Source of the DNA: Azotobacter vinelandii CA
Lineage (GTDB): Bacteria > Pseudomonadota > Gammaproteobacteria > Pseudomonadales > Pseudomonadaceae
DNA: 64,000 bases
Direction: 5' to 3'
Assembly: GCF_000380335.1 (NCBI RefSeq)
Contig: NC_021149.1
Location: 1,736,001 to 1,800,000, forward strand
Part shown: positions 1 to 64,000 of the stretch, piece by piece
Numbering within the stretch: the first letter of the stretch is position 1
Layout: every line of letters starts with the position of its first letter
The notes under the pieces: generated by a model
The model's database searches: none
What the model saw: the letters and a program-made list of their open reading frames with translations, nothing else
Told to the model about the DNA's origin: nothing
Made by a program: the position numbers and the translations under genes

Positions 1-321
1 TTCGCCGCGCAGCAGTTCCGGCCCGGTCATCACGACCGGCTCCCAGGTCTGCGTATCCAGGTAGAAGTTCCCGGAAATACCGTGCCTGGCGGTCGGCACG
101 CCGGTGATGATGGACATGTTGTTCGGGCAGGTGAACGATGGCATGGAGCCGGTCGCCACGGCCGAATACCCTTCCTGAACGAAACGCTGGATGTTGGGCA
201 GCGCGCCATCGGCAAGGAAGCGCCGCAGATATTCGGGATCGCCGCCATCGATGCACACCACTACCACGGGGCGTTCCGGCCAGCGGTAGACATTGCCGTT
301 GACACTCACGAAACGATTCAT
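1..321 (-). CDS. phnA: Phosphonoacetate hydrolase, N-terminal part (cut by window edge)
   Basis: Zinc enzyme of the alkaline phosphatase superfamily that splits phosphonoacetate into acetate and phosphate. Only the first 107 codons lie in the window; the rest is beyond base 1. Visible are the metal-binding CIDGGDP at residues 23-29 (Asp25) and SMPSFTCPNN at 59-68, in which Thr64 sits where the family has its nucleophile. The ATG at 321 has a good AAGGA ribosome site just upstream. It is the last visible gene of the phnD-phnC-phnE run, 32 bases after phnE, so the transporter and the hydrolase probably serve the same substrate. Not to be confused with the unrelated zinc-ribbon YjdM/PhnA protein at 63428-63772. 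The family call rests on motif recognition, not on a search. Confidence 0.8.
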   Translation of the reverse strand, partial: MNRFVSVNGNVYRWPERPVVVVCIDGGDPEYLRRFLADGALPNIQRFVQEGYSAVATGSMPSFTCPNNMSIITGVPTARHGISGNFYLDTQTWEPVVMTGPELLRGE

Positions 322-353
322 TTCTTTCCTTCTTGTCGAGGCTCGAAAGCGGC

Positions 354-1163
354 TCACTGCCGTTTTTTGAGAAGAGACATGCGGGCGCGCGAGGAGACCT
401 TCTCCACACCCAGTACCAGCAGGAAGATCGTCAGGATGATGGTCGCCGCCTGGTCGAAGCGAAACAGCTCCATCGAAGTCGCCAGCTCGGCTCCGATACC
501 GCCCGCACCGACCAGTCCCAGGACGACGGAGGAGCGTACGGCCTTTTCCAGGGCGAACAGGCCGGTGTTGACGAGACTGGGCATGGCCATCGGCAGCGTG
601 GCGCACACGATCACCGACAGTCTGGATGCACCGATCGCGGCCAGCGCTTCAGGGGGGCCGTCGTCCACTTCTTCGATGGATTCGGCGAAGAACCTGGCAC
701 AGAAGCCGATGGTGTCCATCACCAGGGTCAGGGTGCCCGCGAACGGGCCGAGCCCCACCGATGCCACGAAGAACAGGGCCCAGGCCAAATCGGGAGTCGT
801 GCGGATGAAGCTGACCAGGCTGCGAATGACGGAGCGCACGGTGGCGTGCGGCGTATGGTTCCGCGACATCAACACGGCCAGCGGCAGGCTGACGAGGATG
901 CCGATGAGCGTGCCGACCAGTGCCATCTGGAAGGTGACCAGCACCGAGTGCATCATCGGGACGATGCGGTCGGTGGCGGGCGGCACCATCTCGGAGGCGA
1001 TCTTTGCCATGTTCGGCAAGCCCGTCAGCAATTCCGGCACGGAAATGCCCGCTGCCGAAATCGACCAGGCGAGGAAGGCCACGAAGGCCACGAGGATCAG
1101 CAGCGAGCCGGCCGACGGGCGCTCGAACCGCGCGGGCGGGTTCGTGTAGCGTTGCTCACTCAT
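354..1163 (-). CDS. phnE: Phosphonate ABC transporter permease
   Basis: Inner-membrane channel subunit, 269 residues, of a phosphonate importer. After a short cytoplasmic N-terminus there are about six hydrophobic helices (for example residues 18-38 and 70-100), and the EAA loop that docks the ATPase is seen as EALAAIGASRLSVIVCATLP around residues 168-187. Length is normal for PhnE. The start ATG overlaps the stop of phnC by 8 bases, which indicates translational coupling. Substrate is inferred to be phosphonoacetate or a relative from the hydrolase gene that follows; phosphonate, phosphite and phosphate importers of this family cannot be told apart by the permease alone. Confidence 0.9.
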   Translation of the reverse strand: MSEQRYTNPPARFERPSAGSLLILVAFVAFLAWSISAAGISVPELLTGLPNMAKIASEMVPPATDRIVPMMHSVLVTFQMALVGTLIGILVSLPLAVLMSRNHTPHATVRSVIRSLVSFIRTTPDLAWALFFVASVGLGPFAGTLTLVMDTIGFCARFFAESIEEVDDGPPEALAAIGASRLSVIVCATLPMAMPSLVNTGLFALEKAVRSSVVLGLVGAGGIGAELATSMELFRFDQAATIILTIFLLVLGVEKVSSRARMSLLKKRQ

Positions 1164-1938
1164 ACATCCCCCGCAATTGCCGGGCGCTCAGACTGTCGCT
1201 GGACGCATCCAGGCCCAGGCGGAAATCCTGGAGTCCCAGAACGCGATCCGCGTAGCGCAGAGCGTGTTCCAGATGATGGGTCACGAAGAGCAGGGTGAGC
1301 GACTCGTCGCACGCCAGGTCCGAGAAGACTTGCATGACGTCTTCCCCGGCCTGCGGGTCGAGACTGGCGACGGGTTCGTCGGCGAATATCATCTTCGGCT
1401 TCTGCATCAGCGCGCGCGCGATGGCCACACGCTGCGATTGCCCGCCGGACAGCTCATCGGCCCGGCGTTCGCAGAGGTGGCCGAGTTTGACCCGTTCCAG
1501 ACAATGCAGGGCGTAGTTCCGGTGCTCGTCGGTCGCAATACCGTGAAACCACATGCGCGGCGTGCGCGCCCAGGCCATGCCGCCGTGCAGCACATTGGTC
1601 AGCACGGAAAGACGGCTGACCAGGTTGTGCTTCTGGAAGACGAAGCCGACGCGGGCGCGTGCCTTGGCCAGTTCTCTGCCGCGTAATCCGCTGAGACTCC
1701 GATCGCCGAAAAACACTTCTCCCGCGTCGGGTTCGATCAGACGCATGCAGCATCGCAGCAAGGTGCTTTTGCCGGCGCCATTGCCGCCGATGATCGCCAC
1801 CCGCTGCCCGTGCGGAATATCGAATGAAATGTCGGACCACACGGGAGCGGCGGCGCCTTCGAAACGCTTGCTCAAGCCGCGGACGCGCAACGCCGTATCG
1901 CCGGCGGGTTTGTAGGTAGCCTCCAGCATTTCAGTCAC
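1156..1938 (-). CDS. phnC: Phosphonate ABC transporter ATP-binding protein
   Basis: Cytoplasmic ATPase subunit of the phosphonate importer, 260 residues. Walker A GGNGAGKST lies at about residues 52-60, the ABC signature LSGGQSQRVAIARAL at about 163-177 and Walker B MIFADEPVASLDP at about 184-196, followed by the switch His in LLFVTHH. All catalytic residues are present, so it should be active. It overlaps phnD upstream by 8 bases and phnE downstream by 8 bases, giving a tightly coupled phnD-phnC-phnE order. Confidence 0.93.
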   Translation of the reverse strand: MTEMLEATYKPAGDTALRVRGLSKRFEGAAAPVWSDISFDIPHGQRVAIIGGNGAGKSTLLRCCMRLIEPDAGEVFFGDRSLSGLRGRELAKARARVGFVFQKHNLVSRLSVLTNVLHGGMAWARTPRMWFHGIATDEHRNYALHCLERVKLGHLCERRADELSGGQSQRVAIARALMQKPKMIFADEPVASLDPQAGEDVMQVFSDLACDESLTLLFVTHHLEHALRYADRVLGLQDFRLGLDASSDSLSARQLRGMYE

Positions 1939-2812
1939 CGATGAATTCCGAATATTCGGGATAGCCGGCGGTGCGATACATGGAGCGCACGATGTCGTAG
2001 TCCTTGTCCGCGATCGTGGTCAGAAAACGCATGCCCTGGTAACGCTTCACATGTTCGGCACCCTGCCCGATGCTGGCGACCAGGGCTTCGGAGTTGTCGA
2101 CGATGGCTGTGCGCAGTTTCTCGATGGTTCGGGCCGGCACATGCTCGCCCGCCATCAGCAGGTCGTTCGGAAGGTCTCCGCCGCGCACCAGGATGCGGTA
2201 GGCGTTCCGCTGTTCCTGCGCTTCTTTCGACAGGAAGTTTTCGAGGTCGGAGCGACCCATGCCGACAGCTTCCAGATCGCCTTTCTTGAGTCCTTCCCAG
2301 GCCAGGCGCAGGTTGGTGTTGGTGATCCCGGTGTCCTTGAGAGGATCGAGCCCCGAATCGGCCAGCAACTGGATCGGTCCCAGGTGGCGCGACGTGGAGC
2401 CGACCGGTCCCATGCCCACTCGCTTGCCCTTGAGTTCCCGCACCGAAAAGATCGGGCTGTCCGCCTTGACGACGATCAACGAGTAATAGTCGGGGCGGTA
2501 GAGGCCCGCGACCACGCTGGCGTTGGCGCGCTTCTGCATCACTACGTACTCGGCCGGCCCGGCCAGCACGAAGTCGACCTTCTTGAAGCGCAAGGCTTCG
2601 AGCGCGGCGGTGCGATTGGTGACGGGCAGGAAGTCGATGCCGAGACCGCTGACGCGCTCCAGCTCGCTCTTGAACGGCCCGAACTCCCGTTGCAGCTCCT
2701 CGAGGCCGACGAGATCGGTCACGGCCAGCCTGATGTTCTCGGCATGTGCGCTCAGCGCGCCGCCCAGCATGCAAAGCGCCAGGACTGCGCCGGTCAGTAG
2801 CTTGTGAAACAT
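1931..2812 (-). CDS. phnD: Phosphonate ABC transporter periplasmic binding protein
   Basis: Periplasmic phosphonate-binding protein of 293 residues. The first 24 residues form a classical Sec signal ending in ALSAHA, followed by ENIRLAVTDL, the typical start of the mature PhnD fold. A conserved GMGPVGSTSRHLGP stretch near residues 132-145 corresponds to the phosphonate-contacting serine/threonine region in this family. It is the first gene of the minus-strand phn operon; the 116-base gap to the divergent GntR-type gene carries a palindromic operator candidate, so the operon is probably under that regulator rather than, or in addition to, phosphate starvation control. Confidence 0.9.
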   Translation of the reverse strand: MFHKLLTGAVLALCMLGGALSAHAENIRLAVTDLVGLEELQREFGPFKSELERVSGLGIDFLPVTNRTAALEALRFKKVDFVLAGPAEYVVMQKRANASVVAGLYRPDYYSLIVVKADSPIFSVRELKGKRVGMGPVGSTSRHLGPIQLLADSGLDPLKDTGITNTNLRLAWEGLKKGDLEAVGMGRSDLENFLSKEAQEQRNAYRILVRGGDLPNDLLMAGEHVPARTIEKLRTAIVDNSEALVASIGQGAEHVKRYQGMRFLTTIADKDYDIVRSMYRTAGYPEYSEFIGD

Positions 2813-2866
2813 GGTGGTTTTCCTGAGAGGGGGGGGAGCCGTGATGGTAGGGAGGCGTTATTGCAT

Positions 2867-2878
2867 ATTGTTGACAAT
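2867..2878. promoter_or_regulatory. Candidate operator for the GntR/FCD regulator
   Basis: The palindrome ATTGT-TG-ACAAT lies between phnD and the divergent regulator gene. It has the TTGT-NN-ACAA form common to FCD-subfamily GntR operators. It touches the likely -35 region of the regulator gene, so binding could control both directions. Confidence 0.6.
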
Positions 2879-2906
2879 TTACGATATCGAGCGGCTAGGC
2901 TACAAT
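2878..2906 (+). promoter_or_regulatory. Candidate sigma-70 promoter of the GntR-type gene
   Basis: TTTACG at 2878-2883 and TACAAT at 2901-2906 are separated by 17 bases. This gives a leader of only 15-35 bases. The -10 is convincing and the -35 is weak. The stronger-looking TTGACA at 2871 is 24 bases from TACAAT and cannot pair with it. Confidence 0.4.
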
Positions 2907-2928
2907 CCGGTCCGTCGTTCTTCCGCCA

Positions 2929-3618
2929 ATGCCAGAGACATCCATGAGTTCCCACGATGCCATCGCGCTGCTGCGCACGCAGTCCCTGACGAACCTGGTC
3001 CATGAGGAGTTGGAACAGCGAATCGCTACCGGGCAGCTTCTTCCCGGAGCACCGCTGCGCGAAGCCGCGATCGCGACGGACATGGGCATTTCCCGTGGGC
3101 CGGTTCGCGAAGCGTTCCGCATGCTGGAGGAGCGCGGGCTGGTCATGTTCGAGAAGAACTGCGGCGTTCGCGTTCGCCAGCTCGATCTGCAGCAGGCCAC
3201 GCAGATTTATCAGGTGCGGATTCCGCTGGAAGGCCTGATCGGCGAACTGGTGACGCGGACGCTGACTTCAGAAGCCGGGGAGCAGGTCCGGCAAGTGCTG
3301 GACCAGATGGCCGAGAAAGTCGCTCATCAGGATGTTCCCGCCTACACCGAGCTGAACTTCCGTTTTCATGACCTGCTTGCCAGGTTCACGGGAAACGCGG
3401 CTCTTTACGACACATACCGGCGCCTGGTAGTGCAGCTCAAGCTGTTCAGGAGCTATACCTTCCGGCACGACCCCGAGACGATCGGCATATCGCTCCAGGA
3501 ACACAACGCGATTTTCGAGGCGATAACTTCCCCGGACACCTCCCTGGCGGGAGAACTTTTACGCCGGCACGCGGAGGATAGTCTGACCCGCCTGTGCGCG
3601 GCCTCCGGATCCGCATGA
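2929..3618 (+). CDS. GntR family regulator, FCD subfamily
   Basis: DNA-binding regulator of up to 229 residues. An N-terminal winged helix (about residues 12-78) carries GAPLREAAIATDMGISRGPVREAFRMLEERGLV in substance, the standard GntR helix-turn-helix, followed by an all-helical FCD effector domain (about 88-215) with the metal/ligand His residues in HDLL and in the C-terminal HA. Two starts are possible: ATG 2929 has no ribosome site, while ATG 2944 has a weak AGAGA in front, giving 224 residues. It is divergent from phnDCE-phnA and is probably the local, substrate-responsive repressor of that operon. Phosphonoacetate operons known to me use a LysR-type regulator, so a GntR/FCD protein here is unusual. 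Confidence 0.85.
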   Translation: MPETSMSSHDAIALLRTQSLTNLVHEELEQRIATGQLLPGAPLREAAIATDMGISRGPVREAFRMLEERGLVMFEKNCGVRVRQLDLQQATQIYQVRIPLEGLIGELVTRTLTSEAGEQVRQVLDQMAEKVAHQDVPAYTELNFRFHDLLARFTGNAALYDTYRRLVVQLKLFRSYTFRHDPETIGISLQEHNAIFEAITSPDTSLAGELLRRHAEDSLTRLCAASGSA

Positions 3619-3855
3619 GTGAAACCGGGGGCGGAGCCGGCGGCATGCACCGCGGAACCCGTGAGGCTCGAGTGCGGGCGCGCTGCAGTGCAGCCGCCAT
3701 GCGAGCCCATGGCAGGTCCGCTTGCATGCTGCGCCGCGAAGACGACTTCGGCGCTGCTCCCGGTGGGAGCGGTGGCCTTTAACTGGCCGTCGGCCACCGA
3801 GGCGGCGTCCCCGCGCCATCTTGTCAGCGGTTCGGCCGCTTGCCCGAGGAGCGTC

Positions 3856-4722
3856 TCACTCCGCCAGTCCCATCACCTCGCCGCTGCTTTCGCTGAGGCC
3901 GAAGCGACCCTTGGCGTCGCGGCTCAGGCGGCCCATGGCGACCTTCGGGTCGTGGGTGAAGACCAGCCGGCCGCCCCTGGCCAGCAGGTCTTCGAGCAGG
4001 GCGGTCTTTTCCTCGATCAGGCCTTCCGGGAAGCGGTCGTAGCCCATGGTGATCGGCAGGTGCACCCAGGGCGCGCCGGGCACCAGGTCGCCGGCGAAGA
4101 GCACCGGGCCGCCGGGCATGGCCACCTCGGGCAGCAACTGGCCGGGGGTGTGGCCGTCGCTGACGTGGAAGCGCCAGTTCGGGCCGAGCGCCTCGGAAGT
4201 CCGGCCGTCGTCGAGCAGTTCCAGACGGCCGCTGGCTTCGAGCAGTTCGAGCAGCTCGGGAATGTAGGAGGCGCGGTCGCGGGCGTGCGGCTGGCGGGCG
4301 CGTTGCCACTGGCGGCGGCCGGTGACGAAGCGCGCCCTGGGGAACAGCAGGCGCGGCGGCCGGCCTTCTTCCCAGGCGGCGAGCAGGCCGCCGGCGTGGT
4401 CGAAGTGCAGATGGGTGAGCACCACCACGTCGATGTCGGCGTCGGACAAGCCTTGCGCGGCGAGGTTGTCGAGCAGCACGTGGCGACTCTCCTGCACGCC
4501 GTAGCGGTCCTTCAGCTCGGGGCTGAAGAAGGCGCCGATGCCGGTTTCCACCAGCACGTTGCGGTCGTCCTCGCGCACCAGCAGGGCACGGCAGCCGAGG
4601 TCGATGCGGTGCAGTTCGTCGGCCGGCATCCAGCGCTCCCACATGGCGCGCGGGGCGTTGCCGAACATGGCGCCGCCATCGAGTTTCTGGCTGTTGCCGG
4701 GCAGGGTGGTCAGGGTACGCAT
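3856..4722 (-). CDS. MBL-fold metallo-hydrolase (AHL-lactonase-like branch)
   Basis: Cytoplasmic metallo-beta-lactamase fold hydrolase, 288 residues. The zinc motif HLHFDH (in [14 protein letters not shown]) lies near residue 110, later ligands are the His in [10 protein letters not shown], the Asp in [10 protein letters not shown] and a final His in [10 protein letters not shown]. The layout resembles the YtnP/AttM-like lactonase group, but many family members have other substrates, so lactone hydrolysis is only a suggestion. It is followed by the terminator of the ketone-body operon upstream, so it is probably transcribed on its own. The 237 bases to the gntR stop at 3618 hold no gene I can support. 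Confidence 0.8.
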
Positions 4723-4856
4723 GGGGTAGATCCTTCCTTATTGTTGTGTCGGCTCAGGCTTTGCCGTGGGCGGTCAGGCGCTGTCGCCAAGGCTACCCCG
4801 GGGCACTGTCGCTGCACAGGGGCGGCGCTTCGATGCGGGCCCGGCGAAGCGCCGCG

Positions 4857-4895
4857 GAATAAAATAAAAGGCGCGGCGCCCGTGGGCAGCCGCGC
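4857..4895 (-). terminator. Rho-independent terminator of the CoA-transferase operon
   Basis: GCGCGGC at 4871-4877 pairs with GCCGCGC at 4889-4895, with an inner GCC/GGC extension. On the minus strand it is followed by CTTTTATTTTATTC. It lies 67 bases beyond the scoB stop. Confidence 0.75.
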
Positions 4896-4961
4896 AAAAG
4901 GCATGAGGCATGGGTCGGGACACCACGCGGTCATGCCCGAAGGGAACGGGACGCCCGGCCG

Positions 4962-5591
4962 TCAACGCCGGACCGGGCAGCCGGTGGCCTGCTGCAGGTG
5001 CTCGAAGGTCACCCCCTCGGCCAGCTCGACCAGTTGCAGGCCCTGCCCGGTGACATCGAGCACGCCCAGGTCGGTGATGATCCGATCGACCACCCCGACG
5101 CCGGTCAACGGCAGGTCGCAGCGTTCGAGGATCTTGTACGCGCCGCCCTTGGCGCAGTGCTCCATCAGCACCACCACGCGGCGCACTCCGGCCACCAGAT
5201 CCATGGCGCCGCCCATGCCCTTGACCATCTTGCCGGGGATCATCCAGTTGGCCAGGTCGCCGTGCTCGGAGACCTGCATGGCGCCGAGGATCGACAGGTC
5301 GATGTGGCCGCCGCGGATCATGGCGAAGGAGGCGGCGCTGTCGAAGAAGCTGCTGCCGGAAACGGTGGTGACGGTCTGCTTGCCGGCGTTGATCAGGTCC
5401 GGGTCGACCTCTTCCTCGGTGGGGAAGGGACCGATGCCGAGCAGGCCGTTCTCGCTCTGCAGCCAGACCTCCACGCCGTCCGGGATGTAGTTGGCGACCA
5501 GGGTCGGCAGGCCGATGCCGAGGTTGACGTAGAAGCCGTCCTGCAGCTCCCGGGCGGCGCGTTGCGCCATCTGTTCACGAGTCCAGGCCAT
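4962..5591 (-). CDS. scoB: 3-oxoacid CoA-transferase subunit B
   Basis: Beta subunit, 209 residues, of succinyl-CoA:acetoacetate CoA transferase, which activates acetoacetate to acetoacetyl-CoA. The start [19 protein letters not shown] leads into [15 protein letters not shown], the signature of subunit B, and the catalytic Glu sits in [14 protein letters not shown] around residues 45-58. The gene begins 2 bases after subunit A ends, so the two are co-translated to make the heterotetramer. It is the last gene of the ketone-body cluster and is closed by a good terminator. The frame stays open far upstream of this ATG, but that extension only overlaps subunit A in another frame and is not coding. 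Confidence 0.93.
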
Positions 5592-5593
5592 GG

Positions 5594-6292
5594 TCAGGCA
5601 CTCCGCAGGGTACGTTGTTCGATGCGTTTTTCCGGGTTGGGGTTGAGCACGATGCGTTGCACGTAGATGCCCGGCAGGTGGATCCGGTCCGGGTCCAGTT
5701 CGCCGGTCTCGACGACTTCCTCGACCTCGGCCACGCAGACCCGTCCGGCCATCGCCGCCAGCGGGTTGAAGTTGCGCGCGGTCTTCCTGAACAGCAGGTT
5801 GCCGGCCTTGTCGGCCTTCCAGGCCTTGACCAGGGCGATGTCGGCGGTCAGCGACTTCTCCAGCACGTACCATTCGCCGTCGAACTGGCGGGTCTCCTTG
5901 CCCTCGGCGACCAGGGTGCCGTAGCCGGTCCGGGTGTAGAAGGCGGGTATGCCGGCGCCGCCGGCGCGCAGCTTCTCGGCCAGGGTGCCCTGAGGGGTGA
6001 ATTCCAGCTCCAGTTCGCCGGCCAGGTACTGGCGTTCGAATTCCTTGTTCTCGCCGACGTAGGAGGAAATCATCTTGCGGATCTGCCGGGTGGCGAGGAG
6101 CAGGCCGAGGCCGAAGTCGTCGACGCCGGCGTTGTTGCTGATGACGGTGAGGCCTCCCTTGGCGGAGTCGCGCAGGGCGGCGATCAGCGCCTCGGGGATG
6201 CCGCACAGGCCGAAGCCGCCGACGGCGAGGGTCATGCCGTCCTCCACCAGCCCGTCGAGGGCGGTCTGGGCGCTGGGATAGAGCTTGTTCAT
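5594..6292 (-). CDS. scoA: 3-oxoacid CoA-transferase subunit A
   Basis: Alpha subunit, 232 residues, of the acetoacetate CoA transferase. [20 protein letters not shown] near residues 20-39 is the CoA-binding glycine-rich signature of subunit A. With the dehydrogenase at 6434-7207 it forms the route 3-hydroxybutyrate to acetoacetate to acetoacetyl-CoA. The ATG at 6292 is preceded by GGAGAG. The 141 bases up to the dehydrogenase contain a hexanucleotide repeat that makes the frame artificially open upstream. Confidence 0.93.
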
Positions 6293-6355
6293 GGAGTGCT
6301 CTCCGCTGGTTGTACGGGGCCGTCCGCCGCGATGCGGATCAGGCCGGGTGTTTCC

Positions 6356-6382
6356 TTGTCGTTGTCGTTGTCGTTGTCGTTG
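6356..6382. repeat. Hexanucleotide tandem repeat TTGTCG, 4.5 copies
   Basis: Four perfect TTGTCG units plus a half unit, followed by two GGCCGT units. It lies between the 3-hydroxybutyrate dehydrogenase stop and the scoA start, 65-90 bases before the scoA ATG. Copy-number change would alter leader length without touching a reading frame. Confidence 0.85.
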
Positions 6383-6433
6383 CGGCCGTGGCCGTGGCCA
6401 TCGTCGCTGCACCGTTCTCGTCGCCGGCGGGCG

Positions 6434-7207
6434 TCATTGCGCCGCCCAGCCGCCATCCATGTTCCAGGCCGCGCCGCGCACCTGGCTGGCCGCGTCGCTG
6501 CACAGGAACAGCACCAGCGCGCCGAGCTGCTCGGGGGTGACGAATTCCAGCGACGGCTGTTTCTCGGCCAGCAGGTCGTGACGGGCGGCGGCGGGATCGC
6601 CGCCGGCCTGGACGCGGGCGTCGATCTGCTGCTGCACCAGCGGCGTCAGCACCCAGCCCGGACAGATCGCGTTGCAGGTGATGGGGGTCTGCGCGGTTTC
6701 CAGGGCGACCACCTTGGTCAGGCCGAGCAGCCCGTGCTTGGCGGCGACGTAGGCGGACTTCTGCGCCGAGGCGACCAGGCCGTGCACCGAGGCGATGTTG
6801 ACGATCCGCCCCCAGTCGCGCCGGCGCATGCCCGGCAGGGCCAGGCGGGTGGTGTGGAAGGCCGAGGAGAGGTTGATGGCGAGGATGCTGTCCCAGCGCT
6901 CCGGCGGGAATTCCTCGACCGGCGCCACGTGCTGGATGCCGGCGTTGTTGACCAGGATGTCGACGGCGCCGAACTCGCTCTCGGCGAAGGCCATCAGCGC
7001 GGCGATTTCCTCCGGCTTGGACATGTCCGCCGGATGGTGGCGCGCTTCGTGGCCGTGCTGGCGTACCGCCTCCAGCGCCTGCTGCGCGTCGCCGAAGCCG
7101 TTGAGCACCAGGTTGGCGCCGGCGGCGGCCAGGCAGTGGGCGATGCCGAGGCCGATGCCGCTGGTGGAGCCGGTGACCAGGGCGGTCTTGCCGCTGAGGA
7201 TCGTCAT
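6434..7207 (-). CDS. bdhA: 3-hydroxybutyrate dehydrogenase
   Basis: NAD-dependent short-chain dehydrogenase of 257 residues that oxidises 3-hydroxybutyrate to acetoacetate. The cofactor loop TGSTSGIG is at residues 11-18, NNAG near 88-91, and the catalytic Ser and YVAAK are near 139-156. It ends in WNMDGGWAAQ, the usual C-terminus of this family. It sits between the permease gene and the CoA transferase genes on one strand, matching the P. aeruginosa arrangement of bdhA and its permease under HbcR. In PHB-storing relatives such as Azotobacter it would also serve mobilised polyhydroxybutyrate. Confidence 0.92.
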   Translation of the reverse strand: MTILSGKTALVTGSTSGIGLGIAHCLAAAGANLVLNGFGDAQQALEAVRQHGHEARHHPADMSKPEEIAALMAFAESEFGAVDILVNNAGIQHVAPVEEFPPERWDSILAINLSSAFHTTRLALPGMRRRDWGRIVNIASVHGLVASAQKSAYVAAKHGLLGLTKVVALETAQTPITCNAICPGWVLTPLVQQQIDARVQAGGDPAAARHDLLAEKQPSLEFVTPEQLGALVLFLCSDAASQVRGAAWNMDGGWAAQ

Positions 7208-7227
7208 GGGGGTGTCTCCGTATGTTG

Positions 7228-8619
7228 TCAGACCAGGCCGGTGAGGTAGAAGGTGGCGATCACCACGAATACCGCCAGGGTCTTGATCAGGGTGATGCCG
7301 AAGATGTCCTTGTAGGCTTCCCGGTGGGTCAGGCCGGTGACCGCCAGCAGGGTGATCACCGCGCCGTTGTGCGGCAGGGTGTCCATGCCGCCGCTGGCCA
7401 TGGCGGCGACCCGGTGCAGCACTTCCAGGGGGATCTGCGCGGCGTGGGCGGCGGCGATGAAGGTTTCCGACATGGCCGCCAGGGCGATGCTCATGCCGCC
7501 CGACGCGGAGCCGGTGATGCCGGCCAGCAGGGTGACGGTGACCGCCTCGTTGAGCAGCGGGTCGGGAATGCTCTTCAGTGCGTCGGCCAGCACCAGGAAA
7601 CCCGGCAGCGCGGCGATCACCGCGCCGAAGCCGTATTCCGAGGCGGTGTTCATCGCCGCCAGCAGCGAGCCGCCGACGGCGGTCTTGCTGCCCTCGGCCA
7701 GCCGGTCGCGCACCGCGCCGAAGCTGCTGACCAGCACCAGCAGGATGCCCAGCAGCAGCGCCGCCTCCACCGCCCAGATGGCGGTGATCCTGCCGATGTC
7801 GGTCTGCACCGGCGCGGCCATGCCGGCCAGTTGCAGGCTGTAGGTCTTGCCGTAGAGCGCGGGGATCAGGTGGGTGAAGAACAGGTTGGCGACGCCCACC
7901 AGCAGGAGCGGGGAGAGCGCCAGCCAGGGGTTGGGCAGCACCAGGTCCGCGGCGGTCTCCGGCTCGTTGCGCAGGTCGCTGCCGTAGCCCTCGCCGGCGG
8001 CGCGGGCCTTGCGCAACTGGCGCTGCAGGTAGAGCAGGCCGGCCGCGAGCACGAACAGCGCGCCGATCAGCCCCAGCCAGGGCGCGGCCCAGGCGTTGGT
8101 GCCGAAGAAGGCGCTGGGGATGATGTTCTGGATCTGCGGCGTGCCGGGCAGCGCGTCCATGGTGAAGCTGAAGGCGCCGAGGGCGATGGTCGCCGGGATC
8201 AACCGCTTGGGGATGTCGCTCTGGCGGAACATCTCGGCGGCGAACGGATAGACCGCGAACACCACCACGAACAGCGACACCCCGCCGTAGGTCAGCAGGG
8301 CGCAGACCAGCACGATGACCCGCATGGCCTGGCGGGTGCCGAACAGGCGGATCGCCGCGCTGACGATGGAGCGGGAGAAACCGGACAGCTCGATCAGCTT
8401 GCCGAACACGGCGCCGAGCAGGAACACCGGGAAGTACAGCTTGATGAAGCCGACCATCTTTTCCATGAACACTCCGCTGAAGGCCGGCGCCACCGCGCCG
8501 GGGTCGGTCAGCAACACGGCGCCGAGGGCGGCGATGGGGGCGAAGAGGATCACGCTGTAGCCGCGGTAGGCCGCCAGCATGAGCAGGGCCAGGGCGGCGA
8601 GGGCGACGATGACGCTCAT
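7228..8619 (-). CDS. GntP family permease, probably for 3-hydroxybutyrate
   Basis: Inner-membrane transporter, 463 residues, with about twelve hydrophobic segments spread over its length and the GntP-type motifs GGVSLFVVVFAVYPFA and GTPQIQNIIPSAFFGT in the first half and TGSASGGMSIALAA in the second. GntP members are proton symporters for gluconate and related hydroxy acids. Here the gene order (permease, bdhA, scoA, scoB, with HbcR upstream) argues for 3-hydroxybutyrate as substrate. It is the first gene after the sigma-54 promoter at 8739-8753 and lies 20 bases before bdhA. Confidence 0.85.
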   Translation of the reverse strand: MSVIVALAALALLMLAAYRGYSVILFAPIAALGAVLLTDPGAVAPAFSGVFMEKMVGFIKLYFPVFLLGAVFGKLIELSGFSRSIVSAAIRLFGTRQAMRVIVLVCALLTYGGVSLFVVVFAVYPFAAEMFRQSDIPKRLIPATIALGAFSFTMDALPGTPQIQNIIPSAFFGTNAWAAPWLGLIGALFVLAAGLLYLQRQLRKARAAGEGYGSDLRNEPETAADLVLPNPWLALSPLLLVGVANLFFTHLIPALYGKTYSLQLAGMAAPVQTDIGRITAIWAVEAALLLGILLVLVSSFGAVRDRLAEGSKTAVGGSLLAAMNTASEYGFGAVIAALPGFLVLADALKSIPDPLLNEAVTVTLLAGITGSASGGMSIALAAMSETFIAAAHAAQIPLEVLHRVAAMASGGMDTLPHNGAVITLLAVTGLTHREAYKDIFGITLIKTLAVFVVIATFYLTGLV

Positions 8620-8738
8620 CGGACGTCTCCTTGAACCTGTCGTGTCGGACGAAGGCCGTCAATGGCCGGCGCCGGGAACGCGCCACGGCAGGGATGTCGT
8701 TTTTATTTGGAATAGCGGAAAACCGTGGAAGGTACAGG

Positions 8739-8753
8739 GCGAGTTCCGTGCCA
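8739..8753 (-). promoter_or_regulatory. Sigma-54 promoter of the 3-hydroxybutyrate operon
   Basis: On the minus strand the sequence reads TGGCACG-GAAC-TCGC, matching the -24 element fully and the -12 element with one mismatch (TCGC for TTGC). GG and GC spacing is correct. It lies about 120 bases before the permease ATG and next to the gene for a sigma-54 activator. Confidence 0.8.
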
Positions 8754-8804
8754 GCTTTGGCGCTCCTTGATTTACAAGGATTTTTTCATGTGCTTTGGCG
8801 GCAA

Positions 8805-8896
8805 TTTCCCAAAGTTGGGAAAGGCGTGGTCGCAGGTCGGGCTGGTGCCCAGGGCAAGCGTGGGGCTATGGGATTCCCATTCATGGGATATTCCCG

Positions 8897-8905
<9 letters not shown>
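8805..8905. promoter_or_regulatory. Palindrome cluster, likely HbcR upstream activating sites
   Basis: Three inverted repeats share a TCCC/GGGA core: TTTCCCAA-AG-TTGGGAAA at 8805-8822, TCCCAT-TC-ATGGGA at 8875-8888 and TCCCGTTAACGGGA at 8892-8905, the last overlapping the hbcR stop codon. They lie 50-165 bases upstream of the sigma-54 promoter, where enhancer-binding proteins act. Assignment to HbcR is inference. Confidence 0.6.
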
Positions 8906-10297
<1,392 letters not shown>

Positions 10298-10464
10298 GGT
10301 GCGCTCCGATGCGGTGACGAGAGTCCTGTGGGGCCTGTTGACGTTCGCTCAAGAATCTCCGCACCGCAAGCCGGGCTCGCCGTGGGAACGACCATCGGCG
10401 GCTTGAGGCCGGCGCCGGGCGCCTCGACAATGGGCGCATCGATTGGCTCGGTCAGGAGTGATTC

Positions 10465-11223
10465 ATGAGTGGCGACATCCCTTCCCTGGACATTTGCGGT
10501 CCCCTGGCGACCCTGCGCCTGCGCCGGCCGGACAAGGCCAACCGCCTGGAGGAGGCGGATCTGACGGCGCTGCTGGAATGCCTGGCGCGCGTCGAGGCGG
10601 CGCCGCAGGTGCGGGTACTGCTGTTGCGCGCCGAGGGCAGGCATTTCTGCGCCGGCTACAGCTTCGACGACCTGGCCGCGGCCGGCGACGGCGGGCGTTT
10701 CGAGGCGGTGGCCGACGCCCTGGAGAACCTGCGTCCGCTGACCGTCGCCGAGGTGCAGGGCGGGGTGTTCGGCGGCGCCACCGATATCCTGCTGGCCTGC
10801 GACTTCCGCCTCGGCGGTCCGGCGGCGCAGATGCTCATGCCGGCGGCGCGCTTCGGCCTGCACCTCTATGCCGGGCTGTTCCGGCGCTACGTGTCGCGCC
10901 TCGGCTTGAACGCCGCCAAGCGGCTGATCCTCGCCTGCGAGAAGCTCGACGCGCGGGGCATGCTGGAGGTCGGCCTGCTCACCCATTTGTACGACAGCCG
11001 CGAACGGTTGGCCGAGGCGACCGAGGCGCTGGTCGCGGAGCTGACGGAACTGGCCCCGCTGGCGCTGGTCGGGATGAAGCGTCACCTGAACGCGGCCGCC
11101 GGTGGCGGCCTGGATCGCGCGGCGGTGGAGGCGGACGTGCGGCGCTGCGCGGCTTCCGCGGATTTCCAGGAAGGCCTGCGGGCGCTCAGGGAAAAGCGTC
11201 CGCCGCGCTTCGAGGGGCGCTGA
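10465..11223 (+). CDS. Enoyl-CoA hydratase/isomerase family protein with altered active site
   Basis: Crotonase-fold protein of 252 residues, start fixed by AGGAG 8 bases before ATG 10465. The oxyanion-hole strand RAEGRHFCAGYSFDDL (about 53-68) and the second loop GGVFGGATDILLACDFRLGG (about 97-116) are recognisable. Two features are odd: the first catalytic Glu of hydratases is an Asp in GGATD, and the second Glu position (PEI in hydratases) reads PAAR. It is therefore probably not a simple enoyl-CoA hydratase; isomerase, hydrolase or decarboxylase relatives use other residues. It stands alone between hbcR (divergent) and zwf. Confidence 0.8.
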   Translation: MSGDIPSLDICGPLATLRLRRPDKANRLEEADLTALLECLARVEAAPQVRVLLLRAEGRHFCAGYSFDDLAAAGDGGRFEAVADALENLRPLTVAEVQGGVFGGATDILLACDFRLGGPAAQMLMPAARFGLHLYAGLFRRYVSRLGLNAAKRLILACEKLDARGMLEVGLLTHLYDSRERLAEATEALVAELTELAPLALVGMKRHLNAAAGGGLDRAAVEADVRRCAASADFQEGLRALREKRPPRFEGR

Positions 11224-11383
11224 GCCTTTTTCGCCGCAGAGCCTTGTCCGCATGCGATCCGGTGGACCCGGTCGCCTGCGGCGTTCTCTCGGTCAGTGGC
11301 GGCGGATTCCCGCGCGTCGATGCGGGAGGCCGCCCGGCGGCACCCGCTTCGTAATATTCGATAATGCTTTTCTAGTGAAAAAA

Positions 11384-11398
11384 TTGTTTTTATAACAA
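11384..11398. promoter_or_regulatory. HexR-type operator before zwf
   Basis: TTGT-TTTTATA-ACAA fits the TTGT-N7/8-ACAA form of HexR sites in pseudomonads. A possible -10 box TATAAC (11391-11396) lies inside it, so binding would block the zwf promoter. HexR itself is not in the window. The rest of 11224-11467 is AT-rich towards the zwf start and holds no gene. Confidence 0.72.
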
Positions 11399-11467
11399 CA
11401 TTATGTATTGATGAATCGTTTCATTGATGGTTTTATTGTGGCTTCTTTTACAAAAAGAACAAGCATA

Positions 11468-13634
<2,167 letters not shown>

Positions 13635-13660
13635 GGGAGCCGGTCGCGAGGGAGCGCTCC

Positions 13661-13676
13661 GGTCCGGACGCGGACC
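13661..13676 (+). other. Hairpin in the pgl-pgi spacer
   Basis: GGTCCG-GACG-CGGACC forms a 6-bp stem with a 4-base loop. No T-run follows, so it is not a standard terminator; it may mark RNA processing or attenuation. Confidence 0.35.
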
Positions 13677-13733
13677 GCCAGGATGGCCGCATCCATGACA
13701 AGTCCAAGACAGATTGAAGGAAGCCGTACTCCT

Positions 13734-15398
13734 ATGAGCTACTACCAGCAAGCGTTCGACGTCACCAGCCTGCCTTCCTGGAGGGCGCTGCAGGAACACC
13801 GCCTGGCCATGCAGAATTTCCACATGCGCGAGGCGTTCCTGAGCGATCCCGGTCGTTTCGACGAATTCTCCACCAGCAGTTGCGGCCTCTTCCTCGACTA
13901 CTCGAAGAATCTCATCACCCCGGAGACCCGCGACCTGCTGGTCAACCTGGCCCGCGAGGCCGGCGTCGAGCAGGCCGCCCGGGCGATGTTCGACGGCGAG
14001 CCGGTCAACGCCTCGGAACGGCGTCCGGCGCTGCACACCGCCCTGCGCCGGCCGGTGGGCGACAGCCTGCTCATCGACGGCCACAACATCATGCGCGACG
14101 TGCACGCCGCCCTGGCGCAGATGACCGACATCGTCGGGCGCATCCACAACAAGCTGTGGCGCGGCTACAGCGACAGGGCCATCACCGACGTGGTGAACAT
14201 CGGCATCGGCGGTTCCTACCTGGGCCCGGAACTGGTGTCCGAGGCGCTGCTGCCCTACACCCAGCACGGCGTGCGCTGCCACTACCTGGCGAACATCGAC
14301 GGCAGCGAGTTCCACGAGCTGACCGCGCGGCTGAACGCCGAGACCACCCTGTTCATCATCTCCAGCAAGACCTTCGGCACCCTGGAAACCCTGAAGAACG
14401 CCCAGGCCGCGCGCACCTGGTACCTGGCCAGCGGCGGCAGCGAGGAGCGCCTGTACCGGCACTTCATCGCGGTGACCAGCAACATTCCGGCGGCGATCGA
14501 GTTCGGCATCCGCGAGAAGAACATCTTCCCGATGTGGGACTGGGTCGGCGGACGCTATTCGCTGTGGTCGGCGATCGGCCTGCCGACCGCCCTGGCCATC
14601 GGCATGGCCAACTTCAAGGACCTGCTCTCCGGCGCCTACGCCATGGACTGCCATTTCCGCCGCGAGCCGTTCGAGAACAACATGCCGGTGCTGCTGGCCA
14701 TGCTCGGCGTCTGGTACGGCAACTTCTGGGGCGCGCAGAGCCATGCCATCCTGCCCTACGACCACTATCTGCGTAACTTCGTCAAGCACCTGCAGCAGAT
14801 GGACATGGAGTCCAACGGCAAGAGCGTGCGCCAGGACGGCAGCCCGGTCTCCTGCGAGACCGGCCCGGTGATCTGGGGCGGCGTCGGCTGCAACGGCCAG
14901 CACGCCTACCACCAGTTGCTGCACCAGGGCACCCTGCTGATCCCGGCGGACTTCATCGTGCCGGTGGTCAGCCACAACCCGGTGGCCGACCACCACCAGT
15001 GGCTGTACGCCAACTGCCTGTCGCAGAGCCAGGCGCTGATGCTCGGCAAGAGCCGCGAGGAGGCCGAGGCGGAACTGCGCGCCAAGGGCCTGCCGGAGGC
15101 GGAGGTGAAGCGCCTGGCGCCGCACAAGGTGATTCCCGGCAACCGGCCGAGCAACACCCTGGTGATGGAGACCCTCAACCCCAGCCGCCTCGGCGCGCTG
15201 ATCGCCCTGTACGAGCACAAGGTGTTCGTCCAGGGGGTGATCTGGGGGATCAACTCCTTCGACCAGTGGGGCGTGGAGCTGGGCAAGGAGCTGGGCAAGA
15301 ACGTCTATGGCCGGCTGACCAGCTACGAGGCGCCGCCGGCCGAGGATTCCTCGACCCAGGGCCTGATCGACTACTTCCGCGGCCGTCATCGCGGCTGA
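13734..15398 (+). CDS. pgi: Glucose-6-phosphate isomerase
   Basis: Interconverts fructose 6-phosphate and glucose 6-phosphate. 554 residues from ATG 13734, chosen because AAGGAAG precedes it at good distance; an earlier in-frame ATG at 13683 lacks a ribosome site. Motifs include [16 protein letters not shown] near residues 154-169, the [11 protein letters not shown] region near 210-220, and the two PROSITE-type regions around [16 protein letters not shown] and the C-terminal [11 protein letters not shown]. Its place beside zwf-pgl and a sugar kinase suggests it runs from fructose 6-phosphate towards glucose 6-phosphate to feed the Entner-Doudoroff route. Confidence 0.95.
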
Positions 15399-15422
15399 TC
15401 CGCACCGGCTTTCGCATCCGGC

Positions 15423-15444
15423 GGGCCGCGCTCCGGCGCGGCCC
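15423..15444 (+). other. Strong hairpin between pgi and the sugar transporter
   Basis: GGGCCGCGC and GCGCGGCCC form a perfect 9-bp stem with loop TCCG, 25 bases after the pgi stop. No U-tract follows, so read-through with RNA-stability control is more likely than full termination. Confidence 0.5.
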
Positions 15445-15481
15445 GTCCGTACCCGAAAACAATTCCAAGAGGAAGGCTACG

Positions 15482-16759
15482 ATGAACAATCAGCAACAGC
15501 GCTCGCCAGCCGAGTCCGGCAAGAGCGCGCCGGTTTCCACGACCTTCGCCTTCGTCCTGGTGACGGCGCTGTTTTTCATGTGGGGGCTGTCCCATGGCCT
15601 GCTGGATGTCCTGAACCATCACTTCCAGCAAACCCTGAACATTTCCCGGGCCAGATCGGGCCTGATCCAGACCGCCTATTTCGGCGCCTACTTCATCATG
15701 GCGCTGCCGGTCGGCCTGTTCATGGAGCGCTGTGGCTACAAGGCCGGCATCCTGCTCGGCCTGGCCCTGTTCGCGGTCGGCGCGCTGCTGTTCGTGCCGG
15801 CTTCCTGGGCCGAGACCTTCGATGCCTTCCTGATCGCGCTGTTCGTCCTCGCCTGCGGACTGGCCTGCCTGGAGGTGTCCGCCAATCTCTACGCCGCCGC
15901 CCTGGGCGACCCGGACAAGACCGTGCAGCGCCTGAACTTCGCCCAGTCCTTCAACGGCCTGGGCGTGTTCCTCGGGCCGATGCTCGGCGGCGTGGTGCTC
16001 TATGCGCCGCCGCTCGAACTGGCCGGCAGCAGCATCGCGCCGACTTCGCTGATCTACGTGACGCTGGCCGTGCTGGTGGTGGGACTGATGGCGGTCTTCG
16101 CCCGCACCGCCATCCCCGAGGTCGGCAGCGAGCGCGCGGCTGGCGGTGAGGCCGCGGAGGAAGCCGAGGAGGGTGTCTCGCTGTGGCGCCGCCGGAACTT
16201 CACCTTCGCCCTGCTGGCGCAGTTCTGCAACATCGGCGCCTATGTCGGCGTCGGCGCCTACTTCATCAATTTCGCCCTGGATCACTGGCAGGGCGGCACG
16301 CCGCAGTTCTGTTCCTTCCTGCTGTCGCTGGCGATGATCGGCTACATGGTCGGCCGCTTCTCCGGCACCTGGCTGATGCGCCGCATCCCGGCGCGCAGCC
16401 TGCTGGTGTTCAACGCCATCGCCTGCGCCTTCCTGAGCGTCGTCGCCATGCTGGCGCTGGAGAAGGTTTCGGTGGTCGCGGTGATCGGCATGTATTTCTT
16501 CATGTCGATCATGTACCCGACCATCTTCGGCATGGGCGTGCAGGGTCTGGGCCGGCAGACCAACCGGGGCGGCTCCATCCTGGTGATGACCCTGGTCGGC
16601 GCCGCGCTCCTGCCGCTGGTCATGGGCGGGATCGCCGACGACTTCGGCATGGCGACCGCTTTCATCGTTCCGTTCTTCTGCTACGTGGTGGTGGCGCTGT
16701 ACGGACTGTCCCAGAAGCCGGCCGAGTCCACCGTGTCCCTGGCCGCCCAGGCCGAGTGA
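15482..16759 (+). CDS. FHS-family MFS sugar permease (glucose/galactose/fucose type)
   Basis: Inner-membrane sugar:proton symporter of 425 residues with about twelve helices. The start STTFAFVLVTALFFMWGLSHGLLDVLN (residues about 18-44, with FFMWG and the helix-1 Asp) is the hallmark of the FucP/GluP branch, and YFGAYFIMALPVG and a late SIMYPTIFGMGVQGLG support it. AGAGGAAGG before ATG 15482 sets the start; the frame is open upstream only because it crosses pgi in another frame. The neighbouring PfkB kinase and pgi make fructose the most economical substrate guess, but glucose, mannose or galactose are possible. Confidence 0.85.
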   Translation: MNNQQQRSPAESGKSAPVSTTFAFVLVTALFFMWGLSHGLLDVLNHHFQQTLNISRARSGLIQTAYFGAYFIMALPVGLFMERCGYKAGILLGLALFAVGALLFVPASWAETFDAFLIALFVLACGLACLEVSANLYAAALGDPDKTVQRLNFAQSFNGLGVFLGPMLGGVVLYAPPLELAGSSIAPTSLIYVTLAVLVVGLMAVFARTAIPEVGSERAAGGEAAEEAEEGVSLWRRRNFTFALLAQFCNIGAYVGVGAYFINFALDHWQGGTPQFCSFLLSLAMIGYMVGRFSGTWLMRRIPARSLLVFNAIACAFLSVVAMLALEKVSVVAVIGMYFFMSIMYPTIFGMGVQGLGRQTNRGGSILVMTLVGAALLPLVMGGIADDFGMATAFIVPFFCYVVVALYGLSQKPAESTVSLAAQAE

Positions 16760-16769
16760 GCCGGCAGGC

Positions 16770-16792
16770 GCCGGGAAAACAGGTTTCCCGGC
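16770..16792 (+). other. Hairpin between transporter and sugar kinase
   Basis: GCCGGGAAA (16770-16778) pairs perfectly with TTTCCCGGC (16784-16792) around loop ACAGG. No T-run follows. It is the second such hairpin in this operon and may set relative transcript levels. Confidence 0.45.
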
Positions 16793-16823
16793 ACCATCGA
16801 AATCCGAGAACAAGAGGTGCGCA

Positions 16824-17795
16824 ATGTTTCTAGTATGCGGCGAAGCGCTGTTCGACCTGTTCGTCGACCCCGCGCAGAGCGAATTGCCCCGGCAGGTAGG
16901 TTTCAAGGCCATTGCCGGCGGTTCCCCCTTCAATGTGGCGGTGGGGCTCAGCCGGCTGGGTGTGGAGTCCGCCCTGCTGACCGGCATCTCCGGCGATTTT
17001 CTCGGCCAGCAGTTGCGCCGGGTACTGGAGGACGAGGGCGTCTCGACCCGCTACCTGGTCCCGCTCGATGCGGCCACCACGACCCTGAGTCTGGTCGCCG
17101 TGGACGGCCAGGGCGTGCCCCACTACAGCTTCTACGGGCATTCCGGGGCGGACCGCCAGCTGCGGCCGGAACAGGTGCCGGCACTGGACGGCGGAGTTCG
17201 CGGCATCCATGTCGGCTCCTATTCGCTGGTCGTGCGACCGACCGCGGACAGCCTTCAGCAACTGGTGGAGCGCTCCTCGCGGGAGCTGTTGATCAGCCTC
17301 GACCCCAACGTCCGTCTCAATGTCGAACCCGACCTCGACGTCTGGCGCGAGCGGATCGGCGCCTTCGCCCGGCACGCCCACCTGGTCAAGGTCAGCGAAG
17401 AGGATCTGCTACTGCTCTATCCGGGCCAGGACCCGCTGGCGACGGCCGAGGCCTTCCTGCAGCACCAGTGCCGATTGGTGTGCCTGACTCGCGGCGAACA
17501 CGGCGTGACCGTGTTCAACCGTGCCCACGGCAGTTGGTCCAGCCCGGCCCAGGCGATCGTTCCGGTGGATACCGTGGGCGCCGGCGACACCTTCCAGGCG
17601 GCGCTGATCACCTACCTGGCCGAGCAGGGCTTCGACAGCCCGGCCGCGCTCGATGCGCTGGACAGGAGCCACATCGAGCGGATGCTCGCCTTCGCCCAGG
17701 CGGCGGCGGCGCTGACCTGCCAGCGTCGCGGTCCCGACCTGCCGCGCCGCCATGAACTGGCGATGCCGGCCGGCCAGCCGGCGCCGGTCGTCTAG
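16824..17795 (+). CDS. PfkB-family sugar kinase, probable fructokinase
   Basis: Cytoplasmic sugar kinase of 323 residues. It has the N-terminal glycine pair in FKAIAGGSPFNVAVGLSRLG (about 25-44), the LISLDPNVRLN substrate strand and the C-terminal DTVGAGDTFQAALI motif at about 251-264 with the catalytic Asp, as in fructokinases. AAGAGG precedes the ATG. With the transporter before it and pgi upstream, it can turn imported fructose into fructose 6-phosphate. No PTS genes are present in the window, so uptake and phosphorylation appear to be separate steps. Ribokinase-type or 2-keto-3-deoxygluconate kinase activity cannot be excluded from sequence alone. Confidence 0.85.
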   Translation: MFLVCGEALFDLFVDPAQSELPRQVGFKAIAGGSPFNVAVGLSRLGVESALLTGISGDFLGQQLRRVLEDEGVSTRYLVPLDAATTTLSLVAVDGQGVPHYSFYGHSGADRQLRPEQVPALDGGVRGIHVGSYSLVVRPTADSLQQLVERSSRELLISLDPNVRLNVEPDLDVWRERIGAFARHAHLVKVSEEDLLLLYPGQDPLATAEAFLQHQCRLVCLTRGEHGVTVFNRAHGSWSSPAQAIVPVDTVGAGDTFQAALITYLAEQGFDSPAALDALDRSHIERMLAFAQAAAALTCQRRGPDLPRRHELAMPAGQPAPVV

Positions 17796-17903
17796 AGTAT
17801 CTTCACGCGGCCCGTGTCCGCGGGGATGGGGAGGGCGCCGGAGGCGCGTTCCCTGTGCCCCGGCCGCCCGGCCGACAACCCGATCGAACCACGGGGATCC
17901 ACC

Positions 17904-19118
17904 ATGAAGAAGCATTCCGGCCTCGACGGCCCGGGCGCCGTCGCCAGCGCCACGCCCGCGCCGGCCCATGAATTCGTCCTGATCGACAGCGACAAGGCCC
18001 CGCAGGACTGGCGCATCGACAGCCGCCAACTGGGCATCGAGACCGCCAAACCCTTCTCGGTCAGCCTGCGCACCCTGCACGGCGGGCGCCAGGAAGGCGT
18101 CAGCCTGATCGACATCGACAACGGCGCCATGACCATCACCGTGGTGCCGACCCGCGGCATGAACGTGTTGCGCGCGGTGGCCGGCGACGTCCGCCTGGGC
18201 TGGGACTCGCCGGTCGCCGAGGTGGTCAACCCGGCCTTCATCGAGCGGGACGCCCGCGGCGGCCTCGGCTGGCTGGAGGGCTTCAACGAACTGGTCACCC
18301 GTTGCGGCTACGAGTGGATCGGCCACCCCGGCGTGGACAACGGCGAACTGCTCAGCCTGCACGGCCGGGTGTCGAACATCCCGGCCTCGCGGGTGGTGCT
18401 GAGCATCGACGGCAAGCCGCCGCATACCATCCGCCTGCGCGGCGAACTGAAGGAACAGGCGTTCAAGAAGGTCGACTTCGCCATTTCCAGCGAACTGAGC
18501 ACCGAGCCGGGCTCGCTGGGCTTCGACCTCGACGACACCCTGACCAATCGCGGCGACTACCCCAGGGAATACCAGGCGCTCTACCACAACAACTTCGGCA
18601 CGCCGCTGCTGGAGCAGGGCGCGCGCTTCGTCGCGCCGGTCAGACAGGTTTCGCCGTTCAACGAACGGGCGCGCGGCGAACTGGCCGAGTGGCAGAGCTA
18701 CCGCGGGCCGACCGAGGGCTACGACGAAACCGTCTACAACCTGATTCCCTACGGCGATGCGCTGGGCGAGAGCCTGGCGGTGCTGCACAACCGCGCCGGC
18801 GACCGGGGCGTGGCGGTCGCCTTCGATATCGGCCAGTTGCCGGTGTTCTCCCTGTGGAAGAACACCGACACCGAACGCCAGGGCTACGTCACCGGCCTGG
18901 AGCCCGGCACCAGCTTCGCCTACAACCGCCGCTTCCAGCGTTCGCTGGGGCTGGTGCCGAGCATCGGCCCCAGGGAGCAGCGCCACTTCCAGCTCGGCTT
19001 CAGGCTGCTCGCCGACCAGGCGGACGTGGAGCGGGCCCTGCAACGGATCGACGAGATCCAGGCCGGGCGTCCGACCGAGGTGCGCGAAACGCCGCTGGTC
19101 GACCTGAGCGGGGCCTGA
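17904..19118 (+). CDS. DUF4432 family, aldose-1-epimerase-like protein
   Basis: Protein of 404 residues with a galactose-mutarotase-like fold expected for DUF4432. Conserved-looking blocks are VVPTRGMNVL near residue 80, EGFNELVTRCGYEWIGHPG near 125-143, LHGRVSNIP near 152-160 and LYHNNFGTPLLEQG near 228-241, rich in His, Arg and Glu typical of sugar epimerase sites. It closes the zwf-pgl-pgi-transporter-kinase cluster, so it may interconvert anomers or ring forms of the imported sugar; this is inference. Its last 57 bases and the downstream flank are duplicated at 23533-23658. An upstream in-frame ATG at 17814 lies in the spacer and has no support. Confidence 0.8.
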   Translation: MKKHSGLDGPGAVASATPAPAHEFVLIDSDKAPQDWRIDSRQLGIETAKPFSVSLRTLHGGRQEGVSLIDIDNGAMTITVVPTRGMNVLRAVAGDVRLGWDSPVAEVVNPAFIERDARGGLGWLEGFNELVTRCGYEWIGHPGVDNGELLSLHGRVSNIPASRVVLSIDGKPPHTIRLRGELKEQAFKKVDFAISSELSTEPGSLGFDLDDTLTNRGDYPREYQALYHNNFGTPLLEQGARFVAPVRQVSPFNERARGELAEWQSYRGPTEGYDETVYNLIPYGDALGESLAVLHNRAGDRGVAVAFDIGQLPVFSLWKNTDTERQGYVTGLEPGTSFAYNRRFQRSLGLVPSIGPREQRHFQLGFRLLADQADVERALQRIDEIQAGRPTEVRETPLVDLSGA

Positions 19119-19188
19119 TCCTGCGCACCGGCCAGCGCTTTCGTTCGGAGCGGTGGCCGGGGTGTCGGGGGGCTTGAATGCTACGGAT
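19062..19188 (+). repeat. Direct repeat copy 1 (end of DUF4432 gene and flank)
   Basis: This 127-base stretch reappears at 23533-23658 in the same orientation with high identity, including an identical block CGCTTTCGTTCGGAGCGGTG. The two copies bracket the TonB receptor-fecR-fecI genes. Confidence 0.8.
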
Positions 19189-19215
19189 GTCCTTATCTGT
19201 GCAGTCTTGCTCTTC

Positions 19216-21636
19216 TTAAAAATCCCAACGAGTTGTCAGCATCATATTACGAGGTTCGCCATAAGTCTTGGTGGCTATACCATTCCATGACTCCCCGTAA
19301 TTGGAATAATAATACTTGTCAAATAAGTTGTTGATGTTGAGTGTGGCTGAAAGATTATCGGTGATCTGATATTTACCCATCAGATTGACCAACCAGAAGG
19401 CTTCCTGCCTGTATTGATGGTCATTACCCAGAGCATCCGTACCATCCCGCCAGGTCGTGCCTTGGTAACTGCCACCGCCGCCGATGGTGATTTTGTTCAA
19501 TCTGCCGGGTAACCGATAGGTTGTATAGAGTTTGAATTGGTTCTCCGGCTCGAAGGTCGTCAGCTTCTCGTTGGTTTCATCTTCCCGAATGACCTGATGG
19601 GTAAAGCCCGCCTGAATATTCCAGCCAGGCATCAGTTCACCACTGACCTCCAGTTCGATACCCTTGGTCTTGGCTTTCTTTCCCTCGTACATGCTGTAGT
19701 TTCGTTCGCTATTCCAGCCCACAAACTCGGCACGGTTGTCCTCGCGGATTTCAAAATAGGCCAGGCTGGCATTCAGTCGACCATTGAACCATTCGCCCTT
19801 GAGTCCGCCCTCGTAGCTATCGCCTTCATTCGGATCGAGTATAGAGTAACTTTCGTCCCGGGTACTTTGTGGCTGGAATATCTTGGTATAGCTGGCATAC
19901 AGCGAAAAATTATCGTTCAGGTCGTAGGTGATACCTGCGAAAGGAACCACCTCGCCCGTTTCGCGCATATTGCTGTCGCCACCCCGACGATAATTGGTCA
20001 CCCGGCCGCCCAGAATCACGGCGAGGTCATCAGTCAGACTGAAACGGCCACTGGCATAGTAGGCACGTTGGTTGACGCGATCTTCAGCACGATAAAGGAT
20101 ACCACCCCAGTCTGGCCTTCCTACGTTGCCGTCCCAGTCCCAAAAATTGTCAATGGACACCATACGGTAGTTATGCCCAGAGCCTTTGAGATGATTGTGA
20201 TAGCCACTGACGCCAACTGCCAATTCATGGGTACGGCCAAATAGTTCAAAAGGTCCACGGGCATAGCCCTCTAGCGCTTGAGTTCTTATCTTGTACCTGT
20301 ATTGACCGGTAGCCAAAGCGGAATTGCCATCATCAGCATCGGGTGTGTATTGAATAGCTCCCAAATTAGCATCATATGCATTTCTCTGGAAGGTATAGTA
20401 GACCCGACTACTCCAGCCATTGTCGAATTCATGGTCCAATTGGGTAAAGAAGGCATGGCTGAATTGCTCCACCCGGCTCCAGCTCGCTCCGGGATTGAAG
20501 GAGCGAGACATATTTATTTCATTGTTGTCGCTATCCAGAAGTGGAAATCCTCCGGCACTGTTACCGGTCGGAATTCTTTTGTCATAGTTGGCACCGATGG
20601 TCCACATGGTCTGTGGAGATAGATCCACCTCCAGAATGCCATACAGCGCACGGGTCTGCTCCTTGAAATGATCCATGAAGGATTGCTGATCCTGAAATGC
20701 TGTCGCGAAACGGCCGCGGATACTGCCGCTTTCGTTCAAGGGACCACCCACATCCCATTCGGTACGGTAGTTATCCCAGCGGCCATATTCGGCCGTGGCG
20801 TGTCCAGAAAATTCATGGGTAGGTTTCTTGCGCACAAGGTTGATAGTGGCGCCCGGAGTACCCGCGCCGGTAGTCAGGCCACTGGCTCCTTTGATGACCT
20901 CGATTCGATCGTACTGGATCATATCGACCGATGTATTGCCCATGTCAGTACCGGTTAAAACCGGAATACCATCGTATTGAAAGTTCTGGATCTGGTAGCC
21001 ACGGGCATAGTAATAGGACCGGTAGTTATCTGTGCCGTGTCGCATGACACCAGGGGTATGATCCATCACCTTGTTGATATTGGTGAGATTGAAGTCGTCC
21101 ATATGCTGGCGAGTGACGACCGTGACGGTCTGCGGTGTCTCGCGAGGCGTCAGTACCAGCCGGGTGGCGGTCGCGATGGTGCCGGGCGTATAGGACTTGG
21201 TGTTTTCGGTGATGGTGCCGAGGGCATTGTCCTCCACGGTCATGGCATCCAGGCTGATGCCGTCGATCCGCCCTCCCGACTGCGCCGTTTTTTCATCGAC
21301 CGGTTGCACGCTCAGCGTGCCGCTACCCGTCACCAGCAATTCCAGTCCGGTGCCGGCCAGTGCCTGGCGCGCGGCATCTTCCGGGCTCAGTTGGCCGCGG
21401 ATGGCCGGAGCGTCGAGGCCTTCCAGCAGGGCCGGGTCGACGGACAGCGTGCGGCCGCTCTTTCGGGCGATCTGGCCCAGGGTGTCGCCGAGTGCGCCGG
21501 CGGGGATATCGAAGTTCTGTAGCCTGGCCTGGGAAGCCTGTTCGTCTTCCCGGGCCGATGCCGAATGAGCCTGTACGCCGAGAGCGATGGCGATTGCCAG
21601 AGCCAGGGAGCCGAGATGCGGATTGGGGGGGAGCAT
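19216..21636 (-). CDS. TonB-dependent siderophore receptor with STN signalling domain
   Basis: Outer-membrane ferric-siderophore receptor of 806 residues. A signal peptide (about 1-28) is followed by an STN domain (about 40-110) that contacts a FecR-type protein, a TonB box/plug region with DAMTVEDNALGTITE and GVMRHGTDNYRSYYYARGYQIQNFQYDGIPVL, then a 22-strand barrel ending in WDF with the terminal Phe. It resembles the FpvA/FoxA/FhuE class and probably takes up a hydroxamate or pyoverdine-like xenosiderophore. Roughly the 3' 2 kb is clearly AT-richer than its neighbours, with codons such as AAT, ATA and TTG that nearby genes avoid, suggesting acquisition from elsewhere. It is convergent with the DUF4432 gene and follows fecI-fecR on the same strand. 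Confidence 0.92.
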   Translation of the reverse strand: MLPPNPHLGSLALAIAIALGVQAHSASAREDEQASQARLQNFDIPAGALGDTLGQIARKSGRTLSVDPALLEGLDAPAIRGQLSPEDAARQALAGTGLELLVTGSGTLSVQPVDEKTAQSGGRIDGISLDAMTVEDNALGTITENTKSYTPGTIATATRLVLTPRETPQTVTVVTRQHMDDFNLTNINKVMDHTPGVMRHGTDNYRSYYYARGYQIQNFQYDGIPVLTGTDMGNTSVDMIQYDRIEVIKGASGLTTGAGTPGATINLVRKKPTHEFSGHATAEYGRWDNYRTEWDVGGPLNESGSIRGRFATAFQDQQSFMDHFKEQTRALYGILEVDLSPQTMWTIGANYDKRIPTGNSAGGFPLLDSDNNEINMSRSFNPGASWSRVEQFSHAFFTQLDHEFDNGWSSRVYYTFQRNAYDANLGAIQYTPDADDGNSALATGQYRYKIRTQALEGYARGPFELFGRTHELAVGVSGYHNHLKGSGHNYRMVSIDNFWDWDGNVGRPDWGGILYRAEDRVNQRAYYASGRFSLTDDLAVILGGRVTNYRRGGDSNMRETGEVVPFAGITYDLNDNFSLYASYTKIFQPQSTRDESYSILDPNEGDSYEGGLKGEWFNGRLNASLAYFEIREDNRAEFVGWNSERNYSMYEGKKAKTKGIELEVSGELMPGWNIQAGFTHQVIREDETNEKLTTFEPENQFKLYTTYRLPGRLNKITIGGGGSYQGTTWRDGTDALGNDHQYRQEAFWLVNLMGKYQITDNLSATLNINNLFDKYYYSNYGESWNGIATKTYGEPRNMMLTTRWDF

Positions 21637-21752
21637 GAGGGAGCCTCGCGATGGATATTTGTCTGCTCTGTCCGACGAGGCGGGGAAAACCCCTCATGCT
21701 TTCGAGAAATATTCGTAATTTTTTCGTGTGATCGATGAGCGTGCGTTTTCCG

Positions 21753-22724
21753 TCAGGCCCGGTCGATCGTTGTCAGCAGCGGGCCATAGCTGGTTACCCG
21801 CACCGGCAGGGTTTCCGCCAGCGAGCGCAGGGCCTGCTGGATGTCGTCCACCTGGAAAATGCCGAAGGTGCGGATCTCGGCGGCAGCCGGGCTGATCCGC
21901 AGCAATCCCGGATAGTAGGGGCGCATGGCCTCGATCAGCCGGCCGAGCGGTTCGTCGCGGCTTTCCAGGTAACCCTGGCTCCAGGTGGCGCGGGTCAGCA
22001 GGCTGGCATCGGCCGGTCGCATGCCCCGTTCGTCGAACCAGGCCGCTTGGCCGGGGTGCAGAAGGGTTTCGCTGCCGTCCCGCTGCTGCAACCAGGCATC
22101 CTGCCGCAGCACGCTGACCAGGCTGCGCCCGGCCTCCTGGCGAACCAGCAGTCGAGTCTCCGAGGCTTTCACCTGTCCCTGCGCGGTGACGATCACGAAG
22201 GGGCGCAACGGGTCCGCGGCGACTTGTGCCAGCAGCTCGCCTTCATGCAGGTGGATGCGCCGGCGGGCATCGTTGAAATGCACGTCCAGCGCGGTACGCG
22301 CATTGAGGATCAGCTGCGTGCCGTCGGCGAGGGTGACGCTCTTGCGCTGCGCCGTACTGGTGTGGTGATCGGCCAGCAGGCCGTGCAGCGGCGCCAGCCG
22401 GTCGACGGCGGCTGTGCCGGACAGCCCGAGGGCCAGCAGCGACAGCCCTCCCAGCAGGCGGCGGCGCTGGGCCGAGGCTGGCGTATCCAGGGCTCGCTTG
22501 GCCGCGTCCAGTTGACCGGGACTGCGGACCTCGGCCCGTTGCAGGTCGGCCAATGGCTGTTGCAGCAAACCGTTGACCCGTTGCCAGGCGGCGACATGGC
22601 GGGAATCGGCGGCCAGCCAGGCGGCGAAGGCCTGCCGATCCTCGGAGGTCGCGCGCTCGGGATCGAGCCGCAGCGTCCAGTCCACGGCGCTTTGGGTCGG
22701 CGCATCCAGTCGGGGAGGCTTCAT
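21753..22724 (-). CDS. fecR: FecR-type anti-sigma/transmembrane signal protein
   Basis: Inner-membrane sigma regulator, 323 residues. The N-terminal cytoplasmic DUF4880 part has DWTLRLDPERATSEDRQAF and AWLAADSRHVAAWQRVN (about 14-50); one membrane helix follows near residues 85-105 (LLGGLSLLALGLSGTAAVD), then the periplasmic FecR domain with VTLADGTQLILNARTALDV and LHEGELLAQV. It should pass the receptor signal to the FecI-type sigma factor. ATG 22724 overlaps the fecI stop by 4 bases (ATGA). Confidence 0.9.
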   Translation of the reverse strand: MKPPRLDAPTQSAVDWTLRLDPERATSEDRQAFAAWLAADSRHVAAWQRVNGLLQQPLADLQRAEVRSPGQLDAAKRALDTPASAQRRRLLGGLSLLALGLSGTAAVDRLAPLHGLLADHHTSTAQRKSVTLADGTQLILNARTALDVHFNDARRRIHLHEGELLAQVAADPLRPFVIVTAQGQVKASETRLLVRQEAGRSLVSVLRQDAWLQQRDGSETLLHPGQAAWFDERGMRPADASLLTRATWSQGYLESRDEPLGRLIEAMRPYYPGLLRISPAAAEIRTFGIFQVDDIQQALRSLAETLPVRVTSYGPLLTTIDRA

Positions 22725-23233
22725 GGCTGTTCGGGGTCCCGCGTCAGGCAGTGGATGTAGGCGCGTCGCAGGTCGCGTTCGACCGTTGCCAGGGAGACGC
22801 CCAGCCGCTCGGCGATGGCCTGTTGGCCGAGGCCGTCCAGCCGGTTGAGCAGGAAGGCTCGGCGGGCGCGCAGGGGCAGGCCGTCCAGTAACCGGTCGAT
22901 GGCTTCGATGGCCTCGCGGACCAGCGCGATATCTTCCTCGGAAGGTGCGAAGCGTTCCGGCAATTGGGCGAGGGCGTCGAGATAGCTGCGCTCCAGTTGC
23001 CGCCGCCGCCAGAGGTTGCACAGCAGGCGTTTGGCCAGGGTGCCCAGGAAGGCCCGCGGTTCCTGGATCTGTTCCAACTGTCGGGAATTCAGGGCACGCA
23101 GAAAGGTATCCTGGGTCAGGTCGGCCGCATCCTGGGGACACTGTAGTCGCCGGCTCAGCCAGCCGCGCAGCCAGCGATGGTTTTCCCGGTAGAGCGTTGC
23201 CAGCAGGGCGTTCGGATCGGAAGTCGTCGGCAC
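22721..23233 (-). CDS. fecI: FecI-type ECF sigma factor
   Basis: Iron-starvation ECF sigma factor of 170 residues. Region 2 is seen in CPQDAADLTQDTFLRAL (about 33-49) and region 4 in LPLRARRAFLLNRLDGLGQQAIAERLGVSLATVERDL (about 117-153). The start is a GTG at 23233. It should direct RNA polymerase to the receptor gene downstream when FecR signals ligand binding. A Fur box lies 25-43 bases upstream, so the pair is iron-repressed, as in other FecIR systems. Confidence 0.9.
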   Translation of the reverse strand: MPTTSDPNALLATLYRENHRWLRGWLSRRLQCPQDAADLTQDTFLRALNSRQLEQIQEPRAFLGTLAKRLLCNLWRRRQLERSYLDALAQLPERFAPSEEDIALVREAIEAIDRLLDGLPLRARRAFLLNRLDGLGQQAIAERLGVSLATVERDLRRAYIHCLTRDPEQP

Positions 23234-23257
23234 GGTACTGCTTCGATATCACTAAAT

Positions 23258-23276
23258 GAGAATTTTTTTCATTATC
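23258..23276 (-). promoter_or_regulatory. Fur box upstream of fecI
   Basis: The 19-mer from 23258 to 23276 agrees with the palindromic Fur consensus at 14 of 19 positions, with one half (TCATTATC side) perfect. Position immediately before fecI fits iron repression. Confidence 0.7.
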
Positions 23277-23453
23277 CGTGCGAAGCAGGTTTTGTTGTCA
23301 ATCGCTGTCTGGCTCGACAGCCGATGAAATCCGACCGCTGACGCTGAAGGCGCTTGCAGGCATTCCCGCCGGGCTGCAAGAACGGATGCATCCGCGCTCG
23401 TCGGTCTCGTTCCCCCGGCAGGTTCCCTGGAAGGACTGGCCTTCGGGAGATTT

Positions 23454-23577
23454 ATTCGGCGCCGTGGCGTTCGACGACAAGGCGGACATGAAGGACGTGA
23501 AGCAGGCCTTGCGGCGGGGCGGGGAGAGCCGGGCCGGGCGTCCGATCGAGGTGAGCGAAACGCCGCCGGTCGGCCCG
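23454..23577 (+). pseudogene. Remnant of a DUF4432 gene 3' end
   Basis: In frame on the plus strand this reads DKADMKDVKQALRRGGESRAG then RPIEVSETPPV, matching the C-terminus of the DUF4432 protein (DQADVERALQ and RPTEVRETPLV). No start or upstream domain is left and the stop is lost, so it is a truncated, decayed paralogue. The preceding part of the spacer, 23277-23453, has no feature I can name. Confidence 0.65.
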
Positions 23578-23658
23578 GGCGGGAAGCGATTGCGTACCGG
23601 CTACCGCTTTCGTTCGGAGCGGTGGCCGGTGCGCCGGAGTGACTCGAATGCCACGGAT
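23533..23658 (+). repeat. Direct repeat copy 2
   Basis: Second copy of the repeat at 19062-19188, same orientation, differing by scattered substitutions and a 3-base indel. It lies just beyond the fecI promoter region, on the far side of the receptor cassette. Confidence 0.8.
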
Positions 23659-23662
23659 AACC

Positions 23663-23974
23663 TCAATCCGTACAGCCGCTCGTATCCGGATATAAGTATT
23701 CGATGGTCCTTATCGCACCGGTCGAGTCCTTGTAAGTCATTCTGGCCGGAATGGGGCCGCAATGGGCCGGCGCCGTACGGAGATATTCGAACTCCAGGGG
23801 CTCGGCGATATCCAGATTCATATTGTATTTGTAAGGCATTGTTTCGACGGTCGATGGATGGGCGATTTCAGTATTGCTGGAGTTTCTGTGGTTGATATCG
23901 GCCATGGCCAGGGAGGCAGTCGTGGATACGATCATGGCAATGAAAAGTTTCGTGGTTTTCGTCTTCGGTTTCAT
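23663..23974 (-). CDS. DUF2790 family secreted small protein
   Basis: Small exported protein of 103 residues. A signal peptide (residues 1-23, ending SLAMA) precedes a short linker and the DUF2790 domain: MPYKYNMNLDIAEPLEF then MTYKDSTGAIRTIEYLY, the PYKYGM and MTYxDSxG blocks seen in many Pseudomonas paralogues. Function of the family is unknown to me; expression often responds to metal or envelope stress in pseudomonads (general knowledge, weak). The frame stays open upstream to 24199, but the codons there are atypical and ATG 23974 gives a clean signal peptide. Confidence 0.75.
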   Translation of the reverse strand: MKPKTKTTKLFIAMIVSTTASLAMADINHRNSSNTEIAHPSTVETMPYKYNMNLDIAEPLEFEYLRTAPAHCGPIPARMTYKDSTGAIRTIEYLYPDTSGCTD

Positions 23975-24622
23975 AGGCGATATTTCGACAGGCAATAAAA
24001 ATCTCGAAGATGCGGAGTTCATGACTCGGCACCGAATTTCGTGAGGTTGCGAGAGGTCGCCGGACAAGGGGCCGGCCGACCGTGCCCGTGCTAGACGAGG
24101 CTCATGGGGTGTCGTGCGCTGGCCGCGGGCCGGGCTGACGGTGGCGCCAGGCGTGGGTTCCGGGCCTGTTGCGCGCCGTTCGCGAGCGTTGTCCGCCACG
24201 GCCGCCGGGTGCGGTATCTTCGAGCGGTATGGATGCTTCCACTTCTACGCACGGCACGTACTGTTCGGTTGTTCCGGTTGTTCATGTCATGCCTCCTGAG
24301 TCGAACAGGAATTGGTGGTGGCCAGTCTATTCGGCCACCGCGATGCACGATGACAACGTAATAAAATTGAAAGATTGAATCCACCCGGCAAATGAAACTG
24401 AATGCAACCGATTGATGTTTTCTCCCGGAAATGCCGTCGACTCCTGTCCGGGCGGGACGTTGCAGGCTTTTCGTCGAACAAATACTTACATTTAAAAGTT
24501 TATTTACATTTATCTTCACTCGTAAGCGGGGGCATATATTGCGCGACTTCCGGATATATGTTCCACGTCGTCTATGAAAGAACTCGGTGATGGCAGATGG
24601 ATATATTTTCCCACAATAACAA
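23975..24622. other. Gene-free stretch upstream of DUF2790 gene
   Basis: About 650 bases, becoming AT-rich between 24360 and 24560. Short open frames exist but none has a ribosome site or family resemblance. It presumably holds the promoter of the DUF2790 gene. No repeat or RNA gene was recognised. Confidence 0.5.
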
Positions 24623-24652
24623 CCGGGGTACCGGTCCTGTCCGGTACCCCGG
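24608..24652 (-). terminator. Rho-independent terminator of the MFS gene
   Basis: CCGGGGTACCGG (24623-24634) and CCGGTACCCCGG (24641-24652) form a perfect 12-bp stem with loop TCCTGT. On the minus strand TTGTTATTGTG follows. It lies 15 bases after the MFS stop. Confidence 0.85.
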
Positions 24653-24666
24653 CTGTCGGCCGTTGC

Positions 24667-25905
24667 TCAGTCCGCCCGCACCTGTCGCGGTTCTGCCCTG
24701 AAGCCGTGGGTCCTGGCCATCCCGGCGCAAAGCAGGGCGGCCGCGAGCAGCCCCAGCAGCACCCAGGGGAAAGCGCCCACGCCGGCGGTTTCCAGCAGCA
24801 GACCGCCGAACACGCCGCCGCCGGCGATGGCGAGATTCCAGACCGTGACGATCATCGATTGGGCCAGGTCGGCGCCCTCGCCGGCGGCATCCGCCGAAGC
24901 CGTCTGCAGCAGTGTCGCCGCACCGCCGAAGATGAGGCCCCATACCGCCACGCCGGCGTGGACCACGGCCGGCTGCGTACCGCCAAAGCCCAGCGCCAGC
25001 GATGCCAGGGCGAATCCGCCGAGGCTGAGCAGCACCAGGGCACGCAGCCAGCGGTCGATCAGCAGGCCGACGATCCAGATGCCCAGCAGGGCCGAGGCTC
25101 CGAACACCAGCAGAATCCGGTCCACGCTGGTGCTCATGCCGGCCGGCGCCAGGAAGGGCGCGATGTAGGTGTAGAGGATGTTGTGCGCCAGCACCCAGAG
25201 CAGGATCACCAGCAGGACCGGGCGTACGCCGGGGATCGCGAAGACCTGGCGTATGCCCAGGCGCCGCTCGGCCGCCCGCCCGGGGAAATCCGGTACCTTG
25301 CGCAGTACCCAGACCGCCAGGATCAGGGTCAGCCCGGACATCAGACCGAAGGCCATCCGCCAGCCGACCAGGGCGCCAAGCCAGGTTCCCGCCGGTACGC
25401 CCAGCGAAAGGGCGAGCGGCGTGCCCACCATCGCGATGGCCATGGCGCGCCCTTGCAGTGGGGCGGCCACCATGCGGCGCGCATGACCGGCCAGCAGGCC
25501 CCAGGCCAGGCCGGCGGCGACGCCCGCCAGGAAGCGGGCGAGCAGTGTGAGCGGGTAGCTGGACGACAGCGCGGTGATGCTGTTGAACAGCAGGAAACCG
25601 CCGATGGCGAGCAGGAGCAGCGGCTTTCGTCGCCAGCCGGCGGTCAGGGTGATCAGGGGAATCGCCGCAACCAGCGAGCCGAGCGCGTAGGCGCTGACCA
25701 ACTGGCCGGCCAGCGCCTGCGAAATGTCGAGTCCCCGGCCGAGCTGCGGCAAGAGTCCGGCCGGGAGGGTTTCGGTGAGGATGGCGATGAAGCCGGTCAT
25801 GGCCAGGGCCAGCAGGGCGGACAGGGGAAGTCGCTCGGCAACGGTCGTGCTGGCGGGCTGCCGGGAGTCCGATACGGCGCCGGGCGAGTGTTGCGATTGG
25901 TTCAT
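24667..25905 (-). CDS. MFS transporter, DHA1 drug-efflux type
   Basis: Inner-membrane efflux permease of 412 residues with twelve helices. The start GFIAILTETLPAGLLPQLGRGL (about 37-58) is the ETLPAGLLP-type motif of the sugar-efflux/arabinose-efflux (SetA/AraJ-like) DHA1 branch; RFLAGVAAGLAWGLLAGHARRM around 122-143 is the MFS motif B region. The ATG overlaps the stop of a short frame that preserves a serine-hydrolase remnant (ATGA). A LysR-type regulator is divergent 360 bases away, the common arrangement for inducible efflux. Confidence 0.87.
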   Translation of the reverse strand: MNQSQHSPGAVSDSRQPASTTVAERLPLSALLALAMTGFIAILTETLPAGLLPQLGRGLDISQALAGQLVSAYALGSLVAAIPLITLTAGWRRKPLLLLAIGGFLLFNSITALSSSYPLTLLARFLAGVAAGLAWGLLAGHARRMVAAPLQGRAMAIAMVGTPLALSLGVPAGTWLGALVGWRMAFGLMSGLTLILAVWVLRKVPDFPGRAAERRLGIRQVFAIPGVRPVLLVILLWVLAHNILYTYIAPFLAPAGMSTSVDRILLVFGASALLGIWIVGLLIDRWLRALVLLSLGGFALASLALGFGGTQPAVVHAGVAVWGLIFGGAATLLQTASADAAGEGADLAQSMIVTVWNLAIAGGGVFGGLLLETAGVGAFPWVLLGLLAAALLCAGMARTHGFRAEPRQVRAD

Positions 25906-26174
25906 GCCCGTACCCCGCCCGGTCGATGGAGCGTATCGCGCAACGCGCCGACGGCACGGCCGGACATGTCTGCAGGGACGGTGTCGGTCAGCGCCACGCC
26001 GAAGGTCGGCCAGACCCGCGGCGCGGCGATAGACCCGTTCTGCGTTTTCGACAATGGCACCGCGGCGCCGGCCAGGCACCGTTCGGCCAGCGCCGTATCG
26101 ATGAGCGCATCGACGCGTTCTGGAAGGCCTTCGGTGCGATCTGTTCGGGATAAGCGATCGGCGTGGATGGACAT
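25902..26174 (-). pseudogene. Remnant of a class C beta-lactamase-like serine hydrolase
   Basis: From ATG 26174 the frame reads LPERVDALIDTALAERCLAGAAV, the usual N-terminus of beta-lactamase-related serine hydrolases. The expected continuation, ERVYRRAAGLAD, is present but in another frame (about 26020-26055), and the SxxK catalytic region and some 300 residues are absent. The first frame runs on for 90 codons and ends overlapping the MFS start. I read this as a frameshifted, internally deleted gene; a short new peptide cannot be excluded. Confidence 0.6.
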
Positions 26175-26265
26175 GGGCTTGCCTTGGTTTCGGAAGGTCG
26201 CGAAACCATAGAAGCGCGTCCGCTCCGGAAAAAGTCGGGTAGAGTTCCTGATTATCCGGAACGAA

Positions 26266-27174
26266 ATGTCCGTAATGAAAGCACCCCTGGACAGTCTGAG
26301 CGGCTTCATCGTTTTCGTGCAGGTCGCCGAGACGCGCAGCTTTGTCGCGGCCGGCCGGGTGCTGGGAATCTCGGCTTCGGCCGTCGGCAAGCGGGTGGCG
26401 CGGCTGGAGGAGAAACTGGGGGTGCGCCTGTTCCACCGCAGCACGCGCAGCATCGCCCTGACCGCGGAAGGGGCGCTGTTCCTCGAACGCAGTCGGCGCA
26501 TCCTGGCCGAGATAGAGGCGACGGAACTTGCGCTTTCGCGCACCGCCGGGGCGCCGCGCGGGCGCCTGCGCGTGAGTCTGCCGCTGGTCAGCTCGCTGGT
26601 GCTGCCGGTACTGGCCGACTTCATGGCCGAGTACCCGGAGATCGAGCTGGATCTGGATTTCACCGATCGTCTGGTGGACGTCATCGATGAAGGATTCGAT
26701 GTGGTGGTGCGCACCGGCCAGTTGTCCGATTCGCGGCTGTCGGCCCGGCGGCTCGGCGCCTTCCGCCTGCTGGTGGTCGGCTCGCCCGACTACCTCGAAC
26801 GCCGGGGCGTTCCCCGGCGTCCGGCCGACCTGGCCGGTCATGCCTGCCTGCATTATCGCTTTTCCAACACCGGCAAGCTCGAACCCTGGCCGCTGCGCCG
26901 GCTGCCGGACGAGCCCGAGCCGCAGTTGCCCGTCTCCATGGTCTGCAACAACATCGAGACGCGGGTGTGCTTCGCGCAGCGTGGCCGTGGGCTCGCCTGC
27001 CTGCCCGACTTCGCCATCCGCGGCGCCCTGGCCGAAGGCCGCTTGCGCAGCGTGCTGGACGATTACATGGAGGGTACGGGGTACTTTTACCTGCTCTGGC
27101 CTTCCGGGCGACAGGTTTCGCCCCGGCTGCGGGCCTTCATCGACTTCCTGGGGGCGAGGATGTTTCCGGGATAG
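26266..27174 (+). CDS. LysR family transcriptional regulator
   Basis: DNA-binding regulator of 302 residues. The N-terminal winged helix (about 5-65) contains FVQVAETRSFVAAGRVLGIS and VGKRVARLEEKLGVRLFHRST; the rest is a two-lobed effector domain with LRVSLPLVSSLVLPVLADF at its first strand. ATG 26275 (three codons on) is an equally possible start. It is divergent from the hydrolase relic and MFS exporter and probably controls them. Confidence 0.9.
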   Translation: MSVMKAPLDSLSGFIVFVQVAETRSFVAAGRVLGISASAVGKRVARLEEKLGVRLFHRSTRSIALTAEGALFLERSRRILAEIEATELALSRTAGAPRGRLRVSLPLVSSLVLPVLADFMAEYPEIELDLDFTDRLVDVIDEGFDVVVRTGQLSDSRLSARRLGAFRLLVVGSPDYLERRGVPRRPADLAGHACLHYRFSNTGKLEPWPLRRLPDEPEPQLPVSMVCNNIETRVCFAQRGRGLACLPDFAIRGALAEGRLRSVLDDYMEGTGYFYLLWPSGRQVSPRLRAFIDFLGARMFPG

Positions 27175-27191
27175 GGCTCCGGTACGGCGAG

Positions 27192-27226
27192 AGGGGCGCT
27201 GCGGGCAGGAGCCCCCGGCGCCCTTT
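27192..27226 (+). terminator. Hairpin between convergent LysR and inaA-like genes
   Basis: GGGCGC (27194-27199) pairs with GCGCCC (27218-27223), with an inner GGGC/GCCC pair, followed by TTT. It lies 20 bases after the LysR stop and before the end of the convergent gene. Confidence 0.45.
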
Positions 27227-27234
27227 CCGAAGGA

Positions 27235-27933
27235 TCAGCCTGCGGCCATGGCCTGGTCGTAGGCGGCTTTGAAGAAGGCCCATTCGGCCGGCGATATGGC
27301 CGGGCTGTGGCGGCGCAACTGGTCCACGTCGCGGCGCGAGGCGGTGGCGACGCGCAGGCGCCGACGACTCTTCTCCAGGTCGATCAGGGCGATCTCCACC
27401 TGCGGCTGTCCGTTGCATTCCTCGACCTTGACGAAGATGTGCTTGGGATAGCAGCAGCCATGTTCCCAGCGGCCCCGGTGCAGGCGGCTGAGGGTCAGGG
27501 CCAGTTGTTCGAGCATCTGCCGGTGGACCGCGTCGCCCCACCGCTGGCGTGCGTCGCCCTGGTACCAGGCATCCAGGCTGACGAAGCCTTCCAGCGATTC
27601 GGTGACCAGCAGGGCCTGCCATTTGCCCGCGGTCTTGCGCGCCGAGCAGAAGACGATCTTCGGCAAGCGCACGCCGAGGCGTCCGATGGCCTCGAAGGCG
27701 TCCTGCTCGCGCAGCACCGTGGGCCGGCCGAGGGGGTAGCGCAGCGAGTGGTAGAGGTGCCCGGTCTGGCGCTTGCTGTAGAGCGGCACGCTGAACGCGC
27801 TCAGGCGCTGTACGCCGCTTTCCCCGGCACGACGGGCATTGGGTTCCTCGACCCATTCCCCCTGGCGGTTCCACCAGGACTGGAAGGTGCCGACGAAGGA
27901 GTCCAACGGCCGCAAGGCGATCGATTCGTTCAC
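27235..27933 (-). CDS. InaA/Kdo-kinase family lipopolysaccharide kinase-like protein
   Basis: Protein kinase-fold protein of 232 residues, like the RfaP/KdkA/InaA group that phosphorylates LPS core sugars. The catalytic-loop equivalent is HGCCYPKHIFV near residue 157 and the metal Asp lies in ALIDLEKSRRR near 178. Start is GTG 27933 with AAGAGG in front; the TGA of the methyltransferase overlaps this GTG (GTGA). The order kinase, methyltransferase, colS, colR is that of P. aeruginosa PA4378-PA4381. Confidence 0.82.
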   Translation of the reverse strand: MNESIALRPLDSFVGTFQSWWNRQGEWVEEPNARRAGESGVQRLSAFSVPLYSKRQTGHLYHSLRYPLGRPTVLREQDAFEAIGRLGVRLPKIVFCSARKTAGKWQALLVTESLEGFVSLDAWYQGDARQRWGDAVHRQMLEQLALTLSRLHRGRWEHGCCYPKHIFVKVEECNGQPQVEIALIDLEKSRRRLRVATASRRDVDQLRRHSPAISPAEWAFFKAAYDQAMAAG

Positions 27934-28625
27934 GCTGAGGTCCTCTTGTGCAACACATAGATGCGCCGCATGGCATAGCCGGGCAGGGCATCGTGGTGCC
28001 CGGCGATGTCGAAGCCGACTTCGCGGAATTCGGCCTCGATGGTCGAGCGCTCGATGACGAAGCGGTTGCGCTTCTCCTCGCGACCCTCCCGGGCGGCGCG
28101 CAGCCGCGCCAGGTAGCGGCGCCGCCAGGCCTTGAAGTTGCCGTCCACCCAGAGGGAGACGATCAGGCTGTCGCGGCTGACCCGGTGGAACTCGCGGAGG
28201 ATGGCCAGCCGGCTGTCGCGGTCGGCGACGTGGTGCAGCAGGCGCATGCAGAGGATGCCGTCGACCGCGTTGTCGGGCAGGTCGATGGCGACGGGGGCGG
28301 CCTGGAAGGTCCGCACCCGGGCCAGCACCTCGTCGGGGTGCCTGGCCTCGACCATCGACAGGATTTCCGCCGAGCTGTCGGCGGCGAGCACTACCCGTTC
28401 GGGATGCTCGGTCAGCAGGGGCCAGAAGCGACCGGCGCCGCACGGCAGGTCCAGGATCAGGTTGGGTTCGCCGGCCTGCTTCAGTGCACGCCGGACCAGT
28501 TGTCCGTCACGCCAGTGGGACAGTTGCCGGACAAGACGGTCGCAATGCCTGGCCAGGCGTTGTGCGGTCTGGGTCTGACCGAATTGGCGTGGTAGTTCCA
28601 GTCCGCTGATGCGTGTTCTCGACAT
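27930..28625 (-). CDS. Class I SAM-dependent methyltransferase
   Basis: Cytoplasmic methyltransferase of 231 residues. The SAM-binding motif I is LILDLPCGAGRFWPLL near residues 56-71, followed by VLAADSSAEIL and DGILCMRLLHHV, the standard Rossmann methyltransferase order. Substrate unknown. It is translationally coupled to the InaA-like kinase downstream and lies 114 bases after colS, consistent with a ColRS-linked envelope modification role (inference from conserved neighbourhood). Confidence 0.85.
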   Translation of the reverse strand: MSRTRISGLELPRQFGQTQTAQRLARHCDRLVRQLSHWRDGQLVRRALKQAGEPNLILDLPCGAGRFWPLLTEHPERVVLAADSSAEILSMVEARHPDEVLARVRTFQAAPVAIDLPDNAVDGILCMRLLHHVADRDSRLAILREFHRVSRDSLIVSLWVDGNFKAWRRRYLARLRAAREGREEKRNRFVIERSTIEAEFREVGFDIAGHHDALPGYAMRRIYVLHKRTSA

Positions 28626-28739
28626 GGCAAGAGTTTGTTGGGCTGGGGGAAGATGGTGGCGATTTTACCGTGAAATCCGCTGGAAGGTGACCAAAAAATG
28701 ACAAGGATGGCGGCGTTGGCGTTCCGTTCGTCGCAGCGG

Positions 28740-30005
28740 CTATTTCAGGCTGACCCGGAAGCAACTGCCGCTCGGCTCCAGGTCGCTCACTCGTACCTGC
28801 CAGCCCTGGTGCGTGCAGATCCGCTTGACCAGCGACAGCCCGAGGCCCAGCCCCTCGCCACGCGCCTGCTCGCCGCGCACGAAGGGCTGGAAGATGCGCT
28901 CGCGGTGCTCGGCGGGAATGCCCGCGCCGCTGTCCTCGACGCGGAATCCGCCCTTCTCGAGGATCAGCCGCACCGTGCCGTTCTCGGTGTAGTGCAGGGC
29001 GTTGCGCAGCAGGTTGGAGAGAACCGTGCTCAGAAAAGTGAGGTTGTAGGAGGCGCTGTCGGTGTCCTCCACGACCAGTTCGAAGTTCAGGCCCTTGGCG
29101 CGTATCGGTGGTCCCCAGCGCCGGCTCTGCTCCTCCGCCACGCTGGCCAGGGTGGCGCTGCCACCGCTGGCGGCCTCTTCGCGGCGGGCGCGGGCGAGGA
29201 TCAGGAAGGTCTGCACCAGCTCGTGCATTTCCTGGGCGGCCCGGCCGATCCGCTCCACCTGGCGGTTGGCCTGGGCTGGCAGTTCGGTTTCGCGCAGCAG
29301 TTCGCAGGAGCCTTGGATGACCATCAGCGGGGTGCGCAACTCGTGGCTGACGTCGCTGGTGAACAGGCGCTCGCGCTCCAGGCTCTGGCGCAACTGGCCG
29401 AGGGTGCTGTCGAAGGCCGCTGCCAGGTGGCCGACCTCGTCGTCGGGGTATTCCGGCGCCAGGGGCGGGGCCAGCGGCAGCAACTGGTCGCGGTGTCGGA
29501 CCTGGCGCGCGAGGCGAATCACCGGTGCGATCACCTTGCGCGCCAGCAGCAGGCCGAGCAGCCAGGCGCCGACCACGCTCAGCAGGAAGCTGAACAGGAT
29601 CCCCCGGAACAGCATCTGCTCGCGCGCCTCGAACTCGCTCTGGTCCTCCACCAGCATGTAGGTCTGGCCGTCGCGCTTCATCACGTAGATGTAGTAGGCG
29701 CGCTCGCCCTCGCGCAGTTCGCTGAAGCCTTTTTCGGCATGCCGCAGCGACTCGGGGATGGCGTAGGGCGGCAGGTCCGAGGCGAAGAAGCGGGTGGCCG
29801 AGTCCAGGCGCGGGATATGGCCCTGCCTGATGTCCTGGTTGATCACGGTGTCCAGTTCGCTCTTGAGTTCCTGGGAGACCAGGTGGCGCTCGACGAAGTG
29901 GACGATGGCGACGATGCTCAGGGAGAAGAAGCCGCTGACCACCAGGGTCATCAGGGTGAAGGCGATGACGATGCGTCGGGCGAAAGGCTGCTTGGGGTGT
30001 GTCAT
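28740..30005 (-). CDS. colS: Sensor histidine kinase ColS
   Basis: Membrane sensor kinase of 421 residues. Helix 1 at about 14-38, a periplasmic loop to about 145 with acidic ExxE-type residues as in metal-sensing ColS, helix 2 at about 146-172, then HAMP, the H-box FTSDVSHELRTPL near residue 225, N-box LLRNALHY near 335 and G-boxes VEDSGAGIP and GLGLGLSLV. ColS senses excess zinc or iron and envelope stress in pseudomonads. Its ATG 30005 lies inside an inverted repeat (30000-30048) related to a nearby mobile element, so the start codon and first residues are contributed by that repeat. Confidence 0.9.
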   Translation of the reverse strand: MTHPKQPFARRIVIAFTLMTLVVSGFFSLSIVAIVHFVERHLVSQELKSELDTVINQDIRQGHIPRLDSATRFFASDLPPYAIPESLRHAEKGFSELREGERAYYIYVMKRDGQTYMLVEDQSEFEAREQMLFRGILFSFLLSVVGAWLLGLLLARKVIAPVIRLARQVRHRDQLLPLAPPLAPEYPDDEVGHLAAAFDSTLGQLRQSLERERLFTSDVSHELRTPLMVIQGSCELLRETELPAQANRQVERIGRAAQEMHELVQTFLILARARREEAASGGSATLASVAEEQSRRWGPPIRAKGLNFELVVEDTDSASYNLTFLSTVLSNLLRNALHYTENGTVRLILEKGGFRVEDSGAGIPAEHRERIFQPFVRGEQARGEGLGLGLSLVKRICTHQGWQVRVSDLEPSGSCFRVSLK

Positions 30006-30049
30006 CCGTTGTTTCCTCGCAACGGGGAAATAATGGATGGCACGCCCTA
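30000..30049 (-). repeat. Collapsed inverted repeat forming the colR-colS spacer
   Basis: On the minus strand it starts at the colR TAG with AGGGCGTGCCATCC, continues ATTATTTCCCCGTTGCG, then mirrors itself as AGGAAACAACGGATGACAC ending in the colS start. Both arms resemble the ends of the element at 30893-31159. It is a near-perfect palindrome with no core, and should fold into a long hairpin in the colR-colS transcript. Confidence 0.75.
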
Positions 30050-30730
30050 ATTCGCGTCCGGGTTCTCCGCCAGGCGGTAGCCGACACCGTGGATGGTGTG
30101 CAGCAGGGGCTTGTCGAAAGGCTTGTCGAGCGCCTGGCGCAATTGGTGGATATGACTGCGCAGACTGTCGCTCTCCGGCAGGTCGTCGCCCCACAGAGCG
30201 TTCTCCAGGAATTCCCGGCGCACCACGGCCGGGCTCTTCTGCATCAGGATCGCCAGCAGCTTGTAGCCGATCGGATTCAGCCGCAGTTGCTTGCCGGCGC
30301 GGCTGACGTTCAGGGTGTCGAGGTCGTAGATCAAGTCGCCGACCTGCAACTGGCGCTTGCGGCTGCCCTGGGTGCGGCGCAGCACCGCCTCGATGCGCGC
30401 CACCAGTTCCGATAGGGCGAAGGGCTTGAGCAGGTAGTCGTCGGCGCCGCTGTTCAGGCCCTGCAAGCGGTCGTCCAGGGCGTCGCGGGCGGTCAGCATG
30501 ATGATCGGCGTCTCGCTGCCGGCATCGCGGCGCAGGCGCTCGCAGACCTGGTAGCCGTCGATGCCCGGCAGCATGATGTCCAGCACGATCAGGTCGTACT
30601 GCCCGGTAGCCGCCAGGTGCAGTCCGCTCAGTCCGTCCTGGGCGCAATCGACCGTGTAGCCCTTGAGCTCCAGATAGTCGAGCACGTTGGCGAGGATGTC
30701 GCGGTTGTCTTCGATGACCAGGATGCGCAT
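30047..30730 (-). CDS. colR: Response regulator ColR
   Basis: OmpR/PhoB-type regulator of 227 residues. The receiver has acidic ED at residues 7-8, phospho-acceptor Asp51 in LIVLDIMLPGIDG, Thr near 79 and Lys near 101 in YLLKPFAL; the C-terminal winged helix (about 130-222) contains NPIGYKLLAILMQ and HTIHGVGYRL. It pairs with ColS, 41 bases downstream. Known ColR regulons in pseudomonads include LPS and membrane genes. The stop TAG forms the edge of the collapsed inverted repeat. Confidence 0.93.
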   Translation of the reverse strand: MRILVIEDNRDILANVLDYLELKGYTVDCAQDGLSGLHLAATGQYDLIVLDIMLPGIDGYQVCERLRRDAGSETPIIMLTARDALDDRLQGLNSGADDYLLKPFALSELVARIEAVLRRTQGSRKRQLQVGDLIYDLDTLNVSRAGKQLRLNPIGYKLLAILMQKSPAVVRREFLENALWGDDLPESDSLRSHIHQLRQALDKPFDKPLLHTIHGVGYRLAENPDAN

Positions 30731-30892
30731 GGGAGGATTCTCGGAAGTGGCGGGGCCGATACTGTAGCAAGCCGCCGGCGGGCACGGCAGGCGAATGTTG
30801 CATGCGGAGGCTTCCGGCCGGGCCGGTGCGGGCGCGAAGTCCGCTCGTCGCATCCGGGCCTGCCCGCTCTTTTGCTGCTGCACACTGGTATC

Positions 30893-31159
30893 AGGGCGTG
30901 TCATCAATTATTTCCCCGGTTGCGTTGCCGCCGGAAATGGGGCCGGGCCGCGTTCGGCGAGGCGCAGCCTGCAGGCAATGGTTATTCCTGCAACGCCGCA
31001 TGGCTCCATTTCCGGCGCAACCCCGAGGGACGGGCCTACCTTGGCGCAGTGCGGCGTTGTTCGTCGTTCGTTTGGAATGACCAAACTTCTCTCCTCGCGC
31101 CTTGCCCCGTGCCAACGCGGGCTCCGTCGCAACGTGGGAAACAATTGATGACACGCCCT
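30893..31159. mobile_element. MITE-like element with 24-bp terminal inverted repeats
   Basis: The ends AGGGCGTGTCATCAATTATT (from 30893) and its complement (to 31159) match over 24 bases with one mismatch, and imperfectly for about 8 more. The 267-base interior codes for nothing. It contains further inverted repeats, for example GCCGGAAATGG at 30930-30940 with CCATTTCCGGC at 31007-31017, and TGGTTATTCC with GGAATGACCA, so the whole can fold on itself. No clear target-site duplication is visible. Related ends occur at 30000-30049 and 56572-56588. A full-length parent transposon is not in the window. Confidence 0.75.
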
Positions 31160-31190
31160 AGCTTCTCCACCCCAAGAGGAGGTCGTTCCG

Positions 31191-31421
31191 ATGAAGGTGA
31201 AGGTGACCGAGCGGGCCTTGCTGGCCAGGATCAACCGTCTGCTCAGACAGGACAACCAGCAGCTCTGCCGCTGCCGGGAAGGCTCCCGGGCATACGCGGA
31301 GCTGGGTGATTTCTATGCGCTGGATACCGCGCGGGATGTCGTCATGGCCAGGCACGTCGATCTGGCCATGTGGGCGCGCGACATGGGAATCCTGCCCGAC
31401 TGGGAGGAACTGCAGCGCTGA
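31191..31421 (+). CDS. Small conserved-looking protein of unknown function
   Basis: 76-residue soluble, charged protein without signal or membrane segment; it is mostly predicted helix (ERALLARINRLLRQDNQQL at the start, YALDTARDVVMARHVDLAMW later) with a CRC pair in the middle. A very strong AAGAGGAGG lies 8 bases before the ATG and a terminator begins at its stop codon, so it is a real single-gene unit. It starts 32 bases from the right end of the MITE-like element, which may supply or disturb its promoter. I do not recognise a family. Confidence 0.7.
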   Translation: MKVKVTERALLARINRLLRQDNQQLCRCREGSRAYAELGDFYALDTARDVVMARHVDLAMWARDMGILPDWEELQR

Positions 31422-31450
31422 TGCCCCGCACCTCGGGCGGGGGCATTTTC
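31421..31450 (+). terminator. Terminator of the 76-residue gene
   Basis: ATGCCCC (31421-31427) pairs with GGGGCAT (31440-31446), followed by TTTTC. The stem begins in the stop codon region. Confidence 0.75.
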
Positions 31451-31565
31451 GTGCAGTATCCGCCCGGCAGGCTTTCGGCTCCCTCTCTCCTCCGGCGCTC
31501 TTCTCGGGCGCGGGAGGGGGGATAAGCCGTAGCATGCCGTTCGCTCCGATTCGCCGGCGGCGGGC

Positions 31566-32096
31566 TCAGTCGGCCTTGGCTGCGCTGCCACGGGAGCATT
31601 TGGGATCGACGGTGAAGGTCCGGGAGACGTCCACCACGCCCAGGTGCCCCAGGGTCCGCCGGCCGATCAATACGGGGTAGTTCATCTTGCCGCGGTCGTT
31701 CAGGGAGAACTCCTCCTCGTAGATCTGCTTGCCGATGCAGATCTGCATCTTCACCACCGGCCGGCGTTCCGCGCCGCCGGCGCCGCGGACCTTCACGTTG
31801 CGCAGTACCCGGCGCTCGAACCTGGAATCGATCAGCTTGCCGGTGTCCTTGTCGGTCACCTCGACGTCGAAGCGTATCCACTCGTCGCCGTCGCGCTCGA
31901 AGCGCTGCAGATCCTTGGCGTCCAGGGAGGAGGTCAGGGCGCCGGTATCCAGCTTCATTTTCACCGGGATGTTCTCTGGTTCGATCGAACCCTTCTCGAT
32001 CCAGCCGAAGACCCGCTCGGGCGACTCGGCGGCGACGGCGGGGAGGGCGAGGGCGCTCAGCAGCAGCATCAGGGGAAGGGGCTTGGATAAACGCAT
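31566..32096 (-). CDS. Retropepsin-like aspartic protease (RimK-linked zinc-protease family, exported)
   Basis: 176-residue protein with a signal peptide (1-22, ending AVAA). The domain is the one annotated as putative ATP-dependent zinc protease, now seen as a retropepsin-like fold: the active motif KLDTGALTSSL is at about 48-58, and the flap/second half has MNYPVLIGRRTLGHLGVVDV. Unlike cytoplasmic relatives linked to RimK it is periplasmic. It is monocistronic and divergent from sixA. Substrate unknown. Confidence 0.8.
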   Translation of the reverse strand: MRLSKPLPLMLLLSALALPAVAAESPERVFGWIEKGSIEPENIPVKMKLDTGALTSSLDAKDLQRFERDGDEWIRFDVEVTDKDTGKLIDSRFERRVLRNVKVRGAGGAERRPVVKMQICIGKQIYEEEFSLNDRGKMNYPVLIGRRTLGHLGVVDVSRTFTVDPKCSRGSAAKAD

Positions 32097-32276
32097 GAGG
32101 TGACAGGCTCCTGGGGAAAATGGGCCCACCATAGTAGTTCGCAGGTGAAAGGAATGTCGCCGCCACGAACATCCGCCTGCCGGCCCGGCTCGCCTTTCGT
32201 AAGTCCGGCTTGCAAGGCGATGAGGCTGGACTAGCTTGTCAGTGTCGTCGTGAAGGCCTTGCCGGATGGGTTCTTG

Positions 32277-32759
32277 ATGAAAAAATTGTTTCTTATTCGT
32301 CACGCGAAATCGCCCAAGGAAGGCGCGGCCTTTTCCGACCGCGACCGACCCCTGGCGGAGCGTGGCAGGCGCGATCTGGAAAAAATGGGCAGGCGGCTGG
32401 CGAAGCGCTCGATAAAACCCGATCTGATCCTGTCGAGTCCGGCACTGCGCACGCTGGCGACGGCGGAAGGCATCGCCAGGCTTCTCGATTACAGCCTGAA
32501 GGACATCGAGACGGACGATCGGCTGTATGCCTGTCAGGCGGACGAGTTGCTCGACATCATCCGAACCCAGGACGACAAGCTGAAGAGCGTGCTGCTGGTC
32601 GGTCATAATCCCCAGTTGGCCGAGCTGGCCAGGCGTCTCTCGGGCAAGATCGGCCGCCTGCCGACCTGTTCCGTCGTCGAGTTCAAGTTCGATGCCGAAT
32701 CCTGGTCGAGCGTCGGGGAGTTCAAGCCGGCGAAAGTCAAGCTCGACCGTCCTAAGTAA
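32277..32759 (+). CDS. sixA: SixA-type phosphohistidine phosphatase
   Basis: Histidine phosphatase of 160 residues, small like E. coli SixA. The catalytic RHAKSP lies at residues 8-13, with the second His in LLVGHNPQL near residue 111 and Arg in LAERGRRD. SixA removes phosphate from histidine of phosphocarrier proteins. ATG 32277 follows KKLFLIRHA spacing of the family; a GTG at 32250 is possible but unneeded. It lies 302 bases upstream of a PhoU-like/dikinase-like gene pair on the same strand; the dikinase-like protein carries a phospho-acceptor His and is a plausible substrate (inference). Confidence 0.85.
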   Translation: MKKLFLIRHAKSPKEGAAFSDRDRPLAERGRRDLEKMGRRLAKRSIKPDLILSSPALRTLATAEGIARLLDYSLKDIETDDRLYACQADELLDIIRTQDDKLKSVLLVGHNPQLAELARRLSGKIGRLPTCSVVEFKFDAESWSSVGEFKPAKVKLDRPK

Positions 32760-33061
32760 GAAGGCCTGAGAACCGGTGTTTTCGAGGCTTCCGGCCGAGC
32801 GCAGGGCGCTCTCCCGCCGGCGCTCGAGCCCAGGCTCCTGGCCTGTCTTTCATGCAGGGCAGGTACAAATCCTCGAACGGGCCGGTTTTTGTCCGCAGGC
32901 GAAGCGCGATGCCACAGCCCTGCCCGAAGCGAAACGCCCGACTCGGCCCGGCAGCCGGGCATTGCCGTCCGTCGGCGGGCCGGCGTTGGCCACGGAACTG
33001 AAATTTGGCCGTTATAGCCTGGGTCGATGCCAAGCGTGGCGAGTTCGGATTCGAGGGGGCT
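32760..33061. other. Gene-free spacer between sixA and the PhoU-like gene
   Basis: 302 bases of high G+C with no supported gene, terminator or repeat. Whether sixA and the next genes share a transcript cannot be decided from it. Confidence 0.4.
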
Positions 33062-35002
33062 ATGGAGAAAGTCGATGTGGTCGCCTCTCTGGGGCAGATG
33101 CAATTGCTGCGTCCGGCCTGGGTCACCGCGGCGCTGGCGGCCAACGACCGCCTGAAGCTGTACCTGACGGTGTTGCAGGTCGCCCGGGCCCATGCCGAGC
33201 AGCCGGATACGCCGCCGCCGAATCTGGGTCATGAACTGGCCAGTGCGCAGGTCGGCGCCGCCTGGCTCAAGGATCTGCCCGGTACGGCCTACCGGGAGGG
33301 CAGGGACCTGCACATTCCCGATCTACCCCGTGTCGCCGCCCTGTTGCGGGACGATCTGCGCATCATGGCCCGGCCACTGCTCGAAGGCGCGGCCGAATCC
33401 GCGCTGGGCAGCCGGGTGGAGCACTGGTGCGCCTGGCTCGACACCCTGACCGACGACCGGCTGCAGGCGGCGCGGCTGAAGGCGCTGACCAGCGGCAGGC
33501 AGGATGGCGAGGACAGTCTGCACCTGTTGGTGATGGACTTGCACAAGGCGCTCAACCACCTGGCGGCCGAATTGTCGAGCGAGACCATCGACGGCGCCCA
33601 CGTCTGGGAACTCGCCGACGAGGACCGGCCACGGGTGGCCGCCTTCATGCGCGGGCTCAATCGCACCCGCGCGCTCAAGCTGGAGCATCCGGGCCTGGAT
33701 ACCGCCGCCACCCGTGGAGAAGGCCGCCTGCTGCTGCAGAACGACATCGGCGCCAACGACGTGCACGTGCTGGTGATTCAGGTGGAGGGGCTGCGCATCT
33801 CCCTGACCTACTCCGACCTGCACCGCCAGCGCTTCGCCTTTTTCCGCGCCATGCTGGCCGAACTCGGGGCCGACTGGTCCGGCCTGGAGACGCGGACCAC
33901 CGCGGGGCTGAACGCGGGCGAGGCCTACCATGTCGGTACCGCGACCTTCGCCTGCCGGGACGAGGCGGGGCTGCAGCGGACGCTCGAGGACATCGGCGCG
34001 CGGATCGTCTTCCTGATCGACTGGAACCGCGCCCGCAAGCGCCTGCAGCAGTTCGTCGACAAGTCCGACGCGGTGACCGTGCTCGCCGAGGCGGCCAGGT
34101 GCGGAGCGGGACACATGGGCTGGCTGGCGGCCGGCGGCGAACGCCTGATCTACACCGCCATGCAGGCCCTGGGCGCCGACTACTTCCATGTCGGCGACCG
34201 CCTCGACCAGGTGATGGGCGCCACCCAGGCCAGGGCCTTCCTGGTCGAGGTGCTGAAGCTCGCCAGCCAGGCGATGCGCCAGCGCCAGCCCGTCGCGCTG
34301 ATCGAGGACGAGACGCGGCTGCTGCTGGTCCGCTACCTGCTCAGGCGGCGCGACGAATTCGACCTGCTGGCCGAGCATGCGGCGTATTGCCATGAACTGG
34401 CCATGGGGGTGCGCGATGCGCTCGCCCATGGCCGGCAGTACGACCGCAAGGCGGCGCTCAGGCTCGCCGAGCGGGCCAAGGAGTGGGAGCGTCAGGCCGA
34501 CCTGCTGGTGATGCATTCGCGTCGCCGCGCCGAACGCCACCCGCGCTGGGACCCGTTCAGCCGCCTGATCGAGCGGGCCGACGATGTGGCGGATTTCCTG
34601 GAGGAGGCGATTTTTCTGTTATCGCTGATCGCCGACGGCCATCACCGGGGCTGGCAGGGCGAGGTGCAGCAGACGATGCAGCGCCTGGCCGATGGCGTCC
34701 TGGCGGCCATGCAGGACCAGGTGAAGGCGCTGGCCGTCGCCAGCACCCTGAACGAGCAGAGCAGCGGCGCGGACCACGAGGAGTTCGTCGCCGCGCTGTG
34801 GCGGGTCCTCAATGCCGAGCGCCAGTGCGACGGCCTGTTGCGCGAGGTCCGGCGGGTGCTGGCCGAGCATGTGTCCGATTGCGCGACGCTGAGCCTGAGC
34901 ACCGATTTCGCCAATGCCCTTGAGCAGTCCACCGATGCGCTTCTGGCCACCGGCTACGGTCTGCGCAAACTGTCGTTCAACCGGCTGGGAGGCGAGATAT
35001 GA
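33062..35002 (+). CDS. Large protein with C-terminal PhoU/DUF47-like helical domain
   Basis: 646-residue soluble protein. I do not recognise the first 430 or so residues, which are alpha-rich and include DVHVLVIQVEGLRISLTYSDLHRQRF and a helical YTAMQALGADYFHVGDRLDQVM. The C-terminal part (about 460-640) resembles DUF47/PhoU: EWERQADLLVMHSRRR followed by LIERADDVADFLEEAIFLL, the paired acidic metal motifs of that family. ATG 33062 is chosen over ATG 33005 for a better fit, though neither has a strong ribosome site. The stop overlaps the dikinase-like start by 4 bases (ATGA), so the two proteins are made together and probably bind each other. Confidence 0.7.
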   Translation: MEKVDVVASLGQMQLLRPAWVTAALAANDRLKLYLTVLQVARAHAEQPDTPPPNLGHELASAQVGAAWLKDLPGTAYREGRDLHIPDLPRVAALLRDDLRIMARPLLEGAAESALGSRVEHWCAWLDTLTDDRLQAARLKALTSGRQDGEDSLHLLVMDLHKALNHLAAELSSETIDGAHVWELADEDRPRVAAFMRGLNRTRALKLEHPGLDTAATRGEGRLLLQNDIGANDVHVLVIQVEGLRISLTYSDLHRQRFAFFRAMLAELGADWSGLETRTTAGLNAGEAYHVGTATFACRDEAGLQRTLEDIGARIVFLIDWNRARKRLQQFVDKSDAVTVLAEAARCGAGHMGWLAAGGERLIYTAMQALGADYFHVGDRLDQVMGATQARAFLVEVLKLASQAMRQRQPVALIEDETRLLLVRYLLRRRDEFDLLAEHAAYCHELAMGVRDALAHGRQYDRKAALRLAERAKEWERQADLLVMHSRRRAERHPRWDPFSRLIERADDVADFLEEAIFLLSLIADGHHRGWQGEVQQTMQRLADGVLAAMQDQVKALAVASTLNEQSSGADHEEFVAALWRVLNAERQCDGLLREVRRVLAEHVSDCATLSLSTDFANALEQSTDALLATGYGLRKLSFNRLGGEI

Positions 35003-36618
35003 ATCCGCGGAGCGAATCGCATCGGGATGTGGAGGAGCGCGATCCGCTGCGTCTGGTCCTGTCCATCGGCGCCGGCGTGACCCTGCCGGAGGAGGCTTCG
35101 CCGGCTTCCCTGGGGTTCAAGGCCTGGAACCTGGCGCGCATGGCGGCGATGGGACTTCCCGTGCCAGCGGCCTTCGTCATCGGCACCGGCTGGTGCGGCC
35201 GGGAAGCGCCGGACCCATGTCTCTGGCAGCAGGCGCTGCAGCGGCTGGAGCGGGAGAGCGGCCTCGGCTTCGGCGATGCGCGGCGCCCGCTGCTGCTGTC
35301 GGTGCGCTCGGGCGCGCCGGTTTCCATGCCGGGGATGATGGATACGCTACTCGATATCGGGCTCACCGAGGTGACCCTGCCGGGTCTGGTGCGGCTCACC
35401 GGCAACCCCCGGCTCGCCTGGGACGCCTACCGCCGTCTGATCGCCGGCTACGGCGAAGTGGTCGCCGGTATCGACGGGCGGCATTTCGAAGCGGACCTCG
35501 ATGCCGTGCGCGGCGATGGCGACGAGCACGAGCTGGATTTCGCCGCCCTGCGCGACATCGCGAAGCGCCATCTGGCCACCTATGCGCGGGAGGCCGGCGA
35601 AGCCTTCCCGCAGGACCCGCAGGTCCAGTTGCGCGCGGCGGTCGTCGCGGTCTTCGCCTCCTGGTACGGCGACAAGGCCCGCGCCTACCGCGAGTTGCAC
35701 GAGTTGCCCGCGTCCCCGGGAACGGCGGTGACGGTGCAACGGATGGTGTTCGGCAATGCCGGCGGCATGTCCGGGGCGGGAGTCGGTTTCACCCGCGACC
35801 CGAGCAGCGGCGAACCCTCGCCCTGGGTCGATTTTCTCTTCAATGCCCAAGGCGAGGACGTGGTCAGCGGCCGTCGCCGCGCCCAGAGCCACGAAGAACT
35901 GGCCGCCGTGGCACCACAGATCTGGGAAGCGCTGCTGAAGACCATGACGCAGCTCGAACAGGGCTTCGGCGATATGCAGGACTTCGAGTTCACCGTGCAG
36001 GACGGCCAGCTTTACCTGCTGCAGACCCGCGACGGCAAACGCACGCCGCAGGCGGCGGCGCGTATCGCCCTCGATCTCTGCGACCAGGGCTTGATCCCGC
36101 GGCGCATCGCCCTCGAACGGACCCGGGGGCTGGATGCCCGGGCGCTGGCGGTGCGCAGGCTGGTGAGCGAGGCCGGCCGGACCGTCGAGCCCCTGGCCCG
36201 CGCGACGAGCGCGGCCGGCGGCGTGGTGTGCGGCGAGATCGCCTTGGACGAGGCGCGGGTACGGGCACGCAAGGAGGCCGGCGCCAGCGTGCTGCTGGTG
36301 CGGCGCGATGCCGAGACGCGCGATCTGCCGGCCCTGCACCTGGCCGACGGCCTGCTGACCCAGCGGGGCGCGCGCACTTCCCATGCCGCGGTGGTGGCGC
36401 GTCAGTTGGGCAAGGTCTGCCTGGTCGGTTGCGACAGCCTGACGATCGACGAGGCCGATCGCAGCCTCTCCATCGGCGGGCTGGCGCTGCGGGAGGGCGA
36501 TCCGCTCACCCTCGACGGCAACGAGGGCGTTCTGTACGCCGGCGCGGCACGGATGGGGGAACAGGTGGCGCAGGATCTTCTCGAGCGCCTCGAACGCTTG
36601 CGTCATGAGCCACACTGA
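34999..36618 (+). CDS. Pyruvate phosphate dikinase-like protein lacking the PEP barrel
   Basis: 539 residues against about 880 in pyruvate phosphate dikinase. The ATP-grasp part is well kept: LGFKAWNLARMAAMGLPVP at the start, LSVRSGAPVSMPGMMDTLLD near 97-116, GNAGGMSGAGVGFTRDPSSG near 252-271 and LYLLQTRDGKRTPQAA near 335-350. The phosphohistidine domain follows, with GARTSHAAVVARQLGK: His462 is the phospho-acceptor and Thr460 the neighbouring regulatory residue. The protein then stops; the C-terminal TIM barrel that binds PEP or pyruvate is missing. It could phosphorylate its own His from ATP and pass the phosphate to an unknown acceptor, much as rifampin phosphotransferase does with a different partner domain. 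Coupled to the PhoU-like gene. Confidence 0.82.
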   Translation: MNPRSESHRDVEERDPLRLVLSIGAGVTLPEEASPASLGFKAWNLARMAAMGLPVPAAFVIGTGWCGREAPDPCLWQQALQRLERESGLGFGDARRPLLLSVRSGAPVSMPGMMDTLLDIGLTEVTLPGLVRLTGNPRLAWDAYRRLIAGYGEVVAGIDGRHFEADLDAVRGDGDEHELDFAALRDIAKRHLATYAREAGEAFPQDPQVQLRAAVVAVFASWYGDKARAYRELHELPASPGTAVTVQRMVFGNAGGMSGAGVGFTRDPSSGEPSPWVDFLFNAQGEDVVSGRRRAQSHEELAAVAPQIWEALLKTMTQLEQGFGDMQDFEFTVQDGQLYLLQTRDGKRTPQAAARIALDLCDQGLIPRRIALERTRGLDARALAVRRLVSEAGRTVEPLARATSAAGGVVCGEIALDEARVRARKEAGASVLLVRRDAETRDLPALHLADGLLTQRGARTSHAAVVARQLGKVCLVGCDSLTIDEADRSLSIGGLALREGDPLTLDGNEGVLYAGAARMGEQVAQDLLERLERLRHEPH

Positions 36619-36928
36619 TGGGCATGGAGGCGTTTTCGCCAATGGAGGCCTGTCGGCGACGAGTCGGCTTGGTTAGCATCCGGGCCAGGAGACGTCTTTT
36701 CCATTTCTAGGCGGCGCCCATGCGCATCACCATCGAGCAAATCGTCGGATAGGCCGGTTGCGCGGTCTGGCTCGATGGCTGCCGGTCGGTGGGCGGCGGA
36801 GGCTTTCGTCGAGCGACTGCACGCGGCTGCCGGCTTCCCATCGCTGGCCGGCCGGTCTCGACAGCGCCCGGCCCGCCCGTTCGAATGATGCATGGGTTCG
36901 GCCGATCCGGCCGCAGGAGTACAGGGAT
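36619..36928. other. Gene-free spacer before the CHAD gene
   Basis: 310 bases; the frame of the CHAD gene is open from 36758 but the codons before 36929 show no domain and lack a ribosome site. No terminator was recognised. Confidence 0.4.
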
Positions 36929-37690
36929 ATGCTCGTCGACGAACTGATCGAACAGATGGTGGCCCTGGAGGCCGAGTTGCAGGCTTGCGGCAAGCGTCTG
37001 GAGGCGCGCAGCGACGGCGAGGCGTTGCATGATCTGCGCGTCGCCGTGCGTCGCCTGCGCAGCATTCTGCGTCCCCTGCGCGACCTTCCCGACATCGGTG
37101 CGCTGGAGGAGGTCGCCGCCGCCGTCGGTCATCGGAGCACGTCCTTGCGCGATACCGAAGTCCTGATCCAGGAGTTGGCGGCGCGCGAACGGCCGGAGCT
37201 GGGCGAGTCCCGCCGGCAGGGGCTGGAAGCCGGCTACGATGCCCTGCTGGCCGGTCCCGAGTGGCTGCTGTTGCGCAACGCCCTGGCCGCCTGGCCGGCG
37301 ATCTGCCGCGAGGCCAGGCGGGAAGGGAAGCTCAAGGGATTGGGCAAGCACATCCGCAAGGAGCTGGCGAAGCAGCGGCGCAAGCTCGGCAGGGAACTGC
37401 GCGATCCGAACCATGACCGCCACCGGCTGCGCGTGCGGATCAAGCGGGTACGCTACGCCGCCGAGGTCTATCCCGATCTGTCCGACCTGCCGGACAAGGC
37501 GCCCAAGCGCCTGAAGGAGGCGCAATCGGCCCTGGGCGACTGGCACGATTGCATACAGTGGCTGCAGCGGGCCGGGCAGGAGGCCGATCTCCAACCGTTA
37601 TGCACGGCTTGGCGCCAGGCCCTGGTCGACGCCGAGCAGCGCTTGGACCAGGCGCTGAAGCCGCTTCTCAAGGCGTTTCCCGCGGATTGA
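36929..37690 (+). CDS. CHAD domain protein (polyphosphate-binding type)
   Basis: 253-residue helical protein. The CHAD signature is clear: EALHDLRVAVRRLRSILRPL near residues 32-51 and HRLRVRIKRVRYAAEVYPDL near 169-188, two copies of the His/Arg/Lys-rich helical hairpin that binds polyphosphate. CAGGAG before ATG 36929 fixes the start. Some CHAD proteins are fused to CYTH triphosphatase domains; this one is not. It follows the dikinase-like gene on the same strand, linking that system to polyphosphate by neighbourhood. Confidence 0.87.
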   Translation: MLVDELIEQMVALEAELQACGKRLEARSDGEALHDLRVAVRRLRSILRPLRDLPDIGALEEVAAAVGHRSTSLRDTEVLIQELAARERPELGESRRQGLEAGYDALLAGPEWLLLRNALAAWPAICREARREGKLKGLGKHIRKELAKQRRKLGRELRDPNHDRHRLRVRIKRVRYAAEVYPDLSDLPDKAPKRLKEAQSALGDWHDCIQWLQRAGQEADLQPLCTAWRQALVDAEQRLDQALKPLLKAFPAD

Positions 37691-38364
37691 CTCCAGGGCC
37701 TCGGCCAGAGTGCCGGCGGGCCGCGTTCGGCCACGCCGTTTTCCCGGTCGTGGGCGTACCGATCGACGGGGGCCCCGACTCCGTCGGTCGGCCCGGCCCG
37801 CAATCTTCCCGATGGCCAAGAGTCATCGTCGTGCGGGGCGCTGGCGCGGTTCTTCGAAAAACGGGAACAGGCGCTCCGCTCGAGCGACGTTTTTCACATA
37901 ACTACCAGTCAATTTATCCTGACATATAACTTTCATATTCTTTCCTTGCTATCGATTGGCATGCAACGTGCCTCTGTTGAACAGTCGAGAATTTCTTGTA
38001 ATATCCTGAAATACATTTTTGGGAGGCTCTGGACCGCCCGTTGGAAGGGCCTGGAATAAACGATTTTTTCACGAATCGGCTGAGGGAAAGTTCATCGGAA
38101 ATGCCCCGTGCGCTCTTCGGAGTGCATGGCGTTATTTCCCGAGCGGAATGATGAGAAGCAGGTCGTCAATCTAATAACAAGAAGCTCTCTTTGACGAGGC
38201 TTCGCCGGTAACGGCATCAAATTGGATCAGGTAGAGAAATGGCCCGTCTTGTCCGGATATGCCATTCGGGGGCTTTTCGTCTTCGAAGGACCGGCGGGAT
38301 ACGGCTTTGTTCAATCTTTCTCGGGGCCATTTGAAACATGCCGATGGCCTCCGGAGATGAATCG
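37691..38364. other. Long AT-rich leader upstream of dabA
   Basis: About 670 bases without a supported gene. From about 37880 it is markedly AT-rich (for example the stretch 37905-38020), unlike the coding DNA on both sides, and must contain the dabA promoter. I found no LysR-type (T-N11-A) site convincing enough to list and no regulator gene is adjacent. Confidence 0.5.
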
Positions 38365-40875
38365 ATGAGCGCCAGATCAGAAAATCCAGTGCAGTCCGCT
38401 CGTTTCGACGAGGCGACCGTATTGCACGAGCTTGAGCACTATCTTCCGAAACAGGCTCCGCTGAAGGATTTCGTTCACCACAATACCTTGCATGCTTTCC
38501 AGGATTCGAAGTTCCACGATGCGGCGAGAAATGCCTCGGGTATCTTCGGATACAACCTGTCTTTGAAACTGGATAAATACCGCGACCTTTATCATCGCGG
38601 CGAGATAACGCCGGCCGTGCTGGACTGGGTCGTCCGTCGCCACAAGGGCGATCAGTCCGACCTCTGGAAGACCAAGGTCGTCGCGGGCAGCTTCGCGCCG
38701 CCGCCCTTGCCGCGCATCGGTGCGGTGCGGGCGAACTGGAAGAAGAACCTGCGGATCGACCTGGACTCGCTGGTGCATCCGTTGCTGTTCCGCATTCTCT
38801 GCAGCTATCTCGACCAGGGCATCTCGATGTGGACCTTCCCGTCCGGCGGCGAGGGTTTCCTGTGCGCCATCCGCGAACTGGAGCGCCACAGCTTCACCAG
38901 CTTCTTCCGCCGCGAGCGGGCGCGCCGGCTGCTGCTCGAACAGGACTGTTCCATCGCCGGCCTGCTGAAGCTCCTGGTGCGCGACGAAGCGCTGTTCGAG
39001 CGCTACCTGTTCGACCAGCAGTTCGCCCATCCGGGCTGGTCGGGCATGGTCACGGTGATCGAAGCGCAGCCCGATACCCTGATCGACAGCCGCAGGATCG
39101 GCCTGCGCGAGCTGATCGTCTTCGAGTTGCTCCTGGAGATCGACGCGCTCGACGAGCATTTCGACGAGCAATGGAGCCCGCTGGAGGCGGAGCTGGGCGG
39201 CGAGCCGCTGGACATCCTCGCCGAGGTGCCGCGCACCGAGCTGCACGACGCCCTGGCGATCTGGCAGGAGGCGCTGGAGTGGAGCTTCTACGATCCCGTG
39301 CTGAGCGCCATCCAGCGCCAGCCCGCGGAAAGCCCGGCGCTGCCGGTGAAGAGCTTCCAGGGCCTGTTCTGCATCGACGACCGGATCTGCTCGTTCCGCC
39401 GGCACATCGAAAGCCTCGATCCGCACTGTGAAACCTACGGGACACCGGGCTTCTTCGGGGTGGAGTTCTACTTCAAGCCGGAGAACGCCAAATCCCACAC
39501 CAAGGTATGTCCGGGATCGATCGAGCCCCGATACCTGATCAAGGAAACCGGCAGCCGGGACAGGCTCGAGGCCGAGCCGCACTTCAGCAAACACTCGCAC
39601 GATCTGCTCGGCGGCTGGGTGATCTCGCAGACCCTCGGCTTCTGGTCGGCGGTCAAGCTCTTCGACAGCATCCTCAAGCCCTCGGCGAGCCCGCTCGGCG
39701 CCTCGTCCTTCCGGCACATGGACCGTGCCTCCAGCCTGACCATCCTGAACCGTTCGCCGGACGACCGCGAGGATGGCCTGCAGATCGGCTTCAGCGTCGC
39801 GGAGATGGCCGAGCGCGCGGAAAACCTGCTGGGCAGCATCGGCCTGACCCAGGATTTCGCGCCCATCGTCTACGTGGTCGGGCACGGCGCGAGCAACACC
39901 AACAATCCGCACTACGCCGCCTATGACTGCGGGGCCTGTTCGGGGCGGCCGGGCTCGGTGAACGCGCGGGTGATCTGCTTCATGCTCAACCACCCCGAGG
40001 TGCGCGCGATCCTCGCCGGCAAGGGCATCGAGATCCCGGCGGCGACCCAGTTCGTCGGCGCGCTGCACGACACCACCCGCGACGAGATCGCCTTCTACGA
40101 CGAGGACTCGCTCAGCCCCGATAGCCGCGCCCGGCACCGGGCCAACGCGGCGGTATTCGACAAGGCCCTGGCGCTCAACGCCAAGGAGCGCTCGCGCCGC
40201 TTCGAGCTGACCGACAGCCAGCAGTCGCCGGAGCGGGTGCACGAGGCGGTCAAGGCGCGCGCCGTGTCCCTGTTCGAGCCGCGCCCCGAGCTGAACCACG
40301 CGACCAACGCGCTGTGCATCGTCGGGCGCCGCTTCCTGAGTCGTAAGCTGTTCCTAGACCGCCGATCGTTCCTCAACTCCTACGACTACCGCGTCGATCC
40401 GGACGGCAGGTTCCTGCTCGGCATCCTGCGCGCCGCGGCGCCAGTCTGCGGCGGGATCAACCTGGAGTACTTCTTCTCCCACGTGGACAACCAGAAGCTG
40501 GGGGCGGGCAGCAAGCTGCCGCACAACGTGATGGGCCTGATCGGCGTGGCCAACGGCAACGACGGCGACCTGCGTCCCGGCCTGCCGAGCCAGATGATCG
40601 AGGTGCACCACCCGGTGCGAATGATGATCGTCGTCGAGCATTTCCCCGCAGTGGTCCTGAACACCATCCGCCAGCAGCCGGCCACCTGGGAGTGGTTCGC
40701 CAACGAATGGCTCAACCTCACGGTCGTCGACCCCGAGACCCACGAGCTGTTCCGCTTCCGGGACGGCATCTTCGAGCCGTACCGAGCGCTGACCGAACGG
40801 CTCGAGGTCGCCGCGGACCTCGAAAAACTCTTCGAAACCCAGGCGGACAACCTGCCTGTCCTCGCGTTGAGCTAG
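38365..40875 (+). CDS. dabA: Inorganic carbon uptake protein DabA (DUF2309)
   Basis: Cytoplasmic, membrane-associated zinc protein of 836 residues that with DabB drives bicarbonate accumulation; it is distantly related to beta-carbonic anhydrase. The zinc set is intact: Cys336 and Asp338 in LFCIDDRICS, His507 in VVGHGAS and Cys522 in YDCGACSGRPG, with the same spacing as in characterised DabA. The motif VHHNTLHAFQDSKFHDA near the N-terminus is also typical. ATG 38365 has GGAG 8 bases upstream; an earlier ATG at 38338 is weaker. It is followed after 8 bases by dabB. Confidence 0.92.
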   Translation: MSARSENPVQSARFDEATVLHELEHYLPKQAPLKDFVHHNTLHAFQDSKFHDAARNASGIFGYNLSLKLDKYRDLYHRGEITPAVLDWVVRRHKGDQSDLWKTKVVAGSFAPPPLPRIGAVRANWKKNLRIDLDSLVHPLLFRILCSYLDQGISMWTFPSGGEGFLCAIRELERHSFTSFFRRERARRLLLEQDCSIAGLLKLLVRDEALFERYLFDQQFAHPGWSGMVTVIEAQPDTLIDSRRIGLRELIVFELLLEIDALDEHFDEQWSPLEAELGGEPLDILAEVPRTELHDALAIWQEALEWSFYDPVLSAIQRQPAESPALPVKSFQGLFCIDDRICSFRRHIESLDPHCETYGTPGFFGVEFYFKPENAKSHTKVCPGSIEPRYLIKETGSRDRLEAEPHFSKHSHDLLGGWVISQTLGFWSAVKLFDSILKPSASPLGASSFRHMDRASSLTILNRSPDDREDGLQIGFSVAEMAERAENLLGSIGLTQDFAPIVYVVGHGASNTNNPHYAAYDCGACSGRPGSVNARVICFMLNHPEVRAILAGKGIEIPAATQFVGALHDTTRDEIAFYDEDSLSPDSRARHRANAAVFDKALALNAKERSRRFELTDSQQSPERVHEAVKARAVSLFEPRPELNHATNALCIVGRRFLSRKLFLDRRSFLNSYDYRVDPDGRFLLGILRAAAPVCGGINLEYFFSHVDNQKLGAGSKLPHNVMGLIGVANGNDGDLRPGLPSQMIEVHHPVRMMIVVEHFPAVVLNTIRQQPATWEWFANEWLNLTVVDPETHELFRFRDGIFEPYRALTERLEVAADLEKLFETQADNLPVLALS

Positions 40876-40883
40876 GAGTCGCC

Positions 40884-42752
40884 ATGGCTTCCGCACTGCA
40901 GATCTTCATCTTTCTACCGCTGATCGGCTTCCTGATCAGCCTGATCCACCCGGAACGGGACGAGAAACGGATCTCGCGCACCGCGCTGGTCACGGTCGGC
41001 GTCAACCTCGCCGGCTTCGTCCTGTTCCTGGCGTACTGGGCGCTGCGCGGCTTTCCCACCCTGGAGTTGAAGGATTTCGTGCTGTTCCACACGGACAGCT
41101 ACGAGTTCTACATCGACTTCCTGTTCGACCGGATCACTGCGACCTATGTGCTGGTCGGTACCTTCCTGACCTTCATGGTGCTGCTCTACAGCCGCCACTA
41201 CATGCACCGCGAGGCGGGCTATAAGCGCTTCTTCAGCACGGTGCTGTTCTTCTACGCCGGCTACGACATGGTGGTGTTCTCGGGGAACATGGAAACCATG
41301 TTCACCGGCTGGGAAGTGCTGGGGATCACCTCGTTCCTGCTGATCGCCTTCTACCGGGACCGCTACCTGCCGGTGAAGAACGCGGTCAAGGTGTTCTCCA
41401 TCTACCGGATCGGCGATGTCGGCCTGCTGCTGGCGATGTGGATGATGCACCACCTGTTCCACGCCAACGTCAGCTTCCACATGCTCGAAGACCGGGCCTT
41501 CGTGCTCGAACACTTGCAGCCGCACTCCCTGGTCGGCGTGTTCATGGCGCTGATGATCCTGGTGGCCGCCGCCGCCAAGTCGGCGCAACTGCCGTTCTCC
41601 AGTTGGCTGCCGCGGGCCATGGAGGGACCGACGCCGTCGAGCGCGATTTTCTACGGCTCGCTGTCGGTGCACATCGGGGTCTTCCTGTTGCTGCGCACCG
41701 CGCCGCTCTGGCGCGACCAGCCGTCCGTCTGCCTCGTCGTCGGCCTGCTGGGCGCCTCCACCAGCATCGTCGCGACGGTGATCGCCCGCTCGCAGTCGGC
41801 GATCAAGAGCCAGATCGCCTACGCCTCCATCGCCCAGATCGGTCTGATCTTCATCGAGATCGCCGCCGGTTTCGACGCCCTGGCCCTGGTGCACTTCGCC
41901 GGGAACGCCTTCCTGCGCACCTACCAACTGCTGGTTTCGCCGTCGGTGGTGGCCTACTTGATCCGCGAGCAGTTCTACAACTTCGTGCCGCGGCAACACC
42001 ATGCCAGGTGGGTGCTGCCGAAGAAGTTCATGTATTCGCTCTACATGCTCTCGGTGCGCGAGTTCGACCTGGATGCCTTCATGTACCGCAGGTTGTGGAA
42101 CCCCATGAAGAATCTGGGGCGGCGCCTGGACTTCCTGACCTTCTGGCGGGTCGTCGGCATCTTCGTGCCGGTCTATCTGCTGGGGCTGTTCCTGGTCTAC
42201 AACCGTGAGGCGTTGCCCGGCGCGGTCACGGAAATCCTGCCGGTGATCTTCGCGGCGATGGCGGCGGTGCTGGTGCTCAAGTCCTTCACCGAGCGCCGGC
42301 GCGCCCGGATGGCCTGGCTGCTGGCGATCCTGACGCACTTCTGGATCGCCCTGGCCACTTCCTTCAACGCCGACTTCGGCTTCAGCGAAAGTTACCTTTA
42401 CCTGAGCGGCGTGGCCCTGGCCGGAGTCGTCGGACTTCTCTGCCTGCGGCGACTCAAGCATCTCGAAGGCGATATCGATCTCGACCGCTTCCATGGCCAT
42501 TGCCGGCAGCATCCGAAGATCGCTTTCGTATTTCTGCTGAGTTGCCTGTGCGCCACCGGTTTTCCGATCAGCCCGACGTTCATCGGCGAAGACCTGATGT
42601 TCGCGCATATCGAGGAAGGGCAGATCGGATTGGCCTTTTTGACCAGCTTCAGTTTCGTCCTGGTCGGCCTGTCGATCATCCGCATCTACGCGCGGGTATT
42701 TCTCGGACCACATGCCAAGTCGGTCTACGAGGTGGCCTACAAGTCTTCCTGA
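40884..42752 (+). CDS. dabB: DabB, proton-conducting subunit of the bicarbonate uptake complex
   Basis: Inner-membrane protein of 622 residues related to NuoL and MrpA. About fourteen helices are visible, with the antiporter core motifs GWEVLGITSFLLIAFYRDRY near residues 142-161 and AAKSAQLPFSSWLPRAMEGPTP near 230-251, including the conserved Glu and Lys of the proton path. It energises DabA by the proton gradient. TAGGAG precedes the ATG 8 bases after the dabA stop. It is not a respiratory complex I gene, as no other nuo genes are present. Confidence 0.9.
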   Translation: MASALQIFIFLPLIGFLISLIHPERDEKRISRTALVTVGVNLAGFVLFLAYWALRGFPTLELKDFVLFHTDSYEFYIDFLFDRITATYVLVGTFLTFMVLLYSRHYMHREAGYKRFFSTVLFFYAGYDMVVFSGNMETMFTGWEVLGITSFLLIAFYRDRYLPVKNAVKVFSIYRIGDVGLLLAMWMMHHLFHANVSFHMLEDRAFVLEHLQPHSLVGVFMALMILVAAAAKSAQLPFSSWLPRAMEGPTPSSAIFYGSLSVHIGVFLLLRTAPLWRDQPSVCLVVGLLGASTSIVATVIARSQSAIKSQIAYASIAQIGLIFIEIAAGFDALALVHFAGNAFLRTYQLLVSPSVVAYLIREQFYNFVPRQHHARWVLPKKFMYSLYMLSVREFDLDAFMYRRLWNPMKNLGRRLDFLTFWRVVGIFVPVYLLGLFLVYNREALPGAVTEILPVIFAAMAAVLVLKSFTERRRARMAWLLAILTHFWIALATSFNADFGFSESYLYLSGVALAGVVGLLCLRRLKHLEGDIDLDRFHGHCRQHPKIAFVFLLSCLCATGFPISPTFIGEDLMFAHIEEGQIGLAFLTSFSFVLVGLSIIRIYARVFLGPHAKSVYEVAYKSS

Positions 42753-42763
42753 TTCGACTCGCC

Positions 42764-42836
42764 GGTGCAGGAGCGGATTTATCCACGATTGGCGGTGGCA
42801 GGCAAAGCATCGCGAACGAGTTCGCTCCTGCGGGTT
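42764..42836. repeat. Pseudomonas-type REP element
   Basis: GCAGGAGCG (42767-42775) and CGCTCCTGC (42823-42831) are inverted ends, with inner matches such as GCGAACGAGTTCGC near 42812-42825. The GCAGGAGCGGATTTATCC form is the widespread REP of pseudomonads. It lies between dabB and sulP. Confidence 0.75.
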
Positions 42837-42955
42837 TTCCGGCAACTGGCCGAAGCGTTGAAGGAAGTTCTTCCGATTCATTGAAAAGTTCTTGCCAGAG
42901 ATATTCGTACCAAGCATTTGAAAGTGCATGTAAATATCGAAGGAGTCATTGCCTT

Positions 42956-44554
42956 ATGAAAGCGTGTGCAATTCCAGAGGATGGCCTCAAAGGCCTCAAA
43001 CAAAACTGGCGCAGCGATGCGATATCGGGATTCCTGGTATTCCTGCTGGCGCTTCCTTTGAGTCTCGGCATCGCCAAGGCCAGCGAATTCCCGCCGGCCA
43101 TGGGCGTGCTGACGGCGATGATCGGCGGCATGTTCGTCAGTCTGTTTGCCGGCTCGCGGCTCACCATCAAGGGGCCGGCCGCCGGCCTGATCACCATCTG
43201 CGCCGGCGCCGTGATCGAGTTCGGCGGCGGCGCCCAGGGCTGGCACCTGGCGCTCGGCGCGATCGTCGTGGCGGCCGTGCTGCAGATGCTGTTCGGTTTC
43301 CTGCGCTTCGGCGCCCTGAGCGACTTCTTTCCGCATTCGGTCGTGCACGGCATGCTGGCGGCGATCGGTCTGATCATCTTCGCCAAGCAGATTCACGTGT
43401 TGCTCGGCATCGATCCGGCCAGCCTCAAGGGGTTGGAACTGGTCGAGCTGTTCGAGCGGATTCCCGCCTCGATCATGCATGCCGACTCCCGCGTGGCGCT
43501 GGTCGGCCTCGTCAGCCTGGCGATCATCTTCGGCATGCCGCTGCTGAAGATTCCGGGACTGAAGAAGGTGCCGGCGCCGATGCTGGTCCTGCTGGTCACC
43601 GTGCCCATGGCGCTGGCCATGGACTTCAAGCACACCGAGCCGGTGTTCGACATGGTGACCATCGGCGGCTTCTGGGCCAACGTCGGCTTGAACGTGGACT
43701 TTTCCCTGATCGGCACCGCGGTGTTCTGGAAGTACGTGCTGATGTTCCTGTTCATCGGCAGCCTGGAGTCCCTGTTGACGGTCAAGGCCGTCGACGGGCT
43801 GGACCCCTGGAAGCGCGCCTCGGACGCCAACCGGGACCTGGTCGCGGTGGGTGCGGGCAACGCCCTGTCCGGACTGCTGGGCGGCCTGCCGATGATTTCC
43901 GAGGTGGCGCGCAGCTCGGCGAACGTCGCCTTCGGCGCCCGCAGCCGCTGGAGCAACTTCTTCCACGGCCTGTTCCTGTTCGTCGCCATGCTGCTGTTCA
44001 TCCCGGTCATCGAGATGATCCCCAATGCGGCCCTGGCGGCGCTGCTGATCGCCGTGGGCTACCGCCTGGCCTCGCCCCACGAGTTCTTCAAGGTCTACCG
44101 CATCGGCGCCGAACAGTTGGTCATCTTCGTGGTGACCGTGCTGGTGACGCTGGCCACCGACCTTTTGATCGGCGTCGGTGCCGGCATCGCCACGGAACTG
44201 GCGTTCAACCTGATACACCGGGTGCCGTTCGGCAATTTCTTCAAGGCCCGCTACGAGCATTCCCGGCAGGGGGGCGAGGAACGGATCAAGGTCGGCGGGG
44301 CGGCGATCTTCTCCAATCTGCTGGGCTTCAAGAAGCTGTTCGCCCAGCTCGATCGTAGTTCCACGGTGATCATCGATTTTGCCGAGGCCCATCTGGTGGA
44401 CCATACCTTCATGGAGTTCCTGAGCCATCTCAAGGAGGAGTTCGAGCATGCCGGCGGGGCGCTGATCGTCACCGGCTTCGAGCGCTTCAAACCCTTCTCG
44501 GACCATCCGCTGGCCGCCCGCAAGCGCCTGCCGAGCAACGTCCAACTGGCCTGA
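42956..44554 (+). CDS. SulP family anion transporter, probable bicarbonate carrier
   Basis: Membrane protein of 532 residues: a SulP transport domain of about fourteen helices (residues 15-400), starting DAISGFLVFLLALPLSLGIAKASEFPP, followed by a STAS domain (about 430-530) with STVIIDFAEAHLVDHTFMEFL. AAGGAG precedes ATG 42956. SulP members carry sulfate, bicarbonate or dicarboxylates; next to dabA-dabB and in the same direction, bicarbonate (BicA-like) is favoured. A strong terminator starts at its stop codon, closing the three-gene group. Confidence 0.88.
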   Translation: MKACAIPEDGLKGLKQNWRSDAISGFLVFLLALPLSLGIAKASEFPPAMGVLTAMIGGMFVSLFAGSRLTIKGPAAGLITICAGAVIEFGGGAQGWHLALGAIVVAAVLQMLFGFLRFGALSDFFPHSVVHGMLAAIGLIIFAKQIHVLLGIDPASLKGLELVELFERIPASIMHADSRVALVGLVSLAIIFGMPLLKIPGLKKVPAPMLVLLVTVPMALAMDFKHTEPVFDMVTIGGFWANVGLNVDFSLIGTAVFWKYVLMFLFIGSLESLLTVKAVDGLDPWKRASDANRDLVAVGAGNALSGLLGGLPMISEVARSSANVAFGARSRWSNFFHGLFLFVAMLLFIPVIEMIPNAALAALLIAVGYRLASPHEFFKVYRIGAEQLVIFVVTVLVTLATDLLIGVGAGIATELAFNLIHRVPFGNFFKARYEHSRQGGEERIKVGGAAIFSNLLGFKKLFAQLDRSSTVIIDFAEAHLVDHTFMEFLSHLKEEFEHAGGALIVTGFERFKPFSDHPLAARKRLPSNVQLA

Positions 44555-44632
44555 GCGGCCATTCCCCACGCCGGCCGGGCGCCTTCGCGCGCCCACCGGC
44601 GACCGATCCGGCGGCCAGGGATGGCCGCTTTT
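44554..44632 (+). terminator. Terminator after sulP
   Basis: AGCGGCCAT (44554-44562) pairs with ATGGCCGCT (44621-44629), followed by TTTT. The 58-base loop has its own CGCCGG/CCGGCG pairing. The stem starts in the sulP stop codon. Confidence 0.65.
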
Positions 44633-44926
44633 CCAACGACCCTTGCGGATGCGACGGCCCAGCCATGGAGCCGGGTCGACAGGCCCGAAAGAAACTCCAC
44701 GGCGTTCCGGTCGGTCTACCCCGATGCTCCCCGGTTTTACTGCAACGTCCGGGCATATTCGCCCGTGTTCGCCGGGAATCGATTTCCTGACGCCGAAACG
44801 GGCACAGACTATCTTTTTGCTACAGCACTGCGGTTTTCATGGCGGGACCGCCTGTCCGCGGACGGAACCTATTCCGCCGCGGGAGCGAGGCGGCCGGCAC
44901 CGAAGGCCTTCGGATGGAGGAAGCTC
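44633..44926. other. Spacer upstream of the glycosyltransferase
   Basis: About 290 bases. The glycosyltransferase frame is open from 44621, but that ATG is inside the terminator arm and the translated 102 residues show no fold. The region presumably holds the promoter of the glycolipid triad. Confidence 0.45.
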
Positions 44927-46042
44927 GTGCACATTGCCGATATGACCATGTTCTATGCCCCCGCCAGCGGTGGCGTGCGGACCTATCTGGAGGCCAAGCA
45001 CCGTCGCCTGCGGCTGTATTCCGGGGTGCGCCACAGCGTCCTGGTGCCAGGCGCCGGCTACCGTGAGCAGGCCGGCATCTATGAGGTTCCCGCGCCCCTG
45101 CTGCCGTTCGCCAAGGGCTATCGCTTTCCGCTGCGCCGCGCGCCCTGGCGTCAGCAATTGCAGCATCTGCAGCCCGACCTGATCGAGGTCGGCGATCCTT
45201 ACGTGACGGCCTGGGCCGCGCTGGACGCCGGCCGGCGCCTGAACATCCCGGTGGTCGGCTTCTACCATTCGGATCTGCCGCGGCTGGCCGCCAAGCGCGT
45301 CGGTGCCTGGTGCGGCGAGCGGGTGAACGACTACGTGGCGTATCTCTACGGCCAGTTCGACCGGGTGCTGGCGCCCAGCCGGATCATGGCGGAAAAGCTC
45401 CTGCGCCTGGGCGTGCGGGAGGTGTTCGTGCAGCCGCTGGGCGTCGATCTGGAGGTCTTCCAGCCGATGCGCCGCGATCCGGGTCTCAAGCGCGAGCTGG
45501 GGCTTTCCGAGGAAACCCGGCTGATGATCTTCGCCGGCCGCGGGGCGCGCGAGAAGAACCTGCACATCCTGCTGGAGGTCGCCCGGCGCCTCGGCGCGCC
45601 CTACCATCTGCTGCTGGTCGGCGCCGACATGCCGCGTCGGGTGCCGGACAACGTCACGGTGATCAACGACTTCCAGCCGGCCGCCGCGGTCGCCCGGCTG
45701 ATGGCCAGCAGCGATGTGCTGCTGCATGCCGGCGACCAGGAAACCTTCGGCCTGGTGGTGCTGGAAGCGATGGCCTGCGGTATTCCGGTGGTCGCCGCGC
45801 GCGCCGGAGCGCTGGCCGAGATAGTGCCGTTCAGCGCAGGCCGCCTGTGCCGGCCCAACGACGCCCGGGCCATGGCCTCGACCGTGCGCGAGCTGTTCGA
45901 GGGCGATGTCGCCCGGCTGGGACGGCAGGCGCGCCAGCACGTCGAGGCCCACCATGCCTGGGATGCCGTGGTCGCCGGTCTGCTCGCCCATTACCATGCC
46001 GTGCTGGGCACGGCCGAGCTGCCGGTCGCCGTGAATGTCTGA
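44927..46042 (+). CDS. GT4-family glycosyltransferase
   Basis: Cytoplasmic/peripheral glycosyltransferase of 371 residues (GT-B fold). GTG 44927 is chosen because GGAGG lies 6 bases before it and the protein then begins VHIADMTMFYAPASGGVRTYLEAK, the usual start of the family. The donor-site EX7E motif is ETFGLVVLEAM near 260-270, and FAGRGAREKNLHILLEV near 200-216 is the nucleotide-sugar domain start. It overlaps the next gene by 8 bases. Relatives transfer mannose or glucose to lipids; the acceptor here is unknown. Confidence 0.87.
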   Translation: MHIADMTMFYAPASGGVRTYLEAKHRRLRLYSGVRHSVLVPGAGYREQAGIYEVPAPLLPFAKGYRFPLRRAPWRQQLQHLQPDLIEVGDPYVTAWAALDAGRRLNIPVVGFYHSDLPRLAAKRVGAWCGERVNDYVAYLYGQFDRVLAPSRIMAEKLLRLGVREVFVQPLGVDLEVFQPMRRDPGLKRELGLSEETRLMIFAGRGAREKNLHILLEVARRLGAPYHLLLVGADMPRRVPDNVTVINDFQPAAAVARLMASSDVLLHAGDQETFGLVVLEAMACGIPVVAARAGALAEIVPFSAGRLCRPNDARAMASTVRELFEGDVARLGRQARQHVEAHHAWDAVVAGLLAHYHAVLGTAELPVAVNV

Positions 46043-46802
46043 GCGCCATCTGCTGCTGGTCCTGCACGATGTCGCCCCCGAAACCTGGGCCGACTACCGG
46101 AATTTCGTCGCGGTGGTGGACGCCCTGGGCAACGTGCCCATCACCTGGCTGGTGGTACCGGATTTCCATCACCGCCAGCCGTTGACGGCGCACCTCGAAC
46201 TGCGACGCAAGCTCGACGCGCGGCTGGCGCGCGGCGACGAATTGGTCCTGCACGGTTATCACCACTGCGACGAGGCGCCGCCGCCGTGCAATCCGAAGGA
46301 CTGGCTGATGCGCCGCGTCTACACCCGCGAGGGCGAGTTCTACCGGCTCGACCAGGCCCAGGCGCGCCAGCGCCTCGAACGGGGCATGGAGGTGTTCCGG
46401 CACTGTGGCTGGCCGCTGCACGGCTTCGTCGCCCCGGCCTGGCTGATGAGCGAAGGCACCCGCCAGGCCCTGCGGGAAACCCCGCTGCGCTATACCAGCG
46501 ACCTGCATCACCTCTACCGGTTGCCGGATTTCCAGGCCATCGGTGCCCCCGGCCTGACCTGGAGCGCCCGCAGCCACTGGCGCCGCGGTCTGTCCCGGCT
46601 GGTCTGCAGCGGCCTCGCCGCCCGCCATCGGCAGGCGCCGCTCTTGCGTCTCGGCCTGCACCCGGTGGATATGCGCCACGACTTTTCCCGCCACTATTGG
46701 GTGGATCTGCTGGTGCGCCTGCTGACGGAAGGGCGCCGGCCGCTGACCAAGATCGGCTGGCTGGAGCGGCAGTCCGCGCAAGCGCCGGGGAGCGGCGCAT
46801 GA
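46035..46802 (+). CDS. DUF2334 polysaccharide-deacetylase-like protein
   Basis: 255-residue protein of the NodB-like deacetylase superfamily. The metal/catalytic Asp is in LLLVLHDVAPET near residues 5-16 and the His pair in LVLHGYHHCDE near 71-81; a late HPVDMRHDF block near 212-220 completes the site. There is no signal peptide, so it acts in the cytoplasm. It overlaps the glycosyltransferase by 8 bases and the membrane protein after it by 4, so all three are co-translated, pointing to deacetylation of an amino-sugar made by the first enzyme (compare GlcNAc-lipid pathways; inference). Confidence 0.82.
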   Translation: MSERHLLLVLHDVAPETWADYRNFVAVVDALGNVPITWLVVPDFHHRQPLTAHLELRRKLDARLARGDELVLHGYHHCDEAPPPCNPKDWLMRRVYTREGEFYRLDQAQARQRLERGMEVFRHCGWPLHGFVAPAWLMSEGTRQALRETPLRYTSDLHHLYRLPDFQAIGAPGLTWSARSHWRRGLSRLVCSGLAARHRQAPLLRLGLHPVDMRHDFSRHYWVDLLVRLLTEGRRPLTKIGWLERQSAQAPGSGA

Positions 46803-47791
46803 GCCGTGGCCTGTGGCTGCTGCTGGGCGGTCTGCTCGCTGCCCTGCTGATCCCCCTGCTGCTCGGCGGCACCGGGCTGTGGCGGCTGGTGCAGGGTTTT
46901 CCGGCCAATCTGCTGCTGGCCATGCTCGGCATCATCCTGGTCTGCTGGAACCTCAATGCGCTGCGCCTGCGCCTGCTCCTGCCCGGCTTCCGGCTATCCC
47001 AGAAGGACGCGCTGGGCATCGTCATGGCTACCGAGTTCGCCATCTGCGCGACACCGGGCGGCGCCGGCGGGCCCCTGACCCTGATGGCGCTGCTGATGCG
47101 CCGCGGGGTATCGGCGGCGCAGGGCACGGCCACCTATGCGGTGGACCAGCTCACCGACCTGCTGGTGTTCGCCTGCGCGCTGCTCGGCATTCTGGTCTAT
47201 GCCCTGTCCCATGCCCTGAGCCCGCACCTCGCCTGGCTGCTCGGCGTCAGCGCCGGCCTGCTGGTGGGGGTGTTCGTCCTGCTGTTCCTGCTCGGTCGCT
47301 TCCATCGCCAGATGTTCCGCCTCAACGGCCGGCTGTTGCAGCGCCTGGGCGTGAGCACGCGGCGCCGGCTGCAATACGCGCGCAAAGTGATGCGCTTTCG
47401 CAACGCCCTGCGCCAGAGCCTGAGTCTGCCGCGCCCGCTGCTGCTCGGCGTGTTCCTGCTCAGCGTCGCGCATTGGGGGCTGCGCTACAGCGTGCTTTAC
47501 CTGACCCTGCGCGGTCTGGGCAGCGAGCTGTCCTGGGCCTGGACCTTCCTGGTGCAGATGCTGGCGCTCAGCGCCGGGCAGGCCAGCCTGCTGCCGGGCG
47601 GCGCCGGCGGGGCGGAGCTGGCCTCGGCGGCGCTGCTCGCCCCGCTGGTCGGCAAGTCGACCAGCGGGGCGGCGATCCTGATCTGGCGCGCCGTCACCTA
47701 TTACTTCTACCTGATCGCCGGCGCACCGGTGTTTCTGCACCTGGCGGGCCGGCCGCTGCTGCGGCGGCTGGTGCGCTATCGGCAATCCTGA
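46799..47791 (+). CDS. YbhN/UPF0104 family membrane protein
   Basis: Inner-membrane protein of 330 residues with about eight helices, of the lysylphosphatidylglycerol synthase transmembrane (AglD/YbhN) family. Typical blocks are FAICATPGGAGGPLTLMALL near residues 80-99 and QASLLPGGAGGAELASAALL near 261-280, each with the PGG repeat. The catalytic LPG-synthase domain is absent. Such proteins accompany glycosyltransferases and are thought to move lipid-linked products across the membrane. ATG 46799 overlaps the preceding TGA. Confidence 0.83.
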   Translation: MSRGLWLLLGGLLAALLIPLLLGGTGLWRLVQGFPANLLLAMLGIILVCWNLNALRLRLLLPGFRLSQKDALGIVMATEFAICATPGGAGGPLTLMALLMRRGVSAAQGTATYAVDQLTDLLVFACALLGILVYALSHALSPHLAWLLGVSAGLLVGVFVLLFLLGRFHRQMFRLNGRLLQRLGVSTRRRLQYARKVMRFRNALRQSLSLPRPLLLGVFLLSVAHWGLRYSVLYLTLRGLGSELSWAWTFLVQMLALSAGQASLLPGGAGGAELASAALLAPLVGKSTSGAAILIWRAVTYYFYLIAGAPVFLHLAGRPLLRRLVRYRQS

Positions 47792-47805
47792 GGCGGCGGC
47801 TCCGG

Positions 47806-47994
47806 CTACTTCTTGCCGAGCTTGATGTGGCGGCTGGGCGGGCCGGCGACCTGGCCGCTGACGCCGTTGGCGATCTGCTGAATCTCGCCACCGCTTCGGA
47901 GAAAAGCGGAAATCAGGGCATCGAGGGATTCATGGGTTTCCCGGCTGGGGTCCGGTTTGGCCTTGCCGTTCGATCCTGCGACTCGCGTGACCAT
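47806..47994 (-). CDS. Small hypothetical protein, 62 residues
   Basis: Basic, soluble small protein with a central amphipathic helix (SLDALISAFLRSGGEIQQIANG, residues about 24-45) and a basic tail ending in HIKLGKK. GAGGAG lies 8 bases before ATG 47994. It is convergent with the YbhN-type gene and separated from the upstream cold-shock gene by that gene's terminator, so it has its own promoter. Family not recognised; the short helix-plus-basic-tail form would suit a nucleic-acid- or RNA-polymerase-binding peptide, but this is only a guess. Confidence 0.65.
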   Translation of the reverse strand: MVTRVAGSNGKAKPDPSRETHESLDALISAFLRSGGEIQQIANGVSGQVAGPPSRHIKLGKK

Positions 47995-48030
47995 GGAAGC
48001 TTCTCCTCTGCCAGGGGTGATCACCCGAAA

Positions 48031-48061
48031 TGAAAAACCGGCCCGAAGGCCGGTTCCTTTT
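48031..48061 (-). terminator. Terminator of the cold shock gene
   Basis: AACCGGCC (48036-48043) and GGCCGGTT (48048-48055) form an 8-bp stem. On the minus strand the loop is the stable TTCG and the stem is followed by TTTTTCATTTC. It is 26 bases after the cspA stop; on the plus strand CCTTTT follows, so it may work both ways. Confidence 0.85.
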
Positions 48062-48081
48062 GTACGCTGAGGTACAGGCGG

Positions 48082-48291
48082 TCAAACCACCTGCACTTCG
48101 TCGGCCTGCATGCCTTTCTGGCCTTTCACCGCCACGAAGGAAACCCGCTGGCCTTCCTGCAGGCTCTTGAAGCCGCTGCTCTGGATGGAGCGGTAGTGAA
48201 CGAACAGGTCGGGGCCGCTTTCCGGGGTGATGAAGCCGAAGCCTTTTTCATCGTTGAACCACTTGACGGTACCGGTTTGACGATTGGACAT
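48082..48291 (-). CDS. cspA: Cold shock domain protein
   Basis: 69-residue single-stranded nucleic-acid-binding protein. RNP1 is KGFGFI (residues 16-21) and RNP2 is LFVHY (29-33); the usual VHF is VHY here. AAGGAG precedes ATG 48291. The upstream 300 bases have no gene and would allow the long leader that cold-shock genes use for regulation. Paralogue numbering within the genome cannot be told from this window. Confidence 0.93.
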
Positions 48292-48599
48292 GGATTGTCT
48301 CCTTGGACAAAGTTGGATACCGGACCGGCTCGGTCCGGGCGTTGACTGGGTGCAAAGAGCAATCGAAAAAGGATCGGAATAACTTCGAGCGGATCGTTTC
48401 ACGGTAATGCATGCAGCACAGTGGAGTTACTCTACCTCCTCGCAGGTGGATCACCTAGCCTTTTCTCCGCCAGTCGATGGATGGGAGGGGCTCCGTGCTG
48501 GAGGTTGCCCTGGGTCAAGCGGCCGTCGGCGGATTTTCCGCTATGGTTAAAAGGAAGCGACACGCGCGTTCCCCAACAGGCAACAGAGGAGGAAGAAAG
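48292..48599. other. Shared upstream region of the cold shock and DUF2789 genes
   Basis: 308 bases between divergent genes. It must contain both promoters and probably a long cspA leader. I saw no clear cold-box or other conserved element. Confidence 0.45.
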
Positions 48600-48836
48600 A
48601 TGGAAATGCCCATCCGCAACCTGTCCACACTGTTCGATCAACTGGGCTTGCAGTCGGACCCTTCCAGCATCGATACCTTCATCGGCAGCCACATGCTGTC
48701 CGACGATGTGGCGGTGTCGGAGGCTCCCTTCTGGACGCCGGCCCAGGCCACCTTGCTGAAGGAGGAACTGCTCGAGGACGCCGACTGGGCGCCGATCGTC
48801 GACGAACTGAACGAGCGCCTGCATCCCAGGCATTGA
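48600..48836 (+). CDS. DUF2789 family protein
   Basis: 78-residue acidic protein typical of DUF2789 in pseudomonads: NLSTLFDQLGLQSDPSSIDTF, then FWTPAQATLLKEELLEDADW and a C-terminal VDELNERL helix. AGAGGAGGAAG before ATG 48600 is a very strong ribosome site and excludes the longer frame from 48477. Function unknown. It precedes a universal stress protein gene by 66 bases and may share its transcript. Confidence 0.85.
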   Translation: MEMPIRNLSTLFDQLGLQSDPSSIDTFIGSHMLSDDVAVSEAPFWTPAQATLLKEELLEDADWAPIVDELNERLHPRH

Positions 48837-48902
48837 GGGAATTCCCGGTTGCCGGGTCTTTCGCGATCTTTTCATCCACCAGGCGCAACGAGTGTGCAGT
48901 CC

Positions 48903-49331
48903 ATGAAGAAAGTACTTGTTCCGTTCGACGGTTCCGAAAGCGCCAAGCGCGCCTTGCTCTATCTCGTGGAACTGGTGAAGCGGTTGCCGGATCTGGAGAT
49001 CCATCTGCTGAACGTCCAGGGCCATCCGATCATGTACGGCGACTACGTCGCCGGCCCTATGCTGGAAAGCCTGGTCAACGCCGCCCGCGAGCATGGGCGC
49101 AAGATCAATGCGAAGGGAGTCGAGCTTCTCCGCGCGCACGGCCTCGAAGCCACCGCCCACGAGGAGTTGGGCGAGACGGTGGGGGAGATCGCCAAGGCGG
49201 TCGCGCTGCTCGGCTGCGACCTCGTGGTGATGGGAACCCGCGGCATGACCAACTTCTCCAACCTGATCATGGGCTCGGTTTCCACCCGCGTGGTGCACGA
49301 GGTCGCGGTACCCGTGCTGTTGATCAAATAA
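48903..49331 (+). CDS. Universal stress protein (UspA family)
   Basis: 142-residue single-domain Usp. The start KKVLVPFDGSESAKRAL and the ATP-binding motif GTRGMTNFSNLIMGSVS (G-x2-G-x9-G-S, about residues 113-129) identify an ATP-binding member. ATG 48903 gives the canonical N-terminus, though its ribosome site is weak. A strong GC hairpin follows the stop. Confidence 0.9.
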   Translation: MKKVLVPFDGSESAKRALLYLVELVKRLPDLEIHLLNVQGHPIMYGDYVAGPMLESLVNAAREHGRKINAKGVELLRAHGLEATAHEELGETVGEIAKAVALLGCDLVVMGTRGMTNFSNLIMGSVSTRVVHEVAVPVLLIK

Positions 49332-49344
49332 GCCCGGCGACTCC

Positions 49345-49377
49345 CCGGACCGGAAGCGGTTTCCACCCGGTCCGGGA
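49345..49377 (+). terminator. GC-rich hairpin after the universal stress gene
   Basis: CCCGGACCGG (49345-49354) pairs perfectly with CCGGTCCGGG (49368-49377). There is no T-run, so efficiency as an intrinsic terminator is uncertain; it lies between convergent genes. Confidence 0.5.
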
Positions 49378-49437
49378 CCTGCGGTCACGGGCGCGCGAGC
49401 GTCCCCGTTCTTGCCGCCCGGCATCTCCGGCCGGCAG

Positions 49438-49992
49438 TCAAAGCTTGTTCTTGAAGTGGTGCCATTTCTTTTCCCCGCTCATGATCCAGTGGGGCATGGC
49501 CGTGCCGATCCCGGCGACTTCCAGCTTCGGGTGATGGCGGATGACTTGTTCGAGCACCGTCTCCTGATCCGGCTCGACGTCCACGAAGAACACGTGCTTG
49601 CCTTGCTGCAGCCGGTCCTGCAGGGGACCGAAGTAGCGGTTGTTCTTCTGGATGCCGAGGAAGCCGCCCTCCCAGATGCTGAAGCCGAACAGGACCAGGG
49701 CCAGGAAGATGAAGGGTATCCAGCCGAAGGTGGTGTTCGTCCAGCCGCCGAAGTGGGCGACCACCAGTACCAGGATGGCCAGCGGCACGCCGATGAGCAG
49801 GCCGCGCGTGCCGGATCTGACCATGTCGGTCTTCATGACCGAGGGCACGCTGTGCAGGCGGTGCCGTTCGAGTTCGGCATCCTGCTCGCTCAGTACGTGG
49901 ATTTGCTCGGTATCGATACCCTCGGCTTCCAGTTCCTGCTCGACCCGCTCCAGATCGTCCAGATCGTCGCTGACGTAGTAGTGCCGGTTCAT
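49438..49992 (-). CDS. Two-helix inner-membrane protein of unknown function
   Basis: 184-residue protein. A soluble N-terminal domain (residues 1-60: HYYVSDDLDDLERVEQELEAEGI, with a regulatory-looking alpha/beta start) is followed by two membrane helices (about 69-92 and 98-122) and a soluble C-terminal part with HVFFVDVEPDQETVLEQVIRHHP resembling a small ACT- or GSP17M-like domain. GGGAGG before ATG 49992 sets the start. Related proteins occur in pseudomonads; no function is known to me. Confidence 0.75.
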   Translation of the reverse strand: MNRHYYVSDDLDDLERVEQELEAEGIDTEQIHVLSEQDAELERHRLHSVPSVMKTDMVRSGTRGLLIGVPLAILVLVVAHFGGWTNTTFGWIPFIFLALVLFGFSIWEGGFLGIQKNNRYFGPLQDRLQQGKHVFFVDVEPDQETVLEQVIRHHPKLEVAGIGTAMPHWIMSGEKKWHHFKNKL

Positions 49993-50151
49993 GTTCACCT
50001 CCCGCTGCATAGCAAAGACGTTCCGGCGGATGGTCGATCGATGTGGGGATGAGCCCCTCTTGAGTCTAGCAGTGGGGCGCTTGCGGCTTGTCGGCGGCCG
50101 CCGGACGGGAGGTCGGCCCGTTCCGCGGGATGGAACGGGCGGCGAGGGGGG

Positions 50152-50502
50152 TCAGTCCTGCTTGCCCTTGTCGAGCAACTCGCCAAGGCCGGCGAAGGCC
50201 TTGAAGGTGGTCTTCGGACCCAGGTCGGCGCCCGGGCGGGGAGCGGTCTGGTACTGGCTGTCGGTATAGCGCGAATGCTCGTTGTCGTGGCAGTACAGGC
50301 AGAGCAGTTCCCAGTTCGAACCGTCCTCGGGGTTGTTGTCGTGGTTGTGGTCCTTGTGGTGGACCGTCAGTTCGCTGAGACGCTTGCCGGAAAACTCCCG
50401 GCCGCAGCGACCGCAGATCCAGGGATACATCTTCAGGGCTTTCTCCCGGTAACCCTGTTCGCGCTGGGCATAAGGGATGTTGCTCTTGTCGTTCTTGCTC
50501 AT
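50152..50502 (-). CDS. HNH nuclease family protein, YajD-like
   Basis: 116-residue protein of the small HNH family. Two zinc-knuckle pairs, CGRCG (residues 31-35) and CLYCHDNEH (69-77), frame the HNH core LTVHHKDHNHDNNPEDGSNW (about 46-65). All catalytic residues are present. YajD is widespread in gamma-proteobacteria with unknown role. It has its own transcript opposite the SNF2 gene; the 209-base spacer holds a small GTACG/CGTAC palindrome near 50581-50598. Confidence 0.85.
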   Translation of the reverse strand: MSKNDKSNIPYAQREQGYREKALKMYPWICGRCGREFSGKRLSELTVHHKDHNHDNNPEDGSNWELLCLYCHDNEHSRYTDSQYQTAPRPGADLGPKTTFKAFAGLGELLDKGKQD

Positions 50503-50711
50503 GGTGGCCTGCCTGACCGCTGGTTCCGATCGTTCGGTGGATGAAACGCCTGATTTTCCGAGACTACGGCTATCGGGGGCTGTACGGCAATCGTACGATG
50601 TTCCGCAGCGGGCGCGGGTGCTTCATCATGCCGCTGTTGGCCTCTCGCCAGATAAATGAGTTAGCTTGCTAAGATCCTGCAATCCTCTGTTTCACCGCTT
50701 TTGGGGTCCCC

Positions 50712-54785
<4,074 letters not shown>

Positions 54786-54794
54786 CGGAGCCCC

Positions 54795-56573
54795 ATGCCG
54801 CCCGTCCGCCCGCGCGTGCCGCTGGTCGTCCTGGCGATCTTCGCCGGGCTGCTGGCCAGCGTCTGGCTGGCGGGTCTCTATGCCGAGCGGCGCCACTGGA
54901 GCGAACTCGATATCGAGGCGCGCGGCCAACTGGAGCTGTACGCCCAGTCGCTGCGCATTCTGGTCGAGCGCTTCCGTGCGCTGCCGGCGATCATCGCCCT
55001 GGACACCGAGATCCAGGCGCTGCTGCAGGAGTCCTCCGATCCGTCCGCGCGCGAGCGGCTCAATCGGCGCCTGCAACGGCTCAACCGGGAGGCGGGGGTC
55101 GGGGTGATCTTCCTGCTCGATCTGCAGGGCACGGCCATCGCCGCCAGCAACTGGCGGGAGCCGGGCAACTTCGTCGGCGGCAACTACGCCTTCCGCCCGT
55201 ATTTCCAGGGAGCCTTGCGCGAGGGCAGCGCCCGCTATTTCGGCGTCGGCGCGACCACCGGGGTGCCCGGCTACTTCCTGTCCCGCGCGGTGCGCGACGC
55301 GGGGGGACGCACGCTCGGCGTGCTGGCGCTCAAGCTGGTGATGGAGGACCTGCAGCGCGACTGGGCCGGACAGCCGGGCATCCTGCTGGTCGTCGACCGG
55401 CAGGCGGTGGCCATTCTCGCCAGCCGGCCGGCCTGGCGGTTCCGTCTGCTGCAGGAGCCGGCGGCGGCGGAGCCCCCCCGTCCGGTCGATGCCCGCCGCT
55501 ATGGCATCCGCGAAGTGCGGCCGCTGGCGCTGCAGCCGTTGCGCCCGCTCGACGGCGGCGGCGAGCTGCTGCGCATCGACGGCCCGGAGGGCCGGCGCGA
55601 CTACCTGCGCCTGAGCCAGCCGCTGGCCGACGAGGGCTGGACCCTGGAGTTGCTGCGCGAGGCGCGCGTGCCGGGTGCCGCGGTGCGCAGCTACGGGCTG
55701 GCCGCCGCCGGCATCTGGCTGGCGTTGGCGTTCCTCTTCCTGTTCCTCGGCCAGCGGCAGAAGAACCGCCGCCTGCTGCTGCGCCGCCGGGCCGAGCTGG
55801 AGCGGTTGGTCGAGGAGCGCACCGCGGCGTTGCGCAAGGCCCAGGACGAACTGGTGCAGGCGGCCAAGATGGCTGCCCTGGGGCAGATGTCGGCGGCCCT
55901 GGCCCATGAGATCAACCAGCCGCTGACCGCCATGCGCATGCAACTCGGCAGCCTGCAACTGCTGCTGGCGAAGAACGACCCGGCGGCGATGCGCACCTGC
56001 CTGGAGCGCATCGATGGGCTGCTCACGCGCATGGCGGCGCTCACCGGCCATCTCAAGACCTTCGCCCGCGATACCCCCGGCGGCCTGCGCGAGCGCCTGG
56101 CGCTGGATACCGTCGTCGACCATGCGCTGCTCCTGCTGGAGGCGCGTATCCGCCAGGACGCGGTGCGGGTGCTGCGCCTGCGCGCGCCGCGGGCCTGGGT
56201 CGAGGGCAATGCGATCCGCTTCGAACAGGTGCTGGTCAACCTGCTGCACAATGCTCTGGACGCCATGGCCGGGCGGGCGCGCCGCGAACTGCGCATCGCG
56301 CTGCGTCGCGACGGCGGCGACTGGCTGCTGAGCGTCGCCGACAGCGGCGGCGGCATCGCCGCCGAGCACCTGTTGCGCGTGTTCGAGCCGTTCTTCACCA
56401 CCAAGCCGGTGGGCGAGGGGCTCGGCCTCGGCCTGGCCGTATCCTATGGCATCGTCCGCGAATCGGGCGGTCAGATGGAGGTCGGCAATACCGGCGACGG
56501 CGCGCAGTTCGTCATCCGGCTGCCGGCCGCGGCGCCGCCGGATACACTGCAGGCCGGCTCGCAGGAGGGTTAG
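54795..56573 (+). CDS. dctB: C4-dicarboxylate sensor histidine kinase DctB
   Basis: Membrane sensor of 592 residues. Helix 1 at about 8-30, a periplasmic double-PAS (Cache) domain with GGNYAFRPYFQGAL and RYFGVGATTGVPGYFLSRAV typical of DctB dicarboxylate sensors, helix 2 at about 297-318, a coiled coil, then the kinase: ALAHEINQPLTAMRMQLGSL with the phospho-His near 371, LVNLLHNALDAM, DSGGGIAAEH and GLGLGLAVSYGIV. GGAG precedes ATG 54795. The stop TAG is the first part of a short AGGGCGTG palindrome. Partner DctD follows after 62 bases. Confidence 0.9.
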   Translation: MPPVRPRVPLVVLAIFAGLLASVWLAGLYAERRHWSELDIEARGQLELYAQSLRILVERFRALPAIIALDTEIQALLQESSDPSARERLNRRLQRLNREAGVGVIFLLDLQGTAIAASNWREPGNFVGGNYAFRPYFQGALREGSARYFGVGATTGVPGYFLSRAVRDAGGRTLGVLALKLVMEDLQRDWAGQPGILLVVDRQAVAILASRPAWRFRLLQEPAAAEPPRPVDARRYGIREVRPLALQPLRPLDGGGELLRIDGPEGRRDYLRLSQPLADEGWTLELLREARVPGAAVRSYGLAAAGIWLALAFLFLFLGQRQKNRRLLLRRRAELERLVEERTAALRKAQDELVQAAKMAALGQMSAALAHEINQPLTAMRMQLGSLQLLLAKNDPAAMRTCLERIDGLLTRMAALTGHLKTFARDTPGGLRERLALDTVVDHALLLLEARIRQDAVRVLRLRAPRAWVEGNAIRFEQVLVNLLHNALDAMAGRARRELRIALRRDGGDWLLSVADSGGGIAAEHLLRVFEPFFTTKPVGEGLGLGLAVSYGIVRESGGQMEVGNTGDGAQFVIRLPAAAPPDTLQAGSQEG

Positions 56574-56588
56574 GGCGTGTCACGCCCT
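56572..56588. repeat. Mini-palindrome related to the MITE ends
   Basis: AGGGCGTG-T-CACGCCCT, perfect 8-base arms. It matches the outermost bases of both ends of the element at 30893-31159, joined with nothing between. As at colR, the preceding gene's TAG stop forms its edge. It lies in the dctB-dctD spacer. Confidence 0.7.
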
Positions 56589-56635
56589 GGCCGGGCCAGT
56601 CCGAATCCACCAACCAAGCGCACGGGCCATCGGGC

Positions 56636-57976
<1,341 letters not shown>

Positions 57977-57986
57977 GAGGCGGGTG

Positions 57987-58060
57987 TCGGCGGATTTTTG
58001 CCGATTGATCTTCCAGCATCGGCGGAAATTTGCCGATGGCATCCTGCCGGATTTTTGCAA
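57987..58060 (+). promoter_or_regulatory. Three DctD-type upstream sites
   Basis: TCGGC-GGATTTTT-GCCGA (57987-58004), ATCGGC-GGAAATTT-GCCGAT (58018-58037) and a weaker TGCC-GGATTTTT-GCA (58045-58059). The first two centres are 32 bases apart, three helix turns, placing them on one face of the DNA. They lie 30-100 bases before the sigma-54 promoter and after the dctD stop. Confidence 0.75.
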
Positions 58061-58088
58061 AGTCCTGATCCAGAGCCTTTGCCGGCCT

Positions 58089-58104
58089 TGGCCCGGTTCC
58101 TGCT
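58089..58104 (+). promoter_or_regulatory. Sigma-54 promoter of the dicarboxylate permease
   Basis: TGGCCCG-GTTC-CTGCT agrees with TGGCACG-N4-TTGCT except for one base in each element; GG and GC are separated by exactly 10 bases. It lies 111 bases before the permease ATG. Confidence 0.8.
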
Positions 58105-58214
58105 AAACACACTCCGTTGCCCTGGCGTCCGTTGTCTACCCGGACGTCCAGCGGCCTTCTGCCGGCTGCGGCTGCCGCGCAGCCCGGAACTCCCACGAGA
58201 AACGGAGAAATACA

Positions 58215-59585
58215 ATGACAATCCCCAGCAGTCCCGACCTGTGCGCCACTGCGGACCTTGCCGCCGACCGTTCCGACGCAACCCCGTCCGGAGCCGCCGA
58301 AAAGACCGAATACACGGCCGCCGAACGCCGCCAGCGGATCTTCGCCATCGTCGGCGCCTCCTCCGGCAACCTGGTGGAATGGTTCGACTTCTACGTCTAC
58401 GCCTTCTGCGCCATCTACTTCGCCCCGGCCTTCTTCCCCACGGCCGACCCCACCGTCCAGTTGCTCAACACCGCCGGGGTGTTCGCCGCCGGCTTCCTGA
58501 TGCGCCCGATCGGCGGCTGGCTGTTCGGCCGGATCGCCGACAAGCACGGCCGCAAGACCTCGATGCTGATCTCGGTGCTGATGATGTGCGCCGGCTCGCT
58601 GGTGATCGCCTTCCTGCCGACCTACGAGAGCATCGGCGTGGCCGCGCCGGCCCTGCTGCTGTTCTGCCGCCTGTTCCAGGGGCTTTCGGTCGGCGGCGAG
58701 TACGGTACCACCGCGACCTACATGAGCGAGGTGGCGCTCAAGGGCAAGCGCGGCTTCTACTCCTCGTTCCAGTACGTCACCCTGATCGGCGGCCAGTTGC
58801 TGGCGGTGCTGGTGGTAGTGATCCTGCAGCAACTGCTCAGCACCGATGAACTGAAGGCCTGGGGCTGGCGCATTCCGTTCGTGATCGGCGCCATCGCGGC
58901 GGTGATCGCCCTGTTGCTGCGCCGTTCCCTGGAGGAAACCACCACGGCGGAAAGCCGCGCCAGCAAGGAGGCGGGCAGCATGGCCGGCCTGTTCAAGCAC
59001 CACAAGGCCGCCTTCATCACCGTGCTCGGCTACACCGCTGGCGGCTCGCTGATGTTCTACACCTTCACCACCTACATGCAGAAGTACCTGGTCAACACGG
59101 CGGGCATGGACGCCAAGACCGCCAGCGGCATCATGACCTTCGCGCTGTTCTGCTACATGCTGATGCAGCCGCTGTTCGGCGCCCTGTCCGACCGCATCGG
59201 CCGGCGTACCTCGATGCTCTGCTTCGCCGCCCTGGGCGCGCTGTGCACCCTGCCGATCCTGGCGACCCTGAAGGGCATCGGCAGTCCCGCCCTGGCCGGC
59301 GCGCTGATCATCCTGGGGATGGCCATCGTCAGCTTCTACACCTCGATCGGCGGCATCGTGAAGGCCGAGATGTTCCCGCCGGAGGTGCGCGCGCTGGGCG
59401 TCGGCCTGTCCTACGCCATCGCCAACGCCCTGTTCGGCGGCACCGCCGAATACGTGGCGCTCGGCCTGAAGTCGATCGGCCATGAAGAGGTCTTCTACTG
59501 GTACGTGACGGGCATGCTGGTGATCGCCTTCCTGTTCAGCCTGCGCCTGCCGAAGCAGGCCGCCTACCTGCACCACGACCGCTGA
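58215..59585 (+). CDS. kgtP: MHS-family MFS permease, probable 2-oxoglutarate/dicarboxylate carrier
   Basis: Inner-membrane proton symporter of 456 residues with twelve helices. The N-terminal [22 protein letters not shown] (about 50-71) and [21 protein letters not shown] are signatures of the metabolite:H+ symporter group (KgtP, ShiA, ProP); the closest look is to KgtP. GAGAAACGGAG precedes ATG 58215. Control by the adjacent DctBD pair through a sigma-54 promoter suggests a C4- or C5-dicarboxylate substrate. Unlike classic systems, the partner here is neither DctA nor a TRAP transporter. Confidence 0.87.
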
Positions 59586-59769
59586 CCGTCCCCGGCCGTC
59601 CGCTCCGCCCGTCGCGGGTGGGGTGGATGCGCCGTTCGGCCGCCTGTCCCGTTTTCCCTCCCGCATCCGTACCGCTCATGGCGGCGGCAATGGCTCCGCT
59701 GGAAAGCGCCGCGCGGTTTTCCAGCCCAGGGCAGTCCTTCGAATATGCAGGTCCCGCAGCCCTCCGGGC

Positions 59770-60165
59770 TCAGTCCGAGGTTTCGCGGTTGCGCACGTGG
59801 TCGGCGAAGGCGTGGATCGGCGCCTTGATCAAGCCCTTGGCGGTTTCGCTGGCGCCGATGTCGTCCAGCGCCTTGTTCAGGCACAGCATCCACTGGTCGC
59901 GCTCCTTCGGGCCGATGGCGAAGGGCCGGTGCGGCAGGCCCATGGAGACCGTGCCGTACTTTTCCAGGTACAGCTTCGGGCCGCCGAGCCAGCCGGAGAG
60001 GTATTCGAAGAGTTTCTCGCGCACCGCCGTGGTGTCCGCGCCGTGCATGCGGCGAATGCCTTCCGCTTCGGGCAGTTGCTCCATGTTGTCGTAGAAGGCG
60101 TTGCACAGCCGGCGCACGCCTTCTTCACCGCCGAGCAACTGGTAGGGGGTGAGGACGTTGATCAT
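59770..60165 (-). CDS. Group II truncated hemoglobin
   Basis: 131-residue heme protein of the 2-over-2 globin class. The N-terminus TPYQLLGGEEGVRRLCNAFYDNM is the helix A/B region with Phe and Tyr at B9/B10, the proximal His is in LPHRPFAIGPKERDQWM (the His before RPF) near residue 79, and the Trp at G8 follows, all marks of group II (TrHbO). GGAG precedes ATG 60165. Likely roles are oxygen or NO/peroxide chemistry; in an aerobic nitrogen fixer it might support respiration, but nothing here proves it. Confidence 0.88.
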   Translation of the reverse strand: MINVLTPYQLLGGEEGVRRLCNAFYDNMEQLPEAEGIRRMHGADTTAVREKLFEYLSGWLGGPKLYLEKYGTVSMGLPHRPFAIGPKERDQWMLCLNKALDDIGASETAKGLIKAPIHAFADHVRNRETSD

Positions 60166-60271
60166 GCAAAAAGCTCCTTTGATGGTTCGGATGCCGCCCT
60201 GCCGCCGGCAGGGCGGTCTCGATCCGGGGCGGGGAAGAGGTTTTGCCGGGGCGCCGCCGGATGGATGCCCC

Positions 60272-61975
60272 TCAAGCGTGTCCGCCCATGTCCATGCCGC
60301 GGAAGATGCTGCAGCGTTCGAACACCGCCAGGGTCGGCTTCACCGACTTGTGGTGGCAGTACTTGGCCACCAGCTTGGCCAGGCCCTTGATGTCGCGGCC
60401 GCTGGCGTCGGGGAAGAGGGCGGCCAGGCGTTCGCAGAGTTCGGGGGCGACGTCCAGGCCGAACTGCTCGGTCATCACCCGCCAGATCCGCCGGCGATCC
60501 TCCAGGCCGGGCGGGTGGTACTTGATCAGCGCGATGCAGCGCGATACCACCGCCTCGTCGATGTCGTCGACCCGGTTGGTGGTGAGGAACAGCAGCCCGT
60601 TGAAGTACTCCAGCACGCGCAGGAACACGCCGACCACCGCGTTGGCGGTGATGTTGTCGTCGCGCCGCTTGATGTACACGTCGGCCTCGTCGATCAGCAT
60701 CACCGCGCCCCAGCGCTGGGCACGGGTCAGGGTGGCCTTGAGGGTCTTCTCCATCTCCGTGACGTTCAGGCCGAGCTGGCCGGAGTGCACGCGGTACAGC
60801 GGGCGCTTGATGATCTCCGAGTAGACTTCGGCGGTCAGCGTCTTGCCCACCCCGGGCGGGCCGGCGCAGAGCACCGTGGTGCCGCCCGACTTGCCTTCGA
60901 CTATGTCGTCCATCAGCACGTCCATCTCGGCGGTGAGGATGTCGATCAGGTCGGTCTGTTCCGGCGGCAGGATCAGCTTGTCCTTGAGTTCCGGCTGGTA
61001 GACGTAGGGCTGCATGTCGTCGACGTGCACCCACAGGTGGTGGTGCAGGTCGAGGTGGAACATCAGGATGTAGCCGTGCACCGGCAGTTCGGAGAACACC
61101 CCTTCGGGAATGTCGGCGCGCACCGCTTCGGCGGCCTTCTCCACGCGCTCGTCGTATTTCACGCTGCGTCCGGCCTTGCGCAGGTACTTGCCGAGCACGT
61201 CGCCGCTGGCGTCGAGCAGCAGATCCCGGTCCTTGAGGATTTCCTCGTCGTTGACCAGCCGCGCGCTGCCGCCGCTGGAGGAGAGCACCACCCGTTCCTT
61301 GCGCGCCCAGTCGGTGCTGCGGTGGGTGGCGGTCGGGTCCTCGGCGAAGATGCCGGTGCCGCTGGCGGAGAACTGCCGGCCGTAGTCGGCGCGGTGTTCG
61401 AAGAAGCGCGCCGCGGAGTGGTCGTAGGCGGCGATCAGCTCCGGCGTTTCCTTGAGAAAGCCCTTGGCGATGAGGATTTCCGCGATGCTCCGGCCGAGGA
61501 TGTCGCGTTCGAGGATGGTCAGGGTCTGCGACACCACCCGCGCCATGGAGTTGGCCTTCAGCTCGATCAGGATGCGCCCGCTTTCCTCCTCGCCCGGCGG
61601 GGTGAAGTCGATGCGCGAGACCAGGTAGGCGAGCGGCTTGCCGGCCATGTTGATCTTGAACAGCCAGCCGCGGATCGCGTCGCGGATCAGGAACTCGGCG
61701 ACCGCCGGGACCATCCGCTCCAGGTCGCGCTCGCCGTAGCGCTCGCCGCCGTCGCTCACCGCGCGGCGCAGGGTGGCGATCTGCGCGGCGCGCAGCTCCA
61801 TGCCCGGTCCTGCGGCGAGGTACAGCCGGTGCAGGTGGTCGAGTTGCGCCAGCGTCAATTGCTCGAAGACCACTTCGGCCCGGTTGCCGAATTTCAGTTG
61901 ATGGGTCAGCGCCGACAGCTCGGGGAATTCGCTGACCAACGCCTCGACATAGGGTCGATCGATGAGAAGTTTCAT
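60272..61975 (-). CDS. Orphan AAA+ ATPase
   Basis: 567-residue ATPase. The N-terminal 300 residues are unrecognised, with LARAAQIATLRRAVSDGG-like helices. The AAA+ module (about 320-560) has Walker A AGPPGVGKTLTAEVYSE near residue 375, Walker B VMLIDEADVYIKRR near 425, sensor-1 FLTTNRVDDIDEAVVSR near 465 and a C-terminal lid with DIKGLAKLVAKYC. It resembles classic AAA (ClpA-D2/CDC48-like) remodelers. No protease or substrate gene is adjacent; the truncated hemoglobin gene follows 106 bases downstream on the same strand. ATG 61975 is preferred; the frame extends to ATG 62029. Confidence 0.8.
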   Translation of the reverse strand: MKLLIDRPYVEALVSEFPELSALTHQLKFGNRAEVVFEQLTLAQLDHLHRLYLAAGPGMELRAAQIATLRRAVSDGGERYGERDLERMVPAVAEFLIRDAIRGWLFKINMAGKPLAYLVSRIDFTPPGEEESGRILIELKANSMARVVSQTLTILERDILGRSIAEILIAKGFLKETPELIAAYDHSAARFFEHRADYGRQFSASGTGIFAEDPTATHRSTDWARKERVVLSSSGGSARLVNDEEILKDRDLLLDASGDVLGKYLRKAGRSVKYDERVEKAAEAVRADIPEGVFSELPVHGYILMFHLDLHHHLWVHVDDMQPYVYQPELKDKLILPPEQTDLIDILTAEMDVLMDDIVEGKSGGTTVLCAGPPGVGKTLTAEVYSEIIKRPLYRVHSGQLGLNVTEMEKTLKATLTRAQRWGAVMLIDEADVYIKRRDDNITANAVVGVFLRVLEYFNGLLFLTTNRVDDIDEAVVSRCIALIKYHPPGLEDRRRIWRVMTEQFGLDVAPELCERLAALFPDASGRDIKGLAKLVAKYCHHKSVKPTLAVFERCSIFRGMDMGGHA

Positions 61976-62580
61976 GCCGGACCAGCCTTGGTAACCACGG
62001 GACAGGTGTTCCAGCAAGCCGCATGCCATGGGCTAAACGATTGATTTTAAATAACTAAGTCTATTTTTCTGTACGCTTCGCTACATAGCGGGATGGCGTC
62101 TGTGTGGGGTAGGGGACAAAGTTGCGGGGCTCCTGGGCGGCCGGGATGTGCCTGGCGCGGTTTCAGGTGCCGGACCGGGGGCTGGCCGGAAGGCGAACGG
62201 GAGCATCGTTTCGATCGGTATATGTGTATCGCGCGAAGTCATATAAGGTTTATGTATCCGAAAGTTCGCTTCATTCATTTTCCTTTTCGAAACGGATGGC
62301 ATTTCCCGATGTAGATGGGACAATTTTTGTAATAGCTGGACTTTGACATTTCCCAAGTGCGGTTGCAGTATCGCCTTGGATTTTCCGGCTCGGACAGTTC
62401 ATGTCGGCTTTCCGGATTTTTGCTTCAATTTTATTGCCTTTTGCTGAAATTAGACGGCAAGTTCGGCTTTTCCGAAAGTTTCGGGCCGAAGGTGTTTGAT
62501 TTTTCGATGTCCGGCCTTATATGTAACTAGCGCACGCCTTGCGGCATGCGATCCTTCATCGGCAACCAGTAGAGAAAACC
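61976..62580. other. AT-rich divergent promoter region
   Basis: About 600 bases between the divergent AAA+ and DUF2076 genes. It is AT-rich near 62035-62075 and again at 62215-62520, with no supported gene. Short frames on both strands lack ribosome sites. No repeat was recognised. Confidence 0.5.
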
Positions 62581-63339
62581 ATGCAGTCTGAAGAGAAGAA
62601 TCTGATCGATGGCCTGTTTTCCCGCCTCCGCGATGTCGAAGGCCAGTCCACGCCTCGCGATCCGCAGGCCGAGAGCGTGATCAGGGAGCACATCGCCCGT
62701 CAGCCGGCTGCTCCCTACTACATGGCCCAGGCGATCATCGTGCAGGAAAACGCCATCCAGCAGCTCGACGGCCGCGTCAAGGAGCTCGAGGCCCAGATTG
62801 AACAACTGAAGCAGCAGCAGGCCCAGAACGACAGCCGCCAGCAGAGCAGCGGCGGTTTTCTGGCCGGCCTGTTCGGCGGTGGCCGCAGCGAACCGAAGCC
62901 CCAGCAGCCCGTCGCCCGCCCGCAACAGCCGGTGGCCCGCCCGGCCGCTTCTTCGGGCTGGAGCGAGCCCGGCTACGGCAATCAGGGCGGCTTCGGCCAG
63001 CAGCCCGGCCAGCAGCCCGGCTTCCAGCGTGGCGGCGCCTATGCTCCCCAGGCGGGGGGCGGTTTCCTCTCCGGCGCCCTGCAGACCGCGGCCGGCGTGG
63101 CCGGCGGCATGGTGCTGGGCAATGTGCTGATGGATCTGTTCAACGGTGACGAGGGGCACGCGGCGGCTGCCGAAACCGCGGCGGCCGCGCCGGAGCCGGC
63201 TCCGCAGGTCGCCGAAGAAAGCCATGCGCCGCAGGAAGACTACTTCGCCGATAGCGGCGATAGCGGCGGCGACTACTTTGCCGACAGTGGCGATGCCGGT
63301 GGCGACTTCTTCGGCGGCGACGACGAAGACTTCGTCTGA
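62581..63339 (+). CDS. DUF2076 family protein
   Basis: 252 residues. The N-terminal part (1-80) is the DUF2076 block, LIDGLFSRLRDVEGQ then HIARQPAAPYYMAQAIIVQE and a coiled coil with IEQLKQQQ. The middle is low-complexity Gln/Pro/Gly (about 95-165), then a glycine-rich hydrophobic stretch GGGFLSGALQTAAGVAGGMVLGNVLMDLF (about 160-190) that could insert in or lie on a membrane, and the end is acidic with repeated DYFADSGDSGGD units (about 219-245). Family function is unknown. A tandem hairpin follows the stop. Confidence 0.82.
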   Translation: MQSEEKNLIDGLFSRLRDVEGQSTPRDPQAESVIREHIARQPAAPYYMAQAIIVQENAIQQLDGRVKELEAQIEQLKQQQAQNDSRQQSSGGFLAGLFGGGRSEPKPQQPVARPQQPVARPAASSGWSEPGYGNQGGFGQQPGQQPGFQRGGAYAPQAGGGFLSGALQTAAGVAGGMVLGNVLMDLFNGDEGHAAAAETAAAAPEPAPQVAEESHAPQEDYFADSGDSGGDYFADSGDAGGDFFGGDDEDFV

Positions 63340-63352
63340 TCCGATCCGCAGA

Positions 63353-63414
63353 CGCGGAGCCGTCCCGGACGGCTCCGCGGAATGCCGCGGGGCGCTTCGC
63401 ATGCGAGGCGCCCC
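63353..63414. terminator. Double hairpin between convergent genes
   Basis: CGCGGAGCCGTC (63353-63364) pairs perfectly with GACGGCTCCGCG (63368-63379). A second hairpin uses GGGGCGC (63389-63395) and GCGCCCC (63408-63414) with inner TCGC-AT-GCGA. Both are very GC-rich and symmetrical, suited to stopping transcription from either side. Confidence 0.6.
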
Positions 63415-63427
63415 TGGCTTCAGGACA

Positions 63428-63772
63428 TCAGACTTTCTTCACGAACTCCGACTTCAGCTTCATCGCGCCGATCCCGTCGATCTTGCAATCGATGTCGTGG
63501 TCGCCGTCGCACAGACGGATATTCTTCACCTTGGTGCCGACCTTCACCACCAGGGACGAGCCCTTGACCTTCAGATCCTTGATCACGCTGATGGTGTCGC
63601 CGTCCTGCAGGACGTTGCCGACCGAGTCCTTGATCACCCTGCCGCCTTCTTCCGCCGTTTCGGCCGCCCCGCCGGCGGACCATTCGTGGGCGCATTCCGG
63701 GCAGACCAGTTGGGTGCCGTCCTCGTAGGTGTATTCGGAAGCGCATTTGGGGCAGGGAGGCAGGGAGCTCAT
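63428..63772 (-). CDS. yjdM: Zinc-ribbon protein YjdM (alkylphosphonate uptake PhnA-like)
   Basis: 114-residue protein. An N-terminal zinc ribbon [21 protein letters not shown] (cysteines at 7, 10, 24 and 27) is followed by the PhnA SH3-like domain with [19 protein letters not shown] and [21 protein letters not shown]. Despite the old name it is not a phosphonate hydrolase; its role is unsettled. It is unrelated to the phosphonoacetate hydrolase at the start of the window. Confidence 0.92.
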
Positions 63773-63906
63773 GGGGTGTCCTCGGGTACGGCACAATGAA
63801 TGGGGCGGGGATTGTATAGCTTTTGGCCGGCCCCGACAGCGGGCGGGCCGTGCCGATGGCCGCAGGTCCGGCGGCCGGAGGCTCCGCTCCTCGTTGCGCG
63901 GTCCCT

Positions 63907-64000
63907 CTACCTTCTGGGCATTATCCGGTGGTGGGACCAGGGTTCGTGCCGGGCGTTTTCCTTGAGGTTCCGGTCGGCGAAGCGGTACCAGCCTTCCTTG
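63907..64000 (-). CDS. 3' end of a gene cut by the window edge
   Basis: The minus strand is open from the edge for 30 codons (ending [16 protein letters not shown]) to a TAG at 63907. Codon use fits coding DNA, but the piece is too short to name. The family is not recognised. Confidence 0.35.

Follow-up and report, generated by a model that had tools for sequence, protein, structure and literature searches.

The closest described relatives of the dikinase considered here are the pyruvate, phosphate dikinases (PPDKs; TIGR01828; structures 1kbl, 1dik and 2x0s), in which an ATP-grasp domain and a phospho-histidine swivel domain serve a PEP/pyruvate barrel. Dikinase chemistry divided over two polypeptides is also known, namely from HpeHI, CreHI and PpsAB (phenylphosphate synthase), and in the HpeHI type the ATP-grasp domain stands by itself on one subunit, the swivel being attached to the substrate domain (as given in passages of PMC12167813). 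Rifampin phosphotransferase (RPH) likewise has an ATP-grasp and a swivel His domain, within a single chain and with a non-pyruvate acceptor. PhoU/DUF47 proteins (PF01865), for their part, carry an E(D)xxxD metal motif (named in a passage of PMC5686610), and the low-oxygen-activated (lxa) locus of Burkholderia cenocepacia contains a phosphate acetyl/butyryl transferase and a PHB reductase (passages of PMC6127331).

The DNA analysed here (the window) is a stretch of 64,000 nucleotides from Azotobacter vinelandii CA. It holds four open reading frames on the + strand, for a SixA-like protein, a PhoU-like protein (PhoUL), a barrel-less dikinase-like protein (DK) and a CHAD protein (Table 1). An earlier note on this DNA had described the four genes as lying on one strand, with the start of DK overlapping the stop of PhoUL by ATGA, and both points are borne out. 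For the CHAD gene, the ATG at 36929 is a likelier start than the TTG at 36758 (end 37690). As gaps of 302 nt (SixA to PhoUL) and 310 nt (DK to the CHAD ATG) flank PhoUL and DK, hereafter the pair, the four genes do not form a tight operon.

Table 1. Positions of the genes, domains and key sites within the window
Feature	Position	Strand	Basis or remark
SixA-like histidine phosphatase, 160 aa	32277..32759	+	PF00300; optional partner
PhoUL, 646 aa	33062..35002	+	ORF with ATG start; relatives align from the same M
PhoUL N-terminal region, residues 1-430	33062..34351	+	Invariant His/Asp residues; without known family
PhoUL C-terminal PhoU/DUF47 domain	34352..35002	+	PF01865, fold matches, E/D-xxx-D motifs
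ATGA overlap, PhoUL stop (TGA)/DK start (ATG)	34999..35002	+	Sequence
DK, 539 aa: ATP-grasp and phospho-His swivel domain	34999..36618	+	PF01326, PF00391
His462 codon (catalytic phospho-histidine, TSH motif)	36382..36384	+	Alignment to PPDK 9pzl/1kbl
CHAD protein, 253 aa from ATG	36929..37690	+	PF05235; optional partner

The two proteins of the pair occur together with great regularity. We examined 83 loci, made up of the 80 best-matching loci of 453 relatives together with L035, L036 and L038, and omitting a second Methylocella record (L037) in which the genes are in pieces; these relatives are not independent of one another. DK adjoins PhoUL in 82 of the 83, the remaining locus lying at a contig end, and the −4 spacing seen in the window recurs in 58 of 76 measurable relatives. 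PhoUL and DK were also adjacent in all 11 genomes of a sample for which DK played no part in the selection. When 337 genomes were scored with DK, the nine best scores (585–865 bits) belonged to exactly the nine genomes with PhoUL, followed by a next-best score of 537 bits. These data exclude a pairing by chance, and the conserved unit is the PhoUL/DK pair, found in scattered proteobacteria. Searches of titles and abstracts returned no description of it. At least one of the 11 drawn genomes (G939, to be compared with L072) is probably also among the 83 loci.

DK matches PF01326 (ATP-grasp, E 3.5e-35) and PF00391 (phospho-His swivel, E 7.4e-18), and shares about 37–48% identity with PPDKs over these domains, together with the catalytic TSH histidine and the ATP-grasp residues. 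His462 is a histidine in 58 of 60 aligned relatives, and the two rows that lack it (L048 and L089) look frame-disturbed. Among the residues that, after PPDK work, we take to be key to the ATP-grasp domain, K41, R103, E330, Q342 and R344 are kept in 59–60 of 60 rows and D328 in 57. The earlier reading of both domains as intact thus holds. The best fold matches of DK were PPDK structures, with RPH matched more weakly; RPH differs from DK in being a single chain with another domain order and another substrate domain. The PEP/pyruvate barrel is absent from DK, which does not reach the score of the full-length PPDK model: against TIGR01828 it obtained 483.6 bits (cut-off 843.45) and matched only model positions 17–517 of 865. 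Truncation by assembly error was rejected, since the match ends at model position 482–523 in 20 of 20 genomes and the DK proteins form one clade (26 rows, support 100/100) apart from 28 full-length PPDKs. Two other barrel-less dikinases, L039 and L040, are of a different lineage and fall on the PPDK side of this tree.

DK therefore differs from PPDK in its missing barrel, its separate clade and its obligatory PhoU-like partner. That it might be a remnant or variant PPDK, still making PEP with a barrel supplied in trans, would agree with PPDKs being its closest relatives and with the absence of full-length PPDK from 17 of 20 genomes that have the pair. We regard this as highly improbable, however, because the three barrel domains of the window's own genome lie in frames of 832–977 aa, none of them free-standing, because every one of nine drawn genomes carries one or more additional PPDK-type matches, and because the structure model of PhoUL contains no barrel. 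A split PPDK with a free-standing barrel was rejected, as no such gene was found in the own genome.

PhoUL consists of two regions. Its C-terminal part scored 26.1 bits against PF01865 (PhoU_div/DUF47; cut-off 24.4; residues 429–621), and this family was found at E≤0.01 in 49 of 57 PhoUL members. The best Foldseek matches of PhoUL were PhoU proteins (3l39, TMt 0.78; 2iiu, 0.79), which we assigned to the C-terminal domain from their lengths and the Pfam coordinates. Score and fold both agree with the PhoU/DUF47-like end described earlier for this 646-residue protein. The acidic metal motifs are also shared, the E/D-xxx-D pairs E476/D480, D507/D511, E586/D590 and E621/D625 being kept in 56–57 of 57 rows. 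PhoUL nevertheless differs from the PhoU/DUF47 proteins, which are of about 205–225 residues in the fold list, in that its PhoU domain is fused behind a 430-residue region and that it is paired with a dikinase. For this region (residues 1–430) no Pfam or NCBIfam family matched, the profile search gave no PDB sequence match, and the PDB and BFVD Foldseek lists held no convincing fold match; the only lines were weak ones to the YbjN family (E about 0.6 to 1.1). Six histidines (H154, H161, H209, H235, H254 and H351) and eight further residues (D159, N227, D228, D233, D252, D320, R325 and K326) are invariant in all 57 rows, and the N-terminal invariant residues were also kept in 14 of 14 rows, two of them divergent. 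The PhoUL model has a mean pLDDT of 89.5 and a pTM of 0.61, a pTM that does not fix the domain arrangement.

Because a 430-residue domain with six invariant histidines is strictly gene-paired with a barrel-less dikinase, we read the pair as a PPDK-type engine coupled to a second site, and we hold with moderate confidence that PhoUL and DK are the two subunits of a phosphotransferase that belongs to the PPDK/PEP-synthase superfamily and shares out its tasks in a new way. By analogy with PPDK chemistry, DK would pyrophosphorylate His462 from ATP, and one phosphate would pass to Pi to leave His462-P, AMP and PPi, all steps being reversible. The swivelling His domain would then visit the PhoUL N-terminal region in place of a barrel, where phosphate could be exchanged, in either direction, with a second substrate bound by the cluster of invariant His and Asp residues, and the PhoU domain might bind metal or phosphate and set the direction or act as a gate.

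With its two strictly paired genes, the pair may divide a dikinase function over two polypeptides as HpeHI and PpsAB do, and one may ask if it is a small-molecule dikinase of this kind, phosphorylating a particular organic molecule on the PhoUL N-terminal region and releasing AMP and PPi (or Pi). DK is barrel-less with a dedicated partner, two-protein dikinases of such function exist (PMC12167813, in the passages concerned), and several neighbours of the pair are catabolic or fatty-acid genes. In HpeHI, CreHI and PpsAB the arrangement is nonetheless a different one, the HpeHI swivel sitting on the substrate subunit, whereas in DK it stays with the ATP-grasp domain and the partner brings an unassigned domain and a PhoU domain, the latter unexpected in a catabolic enzyme. 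As moreover no one catabolic pathway recurs beside the pair, the recurrent genes being those of storage and fermentation, we consider this explanation unlikely.

SixA and CHAD are much less constant companions. The CHAD protein is clearly one (PF05235, 90.3 bits, cut-off 25.6), as had been claimed. For the first gene, described earlier as a phosphohistidine phosphatase, the broad family stood (PF00300, E 1.1e-12) but the score against TIGR00249 was 66.6 bits, below the cut-off of 74.5. SixA accompanies the pair in 4 of the 83 loci and CHAD does so in 12, all four families being close together in four (L042, L043, L044 and L074), and neither gene was found in the drawn set of 12 loci (11 new ones and L038); both profiles were built from members at these loci and the window, so divergent copies could be missed. 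CHAD is enriched near the pair far above chance, with 12 loci seen against about 0.4 expected per 83 (scaled), although the chance probabilities overstate this, because the 49-genome subset behind the expectations was chosen after the neighbour clusters had been seen and includes 11 of these 12 loci. In seven genomes SixA and CHAD are also found together but apart from the pair, which gives them the look of a separate module; archaeal gene groups of SixA, PPX and CHAD are named in a passage of PMC10892726. On these counts we rejected the four-gene system as a conserved unit, and the single pathway proposed in the earlier note was not upheld: the neighbourhood search which it had suggested finds PhoUL and DK as a strict pair, and SixA and CHAD only occasionally. 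They are accessory to the pair in some lineages, including that of the window.

The same genes bear on a regulatory phosphorelay of the kind proposed in the earlier note, in which DK would phosphorylate a PhoUL histidine, the PhoU domain would give a phosphate-control output, SixA would reset the system and CHAD would link it to polyphosphate. SixA is known to remove phosphate from phospho-histidine, a SixA–CHAD fusion gene adjoins the pair in three Halomonas loci, and SixA lies directly 3′ of DK in L074. Other CHAD proteins bind polyphosphate (passages of PMC6537752), and to the CHAD loci can be added two of 83 with PPK2, recognized by motif. Against this stand the rarity of SixA, its sub-threshold TIGR00249 score, its occurrence with CHAD where the pair is missing, and the PhoUL cluster of six histidines and acids, which resembles an active site more than a single phospho-acceptor, and we judge such a relay to be rather unlikely.

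Neighbouring genes were called by a simple script, with family names taken from one representative per cluster, and among the families listed (the best 25 of each list) they are mostly diverse, so that the gene context is not uniform. A MaoC–phosphotransacetylase/acetate kinase cluster is near the pair in 13 of 84 loci, PhaC (PHB synthase) in 15 and FabI in 11. Phosphotransacetylase lies 36 nt 3′ of DK in L117 and 52 nt in L115, PhaC follows DK on the same strand in L090 and L107, and G643 has phosphoketolase, acetate kinase, PhoUL and DK on one strand; the 12 drawn loci contained PhaC in none and acetate kinase in one. A PHO4-type phosphate transporter occurs in one member each of neighbour lists A5 and A9, which partly overlap. 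The neighbourhood suggests a connection to acetyl-phosphate and PHB metabolism as much as to polyphosphate.

An FNR-like box (≤2 mismatches) was present 5′ of PhoUL in 25 of 43 dereplicated loci, compared with 54 of 438 other genes (p 4e-11), at 89–117 nt in 20 of the 25. It was absent 5′ of PhoUL in the window, Azotobacter, Halomonas and Thauera, and occurred in two of 11 newly drawn loci, which is about background. The gene content of lxa resembles the clusters beside the pair in Burkholderiales, and the phosphotransacetylase and PHB genes had suggested the pair as an lxa member, an assignment that we rejected, having found no supporting evidence. Universal stress proteins are a hallmark of lxa, and none is among the neighbour families listed for the pair (best 25 of each list). 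The lxa passages of PMC9104464, PMC6127331 and PMC3759415 contain no mention of a DK or PhoU-like gene that we could find.

Given the acetyl-phosphate, PHB and polyphosphate genes nearby and the FNR/ANR-like boxes in many relatives, the two-subunit phosphotransferase proposed above may handle high-energy phosphate under limited respiration, and the pair probably forms a phosphate-transfer machine, so far undescribed, with ties to energy storage. A more specific version, which we put forward as a speculation with little probability behind it, would make PhoUL–DK a reversible converter, with phosphate from polyphosphate or an acyl-phosphate (e.g. acetyl-phosphate) passing by way of the PhoUL N-terminal region to His462 and turning AMP and PPi into ATP, or the reverse, and with the PhoU domain sensing phosphate and setting the direction. 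If true, this would give oxygen-short cells a histidine relay that connects AMP/PPi with a phosphate reserve and that differs from PPK1, PPK2 and acetate kinase.

What the pair would represent is the PPDK ATP-grasp/phospho-His engine coupled to an unrecognized second site and a PhoU sensor. Since its two proteins are short, soluble-looking and from easily grown bacteria, this is directly testable. In metabolic models, the PPDK-like genes of the DK clade are likely to be mistaken for genes of PEP-forming enzymes, and the second substrate, if found, would extend phosphate and energy metabolism by a reaction and give a concrete handle on phosphate sensing by PhoU-type domains.

All four genes described in the earlier note, coding for a SixA-like protein, the PhoU-like protein PhoUL, the dikinase-like protein DK (which lacks the pyruvate/PEP barrel) and a CHAD protein, were recovered by family searches and an ORF check of the window. 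The PhoUL stop and the DK start overlap as ATGA, and the SixA and CHAD genes each lie approximately 300 nt away, on either side. The note had treated the four genes as one unit, a reading that did not survive comparison: the conserved unit is the PhoUL–DK pair, and a profile search of all frames at 83 loci with PhoUL relatives found SixA at four and CHAD at 12.

Coordinates of the four genes, their neighbours in the window and features at related loci
Sequence	Feature	Position	Strand	Remark
Window	OmpR-type response regulator and HAMP histidine kinase	28740-30820	-	Two-component system, upstream of the four genes
Window	RloA3 retropepsin-like aspartic peptidase	31566-32171	-	NF052264 above cut-off; divergent from SixA
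Window	SixA-like gene	32277-32759	+	
Window	PhoUL	33062-35002	+	646 aa
Window	DK	34999-36618	+	539 aa; phospho-His462 in TSH motif
Window	CHAD gene	36929-37690	+	
Window	DabA (PF10070) and DabB-like NuoL/antiporter protein	38338-42752		Inorganic-carbon uptake pair, directly downstream of CHAD gene
Window	SulP transporter	to 44554		After DabA/DabB-like pair
L036 (Methylocella)	Fatty-acid beta-oxidation gene set	3642-9741		Directly upstream of PhoUL–DK, same strand
L039	Other barrel-less dikinase	about 7600-9460		
L137 (genome G643)	Phosphoketolase and acetate kinase genes	10416-14043	-	Directly upstream of PhoUL–DK, same strand

A contig scan with a four-sequence PhoUL alignment gave 453 relatives, of which the best 80 loci were kept, all labelled in their records as proteobacteria or proteobacterial MAGs; two plasmid loci and a further one met in a genome draw brought the set to 83. 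In 82 of these, the gene immediately downstream of PhoUL, in the same orientation, was DK, the exception (L084) being a sequence that ends 166 nt past the PhoUL match, and the spacing was -4 in 58 of the 76 measurable loci. In addition, we searched genome draws using only PhoUL or its N-terminal region as query, and found PhoUL in three more genomes among 398 from the phylum (four with the window's own genome) and in nine of 337 from one class, with one genome common to both draws. DK was the next gene in 11/11 drawn genomes, although one of these (G939) and the record of L072 among the 83 loci are probably the same genome, and the sets are not fully separate. The co-occurrence of PhoUL and DK, for which the earlier note had suggested a neighbourhood search, is borne out. 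When the 337 genomes were scored with a DK profile, the nine PhoUL genomes and no others reached 585–865 bits, and the next score was 537 bits, where long frames of PPDK (pyruvate,phosphate dikinase) begin; in those nine genomes, the PhoUL N-terminal region was not seen outside a frame of 640–700 residues. The pair is also intact on the Methylocella tundrae plasmid NZ_CP139088 (L036); in NZ_LR536451 (L037), from the same species, the pair and neighbouring genes are annotated as several short pieces, possibly through sequencing errors.

DK aligns with PPDK over residues 37–529 and ends where the PPDK linker toward the pyruvate/PEP barrel starts. Its ATP-grasp and phospho-His residues, noted earlier as intact, are so across the family in an alignment of relatives. 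Matches of DK to the PPDK model TIGR01828 stop at positions 482–523 of 865 in 20/20 genomes searched, with full-length PPDK absent from 17 and present in three. In a 56-row tree, the 26 DKs form one side of a branch with support 100/100, separate from 28 full-length PPDKs; the two remaining rows, both short dikinases, are placed with the PPDKs. Judged by sequence, DK is distinct from PPDK, and it is no simple replacement for it, because the nine pair genomes of the 337 each carry at least one further PPDK-type match. Formation of PEP by the pair seems to us very improbable. Another barrel-less dikinase lineage, also placed with the PPDKs in the tree, was seen at L039 and L040. It adjoins a helical-looking protein of ~200 residues and genes that look, on visual inspection, like acyl-CoA synthetase and biotin carboxylase, and it brings to mind the short PpdK of mycobacteria (PRK05878).

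The PF01865 domain is confined to the last 220 residues of PhoUL. The structure model is confident (mean pLDDT 89.5, pTM 0.61), and its best PDB matches by Foldseek are the PhoU proteins 3l39, 2iiu and 2olt (TMt 0.76–0.79, none with E <0.001), which we assigned to the C-terminal domain via matched lengths and Pfam coordinates; the acidic PhoU motifs are conserved among relatives. Residues 1–430 matched no Pfam or NCBIfam family and gave no convincing fold match in the PDB list, the viral list (Foldseek) or a profile search, the PDB list holding weak lines to the YbjN family. Within this region, His154, His161, His209, His235, His254 and His351, together with several Asp, Asn, Gln, Arg and Lys residues, are identical in 57/57 rows, and also in 14 rows of a further alignment that includes two divergent members; these invariant residues look like an active site. 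By homology, DK would load His462 from ATP, and the task of the PPDK barrel would have to be done elsewhere; PhoUL is the sole protein always present. The simplest model, which we favour by a modest degree, is a two-protein dikinase with the second site in the PhoUL N-terminal region and the PhoU domain sensing phosphate or metal. Dikinases made of two proteins have been described (HpeHI, CreHI and PpsAB), but their swivel lies on the substrate subunit (PMC12167813), so that PhoUL–DK would represent a different split with a different partner.

The SixA and CHAD genes bear on whether the pair is instead a regulatory relay, as the earlier note had proposed, with SixA resetting the phosphohistidine. 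CHAD occurs about once per genome (at least one in 43 of 50), and approximately 0.4 of the 83 loci would carry it near the pair by chance, compared with 12 observed, an expectation scaled from a 49-genome subset picked after the neighbour clusters were known and holding 11 of those 12. At three Halomonas loci (L042, L043 and L044), both profiles match one ORF of ~473–488 residues, a SixA–CHAD fusion oriented away from PhoUL; at L074, SixA follows DK, is 51% identical with the window SixA, and a CYTH–CHAD gene lies upstream. However, neither was found at the 12 loci of the drawn set (11 new loci and L038), and they occur together away from the pair in G274, G275, G277, G278, G279, G286 and G296. 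The link is therefore real, but optional. We consider the relay quite unlikely. A second SixA–CHAD fusion frame lies elsewhere in G275.

We matched the FNR/ANR consensus to the 250 nt before genes at 43 dereplicated loci. A box with at most two mismatches precedes PhoUL in 25/43, compared with 54/438 for other genes at these loci (p 4e-11) and 5/42 for sequences before DK; with at most one mismatch, the counts were 10/43 and 19/438. Twenty of the 25 sites begin 89–117 nt before the PhoUL gene. No such box precedes PhoUL in the window, Azotobacter, Halomonas or Thauera, and only two of 11 newly drawn loci have one. Because several lineages and most drawn loci are without it, oxygen control would be limited to some members of the family, chiefly those from Burkholderiales together with some from Mesorhizobium.

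Recurrent clusters near the pair were MaoC-phosphotransacetylase/acetate kinase (13 loci), PhaC (15, six in Thauera), FabI (11), PAS histidine kinase (14), P-type cation ATPase (eight) and CYTH–CHAD (nine). Acetate kinase, approximately one per genome, lies inside the pair locus in 5/49 genomes, and in G643, from another class sample, phosphoketolase and acetate kinase are directly upstream of the pair, all four genes being aligned on one strand. Phosphotransacetylase closely follows DK at L115 and L117, as does PhaC at L090 and L107. PPK2 was found by motif near the pair in 2/83 loci; the remaining neighbours were mostly single occurrences, nitroreductases being commonest in one scan (4/121). 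The pair might alternatively be a specific small-molecule kinase, a reading that we think unlikely. For the second substrate of the two-protein dikinase, gene context favours high-energy phosphate and carbon stores (acetyl-phosphate, PHB or polyphosphate) over a particular catabolic substrate.
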